From Sphaerisporangium perillae (GTDB taxonomy: Bacteria > Actinomycetota > Actinomycetes > Streptosporangiales > Streptosporangiaceae): a stretch of DNA of 64,000 nt. The notes under the pieces are model-generated. The model did no database searches and had not been told where the DNA came from. It saw only the letters and a list, made by a program, of their open reading frames with translations. The position numbers and the translations under genes are program-made. The DNA lies in the NCBI RefSeq assembly GCF_023276435.1, contig NZ_JALLPO010000016.1, positions 62,001-126,000 on the forward strand, written 5' to 3'. Every line of letters starts with the position of its first letter. Within the stretch, counting starts at the first letter, position 1. Below are positions 1 through 64,000 of the stretch, piece by piece.

Positions 1-891
1 GATGTCCCGGCTGAGCGCGGTGAGCGGCGGCCGGACCACCTGCGAGAGCGGGGAGTCGTCCCAGGCGACGATCGACAGGTCGCCCGGCACGCTCAGCCGC
101 ATCTCCTGGGCCACCGACAGCCCGGCCACGGCCATGATGTCGTTGTCGTAGACCACGGCGGTCGGCCGGGAGGGTGAGCTGAGCAGCCTCCTGGTCGCGC
201 GGGCCCCCTCCTCGCCGGTGTAGTCGGTGTGCACGGTGACGGCCTCACTGAGGCCGAGGCCCGCGCAGATGGCGCCGAACGCCTCGTCGCGCAGCACGGT
301 GTGCAGGAGCCTCGGCAGGCCGGCGACCCGGGCGATGCGGCGGTGGCCGAGCGCCGTGAGGTACTCGACGGTCTCGCGGACGGCCGCGCCGTCGTCGGAC
401 CAGACCGGCAGCAGCGACCCGGACCCGGAGGGGTGCCCGAGCACCACGACCGGCATGCCCAGCGACTCCATCTCGGCCACGCGCGGGTCCATCGAGTGCA
501 GGTCGACCATGATCGCGCCGTCGACGCGGCCCTCGCCCCACCAGCGGCGGTAGACGGCCATCTCCTGCTCGTGGTCGGTGACCACCTGCAGCATCAGCGC
601 GTACGACTGGGCCGACAGCTCGCCCTCGATGCCGCTGATGAGCTCCATGAAGAACGGCTCGACGCCGAGGAAGCGGGCGGGACGGCACAGGGCGAGGCCG
701 ATGGTGTTGGCCCGCGCGCCGTTCAGCGCCCGGGCGGCGCTGTTGGGCCGCCAGCCGATCTCGTCGGCGATGGCGAGGATGCGCGCCCGCGTGGACGCCG
801 ACACCCCGGGCTGGCCGTTCAGCGCGTAGGACACCGCCCCTTTGGAGACACCGGCCTGCCGGGCGATGTCTGCGATCGTCGGACGCTTCAC
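1..891 (-). CDS. LacI-family transcriptional regulator (3' end outside the window)
   Basis: Sugar-responsive DNA-binding repressor, 297 codons visible and open at the window edge. The N-terminus begins at GTG 891 and reads as a LacI helix-turn-helix (TIADIARQAGVSKGAVSYAL) with the hinge helix NSAARALNG near residues 45-55. A periplasmic-binding-protein-like sensor domain follows, with the usual DGAIMVDLH and SIVAWDDSPL segments. It diverges from the beta-mannosidase gene and the transporter relics at 1131-1246, so it probably controls that locus in response to a mannoside or related sugar. The ligand is inferred from context only. A ten-base palindrome lies 21 bases upstream of its start. Confidence 0.9.
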   Translation of the reverse strand, partial: MKRPTIADIARQAGVSKGAVSYALNGQPGVSASTRARILAIADEIGWRPNSAARALNGARANTIGLALCRPARFLGVEPFFMELISGIEGELSAQSYALMLQVVTDHEQEMAVYRRWWGEGRVDGAIMVDLHSMDPRVAEMESLGMPVVVLGHPSGSGSLLPVWSDDGAAVRETVEYLTALGHRRIARVAGLPRLLHTVLRDEAFGAICAGLGLSEAVTVHTDYTGEEGARATRRLLSSPSRPTAVVYDNDIMAVAGLSVAQEMRLSVPGDLSIVAWDDSPLSQVVRPPLTALSRDI

Positions 892-911
892 AGGGCCCCT
901 CTCGCTGAACC

Positions 912-921
912 GGTCTAGACC
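912..921. promoter_or_regulatory. Perfect palindrome resembling a DasR-type (dre) operator
   Basis: GGTCTAGACC is a perfect ten-base palindrome just upstream of the lacI start codon. It is the core of the GntR/DasR operator consensus (ACTGGTCTAGACCACT), extended here by AA on the right but not matched on the left. It could put the regulator gene under amino-sugar control, or it could be a site for another GntR protein. Confidence 0.4.
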
Positions 922-1059
922 AAGGCGTCTGCAGGTACCTTACTACGCCCCTCACGGGGGCGAATGACCTGGCCCGGCACCGCTTCGCGCCTCCGGGAGC
1001 GCTCCATCGCACCCTGTCCGGGCAGGGTGGTAAAGATTGGACACGACGGCAACCGGCCG

Positions 1060-1089
1060 TTGACACTCCCGACACACGAGTCGTAGTTT
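1060..1089 (+). promoter_or_regulatory. Putative promoter of the eroded sugar-uptake/mannosidase operon
   Basis: TTGACA at 1060-1065 and TAGTTT at 1084-1089 are separated by 18 bases. A near-palindrome, CAACCGGCCGTTG (1050-1062), overlaps the -35 and is a candidate LacI operator. The promoter precedes the orphan ribosome-binding site at 1131 and would drive the mannosidase gene after loss of the genes between. The rest of 892-1130 shows no gene. Confidence 0.4.
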
Positions 1090-1143
1090 CACGTTACTTA
1101 TCCGGTTCAGTACCTCCCGGCCCACGTTTCAGGAGGATCAGGC

Positions 1144-1246
1144 GTGCACAAGAGACCGGCGGTCCCGGCGGCCCACCGTCGTCCTCTCCCTGCTGTTCCA
1201 GAGACACTTCACCCGCGGTATCGCGCCATCCGGCCTTAAGGGCTGA
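1144..1246 (+). pseudogene. Relic of a sugar ABC transporter: gene start joined to a MalG-type permease C-terminus
   Basis: A strong AGGAGG at 1131-1136 precedes GTG 1144, but that frame stops after 31 codons (TAA 1237-1239). In another frame, from about 1172 to the TGA at 1244-1246, the translation ends LLFQRHFTRGIAPSGLKG. This is the typical C-terminus of CUT1 (MalG-family) permeases. I read it as an internal deletion that fused the start of one transporter gene to the tail of another between lacI and the mannosidase gene. The permease match is by family pattern; the identity of the first gene is unknown. Confidence 0.6.
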
Positions 1247-1265
1247 CCCTCTAAGGAGAGAACAC

Positions 1266-3743
1266 TTGAGCATCTACCGTCCGCTGCACGACGGCTGGAC
1301 CCTGACCGCCGTATCGGACGAGGTGGACATCGCCGGCATCCCGGCGACCGTCCCCGGCTGCGTGCACACCGACCTGCTCGCGGCCGGTCTCATCGACGAT
1401 CCCTACCTGGACGACAACGAGAGCCGGCTCACCTGGATCGGCCGCACCACCTGGGCCTACGAGACGTCCTTCACCTGGCACGCGGACGAGGACGCGGAGC
1501 GGGCCGACCTGGTCTGCGACGGCCTGGACACGGTCGCGACCGTCGTGCTCAACGGCGCCGAGGTGGCCTCCACCGCGAACATGCACCGGTTCTACCGCTT
1601 CCCCGTGCGCGACCTGCTGCGCGAGGGCGAGAACACGCTGCGGGTGGTGTTCGGCTCCCCGTACGCCTACGCCGAGGCGCGGCGGGCGGAGTGCGGCGAC
1701 CGGCCCGGGGCCTACGACGAGCCGTACCAGTTCATCCGCAAGATGGCCTGCAACTTCGGCTGGGACTGGGGACCGACCCTGGTCACCTCCGGCATCTGGC
1801 GCGCCATCGGCCTGCACGCCTGGAGCGGCGCCCGCCTGGCCGCCGTACGCCCCCTGGTGACCGTCGAAGGGGGCGAGGGGCGCGTCGAGGCGCACGTGAC
1901 GGTGGAGCGCGCGGCCGGGGAGTTTTCCGGCGGCGCGCTGACCGTGACCGCCACCGTCGCCGGGGTGCGGGCGCAGGCCCGGCTGGCGCCGGGGGAGTGC
2001 GAGGCCGTGCTCACGATGGCCGTGCCCGAGCCGGACCTGTGGTGGCCCCGGGGGTACGGCGAGCAGCCGTTGTACCCGCTGGCCGTGCGTCTCGCGGCGG
2101 ACGCCGTCACCGGCGCCGGCCGGGACGGCGCGGCCGCGAGCGGTGAACGGACCGGCGGCGCCGGCGCGGAGCTGGACGCCTGGACCCGCGAGGTCGGGTT
2201 CCGCGCGGTGCGGCTGGACCGGGCCGGCGACGGCTTCACCATCGTCGTCAACGACGTCCCGGTCTTCGCCAGGGGCGCGAACTGGATCCCCGACGACTGC
2301 TTCCCCACGCGGATCACCCGGGAGCGCCTGGCGAAGCGCCTGGACCAGGCGTGCGAGGCCAACCTCAACCTGCTGCGCGTCTGGGGCGGCGGCCTGTACG
2401 AGAGCACGGACTTCTACGACCTGTGCGACCGGCTCGGGCTGCTGGTCTGGCAGGACTTCGCCTTCGCCTGCGCGGCCTACCCCGAGGAGGAGCCGTTCGC
2501 CTCCGAGGTCGAGGCGGAGGCGCGCGACAACATCGTGCGCCTGGCGCCCCACCCGAGCCTCATCCTGTGGAACGGCAACAACGAGAACATCGAGGGCTTC
2601 GCCGACTGGGGCTGGCGGGACAAGCTGGGCGAGCGCACCTGGGGCGCCGGCTTCTACTACGACCTGCTGCCCCGGGTGGTGGCCGAGCTGGACCCGGCCC
2701 GTCCCTACTGGGCCGGCAGTCCCTACTCCGGCGCGCCGGACCTGCCGCCGAACGACCCCGCCCGCGGCACCGTCCACATCTGGGACGTGTGGAACCGCGA
2801 GGACTACCTGCGCTACGGGGCCTACCGGCCCCGGTTCGTCGCCGAGTTCGGCTTCCAGGGACCGCCCGCGTACGCCACGCTGCGCCGGGCCTTGAGCGAC
2901 GACCCGCTGGCTCCCGGCTCGCCCGGTGTGCGGCACCACCAGAAGGCGATCGACGGCGACGACAAGCTGACGCGCGGCCTCGGCGGCCACCTGCCCGCGC
3001 CCGAGACGTTCGACGACTGGCACTACCTGACGCAGCTCAACCAGGCGCGGGCCATGGCGTTCGGCATCGAGCGCTTCCGCTCGCTCGCGCCGTACTGCAT
3101 GGGCACGGTCGTCTGGCAGCTCAACGACTGCTGGCCGGTCGTCTCCTGGGCGGCGGTGGACGGGGACGCGCGCCGCAAGCCCCTGTGGTACGCGCTGCGC
3201 CGCGTCTACGCCGACCGGCTGCTGACGTTCCAGGACGCCGCGGTGGTCGTGGTCAACGACGGCGCAGCCGAGTGGGCGGGGGAGCTGTCTGTCGTGCGGC
3301 GCGGGCTGGGCGGAGAGGCGCTCGCCGAGGAGCGGTTCCCGGTCGTCGTCCCTGCCCGCGGGACCCTGCCCGTGCCGCTCCCCGAGGCGCTGACGACGCC
3401 GGGAGACCCCGCCAAGGAGCTGCTGACCGCGCGTCTGGGCGGGGAGAGCGCCCTGCGGTTCTTCGCCGAGGACCCCGATGTCGCCTTTCCCGAGGCCGAG
3501 TTCGACGCGGTGGCAGAGCCGGTGCCCGGCGGCGTGCGGGTGACGGTGACGGCGCGCACGCTCGTGCGCGAGCTGGCGCTGTTCCCCGACCGGCTTGACC
3601 CGGCCGCCGAGGTGGACGACATGCTCCGCACGCTGCTGCCGGGGGAGACCGCCACGTTCACCGTGCGGGCCCCGGGCGGCCTGGACCCGGTCGCGCTGAC
3701 GTCCCATCCGGTGCTGCGCTGCGTCAACGAGGCCGGCCGGTGA
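1266..3743 (+). CDS. Beta-mannosidase, glycoside hydrolase family 2
   Basis: Hydrolyses terminal beta-D-mannosides from the non-reducing end of manno-oligosaccharides. The 825-residue protein has no signal peptide, so it is intracellular and depends on uptake of its substrate. The TTG start at 1266 has AAGGAGAG six bases upstream. Family features are the N-terminal sugar-binding domain (PGCVHTDL near residue 30), the acid/base segment ILWNGNNENIEG near residue 435 and the nucleophile segment FVAEFGFQGP near residue 525. The length matches family beta-mannosidases. The flanking transporter genes survive only as fragments, so its supply route must now be encoded elsewhere. Confidence 0.93.
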   Translation: MSIYRPLHDGWTLTAVSDEVDIAGIPATVPGCVHTDLLAAGLIDDPYLDDNESRLTWIGRTTWAYETSFTWHADEDAERADLVCDGLDTVATVVLNGAEVASTANMHRFYRFPVRDLLREGENTLRVVFGSPYAYAEARRAECGDRPGAYDEPYQFIRKMACNFGWDWGPTLVTSGIWRAIGLHAWSGARLAAVRPLVTVEGGEGRVEAHVTVERAAGEFSGGALTVTATVAGVRAQARLAPGECEAVLTMAVPEPDLWWPRGYGEQPLYPLAVRLAADAVTGAGRDGAAASGERTGGAGAELDAWTREVGFRAVRLDRAGDGFTIVVNDVPVFARGANWIPDDCFPTRITRERLAKRLDQACEANLNLLRVWGGGLYESTDFYDLCDRLGLLVWQDFAFACAAYPEEEPFASEVEAEARDNIVRLAPHPSLILWNGNNENIEGFADWGWRDKLGERTWGAGFYYDLLPRVVAELDPARPYWAGSPYSGAPDLPPNDPARGTVHIWDVWNREDYLRYGAYRPRFVAEFGFQGPPAYATLRRALSDDPLAPGSPGVRHHQKAIDGDDKLTRGLGGHLPAPETFDDWHYLTQLNQARAMAFGIERFRSLAPYCMGTVVWQLNDCWPVVSWAAVDGDARRKPLWYALRRVYADRLLTFQDAAVVVVNDGAAEWAGELSVVRRGLGGEALAEERFPVVVPARGTLPVPLPEALTTPGDPAKELLTARLGGESALRFFAEDPDVAFPEAEFDAVAEPVPGGVRVTVTARTLVRELALFPDRLDPAAEVDDMLRTLLPGETATFTVRAPGGLDPVALTSHPVLRCVNEAGR

Positions 3744-3778
3744 TCGCCGCGGCGACGGGAGGCGCTGAACCGATTAAG

Positions 3779-3789
3779 TGAAACTTTCA
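3779..3789. promoter_or_regulatory. LacI-type palindrome
   Basis: TGAAACTTTCA is a perfect odd-length palindrome of the kind bound by LacI-family repressors. It lies 35 bases after the mannosidase stop codon and upstream of the transporter relic at 3803. It may be the former operator of a downstream transporter operon. Confidence 0.35.
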
Positions 3790-3815
3790 TCGAATCCCTT
3801 AAGCGTGGAGACCCG
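3788..3815 (+). mobile_element. Possible relic of an IS605/TnpB-type left end
   Basis: The segment TTAAGCGTGGAGACCC and the bases before it closely resemble 53461-53489 (TTAAGTGTGGAGACCC), the left end of the TnpB element in this window. Here it sits exactly where the ABC-ATPase fragment at 3803 begins, and it supplies the stop codon before that fragment. This suggests a decayed element or an element-mediated deletion endpoint. The match is short, so confidence is low. Confidence 0.3.
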
Positions 3816-4018
3816 GCCCACCCCTACACGCGGCACCCGCCCCGCGCGCCGCCCGGCCGCCCCTCCCGGACGGCGACGGCCGCCCGTTCCTGCCCCGCTG
3901 CCCACACGCGATGGACGCCTGCGCCGGGCCGATCCCGGTCGTGTCCCTGGGCGAGGGCCACGACGTCGCCTGCCTCCTGCCGCGGCCCGGTCCCGGCATG
4001 TCCCGCATGACGCGCTGA
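3803..4018 (+). pseudogene. C-terminal fragment of an oligopeptide/dipeptide-type ABC transporter ATPase
   Basis: The open frame after the stop at 3800 contains [12 protein letters not shown] followed by [11 protein letters not shown] and ends at TGA 4016-4018. This is the Cys-containing C-terminal extension (oligo_HPY region) of DppD/DppF/OppF ATPases. Only about 50 family-like residues remain. The Walker motifs and a plausible start are gone, so it is a gene remnant. Such transporters often import oligosaccharides beside glycosidase genes in actinobacteria, which fits its place after the mannosidase gene. Confidence 0.7.
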
Positions 4019-4098
4019 TCGCGAGGCGGGTGGTTAGCACGTCTCTCGCCCGTGGCCGACTACTCTGGACGGGCAGGCACACCGACGTGAGAGAGACC

Positions 4099-4362
4099 AT
4101 GAAGACCTTCGAAGAGCTGTTCGCCGAGCTGTCGGACAAGGCGCGCACCCGTCCCGCCGGGTCGGGCACCGTCGCGGCCCTGGACGCCGGCGTCCATGCC
4201 ATCGGCAAGAAGGTCGTGGAGGAGGCCGCCGAGAGCTGGATGGCGGCCGAGCACGAGTCCACCGACCGGGCGGCCGAGGAGATCTCCCAGCTCCTCTACC
4301 ACGTGCAGGTCCTCATGATCGCAAGGGGCATCGGCCTCGACGAGGTCTACAAGCATCTTTAG
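4099..4362 (+). CDS. hisE: Phosphoribosyl-ATP pyrophosphatase
   Basis: Second step of histidine biosynthesis: hydrolyses phosphoribosyl-ATP to phosphoribosyl-AMP and pyrophosphate. The 87-residue all-alpha MazG-like protein has the metal-binding helix segment [14 protein letters not shown] and [12 protein letters not shown] 4099 starts at the conserved MKTFEELF. Longer upstream frames run through the ABC-ATPase relic and are rejected. hisG lies 70 bases downstream, the usual actinobacterial hisE-hisG pair, so both are probably co-transcribed. Confidence 0.95.
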
Positions 4363-4432
4363 GCCGGTCCTCCGGCCTTCGCCGCCCGACCTCGTCCTCG
4401 TCATCTCCGATCCGAAGGAACCCGCGACAGCC

Positions 4433-5278
4433 ATGCTCCGTCTCGCCGTACCGAACAAGGGCGCGCTCACCGAGGCCGCCCAGACCATCCTGAAGGAAGC
4501 GGGCTACCGCCCCCGCAAGGACTCCAAGGAGCTCGTGGTCCTCGACCCCGACAACTCCTGTGAGCTGTTCTTCCTGCGCCCCCGCGACATCGCCGTCTAC
4601 GTCGGCGAGGGCACGCTCGACGTCGGCATCACCGGCCTGGACATGCTCTTCGACTCCGGCGCGCCCGCCGAGGAGATCATGCCGCTCGGCTTCGGCGTCT
4701 CCACCTTCCGCTTCGCGGCCAGGCCCGGCACGTACTCCTCCGTGCAGGACCTGCAGGGCATGCGCGTCGCCACGTCCTACTCCGGCCTGCTCGGCAAGTA
4801 CCTCGCCGACATGGGCGTAGAGGCGAGGGTGATCAAGCTCGACGGCGCCGTGGAGACCGCGATCCACCTCGGCGTCGCCGACGCCGTCGCCGACGTCGTC
4901 GAGACGGGCACCACTCTGCGCAACGTCGGACTGGAGGTCTTCGGCGAGCCGATCGCCCACTCCCAGGCCGCCTTGATCAAGAGGGCCGGGGCCGAGGAGA
5001 CCTCCGGGGTCAAGCAGCTGGTCCGCCGGCTGCAGGGCGTGCTGGTCGCCCGCGACTACGTCATGATCGACTATGACATCCGGGCCGAGCGCATCGACGA
5101 GGCCATCGCCATCACGCCCGGCATGGAAGGCCCCACGGTCTCCCCGCTGCACCGTGAGGGCTGGGTCGCCGTCCGCGCCATGGTCCCGCGCAAGGGACAC
5201 CAGCAGATCATGGACCAGCTCTGGGAGATCGGCGCCAAGGCCGTCCTGGTCACCGCGATCTTCGCCTGCCGCCTCTGA
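4433..5278 (+). CDS. hisG: ATP phosphoribosyltransferase (long form)
   Basis: First and committed step of histidine biosynthesis: condenses ATP with PRPP. The 281-residue length is that of the long, hexameric form with a C-terminal ACT-like regulatory domain for histidine feedback inhibition. The start MLRLAVPNKGAL, the DVGITGLDML segment and the PRPP-binding DAVADVVETGTTL motif near residues 145-160 are all present. It follows hisE by 70 bases and is preceded by GAAGGAA. Confidence 0.96.
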   Translation: MLRLAVPNKGALTEAAQTILKEAGYRPRKDSKELVVLDPDNSCELFFLRPRDIAVYVGEGTLDVGITGLDMLFDSGAPAEEIMPLGFGVSTFRFAARPGTYSSVQDLQGMRVATSYSGLLGKYLADMGVEARVIKLDGAVETAIHLGVADAVADVVETGTTLRNVGLEVFGEPIAHSQAALIKRAGAEETSGVKQLVRRLQGVLVARDYVMIDYDIRAERIDEAIAITPGMEGPTVSPLHREGWVAVRAMVPRKGHQQIMDQLWEIGAKAVLVTAIFACRL

Positions 5279-5304
5279 GCCGTGGCGGCCGCCGCGTGGC
5301 GGTC

Positions 5305-5316
5305 TGACAATTGTCA
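5305..5316. promoter_or_regulatory. Perfect 12-base palindrome upstream of the ABC/two-component operon
   Basis: TGACAATTGTCA lies about 60 bases before the ATPase start codon at 5377. A perfect inverted repeat of this type is a plausible site for the NarL-type response regulator encoded at the end of the same operon. Binding is inferred from position and symmetry only. Confidence 0.5.
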
Positions 5317-5376
5317 TCGCAAGGCCCGGACGGCAGGCACTGAGGATCTCCGGCGTTCCTTCCTACCGTTGGGGCC

Positions 5377-6267
5377 ATGAACGCCATCGCCCTCACCGAC
5401 GTGAGCAAGAGCTATGGTGAGGTCCGCGCCGTGAACGGCATGGACCTCACCATGGAAGCGGGGCGCACGGTCGCCCTCCTCGGTCCCAACGGGGCCGGCA
5501 AGTCCACGACGATCAACATGCTGCTCGGCCTCATCAGGCCCACCGCGGGACGGATCCGCGTCTTCGGCCGCACTCCCGACCAGGCGGTCGCCGCCGGCGA
5601 CATCGGCGCGATGCTGCAGGAGGGGACGCTGATCCCCGAGCTGACCGTCCGCGAGCTGGTCGACTTCGTCCGGCGCCTGTACCCCGACCCGCTGCCGCTC
5701 GACCAGGTCCTCCAGATGGCCGATCTGACCTCGCTGGCGTCGCGGCGGTCCGACCGGCTGTCCGGCGGGCAGACCCAGCGCGTCAGGTTCGCCCTCGCCA
5801 TCGCGGGCTCGCCCAAGCTGCTGGTGCTCGACGAGCCGACCGCCGCCATGGACGTCGAGTCGCGCCGCGCCTTCTGGGAGAGCATGCGCGCCTACGCCGC
5901 GCAGGGCCGCACCGTGCTGTTCGCGACCCACTACCTGGAGGAGGCCGACGAGAACTCCGACCGGGTGATCGTCGTCGCGCGCGGCAAGGTCGTGGCCGAC
6001 GGCACGGCCGCCCAGATCAAGGCCGGGGCAGGCGGGAGCTCGGTGGAGTTCTCGCTCGGCGGCCAGTCGTCGGCCGGCCTGGACGCGCTTCCTGGCGTCA
6101 CCGGCGTCACGATCCTCTCCGGCACGGTGACGCTGCGGACCGCCGACGTCGACGCGACCGTGGCGGCGCTCTACCGTAAGACCACGCTGGACGTGCGCGA
6201 TCTCCGGATCGGCGGCGTCGACCTGGAGGACGCCTTCCTCGCCCTCACCAAGTCCGCGGAGGCCTGA
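5377..6267 (+). CDS. ABC transporter ATP-binding protein (drug-export/DrrA type)
   Basis: ATPase subunit of an ABC-2 exporter, 296 residues. Walker A GPNGAGKST is near residue 37, the signature LSGGQTQR near residue 128, Walker B LLVLDEPTAAMD near residue 150, and the switch histidine in FATHYLEEAD. The C-terminal 90 residues form the accessory domain usual in DrrA/NatA-like exporters. The permease follows three bases after the stop codon, then a sensor kinase and response regulator, so the unit is a self-regulated export operon. The substrate is unknown; lipids, antibiotics or cell-envelope stressors are the usual classes. Confidence 0.92.
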   Translation: MNAIALTDVSKSYGEVRAVNGMDLTMEAGRTVALLGPNGAGKSTTINMLLGLIRPTAGRIRVFGRTPDQAVAAGDIGAMLQEGTLIPELTVRELVDFVRRLYPDPLPLDQVLQMADLTSLASRRSDRLSGGQTQRVRFALAIAGSPKLLVLDEPTAAMDVESRRAFWESMRAYAAQGRTVLFATHYLEEADENSDRVIVVARGKVVADGTAAQIKAGAGGSSVEFSLGGQSSAGLDALPGVTGVTILSGTVTLRTADVDATVAALYRKTTLDVRDLRIGGVDLEDAFLALTKSAEA

Positions 6268-6270
6268 GCC

Positions 6271-7008
6271 ATGCTGAACTATGTGAAGCTCGAGGCCACG
6301 CGGATGCTGCGCAACAAGCGCTACATCATCTTCGTCGTGGCGTTCCCCGTCGGTTTCTATCTGCTCTACTCCAACCTGTGGGGGAACCAGGTCGACCAGG
6401 CGACCGGCGTCCGGGCCAGCGTCAGCCTCATGGTGTCGATGGCCGCCTACGGCGCGCTGGCGGCGGCGATCATGTCGACCGCCGTGCCGTGGTCGCAGGA
6501 GCGGCAGAGCGGCTGGCTGCGCCAGCTCCAGATCACCCCGCTCCCGAGCTGGATGATCATCGTGACGAAGATGATCTCCTCGCTGCTGCTCGTGCTGCCC
6601 GCCCTGTTGCTCGTCGTCCTGGCCGCGGTGCTCACCCAGCACGTCTCGCTGCCCGTGGGGGAGTGGGCCGCGCTGATCCCGATCATGTGGCTGGGCACGA
6701 TCCCGTTCGCCGCCCTCGGCCTCATCATCGGCTCGCTCGTCCCGCCGGACACCGCCCAGCCGCTGGCCATCATCGGCATGTTCGGCCTCGCGCTCCTCGG
6801 CGGGCTGTGGTTCCCCATCGACATGCTGCCCCAGACCATGCGGACCATCGCGCACGCCCTGCCGTCCTACGACTACGCCAGCATCGGCTGGGAGATCGTC
6901 GCCGGCCACACCCCGCCCGCCTCGGCGGTCGCCGGCATCCTCGGCTGGGCGGTCGCCCTCTGCGCCCTGGCGATCTACGCCTACCGCAGGGCGACGGCGC
7001 GGGTCTGA
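6271..7008 (+). CDS. ABC-2 family exporter permease
   Basis: Membrane subunit partnering the ATPase encoded immediately upstream, 245 residues with about six hydrophobic segments. It starts with the cytoplasmic [17 protein letters not shown] typical of ABC-2 permeases. A conserved ABC-2 stretch, [17 protein letters not shown], is near residues 170-187. Coupling to its neighbours is tight: 3 bases from the ATPase stop and 4 bases to the kinase start. Confidence 0.9.
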
Positions 7009-7012
7009 GCCG

Positions 7013-8158
7013 ATGAGCAGGCTGAGCGAGATCTTCACCTTCGGCGGGACGGACGAGCGGCCGCTCCGCTGGAGGCGCCTGCTGGGTATGTCCTTCGGGC
7101 TGGTCTACCTGTTCTATCCGGTGCTCGACGTCGTCTCGGGGAACATCACCGGAGCCAAGGCCTACTGGGGGATCGCCTCGCTGGTGGCGTTCGTCATCGC
7201 CTACTCCGCCACCGTGGTCAGCCCGGAGAACTTCGGCCGGCCGGGCAGGTGGACCTTCCCGCTGCTCGGCCTCACGGCGCTGATGGCGGTCGTGTTCCCG
7301 CTCATCTTCGGCGGCGGCTGGCTGTCGCTGCCCATCTATGTCACGGTCGTGATCAGCATGGCCATGCCCGTGCGCGGGGCCGTCATAGGGATCGCGGCAA
7401 TGGGCGTGGTCGTGCTCGCCGACGGCCTGGCCACCGGGGCCGACCTGGGCGGCATCTCGCTCCTGCTGCTGCAGGTCGTCACGCTCGGGGTCCTGTTCAT
7501 GAGCGTGCGCAACACCCGGGTCCTCGTGATCGAACTCCACCGCGCCCAGGGTGAGGTGGCCCGGCTGGCGGCCGGCGAGGAGCGCCTGCGCATCGCCCGC
7601 GACCTGCACGACCTGCTCGGCCACAGTCTGTCGCTCATCGTGCTGAAGAGCGAACTGGCCGCGCGGCTCGCCGAGCAGGGCTCTCCGAGGGCGGCCGGCG
7701 AGATCCGCGACGTGGAGTCGGTCGCCCGCCTCGCCCTCCAGGAAGTCCGCGAAGCGGTCACCGGCTACCGCCAGCGCGGGTTGTCGGAGGAACTCGACAG
7801 CGCCCGCGCGGCGCTCACCGCGGCCGGTGTGACCGTCACGGTGCGCACCACGGGCACGCCGCTGCCCGACGCGCTGGACGGCCTGTTCGGCTGGGCCGTC
7901 CGCGAGGGCGTCACCAACGTGGTGCGCCACGCGCGGGCCGGGCGGTGCGACATCGCGGTGACCTTCGAGAGCGACGCCGCGACCCTGGAGATCACCGACG
8001 ACGGGCGGGCGGCGGGGCCGTGCGAGGCGGGCAGCGGCCTGACCGGGCTGGCCGAACGCGTCCAGGCCGCCGGAGGCACCCTGGCCGCCGGCCCGCGCCC
8101 GGACGGCGGGTTCCAGCTGCGGGTCCTGGTGCCGGCCGCGGTGGGATCGCGAACGTGA
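7013..8158 (+). CDS. Sensor histidine kinase, HisKA_3 (DesK/NarL) type
   Basis: Membrane sensor kinase of 381 residues. The N-terminal half carries about five to six transmembrane helices without a large extracellular domain, as in DesK-like intramembrane sensors. The phospho-acceptor segment [15 protein letters not shown] is near residues 190-205, with the histidine in DLHDLLGH. A short HATPase_c domain follows, with [10 protein letters not shown] and [11 protein letters not shown]. It is in one operon with the ABC exporter and the response regulator at 8298, and probably senses a membrane or envelope signal relieved by export. Confidence 0.93.
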
Positions 8159-8254
8159 CCCCTCGCCTGCCCGCACGCCGAGCCGATGGTCCAGGATCGT
8201 GGTGACCGGCTCCCGGCCCGGCGGGCGGCTCGGCGACCGGCCCCCGACCTCCCA

Positions 8255-8320
8255 GGAGCGGCAAGTGATCAGAGTCGTGCTCGCCGAGGAGCGGTAAGTG
8301 ATCAGAGTCGTGCTCGCCGA
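8255..8320 (+). repeat. 33-base tandem duplication spanning the response-regulator start
   Basis: Two 33-base copies (8255-8287 and 8288-8320) differ at one base. Each carries the ribosome-binding site, a GTG and the first codons of the regulator. The GTG at 8265 in copy one opens a ten-codon frame that ends at TAA 8295-8297, directly against GTG 8298. The single C-to-T difference creates that TAA. Without it the two copies would be one continuous frame. Confidence 0.9.
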
Positions 8321-8903
8321 GGACCAGGCCATGATCAGGGGCGCGCTGGCGAGCCTGCTCGGCCTGGAGGCCGACATCGAGGTCGTCGGCGAGGCCGCCA
8401 CCGGCGAGGAGGCCGTCGCGGTCACCCTCAAGGCGCGGCCCGACATCGCGCTCCTCGACATCGAGATGCCCGTGATGGACGGCATCACGGCGGCGGCCGA
8501 GATCACCCGTGCCGTGCCCGGCTGCCGGGTCATGATCCTCACGACCTTCGGCAGGCCCGGCTATCTGCGCAGGGCGATGGAGGCCGGCGCGGTGGCGTTC
8601 ATGGTCAAGGACAGCCCCGCCCGTGAGCTGGCCGCCGCGATCAGGCGCGTCCTGGCCGGCGAACGCGTGATCGACCCCGCCCTGGCCGCCGCCGCGCTGA
8701 GCGCCGGCCCGAACCCGCTGTCCGCGCGCGAACGCGACGTGCTCGCCGCCGCCGCCGACGGGTCCACCATCGGGGACATCGCCCTGCGCCTGCACCTCTC
8801 GGAAGGGACCGTCCGCAACTACCTGTCCTCCGCCATCCAGAAGACCCACGCCCGCAACCGCATAGAAGCCGTCCAGCGCGCCCAAACCCAGGGCTGGCTC
8901 TGA
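8298..8903 (+). CDS. NarL/LuxR-family response regulator
   Basis: DNA-binding response regulator of 201 residues, partner of the kinase at 7013. The receiver domain has the acidic pair in VVLAEDQ, the phosphorylated aspartate in ALLDIEMPVMDG near residue 54 and the lysine in AFMVKDSPA. The LuxR helix-turn-helix begins at LSARERDVLAAAADG near residue 140. The start is GTG 8298, the second copy of a duplicated start region. It probably acts on the palindrome at 5305-5316. Confidence 0.93.
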   Translation: MIRVVLAEDQAMIRGALASLLGLEADIEVVGEAATGEEAVAVTLKARPDIALLDIEMPVMDGITAAAEITRAVPGCRVMILTTFGRPGYLRRAMEAGAVAFMVKDSPARELAAAIRRVLAGERVIDPALAAAALSAGPNPLSARERDVLAAAADGSTIGDIALRLHLSEGTVRNYLSSAIQKTHARNRIEAVQRAQTQGWL

Positions 8904-8942
8904 CGACCTGAGGCGGACTTCCAGACCGTGTGCCCGTGAGGG

Positions 8943-10187
8943 TCATCCACGGTGGTGCGGGCCCGTCTCGGCGAGACGGCGGGCGAGGAAGGCGCGTTCG
9001 GCCTCGTTGGCGGCCAGCGCGATCGCCCGCTCGTACGCTGAGGCGGCGTCGGCCTCGCGGCCCGCTCGGCGCAGCAGGTCGGCCTTGATCGCCGGCAGGT
9101 ACCGGTAGCCGGCGAGCCGCTCGTCGCGTTCGAGCGTCTCGACCTCGGCCAGCGCGGTCGCCGGCCCGCTGACCATCGCGACCGCCACGGCCCGGTTGAG
9201 CGCGACGACCGGTGACGGCCATGCTTTCACCAGCTCGTCGTAGAACACCAGGATCTGATCCCAGTCGGTCTCCCCGTAGGTCGGTGCGGTGGCATGCAGG
9301 GCCGCGATGGCGGCTTGCAAGGCGAATCGGCCGGGATCGCCACCGCGGAGCGCTGCCAGGACCAGGTCGTGCGCCTCGGCGACGGCCTCCCGGTCCCAGG
9401 CCGAACGGTCCTGCTCCTCCAGCAGCAGCAGGCGTCCGTCCGCGGTGGTACGAGTCGCCCGGCGTGCGTGGTTGGCCAGCAGCAGCGCGAGCAGTCCCCG
9501 GACCTCGCGCTCGTGCGGCATCAGATCGTGCAGCATGCGAGCCAGGTCCAGCGCACGCTCCGCGAGGTCGTTCTTGGTCAGGGCGGGCCCCGCCGGTGCG
9601 GTGTGGCCGGTGGTGAAGAGCAGATGGATCACGGTGAGGGCCGCGTCCAACCGGTCCGGCAGCTCGTGTGGGGCGGGCATCCGGAAGGGGATCCGCGCCG
9701 CCGTGATCTTCTTCTTGGCCCGGGTGATCCGGGCCGCCATGGTCGTCTCGGAGACCAGGAACGCCTTCGCGATGTCCGGGGTCGTCACGCCGCAGACGAG
9801 CCGCAGCGTGAGCGCGACCTGGGCCTCGGTGACCAGCGCCGGATGGCAGCACAGGAAGACCAGCCGCAGCCGGTCATCGTGGACCACCGGGTCGGCCGGG
9901 AGATCCGGGCCGCCCTCCGCCGGTTCCACCAGCAGGTGCAGCTTCGACCGGAATGTTCGGGCCCTGCGCAGCGCGTCCAGAGCGTTGTGCCGCGCCGCGG
10001 TGGTCAGCCAGGCGCCCGGGCTGGCCGGCACGCCACCACTCGTCCAGGCGTCGAGCGCGGCGACGTACGCGTCCTGGACGCACTCCTCGGCCAGTTCGAG
10101 GTCGCGGGTGACGCGCACGGTCGCGGCGAGCACCCTGGCCCACTCGCGACGGTGCGCGTCGGCGACCGCCTGCCGGATCGCGGTCAC
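8943..10187 (-). CDS. ECF42-type RNA polymerase sigma factor with C-terminal extension
   Basis: Extracytoplasmic-function sigma factor of 414 residues. Region 2 runs from REWARVLAATVRVTRDLELAEE-type sequence to AWLTTAARHNALDALRR. Region 4 includes CGVTTPDIAKAFLVSE. The roughly 200-residue C-terminal TPR-like extension is characteristic of group ECF42. GTG 10187 overlaps the stop codon of the DGPF gene, showing translational coupling. ECF42 factors are genomically paired with DGPF proteins and are not known to use classical anti-sigma factors. A second such pair lies at 59628-61248. Confidence 0.9.
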   Translation of the reverse strand: MTAIRQAVADAHRREWARVLAATVRVTRDLELAEECVQDAYVAALDAWTSGGVPASPGAWLTTAARHNALDALRRARTFRSKLHLLVEPAEGGPDLPADPVVHDDRLRLVFLCCHPALVTEAQVALTLRLVCGVTTPDIAKAFLVSETTMAARITRAKKKITAARIPFRMPAPHELPDRLDAALTVIHLLFTTGHTAPAGPALTKNDLAERALDLARMLHDLMPHEREVRGLLALLLANHARRATRTTADGRLLLLEEQDRSAWDREAVAEAHDLVLAALRGGDPGRFALQAAIAALHATAPTYGETDWDQILVFYDELVKAWPSPVVALNRAVAVAMVSGPATALAEVETLERDERLAGYRYLPAIKADLLRRAGREADAASAYERAIALAANEAERAFLARRLAETGPHHRG

Positions 10188-10519
10188 TGCGCGAGCAGCG
10201 GCCGCACCTCGACGGCGCCATCCATGATCGGGAGCAGCTTGCCGATGGCGATCGCCTGGTCGAGGTCCGCGGCCTCGACCACGAAGAACCCGGCGATCAC
10301 CTCCTTGCTCTCGATGAACGGACCATCGGTGACCAGGCCGTTCTTGTGGATCGTCCGCGTGGTCGCGCTGGGCTGCAGCGCCTGCTCGTTGATGACCGTC
10401 GCGCCCATCGCGGCGATCTGCTCCCCGGCGCGCATGTTGGCTTCCATCACCTCGGGCGGGATGTCGGCCACACCTCCGGGGGTCTCCTTCTCGTAGATCA
10501 GTACCGCGTACTGCGGCAT
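10184..10519 (-). CDS. DGPF/YCII-domain protein, partner of the ECF42 sigma factor
   Basis: Small ferredoxin-fold protein of 111 residues. It starts at ATG 10519 with GGGAGGAG just upstream; the longer frame beginning further upstream is not needed. It contains the eponymous VTDGPFIESKEVIAGF motif near residue 65. DGPF proteins are encoded beside ECF42 sigma factors and are thought to take part in signalling to them. The stop codon overlaps the sigma-factor start. The reductase gene is 29 bases upstream, so three genes form one operon. Confidence 0.9.
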   Translation of the reverse strand: MPQYAVLIYEKETPGGVADIPPEVMEANMRAGEQIAAMGATVINEQALQPSATTRTIHKNGLVTDGPFIESKEVIAGFFVVEAADLDQAIAIGKLLPIMDGAVEVRPLLAQ

Positions 10520-10548
10520 GGCTCCTCCCGTCTCTTCGCTTTTCGCGA

Positions 10549-11175
10549 TCACCAGTTGCCGGTCTCGGGGCCCATCGCACCGTACTGGAGCTTGCCGTCC
10601 CGTGCGTACGTGCTGACCACGACCCCGGTGCTCGACGTCGTGGTCCCGGTCGGCTTGAGGTGCCCGGGGATGGTCCCCTCCGCGAAAAGCCGCTTGCCGG
10701 AGCCGATGAGGACCGGGAAGGTCAGCAGGTGGAACTCCTCGACGAGGTCGTTCGCGAGGAGCGTCTGGACCAGCCTGCCGCTGCCGTGGACCTGGATCTC
10801 GTCGCCCTCGCCCCGTTTGAGCTCACCGACCGCCTCGGCGACGTCGCCGGTGAGCAGCGTCGAGTTCTGCCACGACACGCTGTCCAGCGTCCGCGACGCG
10901 ACGTACTTGGGCAGGCCGTTCATCCTCGCCCCGATCGGGTCACCGGCCTGGGCGAGCGGCCAGGTGGCGGCGAAGCCCTCGTACGTCCTGCGCCCGAGCA
11001 GGAGCGCGCCCGCCCTGCCGGTCAGCGCGGTCATGTGCTCGATGAGCCCCCCGTCGAAGTGCGGTACGGCCCAGCCGCCGTGCTCGAACCCGCCGTCGAG
11101 GTCCTCGTCGCGGCCGCCCGGTGCCTGCACGACCCCGTCCAAGGACATGAACGCCATCACCATCAGTTTCCGCAT
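10549..11175 (-). CDS. Dihydrofolate-reductase-like (RibD C-terminal domain) protein
   Basis: Predicted NADPH-dependent reductase of the DfrA/RibD-C superfamily, 208 residues. The N-terminal MRKLMVMAFMSLDGVV strand is typical, with GALLLGRRTYEGFAATW near residue 60 and the nucleotide-binding IQVHGSGRLVQTLL near residue 130. ATG 11175 follows GAAGGAAA. It is the first gene of an operon with the DGPF protein and ECF42 factor. Its promoter region (11234-11260) matches the ECF42 pattern, so it is probably a direct target. The substrate is unknown. Confidence 0.88.
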   Translation of the reverse strand: MRKLMVMAFMSLDGVVQAPGGRDEDLDGGFEHGGWAVPHFDGGLIEHMTALTGRAGALLLGRRTYEGFAATWPLAQAGDPIGARMNGLPKYVASRTLDSVSWQNSTLLTGDVAEAVGELKRGEGDEIQVHGSGRLVQTLLANDLVEEFHLLTFPVLIGSGKRLFAEGTIPGHLKPTGTTTSSTGVVVSTYARDGKLQYGAMGPETGNW

Positions 11176-11233
11176 GTCGTTTCCTTCGCTCGTACCCGCG
11201 GTGGGGCGTCGCGGTGACGCCCTCACCCACTAC

Positions 11234-11260
11234 GGCGAACGAGGCCGCCCGCAATCGACA
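11234..11260 (-). promoter_or_regulatory. ECF42-type promoter of the reductase-DGPF-sigma operon
   Basis: On the minus strand, TGTCGA (11260-11255) and CGCC (11237-11234) are 17 bases apart. They are embedded in the same context as the second module's promoter at 59542-59568: TGTCGAT, then CGTTCG and CGT at identical spacing. TGTCGA in the -35 and a CG-rich -10 is the pattern reported for ECF42 in Streptomyces venezuelae, as I recall it. Confidence 0.65.
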
Positions 11261-11377
11261 CCCCGAGCGAAATTCGTGCGGTCGGTCGCCGAGGCCGTCA
11301 CATCGTGCGGGTGAGCGACAGTGATGAGCCCTCGCCGGCCAAGACGAACACGTATGCGGCTCCATGCGGATATGAAG

Positions 11378-11395
11378 TTGCGAATTTATGCAATT
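11378..11395. promoter_or_regulatory. Operator-like inverted repeat upstream of the first ArsR gene
   Basis: TTGCGAATTTATGCAATT contains TTGC-N8-GCAA in an unusually AT-rich island (about 11360-11415) upstream of arsR at 11521. A related sequence occurs at 19910-19930 upstream of the second ArsR gene. The two regulators are paralogues, so the site is a good candidate for auto- and cross-regulation. The remainder of 11261-11520 shows no gene. Confidence 0.5.
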
Positions 11396-11520
11396 AGACA
11401 TATTGTTCGCTTCGTAAGCAGGGGCATGTCCAGAACGGAGCGGCGGATGGGCCACTTCGCGGGGCCCGAGGGCCTCCCGGAGCCCGGCGCGGGCTCGCGG
11501 GCCGGCGGCGGGGGTTGACC

Positions 11521-11865
11521 GTGCCTGTTCCGCTGTACCAGGCGAAGGCCGACTTCTTTCGCACGCTCGGGCATCCCGTACGCATCCGGGTGCTGGAACT
11601 ACTGCAGAACGGGCCGCTCCCCGTGCGTGACCTGCTGGTCGCCACAGATGTTGGGGCACCCGGTCTGTCTCAGCAGCTCGCGGTGCTGCGGCGGGCGGGT
11701 ATCGTCTCCGCCACCCGGGAGGGCTCCACCGTGGTGTACGCCCTCAGCAGCGCGGATGTCGCCGAGCTGCTGGGAGCGGCGCGCCGCATCCTGACCGACG
11801 TGATCGCCGGTCAGGGCGAGCTGCTGGCCGAGCTGCGCGAGGCGAGGCCGGAGCGGCTCACGTGA
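11521..11865 (+). CDS. ArsR-family regulator, Rv0081-like (first copy)
   Basis: Winged-helix repressor of 114 residues. The N-terminus VPVPLYQAKADFFRTLGHP and the helix-turn-helix core GLSQQLAVLRRAGIVSATREG closely follow M. tuberculosis Rv0081, a hypoxia-responsive hub regulator encoded at the head of the homologous gene cluster. It lacks the metal-binding CxC of ArsR/SmtB. GTG 11521 is chosen; an in-frame TTG lies two codons upstream. It is followed by the complex genes from 11947 and is probably co-transcribed with or controls them. Confidence 0.88.
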   Translation: MPVPLYQAKADFFRTLGHPVRIRVLELLQNGPLPVRDLLVATDVGAPGLSQQLAVLRRAGIVSATREGSTVVYALSSADVAELLGAARRILTDVIAGQGELLAELREARPERLT

Positions 11866-11946
11866 ACCGCCCATGGGCGGGCTGACGCCTGCCGTGTGTC
11901 GCCGACGTCCCATGTCTCTTTCCAGGTGTCGAGGTGTTTCATCGCC

Positions 11947-12432
11947 GTGATCGGTCTGTGGCGAAAGATCAGGAAAACCGGCCGAGTGGCCGAGCCGGCG
12001 CCCGAGCGCGCCGATGGCGAGGTCGTGCCGCGTGCCGCCGAGCTCGGCGGATCGGTGCAGATCCGGCATGTCGACGCCGGGTCGTGCAACGGCTGCGAGG
12101 TCGAGATCGCCTCGGCGTTCGGGCCGGTCTACGACGCCGAGCGGTACGGGGCGCGGCTCGTCGCCTCTCCCCGGCACGCCGACGCCCTGCTGGTGACCGG
12201 CCCGGTGACGCGCAACATGGAGGTCGCCCTGCGCCGCAGCCACGAGGCCGTGCCCGAGCCGCGCCTGGTGGTCGCCCTCGGTGACTGCGCCCGCGACTGC
12301 GGCGCGTTCGCCGGGGCGTACGGCGTGGTCGGCGCGGTCAAGGACGTCGTCCCCGTGGACGTCGAAGTGCCCGGGTGCCCGCCGCCGCCCGAGGCCATCG
12401 TCGAGGCGCTGCGCGGGCTGACCGGCCGGTGA
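11947..12432 (+). CDS. Hydrogenase small-subunit/NuoB-like iron-sulfur protein (Rv0082-like)
   Basis: Predicted electron-transfer subunit with one [4Fe-4S] cluster at the interface with the large subunit. The four ligand positions are visible: GSCNGCEVE near residues 46-51, GDCARDCG near 113 and VPGCPPPP near 142. GTG 11947 is chosen because GAGGTG lies ten bases upstream and the protein then begins like its homologues; a longer GTG start at 11896 is possible. It is the first structural gene of the complex. Its stop overlaps the next start (GTGA). Confidence 0.85.
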   Translation: MIGLWRKIRKTGRVAEPAPERADGEVVPRAAELGGSVQIRHVDAGSCNGCEVEIASAFGPVYDAERYGARLVASPRHADALLVTGPVTRNMEVALRRSHEAVPEPRLVVALGDCARDCGAFAGAYGVVGAVKDVVPVDVEVPGCPPPPEAIVEALRGLTGR

Positions 12433-14456
12433 ACCTCACCGGAACCCTTTTCGTCGCCGCGCTCGGCCTGTGCCTGGCCGCGGCGCCGGCCGCGGTCCTC
12501 ACTCCCCGCCGCGCCCGGCCGCTGCTCGCGGGAGCCGCCACCACCGCGGCGGGCCTGGCCGGGGCCGCGGCCGGCGTGACGGCGCTGTCAGGTCAGGGCT
12601 GGTCGGCCCGGCTCGACGGCGTGCTTCCCCTGGCGGGCGTGCGGCTGGACCTCGACCCGCTGGGCGCCATGTTCGTCGCCGTGACCGGCGCGGTCGCGGT
12701 CTGCGCGGCCGTCTACGGCGTCGCCTACGCCCGGCACGGCCTGGACGGCCGGGTGGCGCAGGCGACCCCGCCGCTCTTCGTCGCCTCGATGCTGCTGGTC
12801 CCCGCGGCGGCGAGCGTCAGCACTCTGCTGGTCGCCTGGGAGCTGATGGCCCTCACCTCGCTGCTGCTGGTGCTCGCCGAGCACCGCCGCCGGGCGGCGG
12901 TGGGCGAGGCGGCGCTGTGGTACGCCGTCATGACGCACCTCGGCTTCGCCGCGATCCTCGCCGGGTTGGCCGGCTTCGCGGCCCTCGCCGGCGGCGAGAC
13001 CTTCGAGCAGCTGCGCGCCGCCGGCCTGCCGCCCGGGGCGCGCGACGCGGTGTTCCTCGCGACGCTGGCGGGCTTCGCCTCCAAGGCCGGCATCGTGCCG
13101 CTGCATGTCTGGCTGGCGCGTGCCCATCCTGAGGCGCCGAGCCAGGTGTCGGCGCTGATGAGCGCGGCCATGGTCAACATGGGCGTGTACGGCATCCTGC
13201 GGGTCGGCCTGGACCTGCTGCACGGCGGCCCCGCCTGGTGGTGGCTGCTGGTGCTCGGCGCCGGCGCCCTGTCGGCGCTGTTCGGCATCCTGCAGGCGGC
13301 GGTGGCCTCCGACCTCAAACGGCTGCTCGGCCACTCCACCACCGAGAACATGGGGCTCGTGCTGATCGGCGTGGGCGCCGCCGGGTTCCTCGCCTCCGGC
13401 GGCGACTCGATGCTCGCCGCCCTGGCGCTGGCCGCCGCGCTGCTGCACGTGGTGAACCACTCCGCGTTCAAGACGCTGCTGTTCCTGGCGGCAGGCTCGG
13501 TGCTGCACGCCACCGGGACGCGCGACCTGGACGCCCTCGGCGGGTTGCGCGCCCGCATGCCCTGCACCACGGCGCTGTTCGCCGTCGGAGCCCTGGCCGC
13601 CTCCGCCCTGCCGCCGGGCAACGGGTTCGTCAGCGAGTGGCTGCTGCTCCAGAGCCTCATCCACGCCCTGCCCACCTCCGGGGTGGCGGGCGCGGTGACG
13701 ATGCCGCTGGCCGTCGGGGTGATCGCCCTGTCGGCCGGCCTGGCGATCGCCACCTTCGTGAAGGCCTTCGGCGTGGGCTTCCTGGCCCGCCCGCGCACCC
13801 CCGGAGCCGAGCGCGCGAGCGAGAGCCCGCCCGCCATGATCGGCGGGATGGCCCTGGCGGCGGCGAGCTGCGTGATCCTCGCGCTCGCGCCCGCGACCGT
13901 CCTGCCGGGCCTCTCGCGCCTGGCCGCCTCGCTGGTCCCCGGCTCGGGGCACCCTCCTGGACCCGTCCCGGTGAGCGGAGAGGTGACGCTGCGGCTGACC
14001 GGGTACGAAGGGACGATCTCGCCGCTGCTGATCGCGGTCGCGCTCGCGATCGCCGTGATCGGCCTGCTCGGCGCGGTGCGCCTGTTCGCCTCACGCAGGG
14101 CCCGGCGGGCCGCCCGGCTCTGGGACTGCGGGGCCGGGCCGATGTCGCCCCGCATGGAGTACACCGCCACGTCCTTCGCCGAGCCGCTTCAGCGAGTCTT
14201 CGATGACGTGCTGGAGCCGGAGAGCGACCTCGACGTCACCCCGACGAAGGAGTCGGCCTACCTCGTGGAGAGCGTCCGGTTCCGTGCCCGGATACCCGAC
14301 CGCATCGAGCGGCGGCTGTACGACCCGGTGCTGGCCGCCGCCGGCGCCCTCGGGCGCGCCGCGACAGGGCTGGCCAACGGCAGCGTCCACCGCTACCTCG
14401 CCTACGGCTTCTACGCCCTGACCGCTGTGCTCGTCGCCCTGGCGGTGATCTGGTGA
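12429..14456 (+). CDS. Proton-translocating NuoL/HyfB-like membrane subunit (Rv0083-like)
   Basis: Large integral membrane protein of 675 residues with about 15 or more hydrophobic helices, homologous to the antiporter-like subunits of complex I and hydrogenase 4. The conserved proton-channel region contains ASKAGIVPLHVWLARAHPEA near residues 215-237 and HVVNHSAFKTLLFL near 340. It overlaps the small-subunit gene by four bases. A 25-codon mini-ORF starts inside its stop codon and leads into hycD. Confidence 0.9.
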   Translation: MNLTGTLFVAALGLCLAAAPAAVLTPRRARPLLAGAATTAAGLAGAAAGVTALSGQGWSARLDGVLPLAGVRLDLDPLGAMFVAVTGAVAVCAAVYGVAYARHGLDGRVAQATPPLFVASMLLVPAAASVSTLLVAWELMALTSLLLVLAEHRRRAAVGEAALWYAVMTHLGFAAILAGLAGFAALAGGETFEQLRAAGLPPGARDAVFLATLAGFASKAGIVPLHVWLARAHPEAPSQVSALMSAAMVNMGVYGILRVGLDLLHGGPAWWWLLVLGAGALSALFGILQAAVASDLKRLLGHSTTENMGLVLIGVGAAGFLASGGDSMLAALALAAALLHVVNHSAFKTLLFLAAGSVLHATGTRDLDALGGLRARMPCTTALFAVGALAASALPPGNGFVSEWLLLQSLIHALPTSGVAGAVTMPLAVGVIALSAGLAIATFVKAFGVGFLARPRTPGAERASESPPAMIGGMALAAASCVILALAPATVLPGLSRLAASLVPGSGHPPGPVPVSGEVTLRLTGYEGTISPLLIAVALAIAVIGLLGAVRLFASRRARRAARLWDCGAGPMSPRMEYTATSFAEPLQRVFDDVLEPESDLDVTPTKESAYLVESVRFRARIPDRIERRLYDPVLAAAGALGRAATGLANGSVHRYLAYGFYALTAVLVALAVIW

Positions 14457-14530
14457 TCGAGATGGGGAACGTGCTCACCCTGCCCGCCCACCTCACCGTG
14501 TCCGCGTCGCTCGTCGGGGAGGGCGCATGA
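14453..14530 (+). CDS. Possible 25-residue coupling peptide between the NuoL-like and hycD genes
   Basis: GTG 14453 overlaps the TGA of the upstream gene by one codon register (GTGA). The frame then runs 25 codons to TGA 14528-14530, which overlaps the ATG of hycD (ATGA). It encodes VIEMGNVLTLPAHLTVSA and seven more residues. It fills the only gap between the two genes and would allow uninterrupted ribosome transfer. No family is recognised; it may serve only for coupling. Confidence 0.35.
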   Translation: MIEMGNVLTLPAHLTVSASLVGEGA

Positions 14531-15471
14531 CGGGCCTGATCGGGGCGGTGTCCCAGGTGGTGCTCGTGGCGGTCGGCTCACCGCTGCTGGCCGGGCTGAT
14601 GCGGCAGGTCCGCGCCCGGCTGGAGGGCCGGGCGGGGGCCGGCGTCGCCCAGCCCTGGCGCGACCTGCGCAAGCTGGCCCGCAAGGAGCCGATCACCCCG
14701 CACGGCACCGGATGGGTGTTCCGTCTCGCACCGCTGGTGCTCGCCGGCACCGTCCTGGTGGTCGCCGCGGTCGTGCCGCTGGTGACCACGCTGTCCCCGA
14801 TGGACGGCGTCGCCGACCTGTTCGCGGTGACCGCCCTGCTGGCCCTGGGGTCGGTGGCACTGGCCCTCGGCGGGCTGGACACCGGCACCGCCTTCGGCGG
14901 AATGGGCGCCAGCCGCGAGGTCACGGTGATGGCGCTGGTCGAGCCCACCATCCTGCTGTCGGTGTTCGCGCTCTCGGTGCGGGTCGGGTCGACCAATCTC
15001 GGCGCGATCGTCACCTCGGCCGTGCACGACCCGCTGGAGGTGATCTCCCCGGTCAGCCTGCTCGCGGCCGTCGCCCTGGCGGTGGTCACCATCGCCGAGA
15101 CCGGGCGCATCCCCGTGGACAACCCCTCGACGCACCTCGAACTGACGATGATCCATGAGGCGATGATCCTGGAGTACTCCGGCCCGGACCTGGCGCTCAT
15201 CGAGTGGGCGTCGGCGATGCGGCTGTCGGTGCTGCTCGGACTGCTGGCGAGCCTGTTCGCCCCCTGGGGCATCGCCACCGCGGGCGCCGGCCTGGCCGCC
15301 GTCGTCCTGGGCATGGCCGCCCTTGTGATCAAGGTCGCCGCGCTCGGAGTGCTGCTCGCCGCCGGCGAGGTGTTCATGGCCAAGCTGCGCCTGTTCCGCA
15401 TCCCGGAGCTCCTCGCCGGATCCTTCATGCTGGCGCTCCTCGCCGTCGCCGCCTCCTTCTTCCTCGCGTGA
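14527..15471 (+). CDS. hycD: NuoH/HycD-like membrane subunit (Rv0084-like)
   Basis: Membrane anchor subunit of 314 residues, homologous to NuoH of complex I and HycD/HyfC of group 4 hydrogenases. It joins the peripheral iron-sulfur arm to the membrane domain. The conserved cytoplasmic loops are present: GVAQPWRDLRKLARKEPI near residue 40 and ETGRIPVDNPSTHLELTM near residue 195. The latter is the best-conserved NuoH motif. ATG 14527 overlaps the mini-ORF stop. Confidence 0.93.
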   Translation: MTGLIGAVSQVVLVAVGSPLLAGLMRQVRARLEGRAGAGVAQPWRDLRKLARKEPITPHGTGWVFRLAPLVLAGTVLVVAAVVPLVTTLSPMDGVADLFAVTALLALGSVALALGGLDTGTAFGGMGASREVTVMALVEPTILLSVFALSVRVGSTNLGAIVTSAVHDPLEVISPVSLLAAVALAVVTIAETGRIPVDNPSTHLELTMIHEAMILEYSGPDLALIEWASAMRLSVLLGLLASLFAPWGIATAGAGLAAVVLGMAALVIKVAALGVLLAAGEVFMAKLRLFRIPELLAGSFMLALLAVAASFFLA

Positions 15472-15477
15472 GATGAC

Positions 15478-16137
15478 ATGACCGACTCGGTGTACGTACC
15501 TCTGCTCGACCTGGCCTGCGGGGCGTTCCTGCTGACGGGGGTGCTCGTGCTGTGGCGGCGCGACCTGGCCGCGATCGTGCGCCTGTTCGCCGTGCAGGGA
15601 GCCGACCTCGGCGCGCTGGTGATCGTGCTCGGACTCCACAAGGGCTCGGCCGAGCTGATGATCGCCGGTGTCGCTGTCGGCGGGCTGCGCGCGGGCCTGC
15701 TGCCCTGCCTCATGCGCCGCGCCCTGATGGCCGGAGGAGAGGGCAGGGAGACCAAACCGCTGGTCAACGTGGCCGGCTCGCTGCTGGTGGCGGCCGTGCT
15801 CGCCATGGTCGCCTACGCCGTCTCCCAGCCGCTCGTACGGCTCACCCCCACCCCGGCGACGCAGGCGGTGCCGGTCGCCCTCACCGTGCTGCTGGTCGGC
15901 TTCTTCGTCCTGGTCACCCGGCGCAGGGCGCTGTCGCAGGTGGTCGGGTTCCTGCTGATGGACAACGCCATCACCGCCACGGCCTTCCTCACGACCAGCG
16001 GGGTGCCGATGGTCGTGGAGCTCGGCGTCTCGCTCGACATCCTGCTCGCCGTTCTGGTGCTCCAGGTGCTCACCACGCGCATGCGGGCGGCGTTCGGCGG
16101 CACCGACCTGGACGAGCTGAGAGAGCTGCGCGACTGA
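15478..16137 (+). CDS. hycP: HyfE/HycP-like membrane subunit (Rv0085-like)
   Basis: Hydrophobic 219-residue protein with about six to seven helices, homologous to HyfE of hydrogenase 4. The family matches NuoK in its C-terminal half: SQVVGFLLMDNAITATAFLT near residue 155 and VELGVSLDILLAVLVLQV near 185. It is six bases downstream of hycD. Its stop overlaps the start of a 46-codon ORF that bridges to hycQ. Confidence 0.9.
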   Translation: MTDSVYVPLLDLACGAFLLTGVLVLWRRDLAAIVRLFAVQGADLGALVIVLGLHKGSAELMIAGVAVGGLRAGLLPCLMRRALMAGGEGRETKPLVNVAGSLLVAAVLAMVAYAVSQPLVRLTPTPATQAVPVALTVLLVGFFVLVTRRRALSQVVGFLLMDNAITATAFLTTSGVPMVVELGVSLDILLAVLVLQVLTTRMRAAFGGTDLDELRELRD

Positions 16138-16277
16138 TGCACGAGCGACTTGACGACCGTGTCCTTCCCGCCGCCCACACGATGCCCCGCCGACCGGCGA
16201 TCCTCAGGCGGTCGGTGTGCGGACCAGTGGTTTCCGGGCGGCCGGTGTTCGGGACGGTGGACGAGGTGACGGCATGA
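16137..16277 (+). CDS. Possible 46-residue coupling ORF between hycP and hycQ
   Basis: ATG 16137 shares a base with the hycP stop (TGATG), and the frame ends GCATGA, overlapping the hycQ ATG at 16274. The product is short and arginine-rich with no membrane segment and no recognised domain. Together with the mini-ORF at 14453 it means both internal gaps of the operon are spanned by coupled reading frames. It could be real or a by-product of selection against untranslated RNA. Confidence 0.35.
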   Translation: MHERLDDRVLPAAHTMPRRPAILRRSVCGPVVSGRPVFGTVDEVTA

Positions 16278-17824
16278 CCCTGTTGATGATCGCCCCCATC
16301 CTGCTGCACGTGCTCGCCGCGTGCGGCTACGCCGCTCTCGGGTGGCGGCCCGCCACCGCCTGGCTGGGCGCCGTGGCCTCCGCGGGGACGTTATGCGCGG
16401 CCATCGCGCTGGCCGTGGCCACCACCGATCATCCCCGTACGGCCATCGGCGGCCTGCTGCGCGCCGACGCGCTGAGCGCGTTCATGCTGATCGTGATCGG
16501 CGTGGTGGCCCTGCTGGCGATGCTCGCGAGCCCCGGCTACCTCGCCGCCGAGGTCGCCGCCGGGCATACCGGGGAGCGCGCCGCCCGCCGCTACGGCATC
16601 CTGACCCAGGCCTTCGTGGCCGCCATGGCGCTCGCGGTCCTCGCGGCGAGCCTCGGGGTGCTCTGGGTGGCGGTGGAGGCGACCACGATCCTCACCGCGT
16701 TCCTGGTGGGGCACCGCCGCACCCGGCAGGCCGTCGAGGCCGCCTGGAAGTACGTCGTGATCTGCTCGGTCGGCATCGCCTTGGCCCTGCTCGGCATCGT
16801 CCTCACCAACTACGCCGCCGTCCACGCCCGCGTGCCCTCCGCAGGCGTGCTCGACTGGGCCGTGCTCGCCGGCCACGCCGCCGACCTCGACCCCGGGGTG
16901 ATGCGCATCGCCGTCGCCCTGCTGGTCCTCGGGTTCGGCACCAAGGCCGGTCTGGCGCCGATGCACGCCTGGTTGCCCGACGCCCACGGCCAGGCCCCGG
17001 CGCCGGTGTCCGCGCTCATGTCGGGGGTGCTGCTGTCGGTCGCCTTCTACGCCGTCCTGCGGGTGAAGGTCATCGCCGACATCGCCCTCGGCGCCGGGTT
17101 CGCGCGCACGCTGCTGGTCATCGCAGCCCTCGCGTCCCTGGCCGTCTCGGCGGCCCTGCTGCTGGCACAGCGCGACTACAAACGGATGCTCGCCTACTCG
17201 AGCATCGAGCACATGGGACTCGTGGCCCTCGGCGCCGCCATCGGCACCCGCCTCGCCATGGCGGCCGTCCTGCTGCACGTGCTCGGGCACGGCCTCGGCA
17301 AGTCGGTGCTGTTCCTGGCCTCCGGGCACATCCACCAGGCCTACGGCAGCAGCAAGATCGCCGCGGTCGGCGGGCTGACCGTGCGGGCTCCGGTGCTCGC
17401 CGGCGCCTTCGGCCTCGGCCTGCTGGCGCTGCTCGGCCTGCCGCCGTTCAGCCTGTTCGCCAGCGAGCTCGGCATCGTCCGCGCGGGCTTCTCCGCCGGT
17501 CTCGGCTGGGCGGTGGCGGCGGCGCTCGTGCTGGTTCTGCTCATCGGCGCGTCCATGCTCTCGGGCTGGCGCAGCATGCTGCTCGGCACCCCCTCGCCCG
17601 AGGGAGCCGCGCCCTTGCCCGCGGTCGTCACCAACGCAGCCGGCGGCGCGGCGCCACCCGGCCAGGCCACCCCCTCACCCGGCGGCACGTCGCCACGGCT
17701 CACGTGGACCGCCGCCGTCCCGCTGGTCGCCGGACTGCTCGCCTGCGCCGTCCTCGGCGTCACGACCGGACCGCTGCGCCCGCTGCTGGAGGCCGCCGCG
17801 ACCATGGCAGGAGCCACGCCTTGA
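16274..17824 (+). CDS. hycQ: NuoN/HyfF-like proton-translocating membrane subunit (Rv0086-like)
   Basis: Antiporter-like membrane subunit of 516 residues with about 14 helices. The proton-channel signature GTKAGLAPMHAWLPDAHGQA is near residues 220-240, with a second conserved stretch KRMLAYSSIEHMGLV near 305. It starts at ATG 16274, inside the stop of the bridging ORF, and ends in TTGA overlap with hycE. A proline/glycine-rich cytoplasmic loop (about residues 437-475) is longer than in HyfF. Confidence 0.92.
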   Translation: MTLLMIAPILLHVLAACGYAALGWRPATAWLGAVASAGTLCAAIALAVATTDHPRTAIGGLLRADALSAFMLIVIGVVALLAMLASPGYLAAEVAAGHTGERAARRYGILTQAFVAAMALAVLAASLGVLWVAVEATTILTAFLVGHRRTRQAVEAAWKYVVICSVGIALALLGIVLTNYAAVHARVPSAGVLDWAVLAGHAADLDPGVMRIAVALLVLGFGTKAGLAPMHAWLPDAHGQAPAPVSALMSGVLLSVAFYAVLRVKVIADIALGAGFARTLLVIAALASLAVSAALLLAQRDYKRMLAYSSIEHMGLVALGAAIGTRLAMAAVLLHVLGHGLGKSVLFLASGHIHQAYGSSKIAAVGGLTVRAPVLAGAFGLGLLALLGLPPFSLFASELGIVRAGFSAGLGWAVAAALVLVLLIGASMLSGWRSMLLGTPSPEGAAPLPAVVTNAAGGAAPPGQATPSPGGTSPRLTWTAAVPLVAGLLACAVLGVTTGPLRPLLEAAATMAGATP

Positions 17825-19305
17825 CCGATCGACTCATCGCCCACGTCACTCCCGACGAGCTGGCCGGCCGGGCCGGACGGCTGTTCGCGGACGGGTACCG
17901 GCTCGCGCTGGTGGCCGCGCACGAGGACCCCGGCGCCCTGCGGGTGGTGTACCTGTTCACCGCGGGCGCGCCGGACCGGCGTACCGAGCTGCACGTGCGG
18001 CTCGACCCGAACGAGCCGGTGATCCCGAGCCTGGCCGCGCTGTCCTTCCCGGCGGGCAGGTTCGAGCGGGAGATGCGCGACCTGTACGGGGTGGTGCCCG
18101 CGGGCCACCCTCTGCCCCGTCGCTTGGTCCGCCACCACCACTGGCCGCGCGGCTGGTATCCGATGCGCGCCGACGCCGGACCGCCTCCCGCCTTCGGCGA
18201 CCCCGAAGGCCCCTACCCCTTCGTCACCGTGGAAGGGCCGGGCGTGTACGAGATCCCGGTCGGGCCGGTGCACGCGGGCCTCATCGAGCCCGGCCATTTC
18301 CGGTTCTCGGTGGTGGGGGAGACGATCCTGAAGCTCAAGGCGAGGCTGTGGTTCGTCCACAAGGGCATCGAGAAGCTGTTCATCGGGCGGGACCCGGGCG
18401 AGGGGCTGCCGCTCGCCGAGCGGGTCAGCGGTGACACCTCGGTCGGCCACGCCCTCGCGTACTGCCTGGCCGTGGAGGAGGCGACCGGGTGCGTCGTCGC
18501 CGCGGAGGCGCAGCGCATGCGGGCCGTCCTGCTGGAGCTGGAACGCCTGTACAACCACGTCACCGACCTCGGCGCCCTGTGCAACGACGTGGCCCACGGC
18601 ATCCTGAACGCCCAGAGCGGGCGCGTGCGCGAGCAACTGCTCCGGATCAACGCCGAGGTCACCGGTCACCGGTTGCTACGCGGCGGGGTGACGCTGGGTG
18701 GCGCGGTGCTGCGCGCCCGGCCCGACCCGGGCAGGCTGCGGGCCATCGCCGCCGACGTCGCCGAGATCGCCGAACTCGCCCTCGGGCACACCGTCGTCGC
18801 CGACCGGTTCGCCGGCACCGCCGTGCTGACCCCCGGGGCCGCCCGGGACCTCGGCGCGCTCGGGTACGTCGCCCGTGCCAGCGGGGTCGCCGTCGACGCC
18901 CGCCGCGACCACCCGTTCACCGACCTTGGCCCGTTCACCGTGGTCGCCGGGGAGACCGGGGACGTGATGGCCCGGTTCCAGGTCCGCGCGCGCGAGATCG
19001 CCGCGTCCGTCGAGGTGATCGCGTACCTGCTCGACGGGCTGCCGCCGGGCGGGGTGTGCGGCCGGCCTCCCTGCACCACGCCGGGCGGGGCCACCTCCGG
19101 CGTCGGCATCGTCGAAGGCTGGCGCGGGACCATCGCGCACCGGGTGGAGCTGGCCCCCGACGGCACGCTGACCCGGGTCAAGATCGCGGACCCCTCGTTC
19201 TTCAACTGGCCGGCCCTGCCCGTCGCGCTCAGCGGCGCGATCGTGCCCGACTTCCCCCTGGTGAACAAGAGCTTCAACCTGTCCTACGCGGGCAACGACC
19301 TCTGA
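17821..19305 (+). CDS. hycE: HycE/NuoD-like large subunit lacking the NiFe cysteines (Rv0087-like)
   Basis: Peripheral large subunit of 494 residues: an N-terminal NuoC-like domain (FPAGRFEREMRDLYGVVP near residue 80) fused to a NuoD/hydrogenase large-subunit domain. In NiFe hydrogenases two CxxC motifs bind the metal. Here the first position reads RVSGDTSVGHALAY (about residues 200-213) and the second reads ADPSFFNWPALP (about 456-467), with no cysteine in either. The complex therefore should not evolve hydrogen and belongs with the energy-converting-hydrogenase-related (Ehr) class. TTG 17821 overlaps the hycQ stop. Confidence 0.9.
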   Translation: MTDRLIAHVTPDELAGRAGRLFADGYRLALVAAHEDPGALRVVYLFTAGAPDRRTELHVRLDPNEPVIPSLAALSFPAGRFEREMRDLYGVVPAGHPLPRRLVRHHHWPRGWYPMRADAGPPPAFGDPEGPYPFVTVEGPGVYEIPVGPVHAGLIEPGHFRFSVVGETILKLKARLWFVHKGIEKLFIGRDPGEGLPLAERVSGDTSVGHALAYCLAVEEATGCVVAAEAQRMRAVLLELERLYNHVTDLGALCNDVAHGILNAQSGRVREQLLRINAEVTGHRLLRGGVTLGGAVLRARPDPGRLRAIAADVAEIAELALGHTVVADRFAGTAVLTPGAARDLGALGYVARASGVAVDARRDHPFTDLGPFTVVAGETGDVMARFQVRAREIAASVEVIAYLLDGLPPGGVCGRPPCTTPGGATSGVGIVEGWRGTIAHRVELAPDGTLTRVKIADPSFFNWPALPVALSGAIVPDFPLVNKSFNLSYAGNDL

Positions 19306-19314
19306 CCGGCCCGC

Positions 19315-19398
19315 GCGTTCCGCGGTGTCGGCCCCCGCGCCTGCCTTCCGCGGTGGCGGGCGCGCCCCCCGCGTTCTGCGATGGCGGGACGGTGGCTC
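19315..19398. repeat. Three degenerate tandem copies of a 28-base unit
   Basis: Units begin at 19315, 19343 and 19371 with exact 28-base spacing, each starting GCGTTCCGCGGTGGCGG or a close variant. They lie between the convergent ends of hycE and the second ArsR gene. The third copy overlaps the end of that gene. No terminator hairpin of conventional form was identified here. Confidence 0.55.
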
Positions 19399-19753
19399 AG
19401 CCGCGGTGCGACGTCGGTGCGGTGGACTCCGAGGCTCGCAGGTCCTGCAGGATCTCGGCCTGCCCGGACAGCACGTCGGCGAGGATCTGGCGCGCGACCT
19501 TGAGCAGCTCGGCGACCAGGGGGCTGGTCAGCGAGTAGTGGACCGTCGCGCCTTCCTTGCGGGAGACCACGAGGTTGGCCCGTCGCAGCACGGCGAGCTG
19601 CTGGGACAGGTGCGCGGCCTCGATGCCCACCTCGGGCAGCATCTCGGCGACCGTGTGATCGCGCTCGCTCAGCAGCTCGAGGACGCGGATGCGAGCGGGA
19701 TGCCCCAGCGTCTTGAAGAACTCCGCCTTCAACTGGTAGAGCGGCGTGCTCAC
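19397..19753 (-). CDS. ArsR-family regulator, Rv0081-like (second copy)
   Basis: Winged-helix repressor of 118 residues starting at GTG 19753. The segment PLYQLKAEFFKTLGHPAR and the recognition region AAHLSQQLAVLRRANLVV are closer to M. tuberculosis Rv0081 than the first copy at 11521 is. It is convergent with hycE at the far end of the cluster, so the complex genes are bracketed by paralogous regulators. The upstream AT-rich region has an operator-like site at 19910-19930. Confidence 0.88.
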   Translation of the reverse strand: MSTPLYQLKAEFFKTLGHPARIRVLELLSERDHTVAEMLPEVGIEAAHLSQQLAVLRRANLVVSRKEGATVHYSLTSPLVAELLKVARQILADVLSGQAEILQDLRASESTAPTSHRG

Positions 19754-19909
19754 CGATCCCCCTTCGCGGCCGGATTCCGGCTGTCATCTCAGCGTACGGG
19801 CGTCGCACTCCGATGGTCTGGACCCGACGGGCCATCTCATCACACCGCGTTCCCGGTGCGGACGCCACATTAGCGGCAGGGATGTCCGATCTCGACTATA
19901 GTAAAGTGA

Positions 19910-19930
19910 GCAATTTACAAGTTTCGCAAT
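19910..19930. promoter_or_regulatory. Operator-like sequence upstream of the second ArsR gene
   Basis: GCAATTTACAAGTTTCGCAA reads TTGCGAAACTTGTAAATTGC on the minus strand. It shares TTGCGAA and a following AA-TT half with 11378-11395. TATAGT lies at 19894-19899 on the minus strand, in a suitable place for a -10 of the regulator gene. The segment stands out as AT-rich between GC-rich genes. Confidence 0.45.
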
Positions 19931-19950
19931 CTGGAAGCGGGTGAGTCTTG

Positions 19951-20172
19951 ATGAGAGATGCCGCACGCAAGCGGCCCCCGATCCTGATGTGCCTGGGCTG
20001 CCGTCGCCATCATCGCCCTTCGGCGCTCCGCCAAACCCGCTGCCCCGCCTGTGGCCACCCAAAGCTCATCGGCTACACCGGCCCGACCGGCTTCACCGTC
20101 GCCGGCACCTCTCGCGTCTGCTCGCCGGAGGAGGCCGTACAGGGGCCGCGCGGCCGGCGCGGTACCACCTGA
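19951..20172 (+). CDS. Small zinc-ribbon-like protein
   Basis: Seventy-three-residue frame starting at ATG 19951 after GGGTGAG. It contains MCLGCRRHH (near residue 14) and RCPACGHPK (near residue 31), two Cys pairs spaced like a zinc ribbon, followed by a short basic tail. No family is recognised. It lies divergent from arsR and just before the TetR gene. A real gene is likely but not certain, because the frame is short in GC-rich DNA. Confidence 0.45.
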   Translation: MRDAARKRPPILMCLGCRRHHRPSALRQTRCPACGHPKLIGYTGPTGFTVAGTSRVCSPEEAVQGPRGRRGTT

Positions 20173-20183
20173 GGGCGGTTTTT

Positions 20184-20200
20184 TACCTAGAGGTCAAGAA
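20184..20200. promoter_or_regulatory. TetR operator, first copy
   Basis: TACCTAGAGGTCAAGAA lies 19 bases before the TetR start. A near-identical TACCTGTAGGTCAAGAA lies at 20840-20856 before the truncated monooxygenase gene. Both have ACCT-N2-AGGT symmetry and mark the repressor's binding sites: autoregulation plus one target. Confidence 0.7.
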
Positions 20201-20218
20201 TACTGTTATCATCGCCTC

Positions 20219-20797
20219 ATGGGCAGGCCGAAGCAGTTCGATCCGGACGCCGCGGTGGAGAAGGCCGTGGAGATCTTCTGGTGCAAGGGATACGGCGGGA
20301 CCACGCCGCAGGATCTGGTCGACGGGCTCGGCGTCGGCAAGGGGAGCCTCTACAACACCTTCACCAGCAAGCAGGCCCTGTTCGAGAAGGCGTTGCGGCG
20401 CTACGGCGACAGGCGTGTGGCGGGGCTGGTGGAGGTGCTGGAAGGGTCCGGTCCCGTACGGGAACGGCTCCGTGCCGCGCTGGAGAGACTGGTGGACACC
20501 GGCCTCTCCGACCCGTACCGCCGGGGTTGCCTGGCCGTCAACACCGCGGCCGAGCCCGCCGGGGCCGACCCGGCGCTCGGCGAGATCGTCAGGAGCGTGT
20601 TCGACCGCATGGAGGCCGCCTTCCAGGCGGCGATCGAGGAGGGCCGGCGCCACGGGGAGATCGACGCCGATCGTGATCCCCGCGAGGCGGCGAGCCTGCT
20701 GCTCAGCACCGCCATCGGCATGAGCGTCGTCGCCAAGACCGCCGACCGTCCCGACCGGCTCCGCCGCGTCGTCGACGCCGTGCTGGCCACCCTCTGA
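20219..20797 (+). CDS. TetR-family transcriptional repressor
   Basis: DNA-binding repressor of 192 residues. The helix-turn-helix reads TTPQDLVDGLGVGKGSLYNTF near residues 28-50, followed by a variable ligand-binding all-helical domain with the C-terminal TetR_C pattern found in redox-inducer regulators of this type. The start is ATG 20219. It probably controls itself and the adjacent gene at 20868 through the repeated operator. That target is truncated, so the regulator may now lack its main local function. Confidence 0.9.
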   Translation: MGRPKQFDPDAAVEKAVEIFWCKGYGGTTPQDLVDGLGVGKGSLYNTFTSKQALFEKALRRYGDRRVAGLVEVLEGSGPVRERLRAALERLVDTGLSDPYRRGCLAVNTAAEPAGADPALGEIVRSVFDRMEAAFQAAIEEGRRHGEIDADRDPREAASLLLSTAIGMSVVAKTADRPDRLRRVVDAVLATL

Positions 20798-20839
20798 GTC
20801 CCGTCGAAATCGACTCGCCTTCGGCATGCCCATATTTTG

Positions 20840-20856
20840 TACCTGTAGGTCAAGAA
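20840..20856. promoter_or_regulatory. TetR operator, second copy
   Basis: TACCTGTAGGTCAAGAA differs from the site before tetR only in the two central bases. It sits 11 bases before the start of the monooxygenase stub, in the position of a promoter or operator. Confidence 0.7.
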
Positions 20857-20867
20857 AGGAACCGGCA

Positions 20868-20957
20868 ATGAGCGCACAGCACCCCGATCAAAGCGACACC
20901 CCCGTCACGCTGGGCTTCTTCGTCCGCGTCCAGGCCAGGCCGGGGAAGCGGCAGTGA
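20868..20957 (+). pseudogene. Truncated antibiotic-biosynthesis-monooxygenase (ABM) family gene
   Basis: ATG 20868 follows AAAGGA and begins a good family N-terminus: TPVTLGFFVRVQARPGKRQ. The frame then stops at TGA 20955. Full-length ABM quinol monooxygenases continue for about 70 more residues, and nothing downstream in any frame resembles the rest. The TetR operator directly upstream shows it was a regulated gene. I read it as a remnant cut off by a rearrangement close to 20950. Confidence 0.65.
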
Positions 20958-21050
20958 GCTGGTATGGCAGGCCCGCCGCCTGCACGCCCAGCTCACCGGC
21001 CCAGTCCCGTGATCTACAATGTAAAGGCACCCGCCTCGAACAGTGCCACG

Positions 21051-22373
21051 TCAGCGGGCGGTCGGCTGGAGGTCGGCGACGTGGCGGATCAGGTCGCCGA
21101 CGTGCACGACGCCCATGCAGCGGCCGACCTCGTCGATCACGACCAGGTCGTCGTACACACGGGCAGCGTCCTTGCCCGCCACCTGCATGGCCGCGATGGC
21201 CGGGGTGGTCTTCGGTACGACGCGCGGCGGGTCGGCGAGGCGGTGCGCCGGCTTCTTGGCGTGCAGGGCGTGCCCGTAGGGCCCGGCGATGGAGAGCAGG
21301 AAGCGGCTCCGCTCCACGCTGCCCCTCGGACGCTGGTACTCGTCCACCAGGATGACGCTGGTGATCGAGGGCTCCGTGCCGAGGGCCTCCACCACCTCCT
21401 CGGCCGTGGCCTGCATGTCGAGGGTGATCGCCGGGATGAGGAACTCCTGCACCCGCGGCCCGAGGTCCACCATCGACGGCTCGGGTTCGGCGACCGGCAC
21501 CGGCAGCGGGACGTGCACCCGGCCGTGCGAGGGACGCCAGTCGAGCGGGGCCAGCAGCGGCCCCTGCGCGAGCCTGACGCCCCAGGTGCGCAGCGCGGTG
21601 AGCTGCGTCTCGTCGCGCACCTGCGGGGCCAGCACGTGGATGCCCATTCCCTTGGCCATGCGGGCGACCGCCTCGCCGAGCGCGTTGCGCCGCACGTCCC
21701 GGGGAATGCGCTCCATCAGCTCTGGAGAGAGCACCACCGTGTACGGCGAGGCGTCGGCGATCAGGTCGAGCGGGACGTGGGAGGTGCCGACGCCGCCGAG
21801 GGCGACAAGGTAGCCGATGGTCCGCAGACCGTCCATGCCGGTCAGCAGGGCCCGGCGGTCCTCCGCGGGGAAGTCGCCCGCGATCACGAGGATCACCTCG
21901 CGAGGGCGGCGCTTGGTCGCCCGCATCGCCTCGTGCAGGGGTGCCAGGGCGGCGGAGCCCAGGATCACGGCTCCGGAGGGCACGGTCAGCAGCAGGGGCA
22001 GCAACGCCTCCTCGCGGGCGGCGGCGTACGCGGCGGCCACCGTGGGGGAGATGTCGCGGGACATCCCGAGAGGGGTGACCTCGGTCGTCGCCTCGACGGC
22101 GATCACCCCGCCGGTGTCGAGATCGACGACCGGGAGGAAGGTCGCGACGGCACCAGCCGCTCCTGGACGTCCGGGCGCTCCAGCACGTCCGGGCGGCTCG
22201 GGTGCGCCAGAAAAGCCGGTGGAGCGGTGTGCGCCGGGAAGTCCGGGCGAACTCGGCGTGCCCGGGAATCCAGGGGAGGTCGGAGGGGCCATCGAGGCTC
22301 CCAGGGAGGCGGGGTGGGGGGTGGCGGTCGCCAGGGACGCGGCGGCCGGGGAAGGGGTTCTGAGGACCGTCAC
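21051..22373 (-). CDS. Degenerate EAL-domain protein with C-terminal CBS pair and collagen-like segment
   Basis: About 440 residues. A low-complexity N-terminal stretch (residues about 28-72) contains repeated G-x-y triplets such as GFPGTP, GLPGAH and GAPGRPGAAGA. An EAL-fold domain follows, but the catalytic EAL reads AVEATTEV and the usual acidic metal ligands are missing, so cyclic-di-GMP hydrolysis is unlikely. Residues about 320-440 form two CBS motifs, which bind adenine nucleotides in other proteins. GTG 22373 is a tentative start without a clear ribosome-binding site. The likely role is a nucleotide-sensing regulatory protein. Confidence 0.75.
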   Translation of the reverse strand: MTVLRTPSPAAASLATATPHPASLGASMAPPTSPGFPGTPSSPGLPGAHRSTGFSGAPEPPGRAGAPGRPGAAGAVATFLPVVDLDTGGVIAVEATTEVTPLGMSRDISPTVAAAYAAAREEALLPLLLTVPSGAVILGSAALAPLHEAMRATKRRPREVILVIAGDFPAEDRRALLTGMDGLRTIGYLVALGGVGTSHVPLDLIADASPYTVVLSPELMERIPRDVRRNALGEAVARMAKGMGIHVLAPQVRDETQLTALRTWGVRLAQGPLLAPLDWRPSHGRVHVPLPVPVAEPEPSMVDLGPRVQEFLIPAITLDMQATAEEVVEALGTEPSITSVILVDEYQRPRGSVERSRFLLSIAGPYGHALHAKKPAHRLADPPRVVPKTTPAIAAMQVAGKDAARVYDDLVVIDEVGRCMGVVHVGDLIRHVADLQPTAR

Positions 22374-22636
22374 ACATGGATTGTGCTGGGGGTTCGTGGG
22401 CCGGAGGGGACCTGACGGAGGGAATTCACTGTTATTTCCCCATCCGTTGCATGGAAGGATTCCTTTACGGTGAGTCGGGAAGAATGTCACGCCCCGTAAC
22501 GACCATTTCGGCCCCACCACCCCAAACCACCGCCTTGCCGCCGATCCGGCCTGGACTCTCACGTGGGTGTGGCCGAGCGGTGCACGCCGTAGGGATGCGG
22601 TCGCTTCCTCTATGCGGGCTGCTAGTGTCGCGCCTC

Positions 22637-23332
22637 ATGGCGGGACGACCGGCGGCGGGTGGGGGGCGATGGGTGTCGGTCGCGCCCGGACGTCTGGAGA
22701 CCTGGTCACGCGGGTTCGCCGAGCGGCACGGGGGAGCGGAGAACGTTCTCTCCGGCGACGTCGTACGCCTCCAGGGCCGTGACGGCGCCGTGGCCGAGTT
22801 GCACGTTCCGTTCCCCCCGCTGGGCGGGGCCCGTGCGGACGCCGATGCCGTAGCCGCGGCCGAAGGTGACGATCTCCTGCATGACCTGGTGGAGCACGCG
22901 AGAGCCGAGCGCGTGGTCGGAGTGCTTCTCGTCCGCCTCGGTGGTCACGCCGCCGGGGTGTTCGAAGGGGAGCGGCTGATCGCCTCCAAGGTGGGCTCGC
23001 GCCTGGTGCATGGGCGCAGCGCGGCCGGTGGCTGGTCGCAGCACCGCTTCGCCCGGCGCCGGGAGAAGCAGGCGGCGGAGGCGTCCCAGGCGGCGGCCGA
23101 GGTCGCCGTGCGGGTGCTGGTGCCGAAGGTGGACTCGCTCGAAGCCGTGGTCCTCGGCGGAGATCGCCGCGCGGTCGACGCCCTGCGTACCGACCGGCGG
23201 CTCGCACCCATCTTCGCGCTCGAGACCGGCCCCTTCCTGGACGTGCCCGACCCCCGGCTGGCCGTCCTGCAGGACACCCCCCGCACCTTCCGCGCCGTCC
23301 GAATCCGCCTCCTGGATCCCCCCACCACCTAA
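22637..23332 (+). CDS. acVLRF1-family peptidyl-tRNA hydrolase/release factor
   Basis: Actinobacterial Vms1/eRF1-like protein of 231 residues, predicted to cleave nascent chains from tRNA on stalled large ribosomal subunits. The catalytic loop GGWSQHRFARRREKQA is near residues 131-146; its glutamine corresponds to that of the eRF1 GGQ motif. The start ATG 22637 (MAGRPAAGGGRWVSVAPGRL) fits family N-termini and has little upstream Shine-Dalgarno sequence, so it may be leaderless. It stands between divergent and unrelated genes. Confidence 0.85.
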   Translation: MAGRPAAGGGRWVSVAPGRLETWSRGFAERHGGAENVLSGDVVRLQGRDGAVAELHVPFPPLGGARADADAVAAAEGDDLLHDLVEHARAERVVGVLLVRLGGHAAGVFEGERLIASKVGSRLVHGRSAAGGWSQHRFARRREKQAAEASQAAAEVAVRVLVPKVDSLEAVVLGGDRRAVDALRTDRRLAPIFALETGPFLDVPDPRLAVLQDTPRTFRAVRIRLLDPPTT

Positions 23333-23441
23333 TAGGAGCCACCAGGTCAGCTGATCGGCGCCGCTTCCTGGAGCCGAGGACCATGGCTTGCTATCGTTTT
23401 CCGCGGAGCAAGCCCGGCGGTCAAGCCTCCAGGAGATGAGC

Positions 23442-24638
23442 ATGAGCGACTCGGTGGCGTTGCCGCTCTACATGCGGCGGTCGGGGTTCGATCCGGCTCC
23501 CGAACTCTCGGAGTTCCGCGATGGGGAAGGCGTCCGGCGAATGAGCACGCCCTTCGGGTTCGACGCCTGGATGGTCACCCGGTTCGCCGACGTGCGCACG
23601 GTGCTGAGCGATGCCGAGCGGTTCAGCAACGCCAGGCTGATGAGCCTGCGCCCGGCGGAAGCGCCGGAGCTCAGCGACGAGGAGCTCGCCGCGATGCGGG
23701 CGGGGAACCTGCTCGCCTTCGACCCTCCCGAGCACACCCGCCTGCGGCGGATGCTGACGGCGGAGTTCACCGTCCGCAGGATGCGCAGGCTGGAGCCGCG
23801 CATCCGCGACATCGTGTCGGAGCACCTGGACGCCATGGAGCGCGGCGGTCCTCCGGTGGACCTGGTCTCCGCGTTCGCGCTGCCGATCCCCTCCCTGGTG
23901 ATCTGCGAACTGCTGGGAGTGCCGTACGCCGACCGGGAGGACTTCCAGCGGCGGAGCAGCCGGATGCTGGACATGTCGGAGCCGGTCGAGGAGCGGATGG
24001 CGGTGAACCAGGAGTCACGCGCCTACATGGCCGGCCTCGTCGCCCGGGCGCAGGCCGACCCGGGGGAGGACCTCCTCGGGATGCTGGTGCGCGAGCACGG
24101 CGGCGACGTGACGGCCGACGAGCTCATCGGCATCGGCGGCCTGCTGCTGCTGGCCGGCCACGAGACCACCTCGAACATGCTGGCGCTCGGCACGCTGGCC
24201 CTGCTGCGCCATCCCGACCAGCTCGAATTGCTCAGGAAGGAGCCCGAGCGCATCGACGTCGCGGTGGAGGAGCTGCTGCGCTGGCTCAGCATCGTGCACT
24301 CCGGCTCGATCAAGGTGACCACCACCGAGGTCGAGCTGGCGGGCCGGCGCATCCCGGCGGGCGAGCTGGTGATGTGCGCGCTGCCGGCCGCCAATCGCGA
24401 CCCGGAGCTCGTGGCCGATCCCGACCGGCTGGACATCGGCCGCGATGACCTCGGGCACGTCGCCTTCGGCCACGGAGTGCACCACTGCCTGGGGGCGCCG
24501 CTGGCGCGCATGGAGATGCGCATCGCTTTCCCCGCCCTCCTGGAACGCTTCCCGGGGCTGCGGGAGGCCGGCGCCGGCACGGACTTCCGGTCCCACCACG
24601 TGGTGTACGGGCTGCGCTCCCTCGAGGTGGCCTGGTGA
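23442..24638 (+). CDS. Cytochrome P450
   Basis: Soluble haem monooxygenase of 398 residues, similar in length and motifs to bacterial CYP105/107-type enzymes. The I-helix oxygen-activation motif is LLLAGHETTSNM near residue 238, the ExxR motif is EELLRW near 276, and the haem-binding loop FGHGVHHCLGAPLARME carries the cysteine near residue 347. ATG 23442 is chosen because AGGAG lies six bases upstream. No ferredoxin gene is adjacent, so redox partners must be elsewhere. The substrate is unknown. Confidence 0.93.
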   Translation: MSDSVALPLYMRRSGFDPAPELSEFRDGEGVRRMSTPFGFDAWMVTRFADVRTVLSDAERFSNARLMSLRPAEAPELSDEELAAMRAGNLLAFDPPEHTRLRRMLTAEFTVRRMRRLEPRIRDIVSEHLDAMERGGPPVDLVSAFALPIPSLVICELLGVPYADREDFQRRSSRMLDMSEPVEERMAVNQESRAYMAGLVARAQADPGEDLLGMLVREHGGDVTADELIGIGGLLLLAGHETTSNMLALGTLALLRHPDQLELLRKEPERIDVAVEELLRWLSIVHSGSIKVTTTEVELAGRRIPAGELVMCALPAANRDPELVADPDRLDIGRDDLGHVAFGHGVHHCLGAPLARMEMRIAFPALLERFPGLREAGAGTDFRSHHVVYGLRSLEVAW

Positions 24639-24967
24639 CGACCCCGAGCGGGACCTGATCCGGGCGGCCGGAGCGGCCGCCCGGACGCGCGTCTAGGAGA
24701 GGGACGGCGAGGGCGCCGGGGCGCCGCTTCCAGCACCGCCCCAGGTCCGTGAGCCGCTCGGCCGGCTCGGCGGGGTCCTCCGGGCGCGGGCGGTCAACTA
24801 TCAACCGTGCCCGGAGGCTGCCCGTACACTAGGCGTATGCGCACTCCCGATTGATCGGCGCACTCACCGAAGCGGGCCGAGCCGCGTGGCCGCCCTGCGA
24901 GACCCCGGTCTCTTTCCGACTGCACGTTCTTCGACCTTGTTCCCCGCTCTGGGAGTGTTCCCTCATC
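24639..24967. other. Intergenic leader region before the ABC-F gene
   Basis: No convincing gene was found in these 329 bases. CACTAGGCG near 24830 resembles a -10 with a leaderless five-codon frame at ATG 24838 (MRTPD) directly after it, about 110 bases before the ABC-F start. Such short leaders can attenuate antibiotic-resistance ABC-F genes, but I see no clear competing hairpins, so this is only a possibility. Confidence 0.3.
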
Positions 24968-26566
24968 ATGATCATTGCCTCCGACATCGAACTGCGCGCC
25001 GGTTCCCGCCTGCTCATCGAGGAGGCGTCTTTCCGCGTGAACCCCGGCGACCGCATCGGGCTGGTGGGCCGCAACGGCGCGGGCAAGACCACGCTCACCA
25101 AGGTGCTGGCCGGCGAGGGCCTCCCGGCCGCCGGTACGGTCTCCACCTCCGGCAGCATCGGCTACCTTCCCCAGGACCCGCGCACCGGAGACCTCTCGGT
25201 GGTCGCCTCCGACCGCATCCTGTCGGCCCGCGGCCTGGACGAGGTACTGCGCGAGTTGCGCGAGGCCGAGCTCGGCATGGCCTCCGACGACGTGCGCGTC
25301 CGCGACCGCGCGGTCCGCGCCTACGGCCGCCTGGAGGACCGGCTGCACGTCCTCGGCGGGTACTCCGCGGAGGCCGAGGCGGCGTCCATCGCCTCCAGCC
25401 TCGGGTTGCCCGACCGGGTGCTCAAGCAGCCCCTCCAGACCCTGTCCGGTGGCCAGCGCCGGCGGGTGGAACTGGCCCGCATTCTGTTCAGCGGAGCGGA
25501 GACTCTCCTACTTGACGAGCCGACAAACCACCTCGATGCGGACTCAATCGGGTGGCTTCGTGATTTTTTACGATCCCACCAGGGCGGCTTGATCATTATT
25601 AGCCACGATGTCGGCCTTCTTGAAGCGACGGTCAACAAGGTCCTGCACCTGGACGCCAACCGCTGCGTCATCGACACCTACAACGTCGGCTGGACCACCT
25701 ATCTGGCCCAGCGCGAGACCGACGAGCGGCGCAGGAAGCGGGAGCGGGCCAACGCCGAGCGCCAGGCCTCGCAGTTGCTCTCGCAGGCCGACCGCATGCG
25801 CGCCAAGGCCACCAAGGCCAAGGCCGCGCAGGACATGGAGCGACGGGCCAAGCGACTGCTGGCGGGCGTGGAGGAGGAGCGGCGCAGCGACAAGGTGGCC
25901 AAGCTGCGCTTCCCCGACCCCGCCCCCTGCGGCCGCACGCCGCTGACGGCCGCCGGCCTGTCGAAGTCCTACGGCTCGCTGGAGGTCTTCACCGACGTCG
26001 ACGCGGCCGTCGACCGGGGCAGCAGGGTCGTCGTGCTCGGCCTCAACGGCGCAGGCAAGACCACGCTGCTGCGCATGCTCGGCGGCCTGGAAAAGCCCGA
26101 CTCCGGCGAGGTTCGCCCAGGTCACGGCCTCAAGCTCGGGTACTACGCCCAGGAGCACGAGACGCTGGACGCCGATCGCAGCGTGCTGGAGAACATGCGC
26201 TCCGCCGGGCCCGACGTGCCGGACGTGGCGCTGCGCAAGGTCCTCGGCTCGTTCCTGTTCTCCGGGGACGACGCCGAAAAGCCCGCGTCCGTGCTGTCGG
26301 GCGGGGAGAAGACGCGGCTGGCCCTGGCCACGCTGGTGCTCTCGAGCGCCAACGTCCTCCTGCTCGACGAGCCCACGAACAACCTCGATCCCATCAGCCG
26401 CGATCAGGTTCTTTCAGCGCTAAGGTCCTATTCTGGGGCAATTGTCCTCGTTACACACGATGAGGGGGCCGTAGCGGCTCTACGACCGGATAGGGTGATC
26501 TTGCTACCGGACGGAGTTGAAGACGCTTGGAGCGACGAATTTTCCGATCTTGTGGCACTCGCCTGA
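24968..26566 (+). CDS. ABC-F family ATPase (ribosome-associated)
   Basis: Two ABC ATPase domains in one soluble chain of 532 residues with no membrane segment, the mark of ABC-F proteins that act on the ribosome as translation factors or antibiotic-protection proteins. Walker A motifs are GRNGAGKTT (near residue 37) and GLNGAGKTT (near 360), with LSGGQRRR and LSGGEKTR signatures and LLLDEPTNHLD / LLLDEPTNNLD Walker B motifs. The charged linker of about residues 245-310 is rich in Arg/Lys/Glu. Two stretches (about 25501-25630 and 26400-26566) have clearly lower GC than the rest. Confidence 0.9.
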   Translation: MIIASDIELRAGSRLLIEEASFRVNPGDRIGLVGRNGAGKTTLTKVLAGEGLPAAGTVSTSGSIGYLPQDPRTGDLSVVASDRILSARGLDEVLRELREAELGMASDDVRVRDRAVRAYGRLEDRLHVLGGYSAEAEAASIASSLGLPDRVLKQPLQTLSGGQRRRVELARILFSGAETLLLDEPTNHLDADSIGWLRDFLRSHQGGLIIISHDVGLLEATVNKVLHLDANRCVIDTYNVGWTTYLAQRETDERRRKRERANAERQASQLLSQADRMRAKATKAKAAQDMERRAKRLLAGVEEERRSDKVAKLRFPDPAPCGRTPLTAAGLSKSYGSLEVFTDVDAAVDRGSRVVVLGLNGAGKTTLLRMLGGLEKPDSGEVRPGHGLKLGYYAQEHETLDADRSVLENMRSAGPDVPDVALRKVLGSFLFSGDDAEKPASVLSGGEKTRLALATLVLSSANVLLLDEPTNNLDPISRDQVLSALRSYSGAIVLVTHDEGAVAALRPDRVILLPDGVEDAWSDEFSDLVALA

Positions 26567-26680
26567 TCTTAATTTGAGCGGGTACGGATCTTTTCCCATG
26601 GAGTAGGTAGCCGATCCGGCTGAAATGACTGATCATGGCGTGAGTAACGCTGCGGAAGTCTGGCACTACAGGAGGTACTC

Positions 26681-26896
26681 GTGGCCGAGACTCTGAAGAA
26701 GGGCACCCGGGTGACCGGGGCCGACCGTGAAAAACTGGCCGCCGATCTCAAGAAGCGGTACGCCGCGGGTGAGAGCATCCGTGCGCTCGCCGCTTCGACC
26801 GGCAGGTCATATGGGTTCATCCACCGCATCCTCAGCGAGTCCGGCGTGACTCTGCGCGGGCGCGGCGGAGCCACCCGAGGCAAGTCGAAGCGCTAG
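26681..26896 (+). CDS. Small helix-turn-helix protein
   Basis: Seventy-one-residue basic protein beginning at GTG 26681 with GGAGG six bases upstream. The central RYAAGESIRALAASTGRSYG forms a resolvase-like helix-turn-helix, and the C-terminus is Arg/Gly/Lys-rich (RGRGGATRGKSKR). Proteins of this size and sequence are widespread in actinobacteria, often directly after the ABC-F gene as here. It is likely a nucleoid-associated or regulatory DNA-binding protein; the function is not established. Confidence 0.8.
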   Translation: MAETLKKGTRVTGADREKLAADLKKRYAAGESIRALAASTGRSYGFIHRILSESGVTLRGRGGATRGKSKR

Positions 26897-27037
26897 GCAG
26901 GCCGCCTCGGAAACGCGCGACCGCAGCCGCTCGTCCCGTTCAGCCGATACCCGTCCCGCCCGCGCCGGTAGAATCTGATTCTGGAACCCTACTGGGTTCG
27001 GGCGTGACGGGACAGCGACGTACGGACGGAGCGAACG

Positions 27038-27952
27038 ATGCCGGAAGCGACGCTTGGGGGGAGTGCGGCGGACATCTCGGCGAGCAAGGATGCCGACCCG
27101 GGCACGGATGGAGCGCTGACGCGCGCCGGAGGGGTGCGCGGCGAGGCTGACAGAGCCCCTGACAGCGAAGAGCTCGCGGAGATCGGTCTGCGCTTCGAGG
27201 TGGACGGCGAGATCGCGACGGTCACACTGGACCGGCCGGAGAGGCGGAACGCCCAGACGTTCGCCACCTGGTCGGCTCTCGCTCGGATCGGCGGAACACT
27301 GCCGGAGCAGGTGCGCGTCGTCGTGGTCCGAGGCGAGGGGCCGTCCTTCTCAGCGGGCATCGACCTGCGATTGTTCACTCCGGAAGGGGTGCAGGGGCAG
27401 GGGTCGTTCACGTCCGCGGCGGCGCTCGACGGCGAGACGCTCGAAGAGCGCATCAAGGAATTCCAGAAGGGCTTCCTGTGGCTGCGCCGCCCGGACATCG
27501 TGTCGATCGCGGCAGTGCACGGGCATGCGATCGGGGCGGGCTTCCAGCTGGCTCTGGCCTGCGACCTGCGGGTAATCGCGGACGACACGAAGTTCTGCAT
27601 GAAGGAACCCGCGCTTGGGCTGGTCCCTGACCTGACCGGCACCAAGCCGCTGGTCGACCTCGTCGGCCTGTCCAGGGCCGTGGAGATCTGCCTGACGGCA
27701 CGCTTCGTCGAGGCGGAGGAGGCGTTGAGGCTCGGCCTGGCCGAGCAGGTCGTTCCCAGAGAGGAGCTGGGAGCGGCGGCGCGCGCGCTCGCCTCGTCCC
27801 TGCTGGCGACCGACAGGGGCGCGGCGACGGCGACCAAGCGGCTGCTCCAGGGGGCCGTGGGCCGGACGCTGGAGGAGCAGTCCGCGGCCGAGCGCGCCGA
27901 GCAGGCGGTGCGCATCAGGACGCTCTTCGGGGGTGCCGGCCGGACCGGGTGA
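27038..27952 (+). CDS. Enoyl-CoA hydratase/isomerase family protein
   Basis: Crotonase-fold enzyme of 304 residues for acyl-CoA metabolism. The oxyanion-hole segments are FSAGIDLRLF near residue 105 and HGHAIGAGFQLALACDLRV near 160. The usual catalytic glutamates are not obvious: the second site reads KEPALGLVPDLTGTKPL, as in isomerase-like members. The N-terminal 45 residues precede the domain and look disordered. ATG 27038 has GGAG upstream. Confidence 0.88.
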   Translation: MPEATLGGSAADISASKDADPGTDGALTRAGGVRGEADRAPDSEELAEIGLRFEVDGEIATVTLDRPERRNAQTFATWSALARIGGTLPEQVRVVVVRGEGPSFSAGIDLRLFTPEGVQGQGSFTSAAALDGETLEERIKEFQKGFLWLRRPDIVSIAAVHGHAIGAGFQLALACDLRVIADDTKFCMKEPALGLVPDLTGTKPLVDLVGLSRAVEICLTARFVEAEEALRLGLAEQVVPREELGAAARALASSLLATDRGAATATKRLLQGAVGRTLEEQSAAERAEQAVRIRTLFGGAGRTG

Positions 27953-28070
27953 TCGTTCGCCGTGAGCTGATCGGGGAATCGCGCGACCGGTTCTCACGCT
28001 TGGCGGGAAGAGGGAACGGGGGAAGACCTCCGAGCCGAGCGTGCGGGGAGAGGACCGGCGAAAGACCACG

Positions 28071-29948
28071 ATGTCGATGATGGGCGGGGGATACGGGCCC
28101 CAGGTGATGCGGTCCCTGCGGCGGGACAGCTCGGTGACCAAGGAACGGCTCACGCCGGGAACGGTGCCGCGCATCGTCCGGTACGCGCGGCCCTACCGCC
28201 GCCAGATCGCCGCCTTCCTGGGGCTGGTCGTCCTCGACGCGGTCATCGTGATCGCCAACCCGCTGCTGCTGAAGTCGATCATCGACAACGGCATCATCCC
28301 GCGCCGTACCGACGTCGTCATGGCGCTGTCGCTGGTGATCGCGGGCCTGGCCCTGCTGGACGCGGGGCTCGGGCTGGCCCAGCGCTGGTTCTCATCGCGC
28401 ATCGGTGAGGGCCTGATCTACGACCTGCGCACCGAGGTCTTCGACCACGTGCAGCGCATGCCCGTCGCGTTCTTCATGCGCGCCCAGACCGGTGCGCTGG
28501 TCTCCCGGCTGAACAGCGACGTCATCGGCGCGCAGCGCGCCATCACCAGCACGCTGTCGGCCGTGGTGTCCAACGTGGTGAGCCTGGTCATGGTGCTCGG
28601 CGCGATGCTGATCCTGTCATGGCAGGTCACGCTGGTGGCCCTCGTCCTGCTGCCGATCTTCATCTTCCCCGCGCGCTACGTCGGGCGCCGCATGTCCAAG
28701 CTGACCCGCGAGCAGATGCAGCTCGACGCCGAGATGAGCTCGGTCATGACCGAGCGCTTCAACGTCGCCGGCGCCATGGTCGCCAAGCTGTACGGCCGCC
28801 CGGACGACGAGGCGACGCACTTCAGCGAGCGCGCCGGCCAGGTGCGCGACGTGGGCATCACGGTCGGCATGTACGGCACGGTGTTCCGCGTCGCCCTCGG
28901 GCTGGTCGCCGCGCTCGCCACCGCGCTCGTGTACGGGGCGGGCGGCGTGCTGGTGGTCGACGGCGCCTTCCCGCTCGGCACCCTGGTCGCGCTCGCGGCG
29001 ATGCTCATGCGCCTGTACGGCCCGCTGACCAGCCTGTCGAACGTGCACGTCGACGTGATGACCGCCCTGGTGAGCTTCGACCGGGTGTTCGAGGTGCTGG
29101 ACCTGAAGCCGATGGTCTCCGAGCGCCCGGACGCGAGGCCGCTGCCGAGCGGGCCGGTCACCATCGAGTTCGACGACGTCCAGTTCCGCTACCCCGCGGC
29201 CGAGGAGGTCTCGCTGGCCTCCCTGGAGTCGGTCGCCCGTCCCGACACCGGCCCGAGCCAGGAGGTGCTGAAAGGCGTCACCTTCACCGCCAGGCCCGGC
29301 GAGCTGATCGCCCTGGTGGGGCATTCGGGCGCGGGGAAGACCACGATCACCTCGCTGGTCTCCCGCCTGTACGACGTGACCGGCGGCGCGGTGCGGATCA
29401 ACGGCGTCGACGTGCGCGAGGTCACCCTCGCGTCCCTGCGCGAGGCCGTGGGCGTCGTGATGCAGGACGCCCACCTGTTCCACGACACGATCGGGGCCAA
29501 CCTGCGCTACGCGCGGCCGGGTGCCGACGAGGAGGAGATCTGGGAGGCGCTGCGCGCCGCGCAGATCGCCGAGCTGGTCGAGGGCCTGCCCGAGGGGCTG
29601 GACACCGTCGTCGGCGACCGGGGGTACCGCCTTTCCGGCGGGGAGAAGCAGCGCATCGCGCTGGCCCGGCTGCTGCTGAAGGCGCCGAGGGTCGTCGTGC
29701 TCGACGAGGCCACCGCCCACCTGGACTCCGAGTCGGAGGCCGCCGTGCAGCGGGCGCTGAAGACGGCGCTGGCGGGCAGGACGTCACTGGTGATCGCCCA
29801 CCGGCTCTCCACGATCCGCGAGGCCGACGAGATCCTCGTCGTCCAGGACGGCCACGTGGTCGAGCGCGGGCGCCATGACGACCTGCTCGCGGCGAACGGC
29901 GCCTACGCCGAGCTGTACAGCACGCAGTTCGAGCACCAGAGCAGGTGA
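28071..29948 (+). CDS. ABC exporter, fused membrane and ATPase domains
   Basis: Half-transporter of 625 residues that should dimerise to export drugs or lipids. Six transmembrane helices (about residues 35-320) precede the nucleotide-binding domain: Walker A GHSGAGKTT near residue 422, signature LSGGEKQR near 523, Walker B VVVLDEATAHLD near 543. A 25-residue N-terminal extension includes MSMMGGGYGPQV. ATG 28071 is preferred, although a GTG ten codons upstream is also open. The gene stands alone, convergent with the sulfotransferase-like gene. Confidence 0.92.
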   Translation: MSMMGGGYGPQVMRSLRRDSSVTKERLTPGTVPRIVRYARPYRRQIAAFLGLVVLDAVIVIANPLLLKSIIDNGIIPRRTDVVMALSLVIAGLALLDAGLGLAQRWFSSRIGEGLIYDLRTEVFDHVQRMPVAFFMRAQTGALVSRLNSDVIGAQRAITSTLSAVVSNVVSLVMVLGAMLILSWQVTLVALVLLPIFIFPARYVGRRMSKLTREQMQLDAEMSSVMTERFNVAGAMVAKLYGRPDDEATHFSERAGQVRDVGITVGMYGTVFRVALGLVAALATALVYGAGGVLVVDGAFPLGTLVALAAMLMRLYGPLTSLSNVHVDVMTALVSFDRVFEVLDLKPMVSERPDARPLPSGPVTIEFDDVQFRYPAAEEVSLASLESVARPDTGPSQEVLKGVTFTARPGELIALVGHSGAGKTTITSLVSRLYDVTGGAVRINGVDVREVTLASLREAVGVVMQDAHLFHDTIGANLRYARPGADEEEIWEALRAAQIAELVEGLPEGLDTVVGDRGYRLSGGEKQRIALARLLLKAPRVVVLDEATAHLDSESEAAVQRALKTALAGRTSLVIAHRLSTIREADEILVVQDGHVVERGRHDDLLAANGAYAELYSTQFEHQSR

Positions 29949-29968
29949 CCGGCCGGGGCCGGCGCGGG

Positions 29969-30922
29969 TCAGAGGTAGCCGAGCCTGGTCAGTTCCTCCC
30001 GGGCGACCTTCTCCACGAGCGTGACCTGGTCGGGCTTGAGGCGGGAGCGCCAGGCGCCGACCTTGGGCGCGGTCGTGCCGTACAGGGCGACCTTGGACAC
30101 CCGGCTCTCCAGGAAGTCGGAGATCGTGGCGATGGTCCGTCCGGGGGAGCCGGCCATGTCCTCGTAGCGGACGGTGAGGAGCTGACCGGCGGGCATCTCC
30201 TGGCGCAGCGCGGCGCTCAGGCGCACGGCGCTGCGCCAGCGCAGGGCGCACTTGCCGGCCGGCTCCATGGCCGTCCACCTGTCGCGGTGCTCGCTGGAGT
30301 TGACCCCGAGGAACGGGTTCGGGAACTCGGTCTCGTCGCTGAGCATGCTGGTGCGGAACCAGCTCATGGAGACGCGGTCGGCGAGCATGTCGGTGGTGAC
30401 GTCCCTGCCGTCGCGGATGAACTGGACGAAACGCGCGTCAGGGAAGGCCTGGAGCAGCACCGGGGCGCTGTACAGCAGGTCGGGGTTGGCGTCGCCGAAC
30501 CGGACGATGGTGCCGGGGGACGCGCACGGGCCCCCGCCGGTGACGCCGCCGGCCTCGCGGCACGACGCCGGGCACTCGGCGCACGCCCCGGGGATGATCT
30601 GCCACGCCTCGGCGAGGGCGTCGCGCAGCACCCGTACCGCGCCGCCGCCCTTCCTGCGCATGATCGACGGCCGGCGGGCGAAGGCGTAGACGACGTGCGC
30701 GACCGCGGCCCTGCCCATGGTGACGTGGAAGCCGGGAGAGCGTTTCAGGGCACGCGCGAGGAGGTCCGCGCCGGAGTGCGGCGCACCGAGGACGAACACC
30801 GGCCGTCGGACCTTGATGCCGTTGACCACGAGAATGTGGGTCGGGGGTCGCATAAGTGAGGACAGTCTGACACCCTTTGCGAGGTGAACGAACCGGCCAC
30901 GCCCCGCCCATCGGTGGTACAT
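29969..30922 (-). CDS. Sulfotransferase-like protein
   Basis: About 317 residues. FVLGAPHSGADLLARAL (near residue 43) resembles the 5'-phosphosulfate-binding loop of PAPS sulfotransferases, and RFVQFIRDGRDVTTDML (near 187) matches the 3'-phosphate-binding region with its Arg and Ser/Thr context. An inserted cysteine-rich segment (ACAECPASC to GGPCASPG, about residues 113-132) is unusual and could bind a metal or form disulfides. ATG 30922 has AGGTGA upstream; ATG 30853 is an alternative. The substrate is unknown. Confidence 0.75.
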   Translation of the reverse strand: MYHRWAGRGRFVHLAKGVRLSSLMRPPTHILVVNGIKVRRPVFVLGAPHSGADLLARALKRSPGFHVTMGRAAVAHVVYAFARRPSIMRRKGGGAVRVLRDALAEAWQIIPGACAECPASCREAGGVTGGGPCASPGTIVRFGDANPDLLYSAPVLLQAFPDARFVQFIRDGRDVTTDMLADRVSMSWFRTSMLSDETEFPNPFLGVNSSEHRDRWTAMEPAGKCALRWRSAVRLSAALRQEMPAGQLLTVRYEDMAGSPGRTIATISDFLESRVSKVALYGTTAPKVGAWRSRLKPDQVTLVEKVAREELTRLGYL

Positions 30923-30967
30923 GGCGTCACCTGGGTAAGACTACTCACTGTGGCGGCTGTTTCCGCC

Positions 30968-30996
30968 GATTCATGCGTTTTCGGCGTCCATGAATC
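30968..30996. promoter_or_regulatory. Inverted repeat upstream of ldcA
   Basis: GATTCATG and CATGAATC are perfect 8-base arms 13 bases apart, 40 bases before the ldcA start and in the divergent region with the sulfotransferase-like gene. This may be an operator for either gene. Confidence 0.35.
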
Positions 30997-31035
30997 AGGG
31001 CGAATCCACCGGCTTCCCGGTCACGGAGGCCCACG

Positions 31036-31962
31036 ATGAGCGCCCGGCGGCTCTGGATCCCCGCCCGGCTCCGTCCCGGCGACCGGGTGGCCGTCGTCGC
31101 GCCCTCCGGGCCGGTGGACCCGGTCCGGCTCGCGCGGGGCCGCCAGGTCCTCACCGAGGTCGGCCTGGACGTGGTCGTGATGCCCAGGGTGCTCAACCGC
31201 CGGGGATACCTCGCGGGGTCGGACGCGGGCAGGGCGGCCGACCTGCAGGAGGCCTGGTGCGACCCCGACGTCCGTGCCGTGATCTGCGCGCGCGGCGGCT
31301 ATGGCGCCACCCGCCTGCTCGACCTGCTCGACTGGCAGGCCATGGAGGCCGCCCGGCCCAAGATCCTGCTCGGATCGAGCGACATCACCGCGCTGCACCA
31401 GGCCTTCGCCGTGCGGCTCGGCGTGGCGAGCTGCTTCGGCCCGATGCCGGCGTGCTCGACGCTGAGCGACGCCGAAGGGCCCGAGCAGGCCACGCTGGCC
31501 CACCTGTGCGCGTCGCTGTTCGAGTCCGAGATGCCCGACCCGGTGGCCGGCGAGCAGGTGATCGTGCCCGGCCATGCCGAAGGGCCCCTCACCGGCGGCA
31601 ACCTGGCGCTGCTCGCGGCCCTGTGCGGCACCCCGTACGCCATGCGCGGCCAGGGGCACATCGTGCTGCTGGAGGACGTCGGCGAGGATCCCTACCGCAT
31701 CGACCGCATGCTCACCCAGCTCCTGCAGGCCGGGTGCCTCACCGGCGCCCTCGGCATCGTGCTGGGCTCCTGGGTGGACTGCGGGGACCCGATGGGAGTG
31801 CTGGTCGACCGGCTGGCCCCGCTGGAAGTGCCGACGATCGCCGGGCTGCCCATCGGCCACGGCACACCACAGTTCACCGCGTGGCTTGGGGCGGACGCGG
31901 TCATTGATACCGAATCGTGCTCTTTGACTTGCCTGTTCCGCGACCCCGCTACGGCACTGTAG
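31036..31962 (+). CDS. ldcA: LD-carboxypeptidase (peptidase S66)
   Basis: Cytoplasmic serine peptidase of 308 residues that trims the terminal D-alanine from recycled muropeptides, or processes a related compound such as a microcin. The nucleophile is in KILLGSSDITALH near residue 117, the glutamate in VLLEDVGEDPYRID near 215, and the histidine in AGLPIGHGTPQ near 278. This is the Ser-Glu-His triad of the family. ATG 31036 lies after GGAGG. There is no signal peptide. Confidence 0.9.
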   Translation: MSARRLWIPARLRPGDRVAVVAPSGPVDPVRLARGRQVLTEVGLDVVVMPRVLNRRGYLAGSDAGRAADLQEAWCDPDVRAVICARGGYGATRLLDLLDWQAMEAARPKILLGSSDITALHQAFAVRLGVASCFGPMPACSTLSDAEGPEQATLAHLCASLFESEMPDPVAGEQVIVPGHAEGPLTGGNLALLAALCGTPYAMRGQGHIVLLEDVGEDPYRIDRMLTQLLQAGCLTGALGIVLGSWVDCGDPMGVLVDRLAPLEVPTIAGLPIGHGTPQFTAWLGADAVIDTESCSLTCLFRDPATAL

Positions 31963-32001
31963 GCCCGGGTCGGGGCAACACAGTGGCGGTTGGGAGCCTG
32001 C

Positions 32002-32907
32002 GTGGGCTGGTTCAGGCGGCATCGGGCCGGGCGGGCGGAGGCCCCGCCACGTTCCGTCGAGGACGTTGACCTCGACTCCCTGCTGGCGCTCGTGGCAGAG
32101 AACCTCGGCTACGAGCACGACTTCCAGCCCGGCGGATCCACGCTGACGCTCTCGGGGCCCCGCGACGTCACGGTTCGGCTCGACGGGCTGCGCCGCGAGG
32201 CGGGGCGGCGCTCCCGCGAGGACTGGCCGGTGCTGGTCTCCGAACACCTCTCGCGTGCCGTCTCCCGTACCGACGACCTGCCGGACGTGTGCGACTACGC
32301 CCAGATCAAGGCCCTGCTGCGCACGGGGGTCGTGCTCGCCGACGGCCTGGAGGAAGACCCCTCCCGCCTGATCGGCCGTCATGTCGGCTCCGACCTGATC
32401 GAGATCCTCACCGTGTCCGGACGTCCCGTACGGCCGGAGGAGGCCTTCTGCTGGCCGGTCCCGCCGGCCGAGGCCCTGGAGGTGGCGGCGGCCAACGTCC
32501 TCGCCGACGAACGGCTGTCGGCCGAGCGCGTCGACCTCGACGGGACCCCGGCCTGGCACATGACCGGCTCGGCGGCGGGCGCGGCCGTGCACCTGCGCAG
32601 GATCGACGACTACCTGCTGGTCTCTCCGGACGGGCTGATCGTCGCGATCCCCCGCCCTGGCGAGATGATCGTCCACCCCATCGGCGGCCTGTCGGTGATG
32701 CGGGCGATCGAGCGGCTGTGGCTGCTGGCCCACCGCGAGTACCGCGCGCACGACGACGGCCTCAGCCCGCACGTCTACTGGTGGAACGACGGGCGGCTGA
32801 CGCGCATCCAGGCCGACCTGGTGGTCCAGAACGGCCAGCGACGCCTGGTCGTCGCCCCGCCCCCCGACTTCGCCCGCCTCCTCGCCGCCCTGGCCCGGGG
32901 CCGCTAG
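32002..32907 (+). CDS. Conserved protein of unknown function
   Basis: Soluble 301-residue protein starting at GTG 32002 with GGGAG at a good distance. I do not recognise a catalytic motif. The central part (LIGRHVGSDLIEILTV near residue 115) and the C-terminal VYWWNDGRLTRIQADLVV resemble actinobacterial hypothetical proteins of the DUF1444-like kind, but that assignment is uncertain. It follows ldcA by 39 bases and may be co-transcribed. Confidence 0.7.
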   Translation: MGWFRRHRAGRAEAPPRSVEDVDLDSLLALVAENLGYEHDFQPGGSTLTLSGPRDVTVRLDGLRREAGRRSREDWPVLVSEHLSRAVSRTDDLPDVCDYAQIKALLRTGVVLADGLEEDPSRLIGRHVGSDLIEILTVSGRPVRPEEAFCWPVPPAEALEVAAANVLADERLSAERVDLDGTPAWHMTGSAAGAAVHLRRIDDYLLVSPDGLIVAIPRPGEMIVHPIGGLSVMRAIERLWLLAHREYRAHDDGLSPHVYWWNDGRLTRIQADLVVQNGQRRLVVAPPPDFARLLAALARGR

Positions 32908-32923
32908 ACCTCCCCGGCCTTCG

Positions 32924-34738
32924 CTAGCGGAGCAGGTCGGTGTAGCGCGGGGTGTGGCCGGGGCGCGACAGCGTGTGCGCGGTGTGGATCAGGGGGACGT
33001 GGCTGAACGCCTGCGGGAAGTTGCCCACCAGGCGCTCGTAGCGGGGGTCGTACTCTTCCGACAGCAGGCCCACGTCGTTGCGCAGGGCCAGCAGCTTCTC
33101 GAACAGCTCGACGGCCTCCTCGTGCCTGCCGGCCATGGCCCGCGCCTCGGCGAGCCAGAAGCTGCACGCCAGGAACGCCCCCTCGCCGCCGGCCAGGCCG
33201 TCCACGGCGTTCTGCTGGGCCAGGGGGTAGCGGAGCACGAAGCCGTCTGACATCAGCTCGCGCTCGATCGCGTCGATGGTGCCGGTGACCCGGGGATCGG
33301 TGGGCGGGAGAAAGCCGGTCTGCGGGATCAGCAGCAGGGCGGCGTCCAGCTCGCGCGAGCCGTAGGACTGGGTGAAGGTGTTCCGCGCCGGGTCGTATCC
33401 CTTGTGCATGATCTCGGCGTGGATGCGCTCGCGCAGCGCGCGCCAGCGCTGGAGCGGGCCGGTCTGGCCGAACTTCTCGACCTGCCGGATCACGCGGTCG
33501 GTGGCCACCCAGGCCATCACCTTGGAGTGGACGAAGTGCCGGCGAGGCCCGCGGACCTCCCACAGGCCCTCGTCGGGCTCGTCCCAGTGGGACTCCAGGA
33601 AGTCCATCAGCGACCGCTGGATCGCCCAGGTGCGCGAGATGCTCGCCAGCCCGGACTCCTGCGACAGGTAGAGGCAGCTCATCACCTCGCCGTAGACGTC
33701 GAGCTGGAGCTGGTTGACGGCAGCGTTGCCGATGCGCACCGGCCCGGAGTCCTCGTAGCCCTCCAGCCAGGGCAGCTCCATCTCGGGCAGGCGCCGCTCG
33801 CCGGCCACGCCGTACATGATCTGCAGGTCCTGCGGGCGGCCGGCGATGGCGCGCAGCAGCCACTCGCGCCAGTCGCGGGCCTCGTCGATGTACCCGGCGC
33901 CGATGAGCGCGTCGAGCGTCATCGTGGCATCGCGCAGCCAGCAGTAGCGGTAGTCCCAGTTGCGCACGCCGCCGATGTCCTCGGGCAGGGAGGTGGTGGC
34001 CGCCGCGACGATCCCGCCGGTGGGGGAGTAGGTCAGCGCCTTGAGGGTGATCAGCGAGCGGACGACGGCCTCGCGCCACCGGTCCTCGGTGTGCAGGACG
34101 CAGCGGGAGACCCACTCCTTCCAGATGGCCTCGGTCTCCACCAGCTCGGCCAGCGGGTCGATCTCGTCGGGCTTCGGGGAGTGGGAGGGGTGCCAGGTGA
34201 ACACGAACGCCAGCCGGTCGCCCGCCGACATGCGGAACGTCGCCTTGTGGGCGTAGTCGCCGCCCTGCAGCGGCACCGGGGAGCGCAGCCAGGCGGAGTC
34301 GGGGCCGCCGATGGCCTGGAGCAGCCCGTCATTGCGGCGCACCCAGGGCACGATGCGGCCGTAGTCGAAGCGGATGCGGATGTGGGTGCCCATCTCGACG
34401 CTGCCGGCGAGGCACTCGACGACCCGGACCAGGTCGGGGTTGGCCTGCCGGGGCGGCATGAAGTCGGTGACGCGCACCGTGCCGCCCTCGGTGTCCCATT
34501 CGGTCTCCAGGATGAGGGTGTCCTCGCGGTAGCGGCGCCGGGTGCTCAGCGGGTGGTCGCCGCTCGCCGGGCCGATCCACCAGTGGCCGTTGCGCTCGTC
34601 TCCGAGCAGGGACGCGAAGCAGGCCGGGGAGTCGAACCGGGGCAGGCACAGCCAGTCGATCGATCCGTTCCGTCCGACGAGGGCGGCCGACTGCATGTCC
34701 CCGATGATGGCGTAGTCCTCGATCCGCATGGTCGTCAC
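32924..34738 (-). CDS. Glycoside hydrolase family 15 protein (trehalase/glucoamylase-like)
   Basis: Intracellular inverting glycosidase of 604 residues. The N-terminus RIEDYAIIGDMQSAALVGRN is typical of the GH15 group that includes mycobacterial trehalase. Catalytic-domain segments include NWDYRYCWLRDATMTLDAL near residue 262 and GEGAFLACSFWLAEARAM near 525. The most likely substrate is trehalose or short alpha-glucans; sequence alone does not decide. GTG 34738 is listed; ATG 34729 is three codons inside and equally plausible. Confidence 0.88.
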   Translation of the reverse strand: MTTMRIEDYAIIGDMQSAALVGRNGSIDWLCLPRFDSPACFASLLGDERNGHWWIGPASGDHPLSTRRRYREDTLILETEWDTEGGTVRVTDFMPPRQANPDLVRVVECLAGSVEMGTHIRIRFDYGRIVPWVRRNDGLLQAIGGPDSAWLRSPVPLQGGDYAHKATFRMSAGDRLAFVFTWHPSHSPKPDEIDPLAELVETEAIWKEWVSRCVLHTEDRWREAVVRSLITLKALTYSPTGGIVAAATTSLPEDIGGVRNWDYRYCWLRDATMTLDALIGAGYIDEARDWREWLLRAIAGRPQDLQIMYGVAGERRLPEMELPWLEGYEDSGPVRIGNAAVNQLQLDVYGEVMSCLYLSQESGLASISRTWAIQRSLMDFLESHWDEPDEGLWEVRGPRRHFVHSKVMAWVATDRVIRQVEKFGQTGPLQRWRALRERIHAEIMHKGYDPARNTFTQSYGSRELDAALLLIPQTGFLPPTDPRVTGTIDAIERELMSDGFVLRYPLAQQNAVDGLAGGEGAFLACSFWLAEARAMAGRHEEAVELFEKLLALRNDVGLLSEEYDPRYERLVGNFPQAFSHVPLIHTAHTLSRPGHTPRYTDLLR

Positions 34739-34783
34739 GCTAGTAGACGTGGCGGGCTCCGGTGCATGCGCGCGGGAGGCGGA

Positions 34784-35389
34784 TCAGTCGCGGAGACGCA
34801 TCAGCGGCATGAAGTACTGCGTGAGCGGCCCGATCGCGAGCGCGAAGACGATGGTGCCGACGCCGACCGTCCCGCCGAGCACCCATCCGGTGGCGAGGAC
34901 GGTCAGCTCGATCAGCGCGCGGGCCGTGCGGATCGACAGGCCGAGCCGGTGCAGCCCGGTCATCAGGCCGTCGCGGGGTCCGGGGCCAAGTCCGGCGCCG
35001 ATGTACAGGCCGGTGGCCGCGGCGACGCACACCACGGCCACCAGCAGGTACGCCCAGCGCAGGGCGAGGTCGCTTGGGGTGGGCAGCAGCCAGAGCGTGA
35101 GGTCGGCGAACAGCCCGACGAAGAGGATGTTGCTCAGCGTGCCGATCCCGGGGCGCTGCCTGAGCGGGATCCAGAAGACCATCACGACGGCGCCCACCAG
35201 GATGATCCACGTCCCGATCGACCATCCGGTGCGGACGGCGAGCCCCTGGTGGAAGACGTCCCAGGGATCGTTGCCGAGCCGGGACTCGATCTGGAGGCCG
35301 ATTCCGGCGCCGTACAGCGCGAGGCCGGCGTACAGGCGCAGCAACCGGTTGGGCAACGATCCGAGGCGGGGGAGGGAGAGTTCGCTCAT
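34784..35389 (-). CDS. YczE-family membrane protein
   Basis: Integral membrane protein of 201 residues with five to six helices. It contains the family-typical IESRLGNDPWDVFHQGL near residue 33 and GAGLGPGPRDGLMTGL near 125. The molecular role is unknown; family members are nearly always encoded beside a MocR regulator (YczR), as here at 35454. The 64-base divergent spacer carries two inverted repeats, consistent with control by that regulator. Confidence 0.88.
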   Translation of the reverse strand: MSELSLPRLGSLPNRLLRLYAGLALYGAGIGLQIESRLGNDPWDVFHQGLAVRTGWSIGTWIILVGAVVMVFWIPLRQRPGIGTLSNILFVGLFADLTLWLLPTPSDLALRWAYLLVAVVCVAAATGLYIGAGLGPGPRDGLMTGLHRLGLSIRTARALIELTVLATGWVLGGTVGVGTIVFALAIGPLTQYFMPLMRLRD

Positions 35390-35398
35390 AATGGAAGT

Positions 35399-35453
35399 AA
35401 TGGTCTGATGCCATTGGCTTGCTGTTAAAGGGCCAATCAGAGAAAGTGGCCTT
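35399..35453. promoter_or_regulatory. YczR-type operator region in the divergent spacer
   Basis: AATGG-N7-CCATT (35399-35415) and AAGGGCCA-N10-TGGCCTT (35428-35453) are two inverted repeats between the yczE-like and MocR genes, the second ending at the MocR start codon. MocR regulators bind paired repeats in divergent promoters, so this is the probable regulatory site for both genes. Confidence 0.6.
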
Positions 35454-36896
35454 ATGGAGCGTTATCTCAGCGGACCACAGCTCGCCAGGCTCGCCGACGT
35501 GCCCGCCGGCGCCCGGCCGTACTACCGGGCCCTGGCCGACCGCGTGCGGGCGCTCATCCTGGACGGCCGGCTGCCCACACGGGTGCGCATGCCCGCAGAA
35601 CGCCACCTCGCCGAGGCGCTCGGCGTCAGCCGCACCACCGTGACCACCGCCTACGACCGGCTGCGCGAGCAGGGATACCTCGACAGCCGCCAGGGCGCGG
35701 GAAGCTGGACGGCCCTGCCCGAGCCCGGCGCCCTCGGCATGGAGAACCCGTGGATCGCCGCGGGCGATGACGGCCTGCTCCCGATGCACTGCGCCGCCCC
35801 GCAGGCGACGGCGCTGCTCCCGGAGGCCATTGCCGCCGCGACGGATGACTACCCCTGCTACGGCCTCGGCACCGGCTACGACCCGGTCGGCTTGCGCCCG
35901 CTACGCGAGGCGATCGCCGCCCGCTACGTCGCACGCGGCCTTGCCACCCGCCCTGACCAGATCCTCGTCACGGGAGGCGCCCAGCACGCCATCCACCTGC
36001 TCATGACGCTCCTGACGGCGCAGGGCGACCCGGTGCTGGTCGAGTCGCCGACCTACCCCCACGCGCTGGACGCGGCCCGCATGCAAGGCGCCCGCCTGGT
36101 CCCGGTGGGCGTCCCGGACGACGGCTGGGACCTGGACCTGGTGACCTGCGCCATGCGCCAGTCGGCCGCGCGGCTCGCCTACCTCATCCCCGACTTCCAG
36201 AACCCGACCGGGCTGCTGATGGGCGACGCCGACCGCGCGGCGCTGGCCGGGGCCGCCCGCCGGTACGACACGACGCTGGTGGTGGACGAGAGCTGGGCCG
36301 AGCTGGCCATCGACGAGGTGCCCGAGACCCACCCGCTGGCGGCCTTCGACACCGACGGCCGGGTGATCAGCATCGGGTCGGCGTCCAAGCTGTGGTGGGG
36401 CGGCCTGCGCATCGGCTGGATCCGGGGGACGAGCGCCCTGATCCGCCGCCTGGCCGTGCTGCGCTCCGCCGTGGACATCGCCGCCCCGCTGTTCGAGCAG
36501 CTGGTGGTGGCCCACCTGTTCGAGCGCATCGAGGAGACCCGGGCGGAGCGGCGCCGCACCCTCGGTGCCTCACGGACGGCGCTGGTGGAGGCGCTCGGCG
36601 CCGAGCTGCCCGAATGGCGCTTCGCCGTGCCGGCCGGCGGCGGCTCGCTGTGGGTGCGGCTGGACTCCCCGGCCGCCACGCCGCTCGCCGACGCGGCGGC
36701 CGCCCAGGGGGTACGGCTCGCGCCCGGCCCGTGGTTCGGGGTGGACGGCACGCTGGAGCGCCACCTGCGCCTGCCGTTCACCATGCCGCCGCAGGCCCTC
36801 ACCGACGCGGTCCGCCGCCTGGCCGCCGCGCGGGCCCTCGGCCCGTCCCTCGCCTCCTACCGGCAGGCGCCCGCCCCGCTGACGCCGACCCTGTGA
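35454..36896 (+). CDS. MocR-family PLP-dependent regulator (YczR-like)
   Basis: GntR-type winged helix (about residues 10-85, with VSRTTVTTAYDRLREQGYLDS) fused to an aminotransferase-fold effector domain of about 390 residues. The PLP-lysine motif IGSASKLWWGGLRIGW is near residue 310, and the DFQNPTGLL segment near 245. The divergent partner is a YczE membrane protein, the defining context of the YczR subgroup. It probably activates yczE and represses itself when bound to a B6-derived or amino-acid ligand. Confidence 0.92.
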   Translation: MERYLSGPQLARLADVPAGARPYYRALADRVRALILDGRLPTRVRMPAERHLAEALGVSRTTVTTAYDRLREQGYLDSRQGAGSWTALPEPGALGMENPWIAAGDDGLLPMHCAAPQATALLPEAIAAATDDYPCYGLGTGYDPVGLRPLREAIAARYVARGLATRPDQILVTGGAQHAIHLLMTLLTAQGDPVLVESPTYPHALDAARMQGARLVPVGVPDDGWDLDLVTCAMRQSAARLAYLIPDFQNPTGLLMGDADRAALAGAARRYDTTLVVDESWAELAIDEVPETHPLAAFDTDGRVISIGSASKLWWGGLRIGWIRGTSALIRRLAVLRSAVDIAAPLFEQLVVAHLFERIEETRAERRRTLGASRTALVEALGAELPEWRFAVPAGGGSLWVRLDSPAATPLADAAAAQGVRLAPGPWFGVDGTLERHLRLPFTMPPQALTDAVRRLAAARALGPSLASYRQAPAPLTPTL

Positions 36897-36908
36897 GCGG
36901 GGGGAGGG

Positions 36909-38393
<1,485 letters not shown>

Positions 38394-38461
38394 ACCGGTA
38401 CGCCCCCGTTCCCGTTTGTCGTCATATATGCGGTTTATCACCTAGTGAGCTATATGGCCGG

Positions 38462-38483
38462 TTTATGGGCTGATATCCATAAA
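38462..38483. promoter_or_regulatory. Inverted repeat between the peptide transporter and the acyl-CoA ligase genes
   Basis: TTTATGG and CCATAAA are perfect 7-base arms in an AT-rich spacer (about 38420-38520). It may be an operator or a promoter element for the transporter gene reading leftwards. Confidence 0.35.
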
Positions 38484-38650
38484 AAGGGTCCTGTTCTCCA
38501 TTGAAGTGATCACTCTTCGTAAGGGAATGGATGCCCATCGCCCGGTAGGAGCAAGCACGCTCCTACTTCTCGCTTCCAGGGGCTTGTCTGCCGTCACAGC
38601 CTGTGGTGCGATGCATCCCACTCGTGTAAGTGAGCACTTTTGGAGGCGAA

Positions 38651-40495
38651 ATGGCCGACCCCCGGGTCCTTGCCGAACTTTCGGAGATCGAGCAAGAGAT
38701 CGCCGGCCACACCATCTGCGAACAGCTCAGGCTCACGGCGGAGCGCTTCCCCGACGAGCCCGCCTACTCCGACCGCGCCGCCGGCGGCGGCTGGACGACG
38801 CTGACCTACGCGCAGGCCCGGCACCGGGTGCTCGCGATCGCCTCCGGCTTCGCCGCGCTCGGCCTCGGCCGCGGGGACTCCGTCGCCCTGATGATGGTCA
38901 ACCGCACCGAGCACGTGCTGGCCGACCTCGGCGCCGTCCACGCCGGCGGCATGGCGTGCTCGATCTACTCCACCTTCGCCCCCGAGCAGATCGCCTTCGT
39001 CGCCAAGGACCTCAACGCCAAGATCGCGGTGCTTGGGAGCACCGCCGACCTCGAGCGCTGGCTTCCGATCCTGGAAGAGCTGCCCGGCCTGAGCAAGGTC
39101 ATCGTGATCGACGGCGCCCCCGAGGGCGAGCGGTTCATGAGCTGGGACGACTTCCTGGCGCTCGGCGAGCGCTCGCTCGCCGCCGACCCCGCCGCCGCCG
39201 AGGAGCGCGCCGCCGCCGTCAGCGCGGACGACGTGCTGACCGTGCTCTACACCTCCGGCACGACCGGCAACCCCAAGGGGGTGCCGCTGACCCACTCCAA
39301 CATCGTCTTCGAGGTCTACGTCAGCGTCCGCCTGACCGGGCTTCCCGACCACGGCGACCAGATCTCCTACCTCACCTACGCGCACATCGCCGAGCGGGTG
39401 CTCAGCCTGTACATCCCGCTGTTCAAGGTCTACCACGTCCACTTCTGCCCCGACCTCGCCGAGCTCGGCACCGTGCTCGGCCAGGTCAAGCCGCTGTTCT
39501 TCTTCGGCGTGCCGCGGGTCTGGGAGAAGATGCAGGCCCGGCTGCAGGCGCTGCTCAGCACCCAGCCCGAGGAGCAGCAGCAGAACGTCCGCGCCGCCAT
39601 GGCCGCAGGCCTCGCCTACGTCGAGGCCTGCCAGTACGGCCGGACCCCGAGCGCCGAGGTCACCGCGGCGTACGAGGCGGCCGACGCCGCACTGCTGTCG
39701 ATCATCCGCTCCATGATCGGATTCGAGAACGCCCGCTGGCTCGCCACCGCCGCCGCACCCATGCCCCTGGAGGTCCAGCGCTTCTTCGCCGGCCTCGGCA
39801 TGCGGGTGGTCGACGTGTACGGGATGACCGAGACCAGCGGTGCCTTTACCGGCAACAGCACCGAGATGTACAAGCTCGGCACGGTCGGCCGCGCCTTCCC
39901 GGCCGTCGAGGTGCGCATCGCCGAGGACGGCGAGATCCTCACGCGCAGCCCGGCCAACACGAAGGGGTACTTCCACCGCCCCGAGGCCACCGCCGAGCTC
40001 CTCGACGAGGAGGGCTGGCTGCACACCGGTGACGTCGGCTCCATCGACGAGGACGGCTTCGTCCGCATCGTCGACCGCAAGAAGGAGCTCATCATCACCG
40101 CCGGGGGCGAGAACATCTCTCCGGCCAACACCGAGAACCTGCTCAAGGAGCACGCGATCATCGGCCAGGCGCTCGCCTACGGCGATCGCAAGCCCTACGT
40201 CGTGGCGATCCTCACCCTCGACGGCGAGACGGCACCGGCGTGGGCCAAGGGGCGCGGCATAGAGTTCGCCGATCTGGGCGAGCTGGCCGAGCACCCCGAC
40301 GTCCTGAAGGAGGTGGAGGCGGCCGTCGCGGTCGCCAACGACAAGCTCGCCCGTGTCCAGCAGGTGAAGAAGTGGCGGTTGCTGCCGGTCGAGTGGACGG
40401 CAGAGACCGCCGAGCTCACGCCGAGCCTCAAGCTCAAGCGCCGCGTCATCCATGCCAAGTACGCCACCATCATCGACGAGATGTACGAGGTCTGA
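38651..40495 (+). CDS. Long-chain acyl-CoA ligase (AMP-binding)
   Basis: Activates a fatty acid to its CoA thioester through an acyl-adenylate; 614 residues, the size of FadD15-type ligases. The AMP-binding motif is LYTSGTTGNPKGVPLTHSN near residue 200, the YGMTETSG motif near 395, and the hinge region WLHTGDVGSIDEDGF near 455. ATG 38651 follows GGAGGCG closely. It probably serves lipid degradation or remodelling. Confidence 0.93.
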   Translation: MADPRVLAELSEIEQEIAGHTICEQLRLTAERFPDEPAYSDRAAGGGWTTLTYAQARHRVLAIASGFAALGLGRGDSVALMMVNRTEHVLADLGAVHAGGMACSIYSTFAPEQIAFVAKDLNAKIAVLGSTADLERWLPILEELPGLSKVIVIDGAPEGERFMSWDDFLALGERSLAADPAAAEERAAAVSADDVLTVLYTSGTTGNPKGVPLTHSNIVFEVYVSVRLTGLPDHGDQISYLTYAHIAERVLSLYIPLFKVYHVHFCPDLAELGTVLGQVKPLFFFGVPRVWEKMQARLQALLSTQPEEQQQNVRAAMAAGLAYVEACQYGRTPSAEVTAAYEAADAALLSIIRSMIGFENARWLATAAAPMPLEVQRFFAGLGMRVVDVYGMTETSGAFTGNSTEMYKLGTVGRAFPAVEVRIAEDGEILTRSPANTKGYFHRPEATAELLDEEGWLHTGDVGSIDEDGFVRIVDRKKELIITAGGENISPANTENLLKEHAIIGQALAYGDRKPYVVAILTLDGETAPAWAKGRGIEFADLGELAEHPDVLKEVEAAVAVANDKLARVQQVKKWRLLPVEWTAETAELTPSLKLKRRVIHAKYATIIDEMYEV

Positions 40496-40603
40496 GCCGG
40501 GGCGGCCGGCCGCCGGCACGGTGCCGCGCGTCCCCTCGTGTTTTGCCGGGCGGGGGGCGTGTCGGCCCCGTGCCGTTACCCCCGGGTGCCTAGCCTCCAG
40601 GCC

Positions 40604-41425
40604 ATGACCCTGAGAGGTTTGATCACGTCGTCGGCGCTGGGGCTGGCCGCGCTCACGGTCCTGGCGGAGGCGTTCCCGTCCGTGGCCGCGCCCGGGACCG
40701 GGACGAGGGAGGCGCGCCCCGCGATCACCGCGCCTCCCGTGGCGCCGCCCGCCCTGGCGTCCCCTCCCGTCCCCGACGGGCCCGCCATCCGGTCGGTGAA
40801 GGTGCGCCCGCGGTCCCCGGTGGTCGGCCCGAGGGGCGGGACGAGGCTGGTGGTCGAGGTGGTGGCCCGCGGCGTGGCCGGTCCCAAGGGGGTGACCCTG
40901 CGGGTGGAGCCCGGCGGGCGCCGGGCACGGGCGCACGCCGCCGCCCCGGCGCCGGTTCCGGCGGACGCCTCCGGCTGGGAGGTCTGGCGGTTCGACCCGC
41001 CGGTGCGCCTCACCCGGTGGTACCCCGCCGGCCGGTGGCGGGCGGTCGCGACCGCGAAGGACGCCTCGGGACGCCGGGCGACGGCGTCCGCCTCGTTCCT
41101 GCTCAGGAAGGCGACCGTGCTGACCGGGGTCCGGGTGGCGCGCGCGCGGAAGCGGGGCCGGGCCGTGCGGGTGGCGGGGACGCTGATGCGCGTGGACCCG
41201 ACCGGCAGGTTCGACTACTGGTTCTTCCCGCGGCAGCGGTTGACGCTGCAATTCAGGAGGCACGGCGGGCGGGCGTGGAAGAGCGTCGCCAGGACGCGGA
41301 CGAACCGGGACGGGCAGTTCGCCAGGCGGGTCGGGCGCTCCCATGGGACGTGGCGGGTCGTGTACGCCGGCACGCGGCATTACGCCGGTGTTTCGCGCAC
41401 GGTCCGACACCGAGCTCATAAGTAG
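40604..41425 (+). CDS. Secreted beta-sandwich-like protein, paralogue of the next gene
   Basis: Exported 273-residue protein: an N-terminal signal peptide (ITSSALGLAALTVLAEAFP, cleavage after VAA) is followed by a proline-rich stretch. Two domains pair with those of the protein at 41586: a first domain (IRSVKVRPRSPVV) and a second with FDYWFFPRQRLTLQFRR and GTWRVVYAGTRHY. Its C-terminus is strongly basic. The function is unknown; the fold may be an Ig-like or calcium-free adhesion module. Confidence 0.75.
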   Translation: MTLRGLITSSALGLAALTVLAEAFPSVAAPGTGTREARPAITAPPVAPPALASPPVPDGPAIRSVKVRPRSPVVGPRGGTRLVVEVVARGVAGPKGVTLRVEPGGRRARAHAAAPAPVPADASGWEVWRFDPPVRLTRWYPAGRWRAVATAKDASGRRATASASFLLRKATVLTGVRVARARKRGRAVRVAGTLMRVDPTGRFDYWFFPRQRLTLQFRRHGGRAWKSVARTRTNRDGQFARRVGRSHGTWRVVYAGTRHYAGVSRTVRHRAHK

Positions 41426-41483
41426 GACATACAGCAATATTTCTCTATATAACAATATGATTGCACGTCCGATTTGTGCGTTT

Positions 41484-41504
41484 TTGCTGGCGATCGCCAA
41501 GCAA
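41484..41504. terminator. Hairpin with following T-run between the two secreted-protein genes
   Basis: TTGCTGGCGATCGCCAAGCAA is nearly self-complementary, contains the perfect GGCGATCGCC palindrome, and is followed by CTTTTCC. It would act as an intrinsic terminator for the gene ending at 41425, or as an operator for the next one. Confidence 0.5.
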
Positions 41505-41585
41505 CTTTTCCTGCCCTGAAGACGTCTATGACGTAGGCACACCCCCACTTGGGATGCCTTTCTCTACGGGGAGAGGAAGTTCCGC

Positions 41586-42425
41586 ATGATGAAACGCATC
41601 GCCACCGCTTTGGTGGCGGCCGCCATGGGCGCCTCGGTGCTCACGGTGGCGGCGCCGGTGCTGGCGGATTCGGCACCGGACGCCGAGGTGAGCATCGAGT
41701 CCATCAAGGTGACCCCGGACCCCGTGGTCATCCGTGGACGCGAGAACGTCTCGGTAACGGCCACGGTCGGCACTGTGAACGCCACGGACGTGAAGATCGA
41801 CTTCGAGCCGACCGGACAGGGTGGGCAGCCCGACTGCAACCCCTGCCCGGGGGCCGCGAAGGCGTCCGCGAGCGACTCGCAGTGGAAGACCTGGGACAAG
41901 ACGATCGTTCTCGACCGGCACGATCCGGCCGGGAAGTGGTACGTCTACGTCGAGGCCACCGGCCAGGACGGCAAGGTCGTGACGGCGAAGTCCTCCTTCT
42001 ACGTCAAGATCGTGCAGTCTCGCCCGCACCAGGGCCCGCGCGCGACGCGGATCGCTGGATTCGACGCGGGCCCTGAGCCGGTCAAGAAGAACCGCAAGCT
42101 CTCCCTCTCGGGCAAGCTCGAGACGGCGCGGTGCTACGGCGACTGGTGGTTCGACGGTGACGCCTACGTTGTGGGCGGCAGCCGTTGCCAGGACGACTAC
42201 CGCTGGCACAACTGGCGTCAGCTCGGCTGGCAGGAGATCAAGGTGTACTTCCACCGCGCCCACGGTGGTAAGTGGGAGTACGTCGACACGATCGAGACCA
42301 ACCCGGACGGGACCTTCTACACGAAGATCCCGGCCTACTGGTCCGGCACGTGGAAGGTCGTGTTCGAGGGCTCGCGCGGCCTGTACGGGTCGTCGGCGAC
42401 CGACTACGTGAAGGTTGTCCGCTAG
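41586..42425 (+). CDS. Secreted protein, paralogue of the preceding gene
   Basis: Exported 279-residue protein with signal peptide MKRIATALVAAAMGASVL and cleavage near LADSA. The first domain starts IESIKVTPDPVVIRG and the second ends GTWKVVFEGSRGLYG, matching the upstream gene. It has two extra cysteine pairs, in PDCNPCPG and ARCYGD/SRCQDD, not present in the paralogue. ATG 41586 follows GGGGAGAGG. A strong terminator follows at 42448. The function is unknown. Confidence 0.8.
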   Translation: MMKRIATALVAAAMGASVLTVAAPVLADSAPDAEVSIESIKVTPDPVVIRGRENVSVTATVGTVNATDVKIDFEPTGQGGQPDCNPCPGAAKASASDSQWKTWDKTIVLDRHDPAGKWYVYVEATGQDGKVVTAKSSFYVKIVQSRPHQGPRATRIAGFDAGPEPVKKNRKLSLSGKLETARCYGDWWFDGDAYVVGGSRCQDDYRWHNWRQLGWQEIKVYFHRAHGGKWEYVDTIETNPDGTFYTKIPAYWSGTWKVVFEGSRGLYGSSATDYVKVVR

Positions 42426-42447
42426 TCCTTCGGTTCGGCCGAACCAG

Positions 42448-42482
42448 AGCGCCTGGCACCCGGACTCCGGGAGCCAGGCGCT
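42448..42482 (+). terminator. Intrinsic terminator after the second secreted-protein gene
   Basis: AGCGCCTGGC and GCCAGGCGCT form a perfect 10-base stem around a CCCGGACTCCGGGA-type inner stem, followed by TTT. It lies 22 bases after the stop codon at 42425. Confidence 0.8.
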
Positions 42483-42547
42483 TTGGCCGTCTTCAGGGGT
42501 GTTCCGGCGTGGCGTGGCGCGCGGGCCGGCGGGCTCGCGGCCTATCC

Positions 42548-42581
42548 TTCGACGAGACCGGCGATTCGACGAGACCGGCGC
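42548..42581. repeat. 17-base tandem repeat
   Basis: TTCGACGAGACCGGCG occurs twice in tandem (period 17) just before the cupin gene. It may be a duplicated regulatory site or slippage product. Confidence 0.5.
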
Positions 42582-42615
42582 GCGGCACCCGCCGGGCCGG
42601 CGCAAGGGAGGTCCC

Positions 42616-43071
42616 ATGCCCGAGGATCACGCGACGCCCGGCGACCCCTTCCACCGGCGCCTGCATCACGTGGCACCGGGCGGCCTCAGCGCGGAGACCG
42701 CGCAGACGCCCGGGATGGTGCGCCAGGCCGCGATCAGCGAGGCCACGGTCGGATCGAGCAGGCTGTGGATGGGCGAGACGCACGTCGCGCCGGCGACCGT
42801 CTCGGCCGACCACCACCACGGCGACTCCGAGACCGCCATCTACGTGGTCAGCGGCACTCCGTCGTTCGTCTTCCTCGACCTGGACGGCGACGAGCCGCGC
42901 GAGGTGCGCATCGACGCCGGGCCGGGCGACTACGTCTACGTGCCGCCGTTCGTCCCGCACCGGGAGGAGAACCGCGACCCCGACAACGAGGCCGTCGTGG
43001 TGGTCGCGCGCAGCACCCAGGAGGCGATCGTGGTCAACCTGCCCGGCCTCCGGCCGCCGACCGGGCCCTAG
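42616..43071 (+). CDS. Cupin-domain protein
   Basis: Small beta-barrel protein of 151 residues. The cupin metal motif begins SADHHHGDSETAIYVVSG near residue 55, and the second motif reads GDYVYVPPFVPHREEN near residue 108. These provide three or four metal ligands. It could be an isomerase or a binding protein. ATG 42616 has GGGAGG upstream. Neighbours give no clear pathway. Confidence 0.85.
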   Translation: MPEDHATPGDPFHRRLHHVAPGGLSAETAQTPGMVRQAAISEATVGSSRLWMGETHVAPATVSADHHHGDSETAIYVVSGTPSFVFLDLDGDEPREVRIDAGPGDYVYVPPFVPHREENRDPDNEAVVVVARSTQEAIVVNLPGLRPPTGP

Positions 43072-43169
43072 ACCGCCCACCCGGCGGCCCCGGGCCGCCT
43101 ACGCGGTCCAGGGCCGCGTCCGCCCGGCCCTGGGACTCCACGGGCCCGGCGGATCCGTCAGCGGCGCCG

Positions 43170-43487
43170 TCAGGGGCCCGTCTCGCGCGCGAGCTCCAGG
43201 GCGGTCAGGTCCAGGGCGCTCAGCGTCAGGATGTTCGCGATCTGCTCCAGGGGCATCCCGGCGTCGCCGAGCTGGGTGATGGTGACCGCGGTCCGAAGGA
43301 AGACCCTGCCGATGACGACCTCGTCCACGTCCGGCATGTCCTTGCGGAAGAAGTCGGCGAGCTGCTGGCCGACCTCGCGGTCGGCGTGGACGCGTGGATC
43401 GTTGAGTTCCGGGCTGGCCAGGATGTCCGCCAGATCCCTGCGCTCGTCTTCCGTGAGCTTGCTCAAAGGGTCGCCTCCCGCAGCCAT
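43170..43487 (-). CDS. Small conserved protein of unknown function
   Basis: Predicted cytoplasmic all-helical protein of 105 residues (DPLSKLTEDERRDLADILA ...). I recognise no domain. The coding character is good and the start MAAGGDPLSK is preceded by a purine-rich stretch. It lies 113 bases downstream of the integration host factor gene on the same strand. Confidence 0.65.
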   Translation of the reverse strand: MAAGGDPLSKLTEDERRDLADILASPELNDPRVHADREVGQQLADFFRKDMPDVDEVVIGRVFLRTAVTITQLGDAGMPLEQIANILTLSALDLTALELARETGP

Positions 43488-43600
43488 GTCGTTATTGGGA
43501 GACTATGCGCTCGCGGGCCCCGGAGAGAATGCCCTGGGGCCCGCGATGACCGGCCGGCGGGGGACGGCATGGCCGCCGCCCCCCGCAGCCGGCCCGGCGA

Positions 43601-43909
43601 TCAGGAGGACACCGCCTCGACAAGCTTGCGGCGCTGCTGGACGCCGAGGCCGCCGATGCGTCGCTTGTCGTCGACGCCGGCACGCTCCATGAGCGCGGCG
43701 GCCTTCGTCGGGCCGATGCCGGACAGCGCGCGCAGGGCCTGGGTGACCTTGATCTTCTTCGCCGTGTCGTCGTCGCGCTCGAACAGCTCGGCCAGCGTGA
43801 GGTCGCCGGTCTTGAGCTTCGCGAGGAGCGCGGCCCGGGCCTGCCGGGCCTCGGTCGCCTTGACGAGCGCGGCCTGGCGCTGCTCGGGGGTGAGGACGGG
43901 AAGGGTCAT
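43601..43909 (-). CDS. mihF: Actinobacterial integration host factor (mIHF)
   Basis: Nucleoid-associated DNA-bending protein of 102 residues. The N-terminal helix TPEQRQAALVKATEARQAR and the helix-two-turn-helix core RALSGIGPTKAAALMERAG, then GGLGVQQRRKLV, match mIHF of Streptomyces and Mycobacterium. The canonical copy lies next to gmk; this one stands apart, so it may be a second paralogue. AAGGAG lies 11 bases before ATG 43909. Confidence 0.88.
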   Translation of the reverse strand: MTLPVLTPEQRQAALVKATEARQARAALLAKLKTGDLTLAELFERDDDTAKKIKVTQALRALSGIGPTKAAALMERAGVDDKRRIGGLGVQQRRKLVEAVSS

Positions 43910-44161
43910 GAGGGTTCTTTCTCCTTGGGGGGTCGATGTCGTGGGCCGTGCGGCCCGTGGTGTGGTCGGCGAGTGTGCTACCCCCACGGCGGACGTTAAT
44001 CATGCTTCCGCAGTTCGACGTCCGTTCTTCGCCGATCCGCACCGAAGCCCGTATGCCGCATAAATCGTGAAATTTGGGCCTTCTAACTTCGGACCGTTGA
44101 CCTGACTCTCAGTGCAGGCGCGTGACAACACCCGAGAGCGCGCGCCTCGAGGAGGATTCAG

Positions 44162-45436
44162 GTGAGACGTCGTCTGCTCGTAGGGTTGGCGATCCTGACC
44201 CTGCTGTGCGCCAGCGGGATCACCGGGGTCGGCGCCACCGCGGAGCCACCCCCCAGCGGCCAGTACCGGATCGACGGCCCCAGCACGGCCGGTCAGCGTA
44301 CCGCGATCGCGGCCACCGGCGCCGCGATCGACGAGGTGGCCACCACATCGGTCGTGGTCACCGCCTCCGACACCGAGGTCGCCGAGATCAAGAAGCTCGG
44401 CTACGCGGTCACGCGGCTTCCCCGCCCGTTATCCCCTGTCCTGCCCAAGCCACAGGACTTCCCGCCCGCCGACTCCGGGTACCACAACTACGCCGAGCTG
44501 ACCGCCCTGGTGAACCAGGTGGTCTCCGGCTACCCGTCCATCGCCAGGAAGTACAGCTACGGCACCTCCTACGGAGGACGCGACCTGATCGCCGTCAAGA
44601 TCAGCGACAACGTCGCGACCGACGAGAGCGAGCCGGAGGTGCTGTTCACCGCCCACCAGCACGCCCGCGAGCACCTCACCGTCGAGATGGCGATCTACCT
44701 GCTGAACCTGCTCACCAGTGGTTACGGCTCCGACAGCAGGATCACCGGGCTGGTGAACTCGCGGGAGATCTGGATCATGCCCGACCTCAACCCCGACGGC
44801 GGCGAGTACGACGTCGCCACCGGCTCCTACCGTTCCTGGCGCAAGAACCGGCAGCCCAACTCCGGCTCCTCCTACGTGGGCACCGACACCAACCGCAACT
44901 GGGCCTACCGGTGGGGCTGCTGCGGAGGCTCCTCCGGGTCCCCCTCCAGCGAGACCTACCGCGGCGCGTCGGCCGAGTCGGCGCCCGAGGTCAGGGCCCT
45001 CGCCGGCTTCGTGCGCGGCCGCGTCGTCGGCGGCACGCAGCAGATCAAGACCAACATCGACTTCCACACCTACAGCGAGCTGATCCTGTGGCCCTACGGC
45101 TACACCTACAGCGACACCGCCGCCGGCCTCACCCAGGACGACCACGACGCGTTCGCGGCGCTGGGCCGCAACATGGCCGGCACCAACGGCTACACCCCGC
45201 AGCAGGCCAGCGACCTCTACATCACCGACGGCTCCATCGACGACTGGCTGTGGGGCACCTACAAGATCTTCAGCTACACCTTCGAGATGTACCCCAAGAA
45301 CGGCTCGCCCGGCTTCTACCCGCCGGACGAGCAGATCGTGACGCAGACCACCCGCAACAAGGAGGCCGTGCTGCGCTTCCTGGAGTACTCCGACTGCGTC
45401 TACCGCATCATCGGCAAGCAGGCCCAGTACTGCTGA
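44162..45436 (+). CDS. Secreted zinc carboxypeptidase, family M14
   Basis: Exported metallocarboxypeptidase of 424 residues that removes C-terminal amino acids. A signal peptide ([19 protein letters not shown]) and a short activation-type propeptide precede the catalytic domain, which starts near YHNYAEL (residue 105). Zinc ligands are in HQHAREH (near 166-169) and DFHTYSE (near 302), and the catalytic glutamate in YTFEMYPK (near 375). GTG 44162 follows GAGGAGG. Paired cysteines (GCCGG) suggest an extracellular disulfide. Confidence 0.93.
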
Positions 45437-45464
45437 CGGGCACCCGCCCCGAGGCGCCCTGACT

Positions 45465-45507
45465 CGGGGTACGGCCGCCGCCTGGCGCATGCGGCGGCCG
45501 TACCCCG
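45465..45507. terminator. Strong hairpin terminator after the carboxypeptidase gene
   Basis: CGGGGTACGGCCGCCGC (45465-45481) and its exact complement at 45491-45507 form a 17-base perfect stem with a 9-base loop, 29 bases after the stop codon. A second, weaker hairpin (CAAGCCCCGG / CCGGGGTTTG, 45534-45561) follows. There is no T-run. Confidence 0.75.
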
Positions 45508-45713
45508 GGCTTCGGCCGGCGCGCGGCCGTACTCAAGCCCCGGGGTCAAGTCCGGGGTTTGATGGCGCTTTGAGGGGGCTTTGAGCGGCCGGGGGCGGCG
45601 CGGTGATGGCGCGGAGGCGGGCGAGACGCGAAGATCCTGAAGAGAGGGACCAAGCGGCCGTCACCCTCCGCACAGGGACGGACCGTCGATATAGCGAAAT
45701 AGGGAGTTCAGCA

Positions 45714-46706
45714 ATGAGACAGCGACGGCTGGGCAGCCAGGGCCTCAGCGTCTCCGCCGAGGGGCTCGGCTGCATGGGGATGAGCACGGCCTACGGGCCC
45801 GCGGATGAGAAGGAGGCGACCGCCACCATCCACCGCGCGCTCGACCTCGGCATCACCTTCCTCGACACCGCCGACATGTACGGGCCGTGCACCAACGAGA
45901 GCCTGGTCGGACGCGCCATCGCCGGGCGCCGCGACGAGGTGGTGCTCGCCACCAAGTTCGGCAACGAGATCGAGCAGGGACGCCTGGCCGGCCGGATCAA
46001 CGGGCGTCCCGGCTACATCCGCCAGGCGCTGGACGCCTCCCTCAAGCGCCTCGGCGTCGATCACATCGACCTCTACTACCAGCACCGCGTCGACCCGGAC
46101 GTCCCGGTGGAGGAGACCTTCGGCGCGCTGTCGGACCTGGTGGCCGAGGGGAAGGTCCGCTACCTCGGCATCTCGGAGGCCGCCCCGGCGACCATCCGCC
46201 GCGCGCACGCCGTCCACCCCCTGACGGCCCTCCAGACGGAGTACTCCCTGTTCACCCGGGACGTCGAGGAGAACGGCGTCCTGGACACCACCCGCGAGCT
46301 CGGCATCGGCTTCGTCGCCTACAGCCCGCTCGGCCGCGGCTTCCTCACCGGCACCATCCGCAGCGTGGACGAGTTGTCGGAGGACGACGGCCGCCGCTTG
46401 TCGCACCCGCGCTTCCAGCGGGAGAACTTCGCCAGGAACCTCGCGGTCGTCGACCGCATCCGCGTGCTGGCCGACGCCAAGGGGGTCACCTCCTCGCAGC
46501 TCGCGCTGGCCTGGGTGCTCACCCGCGGCGAGGACATCGTGGCGATCCCCGGCACCAAGCGCCGTGCCTACCTCGAGGCCAACGCGGCCGCCGTCGAGAT
46601 CACCCTGACCTCGGGCGACCTCGCGGCCATCGACGCCGTCGCGCCTCGCGGCGTCGCCGCCGGTGACCGCTACCCCGCCGCCGCGATGAACGCCGTGCAC
46701 CGGTGA
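45714..46706 (+). CDS. Aldo/keto reductase
   Basis: NADPH-dependent oxidoreductase of 330 residues, TIM-barrel fold. Catalytic residues are visible in [10 protein letters not shown] (Asp and Tyr, near 50-58), ATKFG (Lys, near 84) and YYQHRVDP (His, near 125). The cofactor-binding segment [15 protein letters not shown] is near residue 283. Closest in pattern to YakC/AKR13-like enzymes. ATG 45714 follows AGGGAG. Confidence 0.93.
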
Positions 46707-46794
46707 CATCGGGCCGCTGACCGACCCGCGCTCGCACGGCGCGGAGCCCGCCGGACCTCCGCTGACCCGCGCCGCTCCGCGGCCGGTCGCTTCT

Positions 46795-46988
46795 GAAGTA
46801 AGCTTTCACTCCCGTAAGCGTGGAAAGGCCGGTCCTGTAACAAGGACGGGCTCCCCGCATGCCGGAGAGCAGCACGCAGGGGTGGGGTGACGCGCCGGTG
46901 TGGGACCCCGGCGCACGGGAAGCAGACCACGGCAGTGGAACATGGTGTCGACAGCGATTCCATGCGCGTCCGAACGAGGAGCCCGATC
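46795..46988 (+). other. Structured 5' leader of the DEAD-box helicase gene
   Basis: This non-coding stretch contains AAGTAAGCTTTCAC, then GTCCT-GTAACA-AGGAC (a short hairpin) and a GGCTCC/GGAGAGC stem. No frame is convincing. Long structured leaders are common for cold-shock RNA helicase genes and allow autoregulation. Part of it (46811-46826, TCCCGTAAGCGTGGAA-like) resembles 3797-3812. The assignment as a regulatory leader is inference. Confidence 0.4.
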
Positions 46989-48671
46989 ATGACCACGCCC
47001 AACGCCACCGAAGACTCATCGGGCTTCGCTGACCTTGGGCTGCGACCCGAGCTCCTGCGCGCGCTGATCGGCCTCGGCTACGAGGAGCCGACGCCGATCC
47101 AGCGCGAGGCGATCGGTCCGCTGATCGAGGGGCGCGACCTGCTCGGCCAGGCCGCGACCGGCACCGGCAAGACGGCGGCGTTCGCCCTGCCGATCCTGCA
47201 GCAGATGCCGGGCGGCGGCGGCGACGGGCGTCCGCTCGCGCTGGTGCTCGTGCCCACCCGCGAGCTGGCCGTCCAGGTGTCGGAGGCCATCCACCGCTAC
47301 GGCCGCGACCTCGGCGCCCGCGTCCTGCCCATCTACGGCGGCCAGCCGATCGGGCGGCAGCTCAGGGAGCTGCAGCGCGGCGTCGACGTCGTGGTCGCCA
47401 CCCCGGGCCGCGCGCTCGACCACATCGGCCGCAGGACGCTGAACCTCGACGCGCTGAAGATCGTCGTGCTGGACGAGGCCGACGAGATGCTCGACATGGG
47501 GTTCGCCGACGACATCGAGGCGATCCTGCAGGAGACGCCCGAGGAGCGGCAGACCGTCCTGTTCTCCGCCACGATGCCGCCGCGCATCAACTCGATCGCC
47601 CGCCAGCACCTCACCGACCCGGTGCGCATCCAGATCGAGCGCGAGACCGCCGCTCCCGGCGAGGCGCCGCGCGTGCGGCAGAGCGCCTACGTCGTGCCGC
47701 GGGCGCACAAGCCGACGGCCCTCGGGCGGGTGCTGGACGTCGAGGCCCCAGAGGCCGCGATCGTGTTCTGCCGCACCCGCGAGGAGGTCGACACCCTCAC
47801 CGAGACCATGAACGGGCGCGGCTACCGCGCCGAGGCGCTCCACGGCGGCATGGGGCAGGAGCAGCGCGACCGCGTGATGGCGCGGCTGCGCGCCGGCACG
47901 GCCGACCTGCTGGTCGCGACCGACGTGGCCGCCCGCGGCCTGGACATCGAGCAGCTCACCCACGTGGTCAACTACAACGTCCCCTCAGCCCCCGAGTCCT
48001 ACGTCCACCGCATCGGCAGAGTGGGGCGCGCCGGGCGCGAGGGCGTCGCCATCACGCTCGCCGAGCCGCGCGAGCACCGCATGCTCAAGACCATCGAGCG
48101 GGTCACCAAGAGCCGCATCACCGTCGAGAAGGTCCCGACGGTCGCCGACCTGCGGGCCCGGCGGCTGGAGCTCACCCGGTCGGCGCTGGAGGAGAGCATG
48201 CTCGAGGACGACCTGGAGCACTTCCGGGTCGTGGTCGACACGCTCGCCGACGAGTTCGACCTCGTGGAGATCGCGATGGCGGCGGTGAAGCTCGCGCACG
48301 AGGCGAGCGGCGCGGCGGCCGACGAGGAGGAGATCCCGGAGGTGCCGCTGCGGCCCGAGCGCGACGGGCGCGGGCGGCGCGAGCCGGGCGGGCGCGAGGA
48401 GCGCCGCGGCCGCGGGCCATCCACCGGCATGACCCGCGTCTTCATCGGCGCGGGGCGCGCCGGGGGCGTCCGCCCGCAGGACCTGGTCGGCGCGATCGCC
48501 AACGAGTCGCGGCTCAGCGGCCGTGACATCGGCGCCATCGAGATCGCCGACCGCTTCTCCCTCGTCGAGGTCCCCGACCACGCCGCGGACGACGTGATCA
48601 CCTCCCTCCGCCAGACCACCATCAAGGGCAAGAAGGTCACCGTCCGGCGCGAACGCTTCGAGTCGCGCTAG
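46989..48671 (+). CDS. deaD: DEAD-box ATP-dependent RNA helicase (DeaD/CsdA type)
   Basis: Remodels RNA in ribosome assembly, mRNA decay and cold adaptation; 560 residues. Motifs: Q motif TPIQREAI near residue 36, ATGTGKT near 56, LDEADEMLDMGF near 158, SAT near 193, and HRIGRVGRAGREG near 340. An acidic then Arg/Gly-rich linker leads to a C-terminal DbpA-type RNA-binding domain (TRVFIGAGRAGGVRPQDLV onwards, about 485-560). ATG 46989 has GAGGAG upstream. Confidence 0.94.
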   Translation: MTTPNATEDSSGFADLGLRPELLRALIGLGYEEPTPIQREAIGPLIEGRDLLGQAATGTGKTAAFALPILQQMPGGGGDGRPLALVLVPTRELAVQVSEAIHRYGRDLGARVLPIYGGQPIGRQLRELQRGVDVVVATPGRALDHIGRRTLNLDALKIVVLDEADEMLDMGFADDIEAILQETPEERQTVLFSATMPPRINSIARQHLTDPVRIQIERETAAPGEAPRVRQSAYVVPRAHKPTALGRVLDVEAPEAAIVFCRTREEVDTLTETMNGRGYRAEALHGGMGQEQRDRVMARLRAGTADLLVATDVAARGLDIEQLTHVVNYNVPSAPESYVHRIGRVGRAGREGVAITLAEPREHRMLKTIERVTKSRITVEKVPTVADLRARRLELTRSALEESMLEDDLEHFRVVVDTLADEFDLVEIAMAAVKLAHEASGAAADEEEIPEVPLRPERDGRGRREPGGREERRGRGPSTGMTRVFIGAGRAGGVRPQDLVGAIANESRLSGRDIGAIEIADRFSLVEVPDHAADDVITSLRQTTIKGKKVTVRRERFESR

Positions 48672-48811
48672 CCTCTGGCACGGGCTTTGCCCGGCTCTGA
48701 CCCCGGATCGGCCGCCGCCCGCGCGCGCATGGGGGCGATTTGGGGCCGGCCGGGGACGCGGCGCACCCTCGGCCACGTAGCGTCGAAAGAAACCGAGGCG
48801 AATGGATCGTC

Positions 48812-49588
48812 ATGGACTACGACCGGTTTCTCTCGATCATCCAGCGTGAGGCAGGGGTGGACCGGCAGGCCGCCGAGGCCGCCGCCCGCGCCACGCTGCG
48901 GACGCTCGCCGAGCGGCTCTCCAACGGGCAGACGCGCGACCTCGCAGAGCAACTGCCGCCGGAGGCCGCGCGGTGGCTGCCGGTGGATCACCAGCGGGAG
49001 AAGTTCCACGCCGACGAGTTCCTGCGCCGGGTCGCCGAGCGCGAGGGCACCGACGTCCAGACGGCCGAGCGGCACGCGGTGGCCGTGTTCGCCGCGCTGA
49101 GCCGGGCGGTGACGGCCAAGGAGTTCGAGGACGCGGTGTCGGAGCTGCCGAAGGACTTCTGGCCGCTCATCGAGAAGGGCCGCCGCCCCGAAGTCCCGGT
49201 GATGCCGTACGAGGAGTTCCTCAGCCGGGTCGCCGACCGGGCCGGCCTGGACGAGGAGGGGGCCCGCCGCGCCGCCGAGGCGGTCCTGGACACCCTCGCC
49301 GAGCGTATCGCCGGGGGAGAGGTCCGCGACCTCATCAAGGAGCTGCCGCCCGAGCTGGGGCCCGCGCTGGAACGGGGCAAGGAGCGCACCCACGGCGTCG
49401 CCAGGGCCATGTCGCTCGACGAGTTCCTCGCCCTCGTCGCCGAGCGGGAAGGAGTCTCGGTGGACCAGGCCCGCGAGCACGCGCGAGCGGTCCTGTCGAC
49501 CGTACATGACGCGGTGACCGAGAAGGAGTTCCACGACCTCACCTCGGAGCTGCCCCGCGTGTACATCGAGGAGTTCGCCCACGCCTGA
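48812..49588 (+). CDS. Tandem DUF2267 protein
   Basis: Soluble helical protein of 258 residues made of two DUF2267 repeats (about 1-125 and 130-258), each with two sub-repeats starting MDYDRFLSIIQREAG, YEEFLSRVADRAG or LDEFLALVAEREG-like sequence. The family is common in actinobacteria and of unknown biochemical role, often linked to stress responses. ATG 48812 is chosen by domain start; GAGGCG lies 11 bases upstream. It is convergent with the FAD oxidoreductase gene, 11 bases apart. Confidence 0.88.
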   Translation: MDYDRFLSIIQREAGVDRQAAEAAARATLRTLAERLSNGQTRDLAEQLPPEAARWLPVDHQREKFHADEFLRRVAEREGTDVQTAERHAVAVFAALSRAVTAKEFEDAVSELPKDFWPLIEKGRRPEVPVMPYEEFLSRVADRAGLDEEGARRAAEAVLDTLAERIAGGEVRDLIKELPPELGPALERGKERTHGVARAMSLDEFLALVAEREGVSVDQAREHARAVLSTVHDAVTEKEFHDLTSELPRVYIEEFAHA

Positions 49589-49599
49589 CCCCGAACCTG

Positions 49600-50613
49600 T
49601 CAGGCCAGCGCGTTGACGGTGGCGGTGAAGACGGCCGGCAGACGGCGTGCGGCGGGGACGATGAGCCGCGCAGAGGCGGTACGCCTGCGGGCGGCCAGCA
49701 GCGCGCCCGTCAGCAGCCGGTGACGCAGGGACAGCCGCCGCCACGCCCGCTCGTACGCCTCCGGCCGGCCCGCGCGCAGGCAGCCGACCAGGGCCCGGGC
49801 CGACAGCAGCCCGAGCGAGACTCCCTCGCCGGTGAGCGCGTCCATGTATCCCGCCGCGTCGCCGACCAGCAGCACCCGTCCGGTGACCCGGGCGCGGACG
49901 CGCTGCCGCAGCGGTCCGGCGCCGCGTACCGAGGTGGCCGCCGGACCCTCCAGACGGGCGAGGAGCGCCGGAAACTGCGCCAGGTGCTCGTCGTAGCCGC
50001 GCCGCTCGGAACTCAGCACCGCCACGCCGACCAGGTCCGGTCCCACCGGCGTCACGTACGCCTCGCCGCGCGCCGCCCAGTACACCTCGACGAAGTCCGT
50101 CCAGGGGGCGATCTGGTAGTGCCTGCGCAGCCCGTACCGGCGCGGGCCACGGCTCGCCACCTCAAGGCCGAGCCGGCCGCGCAGCGGGGAGTGCAGCCCG
50201 TCGGCGGCGACCAGCCAGCGGGCCCGCATCCCGGCGGCCTCCACCGAGTCCGGGTGCTGCCGCACGCCCTCGACCCGTCCGTGCACCACCTTCACCCCCA
50301 CCTCGGCCGCGCGTTCGGCCAGGGCGGCGTGCAGGCGGGTGCGGCGCACGCCGAGTCCCGGTCCTTCTCGGAACTCGGCCTGCGCGCGGTGCCGCTCGTC
50401 GAGGTAGCGGATGCCGCGCAGCGGCCATCCCTCCACGCGCACGCCGAGCGACCGCAGGGCGGAGGCGCCGGTCGGCATCAGTCCCTCGCCGCACGCCTTG
50501 TCGACGGGCGCGGAGCGGGGCTCGACGACCACGGCCTCCATGCCGGCCAGGGCGGCGTGGATGGCGGTCGCCAGACCGGCGGGCCCGCCGCCCGCGACCA
50601 GGACGTCGATCAC
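49600..50613 (-). CDS. FAD-dependent oxidoreductase, SrsC-like hydroxylase
   Basis: Flavoprotein monooxygenase of 337 residues. The Rossmann motif VLVAGGGPAGLATAIHAALAG is at residues 4-24, and the second FAD motif GRVLLVGDAAGYMDALTGEG near 235-255. It belongs to the group containing geranylgeranyl reductases and phenol hydroxylases. ATG 50613 overlaps the stop of the methyltransferase gene (ATGA). In the S. griseus srsABC pathway the third enzyme hydroxylates a methylated alkylresorcinol to a quinone precursor; the same role is proposed here. Confidence 0.85.
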   Translation of the reverse strand: MIDVLVAGGGPAGLATAIHAALAGMEAVVVEPRSAPVDKACGEGLMPTGASALRSLGVRVEGWPLRGIRYLDERHRAQAEFREGPGLGVRRTRLHAALAERAAEVGVKVVHGRVEGVRQHPDSVEAAGMRARWLVAADGLHSPLRGRLGLEVASRGPRRYGLRRHYQIAPWTDFVEVYWAARGEAYVTPVGPDLVGVAVLSSERRGYDEHLAQFPALLARLEGPAATSVRGAGPLRQRVRARVTGRVLLVGDAAGYMDALTGEGVSLGLLSARALVGCLRAGRPEAYERAWRRLSLRHRLLTGALLAARRRTASARLIVPAARRLPAVFTATVNALA

Positions 50614-51167
50614 GCCGTCGCCTCACCGGCGGCGTGGCTCGCGGGTCCTGGCGTGAGCGAGGCCAGAGCCGTCTCCTCGCAGCGGATCCGCACCACCATG
50701 AGGACGGCGTTGAGCACGGTGAAGGTCACGGCGGTCACCCACGCGCTGTGCACCAGTGGCAGCGCCGCGCCCTCCACGGCCACCGCCACGTAGTTGGGAT
50801 GGCGCAGCCACCGCAGGCGGTAGGGCCCGCGCGTGACCAGCGGAAGGCCGGGCACGACGATGACCTCGGTGTTCCACTGCCGGCCCAGCGCGGTGATGCA
50901 CCACCAGCGCAGGGCCTGGGCCGCGAGAACGAGGACCAGCATCGGCCAGCCCAGGGCGGACACGAAAGGCCGGTCCGCGAGGCCGGCCTCCAGCAGGCAG
51001 CCGGCGAGCAGGCCGGTGTGCAGGGCGACCATCCAGGGATAGTGGCCGCGTCCGAAGACCCGGCCGCCCCGGGCCAGGCTCCAGCGGGCGTTGCGACGCG
51101 CGACGACCAGCTCGGCGAGGCGCTCGACGCCGACGAGCAGGACCAGCAGCAGGTACCACATCGACAT
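50610..51167 (-). CDS. Isoprenylcysteine-methyltransferase-family membrane enzyme, SrsB-like
   Basis: Integral membrane methyltransferase of 185 residues with four to five helices. The SAM-binding C-terminal core reads VTRGPYRLRWLRHPNYVAVAVE near residues 113-134 and includes the RHPNY motif of ICMT enzymes. It lies between a type III PKS gene and an FAD oxidoreductase gene in the order of srsABC, so O-methylation of an alkylresorcinol is the likely reaction. ATG 51167 is chosen; ATG 51161 is two codons inside. Confidence 0.87.
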   Translation of the reverse strand: MSMWYLLLVLLVGVERLAELVVARRNARWSLARGGRVFGRGHYPWMVALHTGLLAGCLLEAGLADRPFVSALGWPMLVLVLAAQALRWWCITALGRQWNTEVIVVPGLPLVTRGPYRLRWLRHPNYVAVAVEGAALPLVHSAWVTAVTFTVLNAVLMVVRIRCEETALASLTPGPASHAAGEATA

Positions 51168-51284
51168 GCCTTGCGACGATACGGGCACGGAGGCCAGAGG
51201 GAGGGCTCCCAACGCGGATGAGATGTCCGGAGCCGACAGGGGCCCGGCTGCCAGGAGAGTGTGCGGCGAGAAGGGCACCCGGCG

Positions 51285-52433
51285 CTACCAGCGCAGCAGG
51301 ACGAGCTCGGAGCAGAATCCCGGGCCCATCGCGATGAGGACCCCCGGCGTGCCGGGGGGCGGCGGGCGCAGGGCCAGCGTGTCGCGCAGCACGTGCAGCA
51401 CGGAGGAGGAGGACAGGTTGCCGATGTCCGCGAGCGACCGCCAGGTGAGGTCCAGGGCGCCGTCGGGCAGGTCGAGGGTCTCGGCGACGGCCTGCAGCAC
51501 CTTCGGGCCGCCGGGATGGCACACCCAGGCGGTCACGTCCCGGGCCGTCAGCCCGTGGTCGGCGAGGAAGCCGTGGACGTCGTCGGCCAGGTAGGTGCGC
51601 ACGACCTCCGGAACGGTGGTGTCGAGCACCACCCGGAACCCGGTGTCGGAGACCTCCCAGCCCATCACGGCCTCGGAGTCCGGGTACAGGTGGCTCCGGG
51701 TGGCGATCACGGTCGGTCCGGCCGCGTCCGGGCCGCCGGGCGTCGGTCCCGTCCCGGGCATGCCCCCGCTCCCGACGGCGCCTTCGCTCCCGGGCACGGA
51801 CGCGCCTTCGCTCCCGGGCACGGCGCGGCCGGAGCCGCAGGCGACGACGGCGGCCGCGCCGTCGCCGAACAGGCCGCTGGCCACCAGGTTGACGGGGGAG
51901 GAGTCCCCGCGTTGCAGGGTGAGCGAGCACAGCTCGACCGACAGCAGCACGGCCACGTGGTCGGGCCACCCGCGCAGGTAGTCGTGGAGGCGGCCGATGC
52001 CCGCCGCGCCCGCGACGCAGCCGAGGCCGAACACCGGCACCCGCTTGACGTCGGGGCGCAGGCCCAGCCGGCCGGCCAGCCTGGCGTCCACCGAGGGGGC
52101 GGCGATGCCGGTCACCGACGTGAACATGATCATGTCGACATCACGCGGGGTCAGCCCGGCCGCCTCCAGCGCGGCGCCCACCGCCTCGGCGCCCAGCTCG
52201 ACGGCCGCCTCGATGAAGATCTCGTTGGCCATCCCGAACCCGTCCAGCTTGGCGTACTGCTCGAGCGGCAGCACCAGGTTGCGGTGCCCGACGCGGGCGG
52301 AGGTGTGCAGCCGGTCGAGCAGCCGCCGGTCGGCGCCGGGGGGAAGGCATATGCGAGCGAACGTGTCCGTGATCTCTGTCTGGGGGTAGCGGTTCGGAGG
52401 GAGGGCACCGCGGACAGCGGCAATTCGGGTCAT
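51285..52433 (-). CDS. Type III polyketide synthase, alkylresorcinol-synthase-like
   Basis: Chalcone-synthase-fold enzyme of 382 residues that extends an acyl-CoA with malonyl units and cyclises the product. The Cys-His-Asn triad is visible: [13 protein letters not shown] (Cys near 138), WVCHPGGPK (His near 304) and [10 protein letters not shown] (Asn near 337). A glycine/proline-rich insertion of about 40 residues ([19 protein letters not shown] and beyond, near 208-248), partly a 24-base tandem repeat, is unusual. ATG 52433 is the start. With the two downstream genes it forms an srsABC-like phenolic-lipid operon. Confidence 0.9.
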
Positions 52434-52635
52434 ATGGATTCCCGGTTCGCTGACAGTGGAGGACACCTGTGTCTTGCCCACGGCGCCCATCCGCATACCT
52501 GACCTACCGGACGGGACACCGCAACCGGCGTCCTCGGGCGTGGCGGACGCGGCGATGGGGGAGGTCGGCGATCAGGCAGTGAGCGGCCGGTGGCACGACG
52601 ACGGAGTGCCATGCACCCGGCCCCTGGTCAAGGCG

Positions 52636-52670
52636 GAAGGCGCCGGTCCCTGGGTGGGACCGGCGCCTTC
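52636..52670. terminator. Perfect 15-base hairpin terminator
   Basis: GAAGGCGCCGGTCCC and its exact complement flank a 5-base loop (TGGGT). It lies 41 bases downstream of the secreted-protein gene ending at 52712 (minus strand) and upstream of the PKS gene, so it separates the two transcripts. Confidence 0.8.
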
Positions 52671-52711
52671 CCGTCACCTTGGAGGGGTGGCCGTCGTGGG
52701 CCGCCGGCGGG

Positions 52712-53464
52712 TCAGGAGGCCAGGCCGGGCAGCTCGGTGTAGGACTTGCCGCGGACGAACCACTGGAACTCGGCCGAGTTCTTCCCGCTGGGCGAGGGCA
52801 GGCCGGCCCGGACGTTCACCGCGGTGTTGATCAGGCCCCAGTTGAGCCCGCATCCGCTCGCCTTGGGCACGGCGAAGGCCGAGTCCTTGGCGGCGACCTT
52901 GAAGACCGGGACGCCGTCGATGGAGGTGAGCTCCAGGGAGGTGACCTCCGGGTTGAGCAGGAGGGGATTCGCGTCGCTGCCGATGTAGCACTTCTTGCCG
53001 AGGAGGCTGTGGATCATGCGGATCTTGATCCCGACGTTGGTCGGGAAGATGGGGCCCGCGTCGACCCGCCCGGTGCCCTGGGTCTCGACGTAGACGTCGG
53101 TGAGCTTCGGCACCTCCAGGGGCTTGCCGATCAGGCCGCCCGGCACCTTCATCCGCTCGCCCTTCACGCTGCCGAAGGCCGCCGCCGTGCTGCCGTCGGA
53201 CAGCTTGCCCTGGGCGACGGTGATCCGCATCGGCTGGGAGATGTCCTGCTCGATCTGGCCGAGCCTCATGGTGCCGCCCACCGTGATGATGAAGATGCAG
53301 CTCCAGGTGTCGGCCTGCGCGTTCTGCGGGAGCCGCGGGCAGTCGGACCAGTCGGCGTCGCTCGGATGGTAGTCGTAGGCCGCGGCCTGAGCGGGAGTCA
53401 CCAGCCCGCCCGCCAGTACCACCACGGCGGCGCCGGTCACGAGCGACCGGGCGAGAACTCTCAT
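52712..53464 (-). CDS. Secreted protein of unknown function
   Basis: Exported 250-residue protein with signal peptide MRVLARSLVTGAAVVVLAGG, cleaved near AQAAA. The mature part has four cysteines (DCPRL, SCIFI, KKCYIG, SGCGLN) that could form two disulfides, and a predicted beta-rich fold. It resembles actinobacterial secreted proteins of unknown function. The TnpB element ends about eight bases from its start codon. Its AAGGAG ribosome-binding site lies within or at the edge of the element's left end. Confidence 0.8.
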   Translation of the reverse strand: MRVLARSLVTGAAVVVLAGGLVTPAQAAAYDYHPSDADWSDCPRLPQNAQADTWSCIFIITVGGTMRLGQIEQDISQPMRITVAQGKLSDGSTAAAFGSVKGERMKVPGGLIGKPLEVPKLTDVYVETQGTGRVDAGPIFPTNVGIKIRMIHSLLGKKCYIGSDANPLLLNPEVTSLELTSIDGVPVFKVAAKDSAFAVPKASGCGLNWGLINTAVNVRAGLPSPSGKNSAEFQWFVRGKSYTELPGLAS

Positions 53465-53595
53465 CCGAACTCCTTAAGTGTGGAGACCCCTGCCTTCGGG
53501 CGGGGGAGGGAACGCGGCGCGGTGTGGAACGGTGTCGGATGGTGTGGAGTCGAATCGGTGTTCGTATCCGGTTGATCGTGTCTAGGGTGCTGGCT

Positions 53596-54726
53596 GTGGC
53601 GCGCATCGTGAGGCGGGCGTTCAGGTACCGCTTTTATCCGACTCCTGAGCAGGCTGAGGAGCTTGTCCGGACGTTCGGGTGTGTCCGTTTGGTGTACAAC
53701 AAGGCACTGGAGGAACGCACCCGCGCCTACCTGCTGGAAGGCAGAGGGGTTTCCTACGACGAGTCGTCGGCGGCGCTCACCCGGTGGAAGCGCACTGAAG
53801 AGCTCGGGTTTTTGCGTCAGGTGTCGTCGGTTCCGTTGCAGCAGGCGCTGCGGCATCTGCAGGCGGGGTTTGCGAACTTCTTCGCCAAACGTGCCAGGTA
53901 TCCGGTGTTCAAGTCGCGGAAGAGGTCGCGGGCGGCGGCGGAGTACACCCGTTCGGCGTTTCGTTACCGCGATGGTGAGTTGTTCCTGGCGAAGCTGGAC
54001 GGTCCGCTGGACATCGTGTGGTCGCGTCCGTTGCCCGAGGGGGTGGAGCCGTCGACGGTGACGGTGTCGCGTGATGCGGCGGGACGGTGGTTTGTGGCCA
54101 TCCTTTGTGAGGAGACGATCCGCCGGTTGGACCCGGTCGGGGAGTCGGTCGGTATCGACGCGGGGATCAGCGCGCTGGTCACGCTGTCGCGTCCGATCGA
54201 CGGTCTGACCGACAGCGACGGGAAGGTCGCCAACCCGCGGCATGAGCGGGCCGAGCGGCGCCGGCTGGCCAAGGCGCAGCGGGCGCTGGCCCGCAAAGCC
54301 AAAGGCAGCGCCAACCGCGCGAAGGTGAGAGTGCGGGTGGCGAAGGTGTACGCGCGGGTCGCCGACCGGCGCCGCGACTTTCTGCACAAGCTCACCACAC
54401 GGCTGGTTCACGATAATCAAGTGATCGCCGTGGAAGACCTCACCGTGCGGAACATGGTGAAGAACCACTCGCTGGCCCGCGCCATCTCCGACGCAGCCTG
54501 GCGGGAACTCCGCACGATGCTGGCGTACAAGGCCGCCTGGTACGGGCGGGAGCTGGTCGTGGTCGACCGGTGGTTCCCCTCCTCCAAGCTGTGTTCGGCG
54601 TGCGGGGCGATCGCCGGGTCGATGCCGCTTGATGTCCGCAGTTGGCAGTGTGGCTGTGGCGCGGTGCATGATCGGGATGTCAACGCCGCGAAGAACATTC
54701 TCGCTGCCGGGCCGGCAGAGAGGTGA
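53596..54726 (+). CDS. tnpB: TnpB RNA-guided nuclease (IS605 OrfB)
   Basis: 376-residue protein of the IS200/IS605 family. RuvC-like catalytic residues are intact: GIDAGISALV (Asp near 188), IAVEDLTVRNM (Glu near 278) and HDRDVNAAKNI (Asp near 359). The zinc ribbon is CSACG with QCGCGAVHDRD. GTG 53596 is chosen because the protein then starts MARIVRRAFRYRFYPTPEQ, typical of family members. TnpB cuts DNA guided by an omega RNA made from the element's right end. With no TnpA partner it depends on a transposase in trans. Confidence 0.9.
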   Translation: MARIVRRAFRYRFYPTPEQAEELVRTFGCVRLVYNKALEERTRAYLLEGRGVSYDESSAALTRWKRTEELGFLRQVSSVPLQQALRHLQAGFANFFAKRARYPVFKSRKRSRAAAEYTRSAFRYRDGELFLAKLDGPLDIVWSRPLPEGVEPSTVTVSRDAAGRWFVAILCEETIRRLDPVGESVGIDAGISALVTLSRPIDGLTDSDGKVANPRHERAERRRLAKAQRALARKAKGSANRAKVRVRVAKVYARVADRRRDFLHKLTTRLVHDNQVIAVEDLTVRNMVKNHSLARAISDAAWRELRTMLAYKAAWYGRELVVVDRWFPSSKLCSACGAIAGSMPLDVRSWQCGCGAVHDRDVNAAKNILAAGPAER

Positions 54727-54853
54727 AACGCCTGTGGAGCTGGTGTAAGACCTCAAAGGAGAGAGTCCTCTCTGGCGGGCGACCGGCGGCGAAGCAGGAA
54801 ACCCGACCCGCGAGGGTTGGGATCCCCCTCGTTCACGAGGGGGAGGAGGTCAA
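54727..54853 (+). ncRNA. Probable omega RNA scaffold at the tnpB 3' end
   Basis: Sequence from just after the tnpB stop to the right end contains AGGAGAG-AGT-CCTCTCT and the terminal CCCCCTCG/CGAGGGGG hairpin. This is the usual form of an omega RNA, which typically overlaps the 3' end of tnpB; its 5' end is not defined here. The guide would be the roughly 20 bases after 54853, starting GGATTCCTCC. The rest of 54874-55030 shows no gene. Confidence 0.6.
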
Positions 54854-55030
54854 GGATTCCTCCTTGGACCCCACCGAAAGGCGTGGACGCGGGAAAGGGT
54901 GAATCCTGGTTATATCGACGCCATACGCGGGTTTCTATGCACTTTTCACAACGCGCTGCGGGGCCCCGTTATCACTTCCGCGCAATCGGGGCCCGCGATG
55001 TGCGATGGCATCGCCTGCCTGTGCCCGCGC

Positions 55031-55666
55031 CTAGAAGGGCTTGCCGATGCGGCGCCGCACGTGGCCGGGTACGGGATGGGTCACCAACGGGGCGGTCACC
55101 GGAGGCGCCCACGAGTGCGCCATCGGGAGCACGCCGGCCCAGACGTCGTGCGGATCGTCCGCGTCCCCCGGCGGGCCCTGCCGTACCTTGACCGACGCCT
55201 CCTCCAGCGGCACGGCCAGGATCGTGGTGGCCGCCAGTTCCTTGCGGTTGGGCCGCCTGGCATGCTCCCACTGGCCCGGGGCGATGTGCTCGGTGAGGCA
55301 CCGGAGCGCCTCCAGCTTCTCCGTCCCTTCCAGCGCACGGGCGACGCCGTAGATCATGGCGCTGCGGTAGTTGACTCCATGCTCGAAGACCGACCGCGCC
55401 AGTACCAGCCCGTCGACATGGGTGATCGTCACGCACGCCTCCGCCCCTTCCGCGAGGCTGCGGCTGGCGACGGACCCGTGCACGTACACGTGGTCGGCAT
55501 CGAAGCCGTAGACGGTCGGCACGACCATCGGAGCGCCGTCCACGATCACGCCCAGGTGACAGACGAACCCCTCGCGAAGCACCTCGAACAGGGCCTCCCG
55601 ATCGTGGCGCCCCTGCTCGCGGAGCCGCCGATGCCGCGTTCGCGCTGTTCCCGACAGATCACTCAC
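55031..55666 (-). CDS. Pyridoxamine 5'-phosphate oxidase-family (FMN split-barrel) protein
   Basis: Predicted FMN- or F420-binding split-barrel protein of 211 residues of the NimA-like group. Family segments include RHDREALFEVLREGFVCHLG near residue 20, YVHGSVASRS near 61, and VNYRSAMIYGVARAL near 97. It could reduce or bind nitro-compounds or flavins. It lies downstream of nhaA, on the same strand and 29 bases away. Confidence 0.85.
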   Translation of the reverse strand: MSDLSGTARTRHRRLREQGRHDREALFEVLREGFVCHLGVIVDGAPMVVPTVYGFDADHVYVHGSVASRSLAEGAEACVTITHVDGLVLARSVFEHGVNYRSAMIYGVARALEGTEKLEALRCLTEHIAPGQWEHARRPNRKELAATTILAVPLEEASVKVRQGPPGDADDPHDVWAGVLPMAHSWAPPVTAPLVTHPVPGHVRRRIGKPF

Positions 55667-55695
55667 AAAGCCTCATTTAATCGCTTCTCCGCCCG

Positions 55696-57585
55696 CTAGG
55701 ACGACAGGGCCGCCCGTGCCCGGGCCGCGCGGACGGCGGCCGAGAGTGTCGTGATGTCGTACGCGCCGTGGTGGCGCCGCCCGTTGACGAAGAACGTCGG
55801 GGTGCCGGACACGCCGCTGACGTCGGCGGAGTCGACGTCCTCGGCGATCCGCGCCGCGCCGGCGCGCCCCTCGAGATCGCGGCGGAACCGGTGGACGTCC
55901 AGCCCGATCTGCCCGGCGTAGCGGAGCAGATCGGGGAGCAGCAGCTCGCCCTGGTGGGTGAGGAGCAGATCGTGCATCTCCCAGAACGCCTCCTGCTCGG
56001 CCGCCGCCTCGCTCGCCTCGGCGGCGAGCTGCGCGGAGGGATGGACGCCGTTCAGCGGGAGGTGCCGCCAGACGTACTGGACGTCGCCGAAGTCGGCGAG
56101 GAGCTCCCGCACGACGGGCTCGGCCAGGCCGCAGTAGGGGCATTCGAAGTCGCCGTACTCCACCACGGTGACCGGCGCGTCCTGCGGGCCGCGCAGATGG
56201 TCCCTGCCGGGATCGACGGGGAAGGCGAGGTCCACGATGCTCTCGGCGGTGCCGAGCAGCGCCCGCGTCCGCTGCCGCCAGGGAAGCCGCACGGTCACCC
56301 GGGAGATGCCCCAGGTCAGCAGCGACGCGCACAGCGCCGCGGCGAGGATCCCGAACTTCGCCTCCTCCAGTTGCGGCCCGGTGAACGCGAGCGTGGCGAT
56401 CAGCAGCGACACGGTGAAGCCGATCCCGGCGATGGTGCCACCGCCCGCGACCGCGGCCCAGCCGACCGGCGGGCGCACCCGCCCGCGGCTCAGCCAGGAG
56501 ACCAGCCACGTCGACCCGATGATGCCGACCGGCTTGCCGATGACGTAGGCGAACAGGATCCCGAGCGTGATGGGGGAGGTCAGCGCCCGGACGAGGAAGT
56601 CGCCGCTGATCGCGATCCCGGCGTTCGACAGCGCGAACAGCGGCACGATCACGTAGCTGGTCCATGGGTGGTAGAGCTGCTGGAGCCGGTGGTTCGGCGA
56701 CACGGCCTTGGCCACCCCCGCGCTGGCCGACCGGGCCAGCTCGGGCGTCGGCTGCTCGCGGAAGAGCCGGAACAGGTCCGTCGCCCGCTCCAGGTCATCC
56801 CGCGCGGCCGGCGAGGCGTAGGTCAGCAACCCCATGGCCAGGCCGATGACCACCGGTTCGACCCCGGACCTGAACAGCGCCACCCAGACCGCCAGCGCGA
56901 AGGCCGCGTAGACCACGCCGGACCGCAGGCCCGTGCGCTTGACCAGCAGCATCACCGCGAAGATCGCCACAGCGGACACGAGCGCGGGCGCCGTGACGTG
57001 CTCGCTGTAGAAGATCGCGATGACGCAGAGCGCCACCAGGTCGTCCACGACGGTGACGGTCAGGATGTAGGTGCGCGCCCGGGCCGGGAAGCGGGCGGCC
57101 ACCAGGGCGAGCATCCCCATGGCGAACGCCGTGTCCGTCGACATCGCCGCGCCCCAGCCGTGCATGGAGGGATGGCCCGCGTTCACCAGCAGGTAGACCG
57201 CGATGGGCACGATCATGCCGCCTACGCCGGCCACGACCGGCAGCAGCAGCCGCCGCCGGTCGCGCAGCTCTCCCATGTCGAACTCGCGCCGTGCCTCCAG
57301 GCCGACGACCAGGAAGAACAGCGTCATCAGCCCGTTGTTGACCCAGTGCCGCAGATCCTGGGAGAGACCGAAGTCCCCGATCTGGACCGACAGCCGCGTC
57401 CCCCATAATCCCGCGTAGGACCGCATGTCGATGTTGGCCCACGCGAGCGCGGCCACCGTGGCGGCGAGCAGGAACGCCGCGCTGCCGGTCTCGGTGCGGA
57501 GGAACTCGCGTAGCGGCGTATCGAAACGTCGCGCCCAGGCGGTCCTCCCGAGGAACGACGGGGACGTCTGCCGGGATTCGGTCAC
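55696..57585 (-). CDS. nhaA: NhaA sodium/proton antiporter fused to a DsbA-like thioredoxin domain
   Basis: 629-residue fusion. Residues about 1-425 are NhaA, with [18 protein letters not shown] near 175, which carries the paired aspartates of ion binding, and [15 protein letters not shown] near 142. Residues about 445-629 are a DsbA-like thioredoxin fold with [13 protein letters not shown] (cysteines near 482 and 485) and the cis-proline in [12 protein letters not shown]. The fusion is known in actinobacteria. Its biological purpose, perhaps redox control of the antiporter, is not established. GTG 57585 has GAGGA directly before it. Confidence 0.93.
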
Positions 57586-57644
57586 TCCTCATCCGACACC
57601 CGGCGCCCCTCAGACATTCCCGAGATCACCGGCTCGCCGGACTG

Positions 57645-58292
57645 CTAGGCGAGGACCGACGCCCTGGACCAGAGCCGGTCGATCTCCCGCTCCGCCGCCG
57701 CGAGGCTCTCGGCGGCCAGCGGGATCAACTCGGCCATCGCCGGCGTCACCTCGGCGAGAGTGAGTTCGGCCGTGATGAATCGCGGCGCGAGGCCGGTCAT
57801 CGACAGGCCGTGCGGAAGCCACGGCTGGGCGTGGTCCCATCCTTCGCGAGGCGTCCCGGCGCCGTAGCCGCCGCCACGCGAGGCGAGCACGATGAGCTCG
57901 CGGCCGCCGAGCAGGCCGGAGCCGGTCGCGGGATCGATCGACAGCCCGGGGGCGATGAGGTGGTCGACCCAGGACTTGATGCTGCTCGGCGCGCCGAAGT
58001 TGTAGAGCGGAACCCCCAGCAGGATCGTGTCGGCCTCCCTCACCTCGCCGATCAGTCGTTCGGTCAGCGCCCAGGAGGCGGCCTGGGCCGGGGTGTGCTG
58101 GTCGGGCGGCACCATCCGCGCCAGGCCGCCTGCCTCGTCGAGATGCGGCAGCGGGTCGGCTCCGAGGTTGCGGTAGGTGACGGTGCCCCCGGGATGCGCG
58201 GCCCGCCAGGCGGCGGCGGCCCGGGCGCTGAGCCTCCTGCTGGTGGAGCGGTCGCCCTGGATGCTCGAGTCGATGTGCAGCAGATGAGCCAT
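57645..58292 (-). CDS. azoR: FMN-dependent NADH-azoreductase (flavodoxin-like)
   Basis: 215-residue flavodoxin-fold oxidoreductase that reduces quinones or azo compounds with NAD(P)H. The FMN-binding start is LLHIDSSIQGDRSTSRRL near residue 4, with GVPLYNFGAPSSIKSWVDHL near 94 and ASRGGGYGAG near 137. It diverges from a MarR gene at 58377, and its promoter overlaps a CATTAATG element, so the MarR protein probably represses it until a quinone or electrophile is sensed. Confidence 0.9.
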   Translation of the reverse strand: MAHLLHIDSSIQGDRSTSRRLSARAAAAWRAAHPGGTVTYRNLGADPLPHLDEAGGLARMVPPDQHTPAQAASWALTERLIGEVREADTILLGVPLYNFGAPSSIKSWVDHLIAPGLSIDPATGSGLLGGRELIVLASRGGGYGAGTPREGWDHAQPWLPHGLSMTGLAPRFITAELTLAEVTPAMAELIPLAAESLAAAEREIDRLWSRASVLA

Positions 58293-58329
58293 CTCATTAA
58301 TCCTTCGCAGATAGTTGGTGTAGGACGAA

Positions 58330-58358
58330 TCATTAATGGCACATCGATGAGCTGTCAA
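58330..58358 (-). promoter_or_regulatory. azoR promoter with overlapping MarR operator
   Basis: On the minus strand, TTGACA (58358-58353) and TAATGA (58335-58330) are 17 bases apart, about 40 bases before the azoR start. TCATTAAT occurs at 58330-58337, over the -10, and again at 58294-58301. The direct repeat and the palindromic CATTAATG are candidate sites for the divergent MarR repressor. Confidence 0.6.
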
Positions 58359-58376
58359 CTCGGTTAGACTGGGCCC

Positions 58377-58844
58377 ATGGCCTCCCAGCCCGTCATCGAC
58401 GAAGCGGTGCACCGCTCAGGCGCGCTGCTCGATCACCTCGCGCGCCGCATGCGGTTGCGCGCCGAGTCGGTGCTGGCGCCGCTCGGCCTGCGGCCACGCC
58501 ACCTCGTCGCCCTCACGGTGCTGCGCGCCCGCGGCGGCAGCACCCAGCAGGCGCTCTCCACCACGCTCGAGATGGACGGGACGAACATCGTCGGGCTGCT
58601 CAACGAGCTCGAGGCCGAAGATCTGGTCGAGCGTCGGCGCGCCCCCGAGGACCGCCGCCGCCACGTCGTCGAGCTCACGGAGACGGGCGCCAGACGACTC
58701 CAGGAGGCCGAGTGCGCGCTGGCCGTGGCCGAAGACGAGGTGCTCGGCGCGCTCGACGAAGCCGAGCGCGAGACCCTCTACAACCTGCTCCAGCGCGCGG
58801 CCACCGGCACCGTCGTCAGCTGTACCGAGGCCATACCCGACTGA
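58377..58844 (+). CDS. MarR-family transcriptional regulator
   Basis: Winged-helix regulator of 155 residues: dimerisation helices flank a helix-turn-helix (QQALSTTLEMDGTNIVGLLNEL near residue 60) and wing (RRAPEDRRRHVVELTETG near 87). There is a cysteine near the C-terminus (VVSCTEA), which could sense thiol stress, though this is speculation. It is divergent from azoR. ATG 58377 is immediately preceded by TTAGACTGGGCCC, so it may be leaderless or nearly so. Confidence 0.9.
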   Translation: MASQPVIDEAVHRSGALLDHLARRMRLRAESVLAPLGLRPRHLVALTVLRARGGSTQQALSTTLEMDGTNIVGLLNELEAEDLVERRRAPEDRRRHVVELTETGARRLQEAECALAVAEDEVLGALDEAERETLYNLLQRAATGTVVSCTEAIPD

Positions 58845-59135
58845 GCGCTCGCCACCAGCGCCAGGTGTTGGGGCTGGTCTTCGTCCGCGAGGTGATGCCG
58901 AGGAAACGCAGCTTGAGGCGGACGACGCTCCAGGGCTCATGTGCGTCGCCGATCCAGTCGCGCAGGAATCGGTACAGATACGAGCAGGTCGTCCCACCGT
59001 GGACCAGGTCGGTGAAGACGATCGGGCGCTTGCGCCGGGCGAGGTGGTACGGGGTGACGCCCAGCGCGCCGAGGTTGGTCCGGAGCTTCCGGATCTCGGC
59101 GGGCCGCAGCGGGTCGTCGAACCGGTAGGAGAACG
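58816..59135 (-). pseudogene. C-terminal fragment of an unidentified conserved protein
   Basis: An open frame of about 106 codons (FSYRFDDPLRPAEIRKLRTN at its start, FTDLVHGGTTCSYLYRFLRD in the middle, KTSPNTWRWWR near the end) has good coding character but no start. It begins in mid-domain at about 59135, where the SDR fragment ends in another frame. I recognise a conserved-looking hypothetical protein but cannot name the family. It overlaps the marR end by 29 bases. Confidence 0.6.
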
Positions 59136-59461
59136 ATCCAGCCCGTGTCGGTCGGGCCGGGGTTGATCACGTTCGCGGTGACGCCCAGGTGGGCGAGCTC
59201 CCTGGCCGCCGCGATCGTGATCCGGTCCAGGGCCGCCTTGCTCGCGCCATAGGGCAGGTTGAAGACGGTGTGGTCGCTGGTCAGGCCCACGATCCGCCCT
59301 TCGCCGAACGGAACCCGGTGCCGGAGGCCGTATTCACGGATGAGCAGCCAGGCGACGTCCCAACCTGATTCGGCGAGCCACCCAACGACGGCCGCCGCGA
59401 TACCCGCCGTACGACCGGCCCCGGTGACCAGGGCCAGCGGCCGGTCACTCGCTCTCCGCAT
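59136..59461 (-). pseudogene. Short-chain dehydrogenase fragment with internal deletion
   Basis: ATG 59461 opens with the Rossmann start ALVTGAGRTAGIAAAVV, and later carries YGASKAALDRITIAAAREL and NVINPGPTDTGW of SDR enzymes. About 50-80 residues are missing between LAESGWDVAWLL and REYGLRHRVPF, including the central strands. The frame then runs at GW into the unrelated fragment below 59136 in a different frame. The gene is broken at two places and cannot make a normal enzyme. Confidence 0.75.
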
Positions 59462-59541
59462 CGGCCCCGCCGCTGTCCGCCGCCCGCGGCCGCGCCGCTG
59501 TCCGCCGACGCGCTCGTCCTTTGAGAGATCTTCGGGGGGTG

Positions 59542-59568
59542 TGTCGATCCGGCCGGGTCCCGTTCGTC
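59542..59568 (+). promoter_or_regulatory. ECF42-type promoter of the second DGPF/sigma module
   Basis: TGTCGA (59542-59547) and CGTC (59565-59568) are 17 bases apart, followed by the DGPF gene 60 bases downstream. The surrounding sequence TGTCGAT and CGTTCGTCGT aligns with the promoter at 11234-11260. It fits the published ECF42 pattern of TGTCGA and CGA/TC. Confidence 0.7.
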
Positions 59569-59627
59569 GTCATGGTGTACGGCGACCGGTAGCGCGAGAA
59601 CACAATGGAACACAAAGGAGTCCGACC

Positions 59628-59975
59628 ATGAAGTACATGTTGCTGATCTACAGCGGCGCGACGGCCGACGCGGCCGACCAGTGCGTCTTCGAGGACTGGG
59701 TGGTCTACGACAAGACGCTGAAGGAGGCGGGGATCCTGGTCGGCGGGCACTCGCTTAAGGACCTGACCACCGCCACGACGGTCCGGGTCGGCCCGGAAGG
59801 CGACCGGATCGTCACCACCGACGGGCCGTTCGCCGAGACCCGGGAGGTCCTCGGCGGATACATCGTCATCGACGTGCCGGACCTCGACGTCGCGCTCGAC
59901 TGGGCCGTCCGCTGCCCTGGCGCGCGCGACGGCGGTTCGGTGGTGGTGCGGCCCATCGCCGAGTTCGAGGACTGA
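59628..59975 (+). CDS. DGPF/YCII-domain protein (second module)
   Basis: 115-residue DGPF protein with VTTDGPFAETREVLGGYIVID near residue 65. ATG 59628 follows AAAGGAG. The sigma-factor gene begins four bases after its stop codon. It is paralogous to the protein at 10184 and is likewise the partner of an ECF42 factor. Its promoter is predicted to be read by that factor. Confidence 0.9.
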   Translation: MKYMLLIYSGATADAADQCVFEDWVVYDKTLKEAGILVGGHSLKDLTTATTVRVGPEGDRIVTTDGPFAETREVLGGYIVIDVPDLDVALDWAVRCPGARDGGSVVVRPIAEFED

Positions 59976-59979
59976 CCCG

Positions 59980-61248
59980 GTGGACGAGCAGGCCGGTGCC
60001 ACGTCGTCCGTGGAGTCGATCTTCCGGGAGGAACACGGCCGGCTGCTCGCCTCCCTGGTCCGCCGCTTCGGCGACCTCGACCTGGCCGAGGAGGTCGCCT
60101 CCGAGGCCATCGAGGCGGCGCTGGTGCACTGGCCGGTCGACGGCGTTCCCTCCAAGCCCGGCGCCTGGCTGCTGACGACGGCGCGGCGCCGGGCCGTCGA
60201 CCGGCTGCGGCGGGACCAGGCCTACGCCGCCCGGCTCGCCGTCCTGCAGGTGGAGGTGGAGCGGGCCGCCCCCGCCCCGCCTGCGGACGCGGACAGCGAT
60301 CTGCCCGACGAGCGGCTGCAGCTGTTCTTCACCTGCGCGCACCCGGCTCTTCCCGCCGACGATCGCGTGGCCCTGACCCTGCGCTGCCTTGGCGGGCTGA
60401 CGACGCCCGAGGTCGCTCGGGCGTTCCTGGTCCCGTCCGCGACGATGGCCCAGCGGATCGTGCGGGCGAAGAAGAAGATCCGCGAGGCGCGCATCCCGTT
60501 CCGGGTGCCCGGTGCCGACGAGCTGCCGGAGCGCCTGCCGGGCGTGCTCCAGGTCGTCTATTCGATCTTCAATGAGGGCTACGCGGCCAGCTCGGGCCCG
60601 GATCTGCAGCGGCCCGGCCTCGCCGAGGAGGCCATCCGGCTGGCGCGGATCCTGCGCAGGTTGCTGCCCGCCGAACGGGAGGTCGCCGGACTGCTCGGGC
60701 TGATGCTGCTGGTCCACGCGCGCTGCGACGCCCGGACCGGTCCGGCCGGCGAACTCGTGCTGCTCGACGACCAGGACCGCGGCCGCTGGGACCGCGCGAT
60801 GATCGACGAGGGCCGCAACCTGGTGCTCGTCGCGCTGACCGGCGGACCGCCCGGCCTGTACGGAGTCCAGGCCGCGATCGCCGCTCTGCACGACGAGGCC
60901 GCGGACGTCGCGACCACCGACTGGCCGCAGATCGTGGCGCTCTACGACGTCCTGCTCAGCCTCGCGCCGTCCCCGGTCGTCGCGCTGAACCGCGCCGCGG
61001 CGGTGGCGATGCGCGACGGCCCGGAGGCAGGCCTGGCGCTGCTCGACGAGTTGGCCGGTGAGCCTCGGCTACGCGGCCACCACCCCTACCCGGCGGCCCG
61101 GGCGGACCTGCTGCAGCGCCTCGGACGGTTCCCCGAGGCCGCGGCGGCCTACCAGGAGGCACTCGACCTCGCCGGCACCGAACCCGACCAAGCACACCTG
61201 CGCCGCAGACTGCAAGCGACCACAACCCCCGACCCAGCCGACACGTAA
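59980..61248 (+). CDS. ECF42-type sigma factor (second module)
   Basis: Extracytoplasmic-function sigma factor of 422 residues with region 2 (LVRRFGDLDLAEEVASEAIE near residue 27), region 4 (LGGLTTPEVARAFLVPSATM near 137) and the long C-terminal TPR-like extension of ECF42. GTG 59980 lies four bases after the DGPF stop. It is the second member of the group in this window (see 8943). Their similar promoters suggest cross-talk or shared autoregulation. Confidence 0.9.
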   Translation: MDEQAGATSSVESIFREEHGRLLASLVRRFGDLDLAEEVASEAIEAALVHWPVDGVPSKPGAWLLTTARRRAVDRLRRDQAYAARLAVLQVEVERAAPAPPADADSDLPDERLQLFFTCAHPALPADDRVALTLRCLGGLTTPEVARAFLVPSATMAQRIVRAKKKIREARIPFRVPGADELPERLPGVLQVVYSIFNEGYAASSGPDLQRPGLAEEAIRLARILRRLLPAEREVAGLLGLMLLVHARCDARTGPAGELVLLDDQDRGRWDRAMIDEGRNLVLVALTGGPPGLYGVQAAIAALHDEAADVATTDWPQIVALYDVLLSLAPSPVVALNRAAAVAMRDGPEAGLALLDELAGEPRLRGHHPYPAARADLLQRLGRFPEAAAAYQEALDLAGTEPDQAHLRRRLQATTTPDPADT

Positions 61249-61379
61249 CGGAGGAAATCCACCACCCTCGACATCACGTCCACCTCCTGCCTGAGCAGAG
61301 TTCGACATGCACCGCGACCAGGCCCTTGCCTAGGTGAAGCCGAGGAAAGCCTGACGGATGTCATGGTGGATCTCCACCG

Positions 61380-61569
61380 CATTAGCAGGGTATCTAATAT
61401 ATTGTAGCTACTTGAGTATTTTGGTCGATGTTGTAACGGTCCAAGCCAATTAATTAGATTTGTCGCACTGTATTGAGAGTCATTTCTGTATCGATTGAAA
61501 CTTCATTCATGCGTTGATCTTCCAGAAGTGCTTAGCCTGCCTTTTCCCGGCTGAATTCAGGAGGAAGTC
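61380..61569. other. AT-rich intergenic island
   Basis: The stretch is far richer in A and T than the surrounding genes, for example CTAATATATTGTAGC and CCAATTAATTAGATTTG. No gene is visible in 61249-61569. It ends in CAGGAGGAAGTC, a strong ribosome-binding site for the short frame at 61570. Such islands often mark promoters, insertion scars or transferred DNA. Confidence 0.5.
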
Positions 61570-61657
61570 ATGACCGAGCCGGTGCAGGCCGGCGCAGATC
61601 CCCGACAGGAGGTGCAGGTTGATTCGGTGGTCGGGTGCGGCACGGGCGGTCAGTGGT
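61570..61657 (+). pseudogene. Possible truncated gene start
   Basis: ATG 61570 has an excellent AGGAGGAAG ribosome-binding site and starts TEPVQAGADPRQEVQVDS then VVGCGTGGQWFS. The frame then runs into the convergent formamidase gene as an implausible Arg-rich sequence. The first 29 codons look coding; the rest looks like antisense shadow. It may be a truncated gene or a real short peptide; no family is recognised. Confidence 0.3.
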
Positions 61658-62914
61658 TCAGTCGAAGCCGGCATGCGGTGCGCTGGTGCCCTGTGGCACG
61701 CGGACCGGGCCGGACGCGCCCGGACGGACGTCGAAGTCGAAGATCGCGGTTGGCAGGTAGACGGTGGCGCAGGAGTTGGGGATATCCACCACCCCCGACA
61801 GCCGGCCCTCGATCGGCGCGGCGCCGAGCAACAGGTACGCCTGCTCGGGGCGGTAGCCGAACGCCGTCAGGTAGTCGATCGCGTGCAGGCAGGCCCGCTG
61901 GTAGGCCAGGTGTGAGTCGAGATAGCGCTGCTCGCCGTCCAGGGTGACGGACACCCCGGAGAACGCGAGCCACTCGCTGTACTGAGGGCTGGTGCGGCCC
62001 GGCATGAAGATGGCGTTCTCGCCGACGCCGTACGTCTGCATGCCCTCCTTGATGACCTCGACCCGCAGGTCGAGGAAGCCGCCCATCTCAATGGCACCGC
62101 AAAAGGTGATCTCGCCGTCGCCCTGCGAGAAGTGCAGGTCGCCGACCGACAGGTTCGCACCGGATACGAACACCGGGTAGAACACGCGGGAGCCCTTGGT
62201 GAGGTTCTTGATGTCCTGGTTTCCGCCGTTCTCCCGCGGCGGCGCGGTGCGGGCCGCCTCGGCCGCGATCCGGTCGAACTCGGACGGGGGCACCGAGCCG
62301 AGGACGGCGTCCCGGGGCTCGGGAGGCAGGGCCAGCGGCGGCACTCTCAGCGGGTCGGTGGCCCTCAGCGCCGACTCCCGCGCGTTCCATTTCGACAGCA
62401 GCGCCGCCGACGGCGCGGTTCCTATGAGCCCGGGGTGGACGATGCCGGTGAACGACACCGCCGGGATGTGGCGCGATGTGGCGGTCTGACCGGAGAAGTC
62501 CCAGATCGCCTTGTAGGCGTCGGGGAACTGCTCGGTGAGGAACCCGCCGCCGTTCTTGGTCGGGAAGATTCCGGTGTAACCCCAGCCTTGACCGGCCAGC
62601 GGGCCGCTGTCCTCCTGAGGGATGGGCCCTACGTCGAGGATGTCCACGACCAGCAGGTCGCCCGGCTCGGCCCCCTCGACCGCGAACGGGCCGCTGAGCG
62701 CGTGCACCGTCGTCAACGGGGCATCACGGATGTCCTCGGCGGAGTCGTCGTTGTGGATCGCGCCGTCGAACCACTCCCGGCAGTGGACCCGGAAGCTGTC
62801 GCCGGGCTTGACCCATGCCACGGGCGGGATCTCGGGGTGCCACCGGTTGTGACCGATCTTGGCCTGGTCGGTGAACCTCTTATTCGAGTCGAGCGGGAAA
62901 ATCAACTCTGGCAC
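61658..62914 (-). CDS. fmdA: Formamidase (acetamidase/formamidase family)
   Basis: Hydrolyses short aliphatic amides such as formamide to ammonia and the acid; 418 residues, the normal size. Family segments are KIGHNRWHPEIPPVAWVKPG near residue 20, GDLLVVDILDVGPI near 84, and FSQGDGEITFCGAIEMGG near 270. The start MPELIFPLDSNKRF is typical. fmdB lies 36 bases upstream, so both are co-transcribed. Together with the AT-rich region upstream of fmdB they form an amide-utilisation unit. Confidence 0.93.
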   Translation of the reverse strand: MPELIFPLDSNKRFTDQAKIGHNRWHPEIPPVAWVKPGDSFRVHCREWFDGAIHNDDSAEDIRDAPLTTVHALSGPFAVEGAEPGDLLVVDILDVGPIPQEDSGPLAGQGWGYTGIFPTKNGGGFLTEQFPDAYKAIWDFSGQTATSRHIPAVSFTGIVHPGLIGTAPSAALLSKWNARESALRATDPLRVPPLALPPEPRDAVLGSVPPSEFDRIAAEAARTAPPRENGGNQDIKNLTKGSRVFYPVFVSGANLSVGDLHFSQGDGEITFCGAIEMGGFLDLRVEVIKEGMQTYGVGENAIFMPGRTSPQYSEWLAFSGVSVTLDGEQRYLDSHLAYQRACLHAIDYLTAFGYRPEQAYLLLGAAPIEGRLSGVVDIPNSCATVYLPTAIFDFDVRPGASGPVRVPQGTSAPHAGFD

Positions 62915-62950
62915 GGCTGGATTCCTTTCGGCGCTGCGAGACAGAGACGG

Positions 62951-63232
62951 TCACGGCCGCGGCAGGCGGCTGGTGGCGGGATGGGCGGCCACCGCGCCTC
63001 CGCCGCGGCGCCGCGGCAGGGACGTGACGACTTCGGGCTCGGAGGCGCTGCGCTGCGCGCGCTGCAATTGAGCGTGCATGGCGGCCGGAGTGCGCGCCAG
63101 CATCGGAGCCGACAACACCCGGACCGAGGCCGCGCCGCAGTTCGGGCACGGCACCGCAGCGGGTGCGGTGCCGATCGGAAAATTGACCTCGATTTCAGAG
63201 CAATGCGGACACCGATAGGCATATATCGCCAT
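62951..63232 (-). CDS. fmdB: FmdB-type zinc-ribbon protein
   Basis: Ninety-three-residue protein with a single zinc ribbon: YRCPHCSEIEV (Cys 8 and 11) and VPCPNCGAASV (Cys 29 and 32), then a basic Arg/Gly-rich tail. FmdB is named as a regulatory partner of formamidase; its exact action is not settled. ATG 63232 starts MAIYAYRCPHC. It is the first gene of the fmdB-fmdA operon. Confidence 0.92.
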   Translation of the reverse strand: MAIYAYRCPHCSEIEVNFPIGTAPAAVPCPNCGAASVRVLSAPMLARTPAAMHAQLQRAQRSASEPEVVTSLPRRRGGGAVAAHPATSRLPRP

Positions 63233-63868
63233 AGCATGCGCCCTTCGAGCGAGTTCGAACCATTCCTTCCCGGGTCGCGCCCCTCTCTACCCGGCGCGAC
63301 CTCGGGAAACAGGGTTAGAGTCGGATGTATCCGCAATTTAACGTGTGAATGAAATGCAATCGATCTCACTTCCGCCAACTTGCTCGCACAATGAGGTAGA
63401 TCGCTTAGTCCATAGGTAAACCCATGCAAGATAAGTCGCCCGCGTGACCTTTGGTTCTTCTATGGATTGAAATCGTTGTCAGTTATGAGGGCTTGGCGCG
63501 AGTGCGGTAACACGGCAACTCCGCCTTGCCCGGCCTCCGGCGCCGAGTGGCACGAGCGAGAGTCGCCAAGGTGCGCGACCAGCGCTGCGCTGCGCCGCGG
63601 CGTCTCTGGGGCGAGGGCGCGAAGGACCGGCCGCCCAGGGCCGAAGCCTGGATCGATCCACGACCACGGCCCCGCCATCACCGCGCGGCCACCTGCGGGC
63701 ACATCCTTCGGATCCGCCACTCCGGAGCCTTCGACGGGGTGCATCTGGTCCCCGTGGCCCGGTACCGGGAGGTGGCCGCCCGCCTGGAACCCCTTCACCC
63801 GACCCTCGCGCATGGGCGTGATGTCCGAAATGTCATGATGCGTAGAGAAAATCGGGAAAGGTGTGATC
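63233..63868. other. Intergenic region between fmdB and an aldo/keto reductase gene
   Basis: About 636 bases. 63320-63480 is AT-rich and probably contains the fmdBA promoter and operator. From about 63520 to 63840 the sequence is GC-rich and open in three frames on both strands, but none reads like a known domain and none has a good start. It may be a decayed gene. I do not call one. Confidence 0.4.
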
Positions 63869-64000
63869 ATGGATAAGCGTGTTCTGGGCGACGGTGGCCC
63901 CGAGCTCTCGGTGGTCGGGGTCGGCTGCAACAACTTCGGCGCGCGCATCGACGCGGCGGCGTCGGCCGCTGTCGTGCACGCGGCGCTGGACGCAGGTATA
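63869..64000 (+). CDS. Aldo/keto reductase (3' end outside the window)
   Basis: The 44 visible codons, MDKRVLGDGGPELSVVGVGC then NNFGARIDAAASAAVVHAAL, are the N-terminus of an aldo/keto reductase: the first beta strand with VGVGCNNFG and the following helix. ATG 63869 has AAAGGTG upstream. Catalytic residues lie beyond the window. Confidence 0.8.
   Translation, partial: MDKRVLGDGGPELSVVGVGCNNFGARIDAAASAAVVHAALDAGI

Follow-up and report, generated by a model that had tools for sequence, protein, structure and literature searches.

Gene content and layout of the locus

The locus comprises six structural genes of a predicted membrane complex, flanked by two ArsR-family regulator genes and two operator-like sites (Table 1). 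It lies in a 64,000-nucleotide stretch of Sphaerisporangium perillae DNA, hereafter the window, with a GC content of 71%. No tRNA genes were found in the window, and an Rfam search at gathering thresholds gave no matches. A formamidase, which would yield formate, is encoded at 61661-62914.

Table 1. Genes and operator-like sites of the Ehr locus (window positions)
Feature	Position	Strand	Match
ArsR-family regulator 1, without Cys, Rv0081-like	11521..11865	+	PF01022 36.8 bits
EhrS, NuoB/HycG-like small subunit, four [4Fe-4S] CxxC-type cysteines	11947..12432	+	PF01058 106.5 bits
HyfB/NuoL-like antiporter-type subunit	12429..14456	+	PF00361 153.6 bits
HyfC/HycD/NuoH-like subunit, conserved glutamates	14527..15471	+	PF00146 141.8 bits
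HyfE-like membrane subunit	15478..16137	+	NF008556 81.3 bits
HyfF/NuoN-like antiporter-type subunit	16274..17824	+	PF00361 170.1 bits
EhrL, large subunit of NuoCD/HycE type, NiFe ligands absent	17821..19305	+	PF00346 91.1, PF00329 55.1, PF00374 30.9 bits
ArsR-family regulator 2, more Rv0081-like than regulator 1, oriented towards the operon	19397..19753	-	best PDB match 6jmi
Operator-like site 1, palindrome TTGCGAATTTATGCAA, upstream of ArsR gene 1	11378..11393	.	1 mismatch to TTGCNAANNTTNGCAA
Operator-like site 2 (weaker), upstream of ArsR gene 2	19914..19929	.	2 mismatches

The open reading frame and family searches bore out the six genes of a preliminary description, with their coordinates, order and strand. 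Its claim of a tight operon was mostly right: there are two 4-base overlaps, but HyfB and HyfC lie 70 nt apart, and HyfE and HyfF 136 nt. EhrS starts with GTG and EhrL with TTG; the HyfF start is a predicted one, the longest reading frame beginning at 16217, and position 19753 is the start codon of the minus-strand ArsR gene. The best NCBIfam match of HyfB was hydrogenase 4 subunit B (NF005086), at 567.6 bits against a cut-off of 667. HyfE matched the hydrogenase 4 membrane subunit (NF008556; cut-off 136), and HyfF matched hydrogenase 4 subunit F (NF005044) at 350.2 bits against a cut-off of 610; all three scores fall short of the cut-off. No Pfam family matched the HyfE-like protein. The structural genes of the operon are six only; the NADH module NuoEFG, which complex I has, is not among them, and the family search found neither a ferredoxin-like subunit (HycB/HycF homologue) nor a flavin subunit in the operon.

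Judged by its sequences, the complex is an Ehr, a known and already named kind, with a large subunit without Ni-Fe cysteines, a CCCC set in EhrS and charged membrane subunits. It shares related core subunits (NuoB/CD/H/L/N) and conserved charged membrane residues with complex I. In HyfB (numbered from 12375), E156 and K237 were present in 62/62 rows and H362 and K366 in 65/65; in HyfF (numbered from 16217), E154 was present in 72/72, K243 in 73/73, and H358 and K362 in 75/75. The HyfC glutamates E139, E191, E205, E211, E216 and E281 were found in all 66 rows. We take these charged residues of HyfB, HyfC and HyfF to correspond to ion-channel residues of complex I and Mrp.

The former Ni-Fe site of the large subunit

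The closest solved relative of EhrL was HycE of the E. coli formate hydrogenlyase (7z0s_E, E 1.8e-62), which has the same fused NuoC-NuoD domains. HycE differs in having the Ni-Fe cysteines, and the window operon encodes no counterpart of HycB, HycF or FdhF; among the window genes scanned, no linked FdhF gene was found. The EhrL profile also matched Pyrococcus MBS (6u8y_L, E 2.5e-46). In the alignment, RVCGICGFAH of HycE pairs with RVSGDTSVGH of EhrL, so the preliminary description was correct that the first CxxC is lost. It had placed the second ligand motif at DPSFFNWPAL; however, this segment (residues 457-466) pairs with AATYANWPTL of HycE, which is not a ligand motif, and that assignment was rejected. 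The second motif, LDPCYSCTDR in HycE, aligns instead with the last residues of EhrL, inside the C-terminal NKSFNLSYAGNDL. Its cysteines are likewise missing, so the overall claim of no NiFe site still holds despite the misplaced motif: the column tables placed S203, T206, S488 and G491 at all four ligand columns. The preliminary description had also named NiFe-aligned cysteines elsewhere in EhrL and hypA-F genes in the cluster as grounds against its reading. None of the five EhrL cysteines lies at a ligand column, and no hypA-F-type family was found among the Pfam-scanned window genes, a scan outside which reading frames such as 26681-27915 and 34728-35408 lie. The length of the C-terminal tail was uninformative as a mark of lost maturation, since the sole NiFe-type member caught by the pattern likewise ends at the motif.

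The large-subunit alignment contained 112 rows, comprising 16 with four Ni-Fe cysteines, 9 set aside (2 NuoD and 7 divergent Ehr-like) and 87 Ehr rows picked by the absence of Cys at column 203. Throughout the 87 rows so picked, Cys was also absent at 206, 488 and 491. D205 was present in 87/87 Ehr rows and in 0/16 NiFe rows, and was missing from the 7 divergent rows. The contrast between Ehr and NiFe rows indicates that the site was replaced and did not simply decay. The alignment indicates that a near-invariant polar signature, SGD[T/S] together with NKSFNxSYxGND, took over the lost Ni site; this signature is new here.

The quinone His/Tyr pair of complex I is absent from EhrL, as I155 and G204 occupy in 87/87 Ehr rows the columns that hold H and Y in the NuoD of the same genome (L001). 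The quinone head-group His and Tyr of NuoD are H38 and Y87 in Nqo4. G204 is common to NiFe hydrogenases, and I155 is common to the nearest NiFe relatives; the lack of the pair was thus inherited and is little guide to the acceptor used now.

Relatives, regulators and operator-like sites

A genome scan gave at least 580 confirmed pattern matches, possibly two per gene, from which 80 loci of many phyla were kept. The order ArsR-S-B-C-E-F-L was observed in all six of the 80 loci titled Mycobacterium, Mycolicibacter or Mycobacteriaceae (L050, L060, L062, L063, L067 and L081). M. tuberculosis is absent from the 80, and the likeness to its Rv0081-Rv0087 'hyc' locus is one of gene kinds and order, according to the list in PMC6901956. 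The best PDB match of both window ArsR proteins, which lack cysteine, was Rv0081 (6jmi), with E 2.9e-26 for ArsR 1 (runner-up 3.9e-12) and E 4.8e-36 for ArsR 2. With these matches and the shared mycobacterial order, the preliminary assignment to an Ehr in the Rv0081-Rv0087 arrangement was right. The second ArsR facing the operon is a feature of the window in which the 'hyc' locus differs. Several transfers of the 'hyc' locus within Actinobacteria were reported in 2009 (PMC3087520). The preliminary hint of rarity did not hold, because Ehr complexes without NiFe ligands had already been published for several phyla, as stated in parts of PMC6349859 and PMC10284858. Nitrospira Ehr is placed near group 4 hydrogenases and without CxxC in a section of PMC10284858; in our alignment, the Nitrospira loci share the SGD and NKSFN signature of EhrL, whereas those complete on a contig have the order B-C-E-F-L-S instead of that of the window. 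An Ehr of Geobacter is described in PMC7894505 and is likened to the window complex from that description.

The palindrome TTGCNAANNTTNGCAA recurs ahead of many ArsR genes linked to Ehr (24/46 upstream regions). The site upstream of the first ArsR gene gave a leave-one-out p of 0.0002, and the region of the second site gave 0.0023. The first site was the sole site with at most one mismatch in the 9.3-Mb genome, and the sole genome match to model R1 (E 1.5; 150/224 candidates scored, with the site in the training set). Two sites with two mismatches were found in the window versus 0.12 expected, and 0/100 shuffles attained two. These results indicated that both ArsR genes have a candidate operator palindrome upstream, which is new here, though in the same-genus relative G780, where the complex is present, neither an ArsR nor an operator-like site was detected. 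A wide ArsR regulon was not supported, as no further site with at most one mismatch or R1 site appeared (74/224 R1 candidates unscored); the reversed-pattern control gave two matches per strand, so the count of sites with at most one mismatch has no power for the regulon question. According to PMC6177252, ChIP-seq of Rv0081 gave over 700 sites, and the M. tuberculosis locus is described as regulated by hypoxia in sections of PMC3087520, PMC6901956 and PMC6177252.

In G780, the complex adjoins the same RR-HK-ABC genes as in the window, which suggests common descent for the pair. Insertion into an empty site was considered and dropped: none could be defined among five same-genus genomes, because the downstream P450 gene is not syntenic across them. 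A small number of actinobacterial loci have Usp, Hsp20 and CBS-domain genes close to Ehr. Next to the complex in the window, no gene could be recognised as a hypoxia gene. SulP was rejected as a general partner (5/81 sequences only); PEPCK was found in 4/81 sequences. No molybdopterin oxidoreductase was detected near the 80 relatives, of which 44 loci exceed 19 kb, in a search run with a control.

Possible roles of the complex

Ehr complexes are widespread and include the hypoxia-regulated M. tuberculosis locus. No reaction assigned to them was found in the literature, and we agree with the preliminary description in leaving the electron donor and acceptor without assignment. The pocket signature, the missing quinone ligands and natural members without Fe-S cysteines make Ehr function testable, and some relatives of the window complex carry new clues to its role.

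Our preferred reading, to which we give an even chance, is a hypoxia-linked ion-translocating complex with a donor feeding EhrS. At low oxygen, the ArsR repressors would let go and the complex would be made. Electrons from a soluble donor encoded elsewhere would enter at the EhrS cluster and be handed on to an acceptor, small and polar, bound between EhrL and EhrS in a pocket possibly lined by S203, D205, T206, N486, S488 and Y489 as read from the alignment. This transfer would make protons (or sodium ions) move by way of the HyfC glutamates and both antiporter-type subunits. Among the points in favour of this reading are the Rv0081-like regulators, the retained charged residues, the Usp, Hsp20 and CBS-domain neighbours in some relatives and the published hypoxic regulation in M. 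tuberculosis. Against it stand the lack of a linked donor gene, the complex of G780 with no ArsR or operator-like site detected, the lack of a recognised hypoxia gene next to the window complex, and the relatives that keep most pump residues after losing Fe-S cysteines.

The small subunit bears on whether redox chemistry is needed. The best solved match of EhrS was MbhJ of Pyrococcus Mbh (6cfw_J, E 7.1e-35), an enzyme that differs in retaining its Ni-Fe site; HycG (7z0s_G) gave E 4.2e-33. The alignments contained C47, C50, C114 and C144 (numbered from GTG 11947), in agreement with the preliminary claim that four Fe-S cysteines are kept; the first two form a CxxC in EhrS, where complex I has a tandem CC. 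The CCCC set was found in 58/66 EhrS rows, including the window, and failed in 8/66. By taxa, 72/86 including the window keep all four cysteines, and 14/86 have at least one position changed. Eleven of these 14 fall into two separate clades (FastTree, support values not shown), one of Microbacteriaceae, with mostly a single cysteine changed to S or N, and one Patescibacteria/actinobacterial; the window complex belongs to neither. A T/D-C-D-D form of EhrS occurs in 6/19 genomes of one order in the window's phylum, with the same residues in 6/6, and in three further loci.

Because two clades lose Fe-S cysteines and keep most ion-channel residues, some Ehr complexes may be non-redox and may not depend on electrons passing through EhrS. 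The corresponding alternative is a Mrp-like antiporter, valve or ion-coupled machine in which EhrL/EhrS would act as a gate or a non-redox ligand site; we consider it unlikely, though ahead of the readings that follow. It is favoured by the conservation of the T/D-C-D-D form and by L110, L121 and L126, which keep all listed HyfB residues, almost all HyfC residues and the EhrL signature. The operon of L110, from Daviesbacteria, also has ATP synthase genes on either side of it, and several further genes intervene. However, HyfE E181 is changed to Q in all three loci, and HyfF H332 and E417 are altered in L121. Moreover, most taxa and the window retain the four cysteines, the single S/N changes in Microbacteriaceae may still hold a cluster, and a T/D-C-D-D site could itself carry a cluster or some other metal. 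Other lineages have EhrS fused with a ferredoxin domain, a clear match in L164 and a weak one in L162, which also speaks against this alternative. A broader and slightly more doubtful proposal is that Ehr complexes are at heart not oxidoreductases: once the new pocket was in place, the complex would have taken up an ion-coupled non-redox task, a dispensable cluster would be undergoing loss in the two clades separately while nearly all charged membrane residues stay, and the cluster of the window complex would perhaps act as a sensor or persist as a structural relic. If members lacking the cluster are functional, a relative of complex I would operate with no redox chemistry, with implications for the evolution of complex I coupling.

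About as improbable as that proposal is a formate:quinone oxidoreductase, in which a cytoplasmic formate dehydrogenase would feed EhrS and then menaquinone, with protons pumped. The same scheme is proposed for other Ehr complexes in a passage of PMC6349859, and Geobacter Ehr subunits were higher on formate than in hydrogen conditions according to part of PMC7894505. Two candidate enzymes are encoded in the genome, one Fdh-alpha-like at 643.4 bits (cut-off 666) and one of FdhF/YdeP type at 952 bits against a cut-off of 582, and the window formamidase would supply formate. Across 297 family genomes (threshold E <= 1e-180), either type was present in 39/44 Ehr-positive versus 181/253 Ehr-negative genomes (Fisher p = 0.016, not ancestry-corrected). 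However, Fdh-alpha alone showed no association (13/44 versus 78/253, p = 1.0) and was rejected as an obligate partner, the association of FdhF/YdeP was weak (32/44 versus 143/253, p = 0.047), and 5/44 Ehr-positive genomes had neither type at this threshold. Neither of the candidate formate dehydrogenases is an obligate partner of Ehr. In addition, no gene of this type was detected near the 80 loci, and EhrL lacks the complex I quinone ligands.

The M. tuberculosis locus is reportedly a predicted formate hydrogenlyase, going by the title of He 2011. A hydrogenase or formate hydrogenlyase, the frequent annotation of such loci, is suggested by overall similarity to HycE/HycG/Hyf but is highly improbable, and formate hydrogenlyase was rejected, given the missing Ni-Fe ligands, with S, T, S and G at columns where 16/112 rows carry four cysteines, and the absence of hyp genes from the scanned window genes and of HycB/HycF homologues from the operon. 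A NiFe hydrogenase separate from this complex is encoded on C66 of the same genome.

The Ehr locus and its neighbours

The GC content of the window was 71%, and the genome size was 9.3 Mb. Gene calls and family matches defined a locus of six structural genes and two ArsR genes, whose positions are listed in the table. The best named families were hydrogenase 4 subunits B and F (HyfB and HyfF), NuoB (the small subunit EhrS), NuoH (HyfC), a HyfE-like "hydrogenase 4 membrane subunit" and fused NuoC and NuoD (the large subunit EhrL); except for NuoB, the NCBIfam matches remained under the equivalog cut-offs. Four-base overlaps were observed at the EhrS/HyfB and HyfF/EhrL junctions, and gaps of 70 and 136 nt at two others. 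It is close to certain that these genes encode an energy-converting-hydrogenase-related (Ehr) complex. Earlier publications already describe Ehr complexes without Ni-Fe ligands, and also the "hyc" locus of actinobacteria, which has been transferred repeatedly (PMC6349859, PMC10284858, PMC3087520). Of the 80 loci retained after the scan of named genomes, those of Nonomuraea and two Mycobacterium species were closest, with 75-77% identity.

The Ehr neighbours in the window were a RibD-like gene, a TetR gene, an EAL/CBS protein, a release-factor-like protein and a P450. The overlap of the EAL and VLRF1 reading frames indicated that one start is probably misplaced. In some actinobacterial loci, stress- or dormancy-type genes were found beside Ehr (Usp and CBS-BON in L099, Hsp20 and CBS in L097), each such query matching only 1 to 5 of 81 sequences. 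SulP-type transporter genes adjoined Ehr in Methylococcales and in two actinobacteria, where an ArsR gene stood beside each of them. Downstream of EhrL in five relatives (L052, L053, L056, L057 and L062) lay a conserved family of some 250-340 aa. Three of its members were compared with Pfam and matched nothing; PEPCK genes stood beside it in three of these loci.

Positions of the features in the window and in the Ehr loci of relatives (L numbers)
Feature	Sequence	Position	Strand	Remark
ArsR gene 1	window	from 11521	+	start of Ehr locus
Six structural genes	window	after ArsR gene 1, to 19305	+	
ArsR gene 2	window	downstream of the six genes	opposite	facing them
EAL-domain protein	window	21051-22562		weak CBS match; just beyond Ehr locus
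VLRF1-type release-factor ORF	window	22376-23332		overlaps EAL-domain gene
ABC-F-like protein	window	24851-26566		two ABC-transporter ATPase matches and ABC_tran_Xtn linker; downstream of P450 gene
OrfB/IS605 (TnpB-like) protein	window	53524-54726		Cas12f1-like TNB domain
NhaA-type Na+/H+ antiporter	window	55696-57585		fused to DsbA/thioredoxin-like domain
Formamidase and adjoining zinc-ribbon protein	window	61661-63232		FmdA/AmdA family, 580 bits
SulP-type transporter	L097	3779-5922		actinobacterium
SulP-type transporter	L099	11482-13508		actinobacterium
SulP-type transporter	L114	336-4158		Methylococcales
EhrS with fused ferredoxin-like domain	L164	5540-6349		clear Pfam match
EhrS with fused ferredoxin-like domain	L162	9760-10524		weak match
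Ehr operon and ATP synthase genes	L110	2926-20705		Daviesbacteria

The altered Ni-Fe pocket of EhrL

The best solved relative, HycE of E. coli formate hydrogenlyase, aligned with EhrL at an E value of 1.8e-62. The alignment placed RVSGDTSVGH opposite HycE RVCGICGFAH, confirming that the first CxxC motif was lost. The preliminary description had also read DPSFFNWPAL as a former ligand motif; this stretch pairs with HycE AATYANWPTL, which holds no ligand site, and the second hydrogenase motif, LDPCYSCTDR, pairs with the C-terminal FNLSYAGNDL. The alignment comprised 112 rows, 16 of which had all four Ni-Fe cysteines; after two NuoD and seven divergent Ehr-like rows (L013-L017, L029 and L030) were set aside, 87 Ehr rows remained. 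These rows were picked by the absence of Cys at column 203 (numbering of the window EhrL), and that column contained S (82), A (4) and T (1); the other ligand columns held T (61), S (23), E (2) and N (1) at 206, S (84; three gaps) at 488 and G (85; two gaps) at 491. D205 was present in all 87 Ehr rows vs none of the 16 NiFe rows, and was missing from all seven divergent rows. N486 was found in 83 of the 87 (three gaps, one S), where NiFe rows have D or E. A single taxon of the later tree set (L167) retained one cysteine, at 203.

Nqo4 H38 and Y87, the quinone ligands of complex I, map to I155 and G204, which were invariant in the 87 Ehr rows; at these two positions, H and Y are found in the NuoD encoded by the same genome. 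The pair is also missing from NiFe hydrogenases, so its absence in EhrL was considered inherited. The Ni-Fe site and a quinone site of the complex I type are thus both lacking from EhrL, which would instead have a third, well conserved pocket. As judged from the sequences, the constancy of this pocket speaks for function and against decay. No report of the SGD/NKSFN signature was found in the literature searched, which covered few subscription papers and is not proof of absence.

Small-subunit cysteines and the possible mechanism

As previously described, the window EhrS has four Fe-S cysteines, and these show the hydrogenase spacing, with CxxC vs the tandem CC of NuoB. In the set of 66 rows (the window and 65 of the 80 loci; 15 gave no EhrS match), 58 kept all four. 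The eight deviating rows came from Microbacteriaceae (L074, L077, L082 and L085), Patescibacteria (L110 and L121), a Thermoleophilia MAG (L126) and Rokubacteria (L093, at one unconfirmed position). When 20 loci were added, 14 of the 86 taxa deviated, and 72, the window included, retained the cysteines. Because of this retention, we favored an ion pump driven by redox chemistry, with EhrS as the point of electron entry, a reading to which we assign an even chance. A ferredoxin-like domain was fused N-terminally to EhrS in two relatives and possibly serves as an electron entry; these fusions suggested that EhrS is plausibly used for electron flow in lineages outside the cysteine-loss clades.

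The tree separated two cysteine-loss clades, a T/D-C-D-D type (5 taxa) and a Microbacteriaceae type (6 taxa); the deep outgroup taxa L162 and L178 also lacked the fourth Cys, the third position of L178 being possibly misaligned. The former type (L110, L121, L126, L160/L180, L161/L183, L181, L182, L184 and L185) carries GS[TD]NACEQE, GDDAI and PGDPP, in which three of the four cysteines are T or D, D and D, and is conserved both in Patescibacteria and in genomes from the phylum to which the window belongs. It recurred with identical residues in 6 of 19 genomes searched in one order of that phylum, two of which (G282 and G239) were already in the set as L160 and L161; this recurrence argued against a sequencing error. 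In the Microbacteriaceae type (the four above, L175 and L176), the fourth cysteine is S or N, and L082 has three changed (ACAS). Small subunits of this kind were not found reported in the same limited literature, which again does not prove absence. A non-redox ion machine is an unlikely account of Ehr. The membrane subunits of L110, L121 and L126 kept all of the conserved charged HyfB residues examined and all but one in HyfC, with HyfE E181 changed to Q in all three and two or three HyfF residues changed in L121 and L126; among four Microbacteriaceae members checked, HyfB H251 differed in three and HyfF H354 in all four. In L110, the Ehr operon is flanked by ATP synthase genes (epsilon vs beta, gamma and alpha), with other genes intervening.

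A formate:quinone enzyme, which ranks next, is likewise improbable. No molybdopterin oxidoreductase was detected near Ehr in 80 loci (44 of which exceed 19 kb), while the control worked. Ehr was present in 44 of 297 family genomes, 2 of 11 genus genomes and, at E <= 1e-60, 34 of 394 class genomes. Within the family, Fdh-alpha occurred in 13/44 Ehr-positive vs 78/253 Ehr-negative genomes, FdhF/YdeP in 32/44 vs 143/253, and either one in 39/44 vs 181/253; these statistics, which ignore ancestry, hint faintly at an Ehr-formate link. Co-occurrence at E <= 1e-180 ruled out either protein as an obligate partner. The formamidase of the window, encoded about 42 kb away from Ehr, is a possible formate source. 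Given the four altered ligand columns, a hydrogenase was nearly excluded.

ArsR regulators and the upstream palindrome

Both window ArsR proteins matched Rv0081, the regulator at the M. tuberculosis "hyc" locus, best among solved structures, and both are devoid of cysteines. Rv0081 is reported to be a dimer without a defined metal site that represses its own promoter via an inverted repeat (PMC6177252). The palindrome TTGCnAAnnTTnGCAA was repeatedly found upstream of Ehr-linked ArsR genes. Leave-one-out scoring with a motif seeded from 9 of the 46 scored regions gave p < 0.01 in 24 of them, including those of both window ArsR genes; the window ArsR-EhrS gap, also scored, had no palindrome. At up to two mismatches, the window contained two sites vs 0.12 expected, one upstream of each ArsR gene. 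At up to one mismatch, no further site occurred genome-wide, and the reversed-pattern control gave two per strand, the count alone being uninformative. When 13 further loci were scanned, two good sites each were found in L170 and L171, one in L163 and a weak one in L174; the other nine, including the ArsR-bearing L172, L173, L164, L165, L175, L176 and L177, had none. In the same-genus locus L168, also one of these nine, neither palindrome nor ArsR was detected. In L177 (genome G304), an ArsR gene lies directly upstream of the gene for a sister enzyme that has the complete set of four Ni-Fe cysteines, suggesting that ArsR control may predate the loss of the Ni-Fe site.
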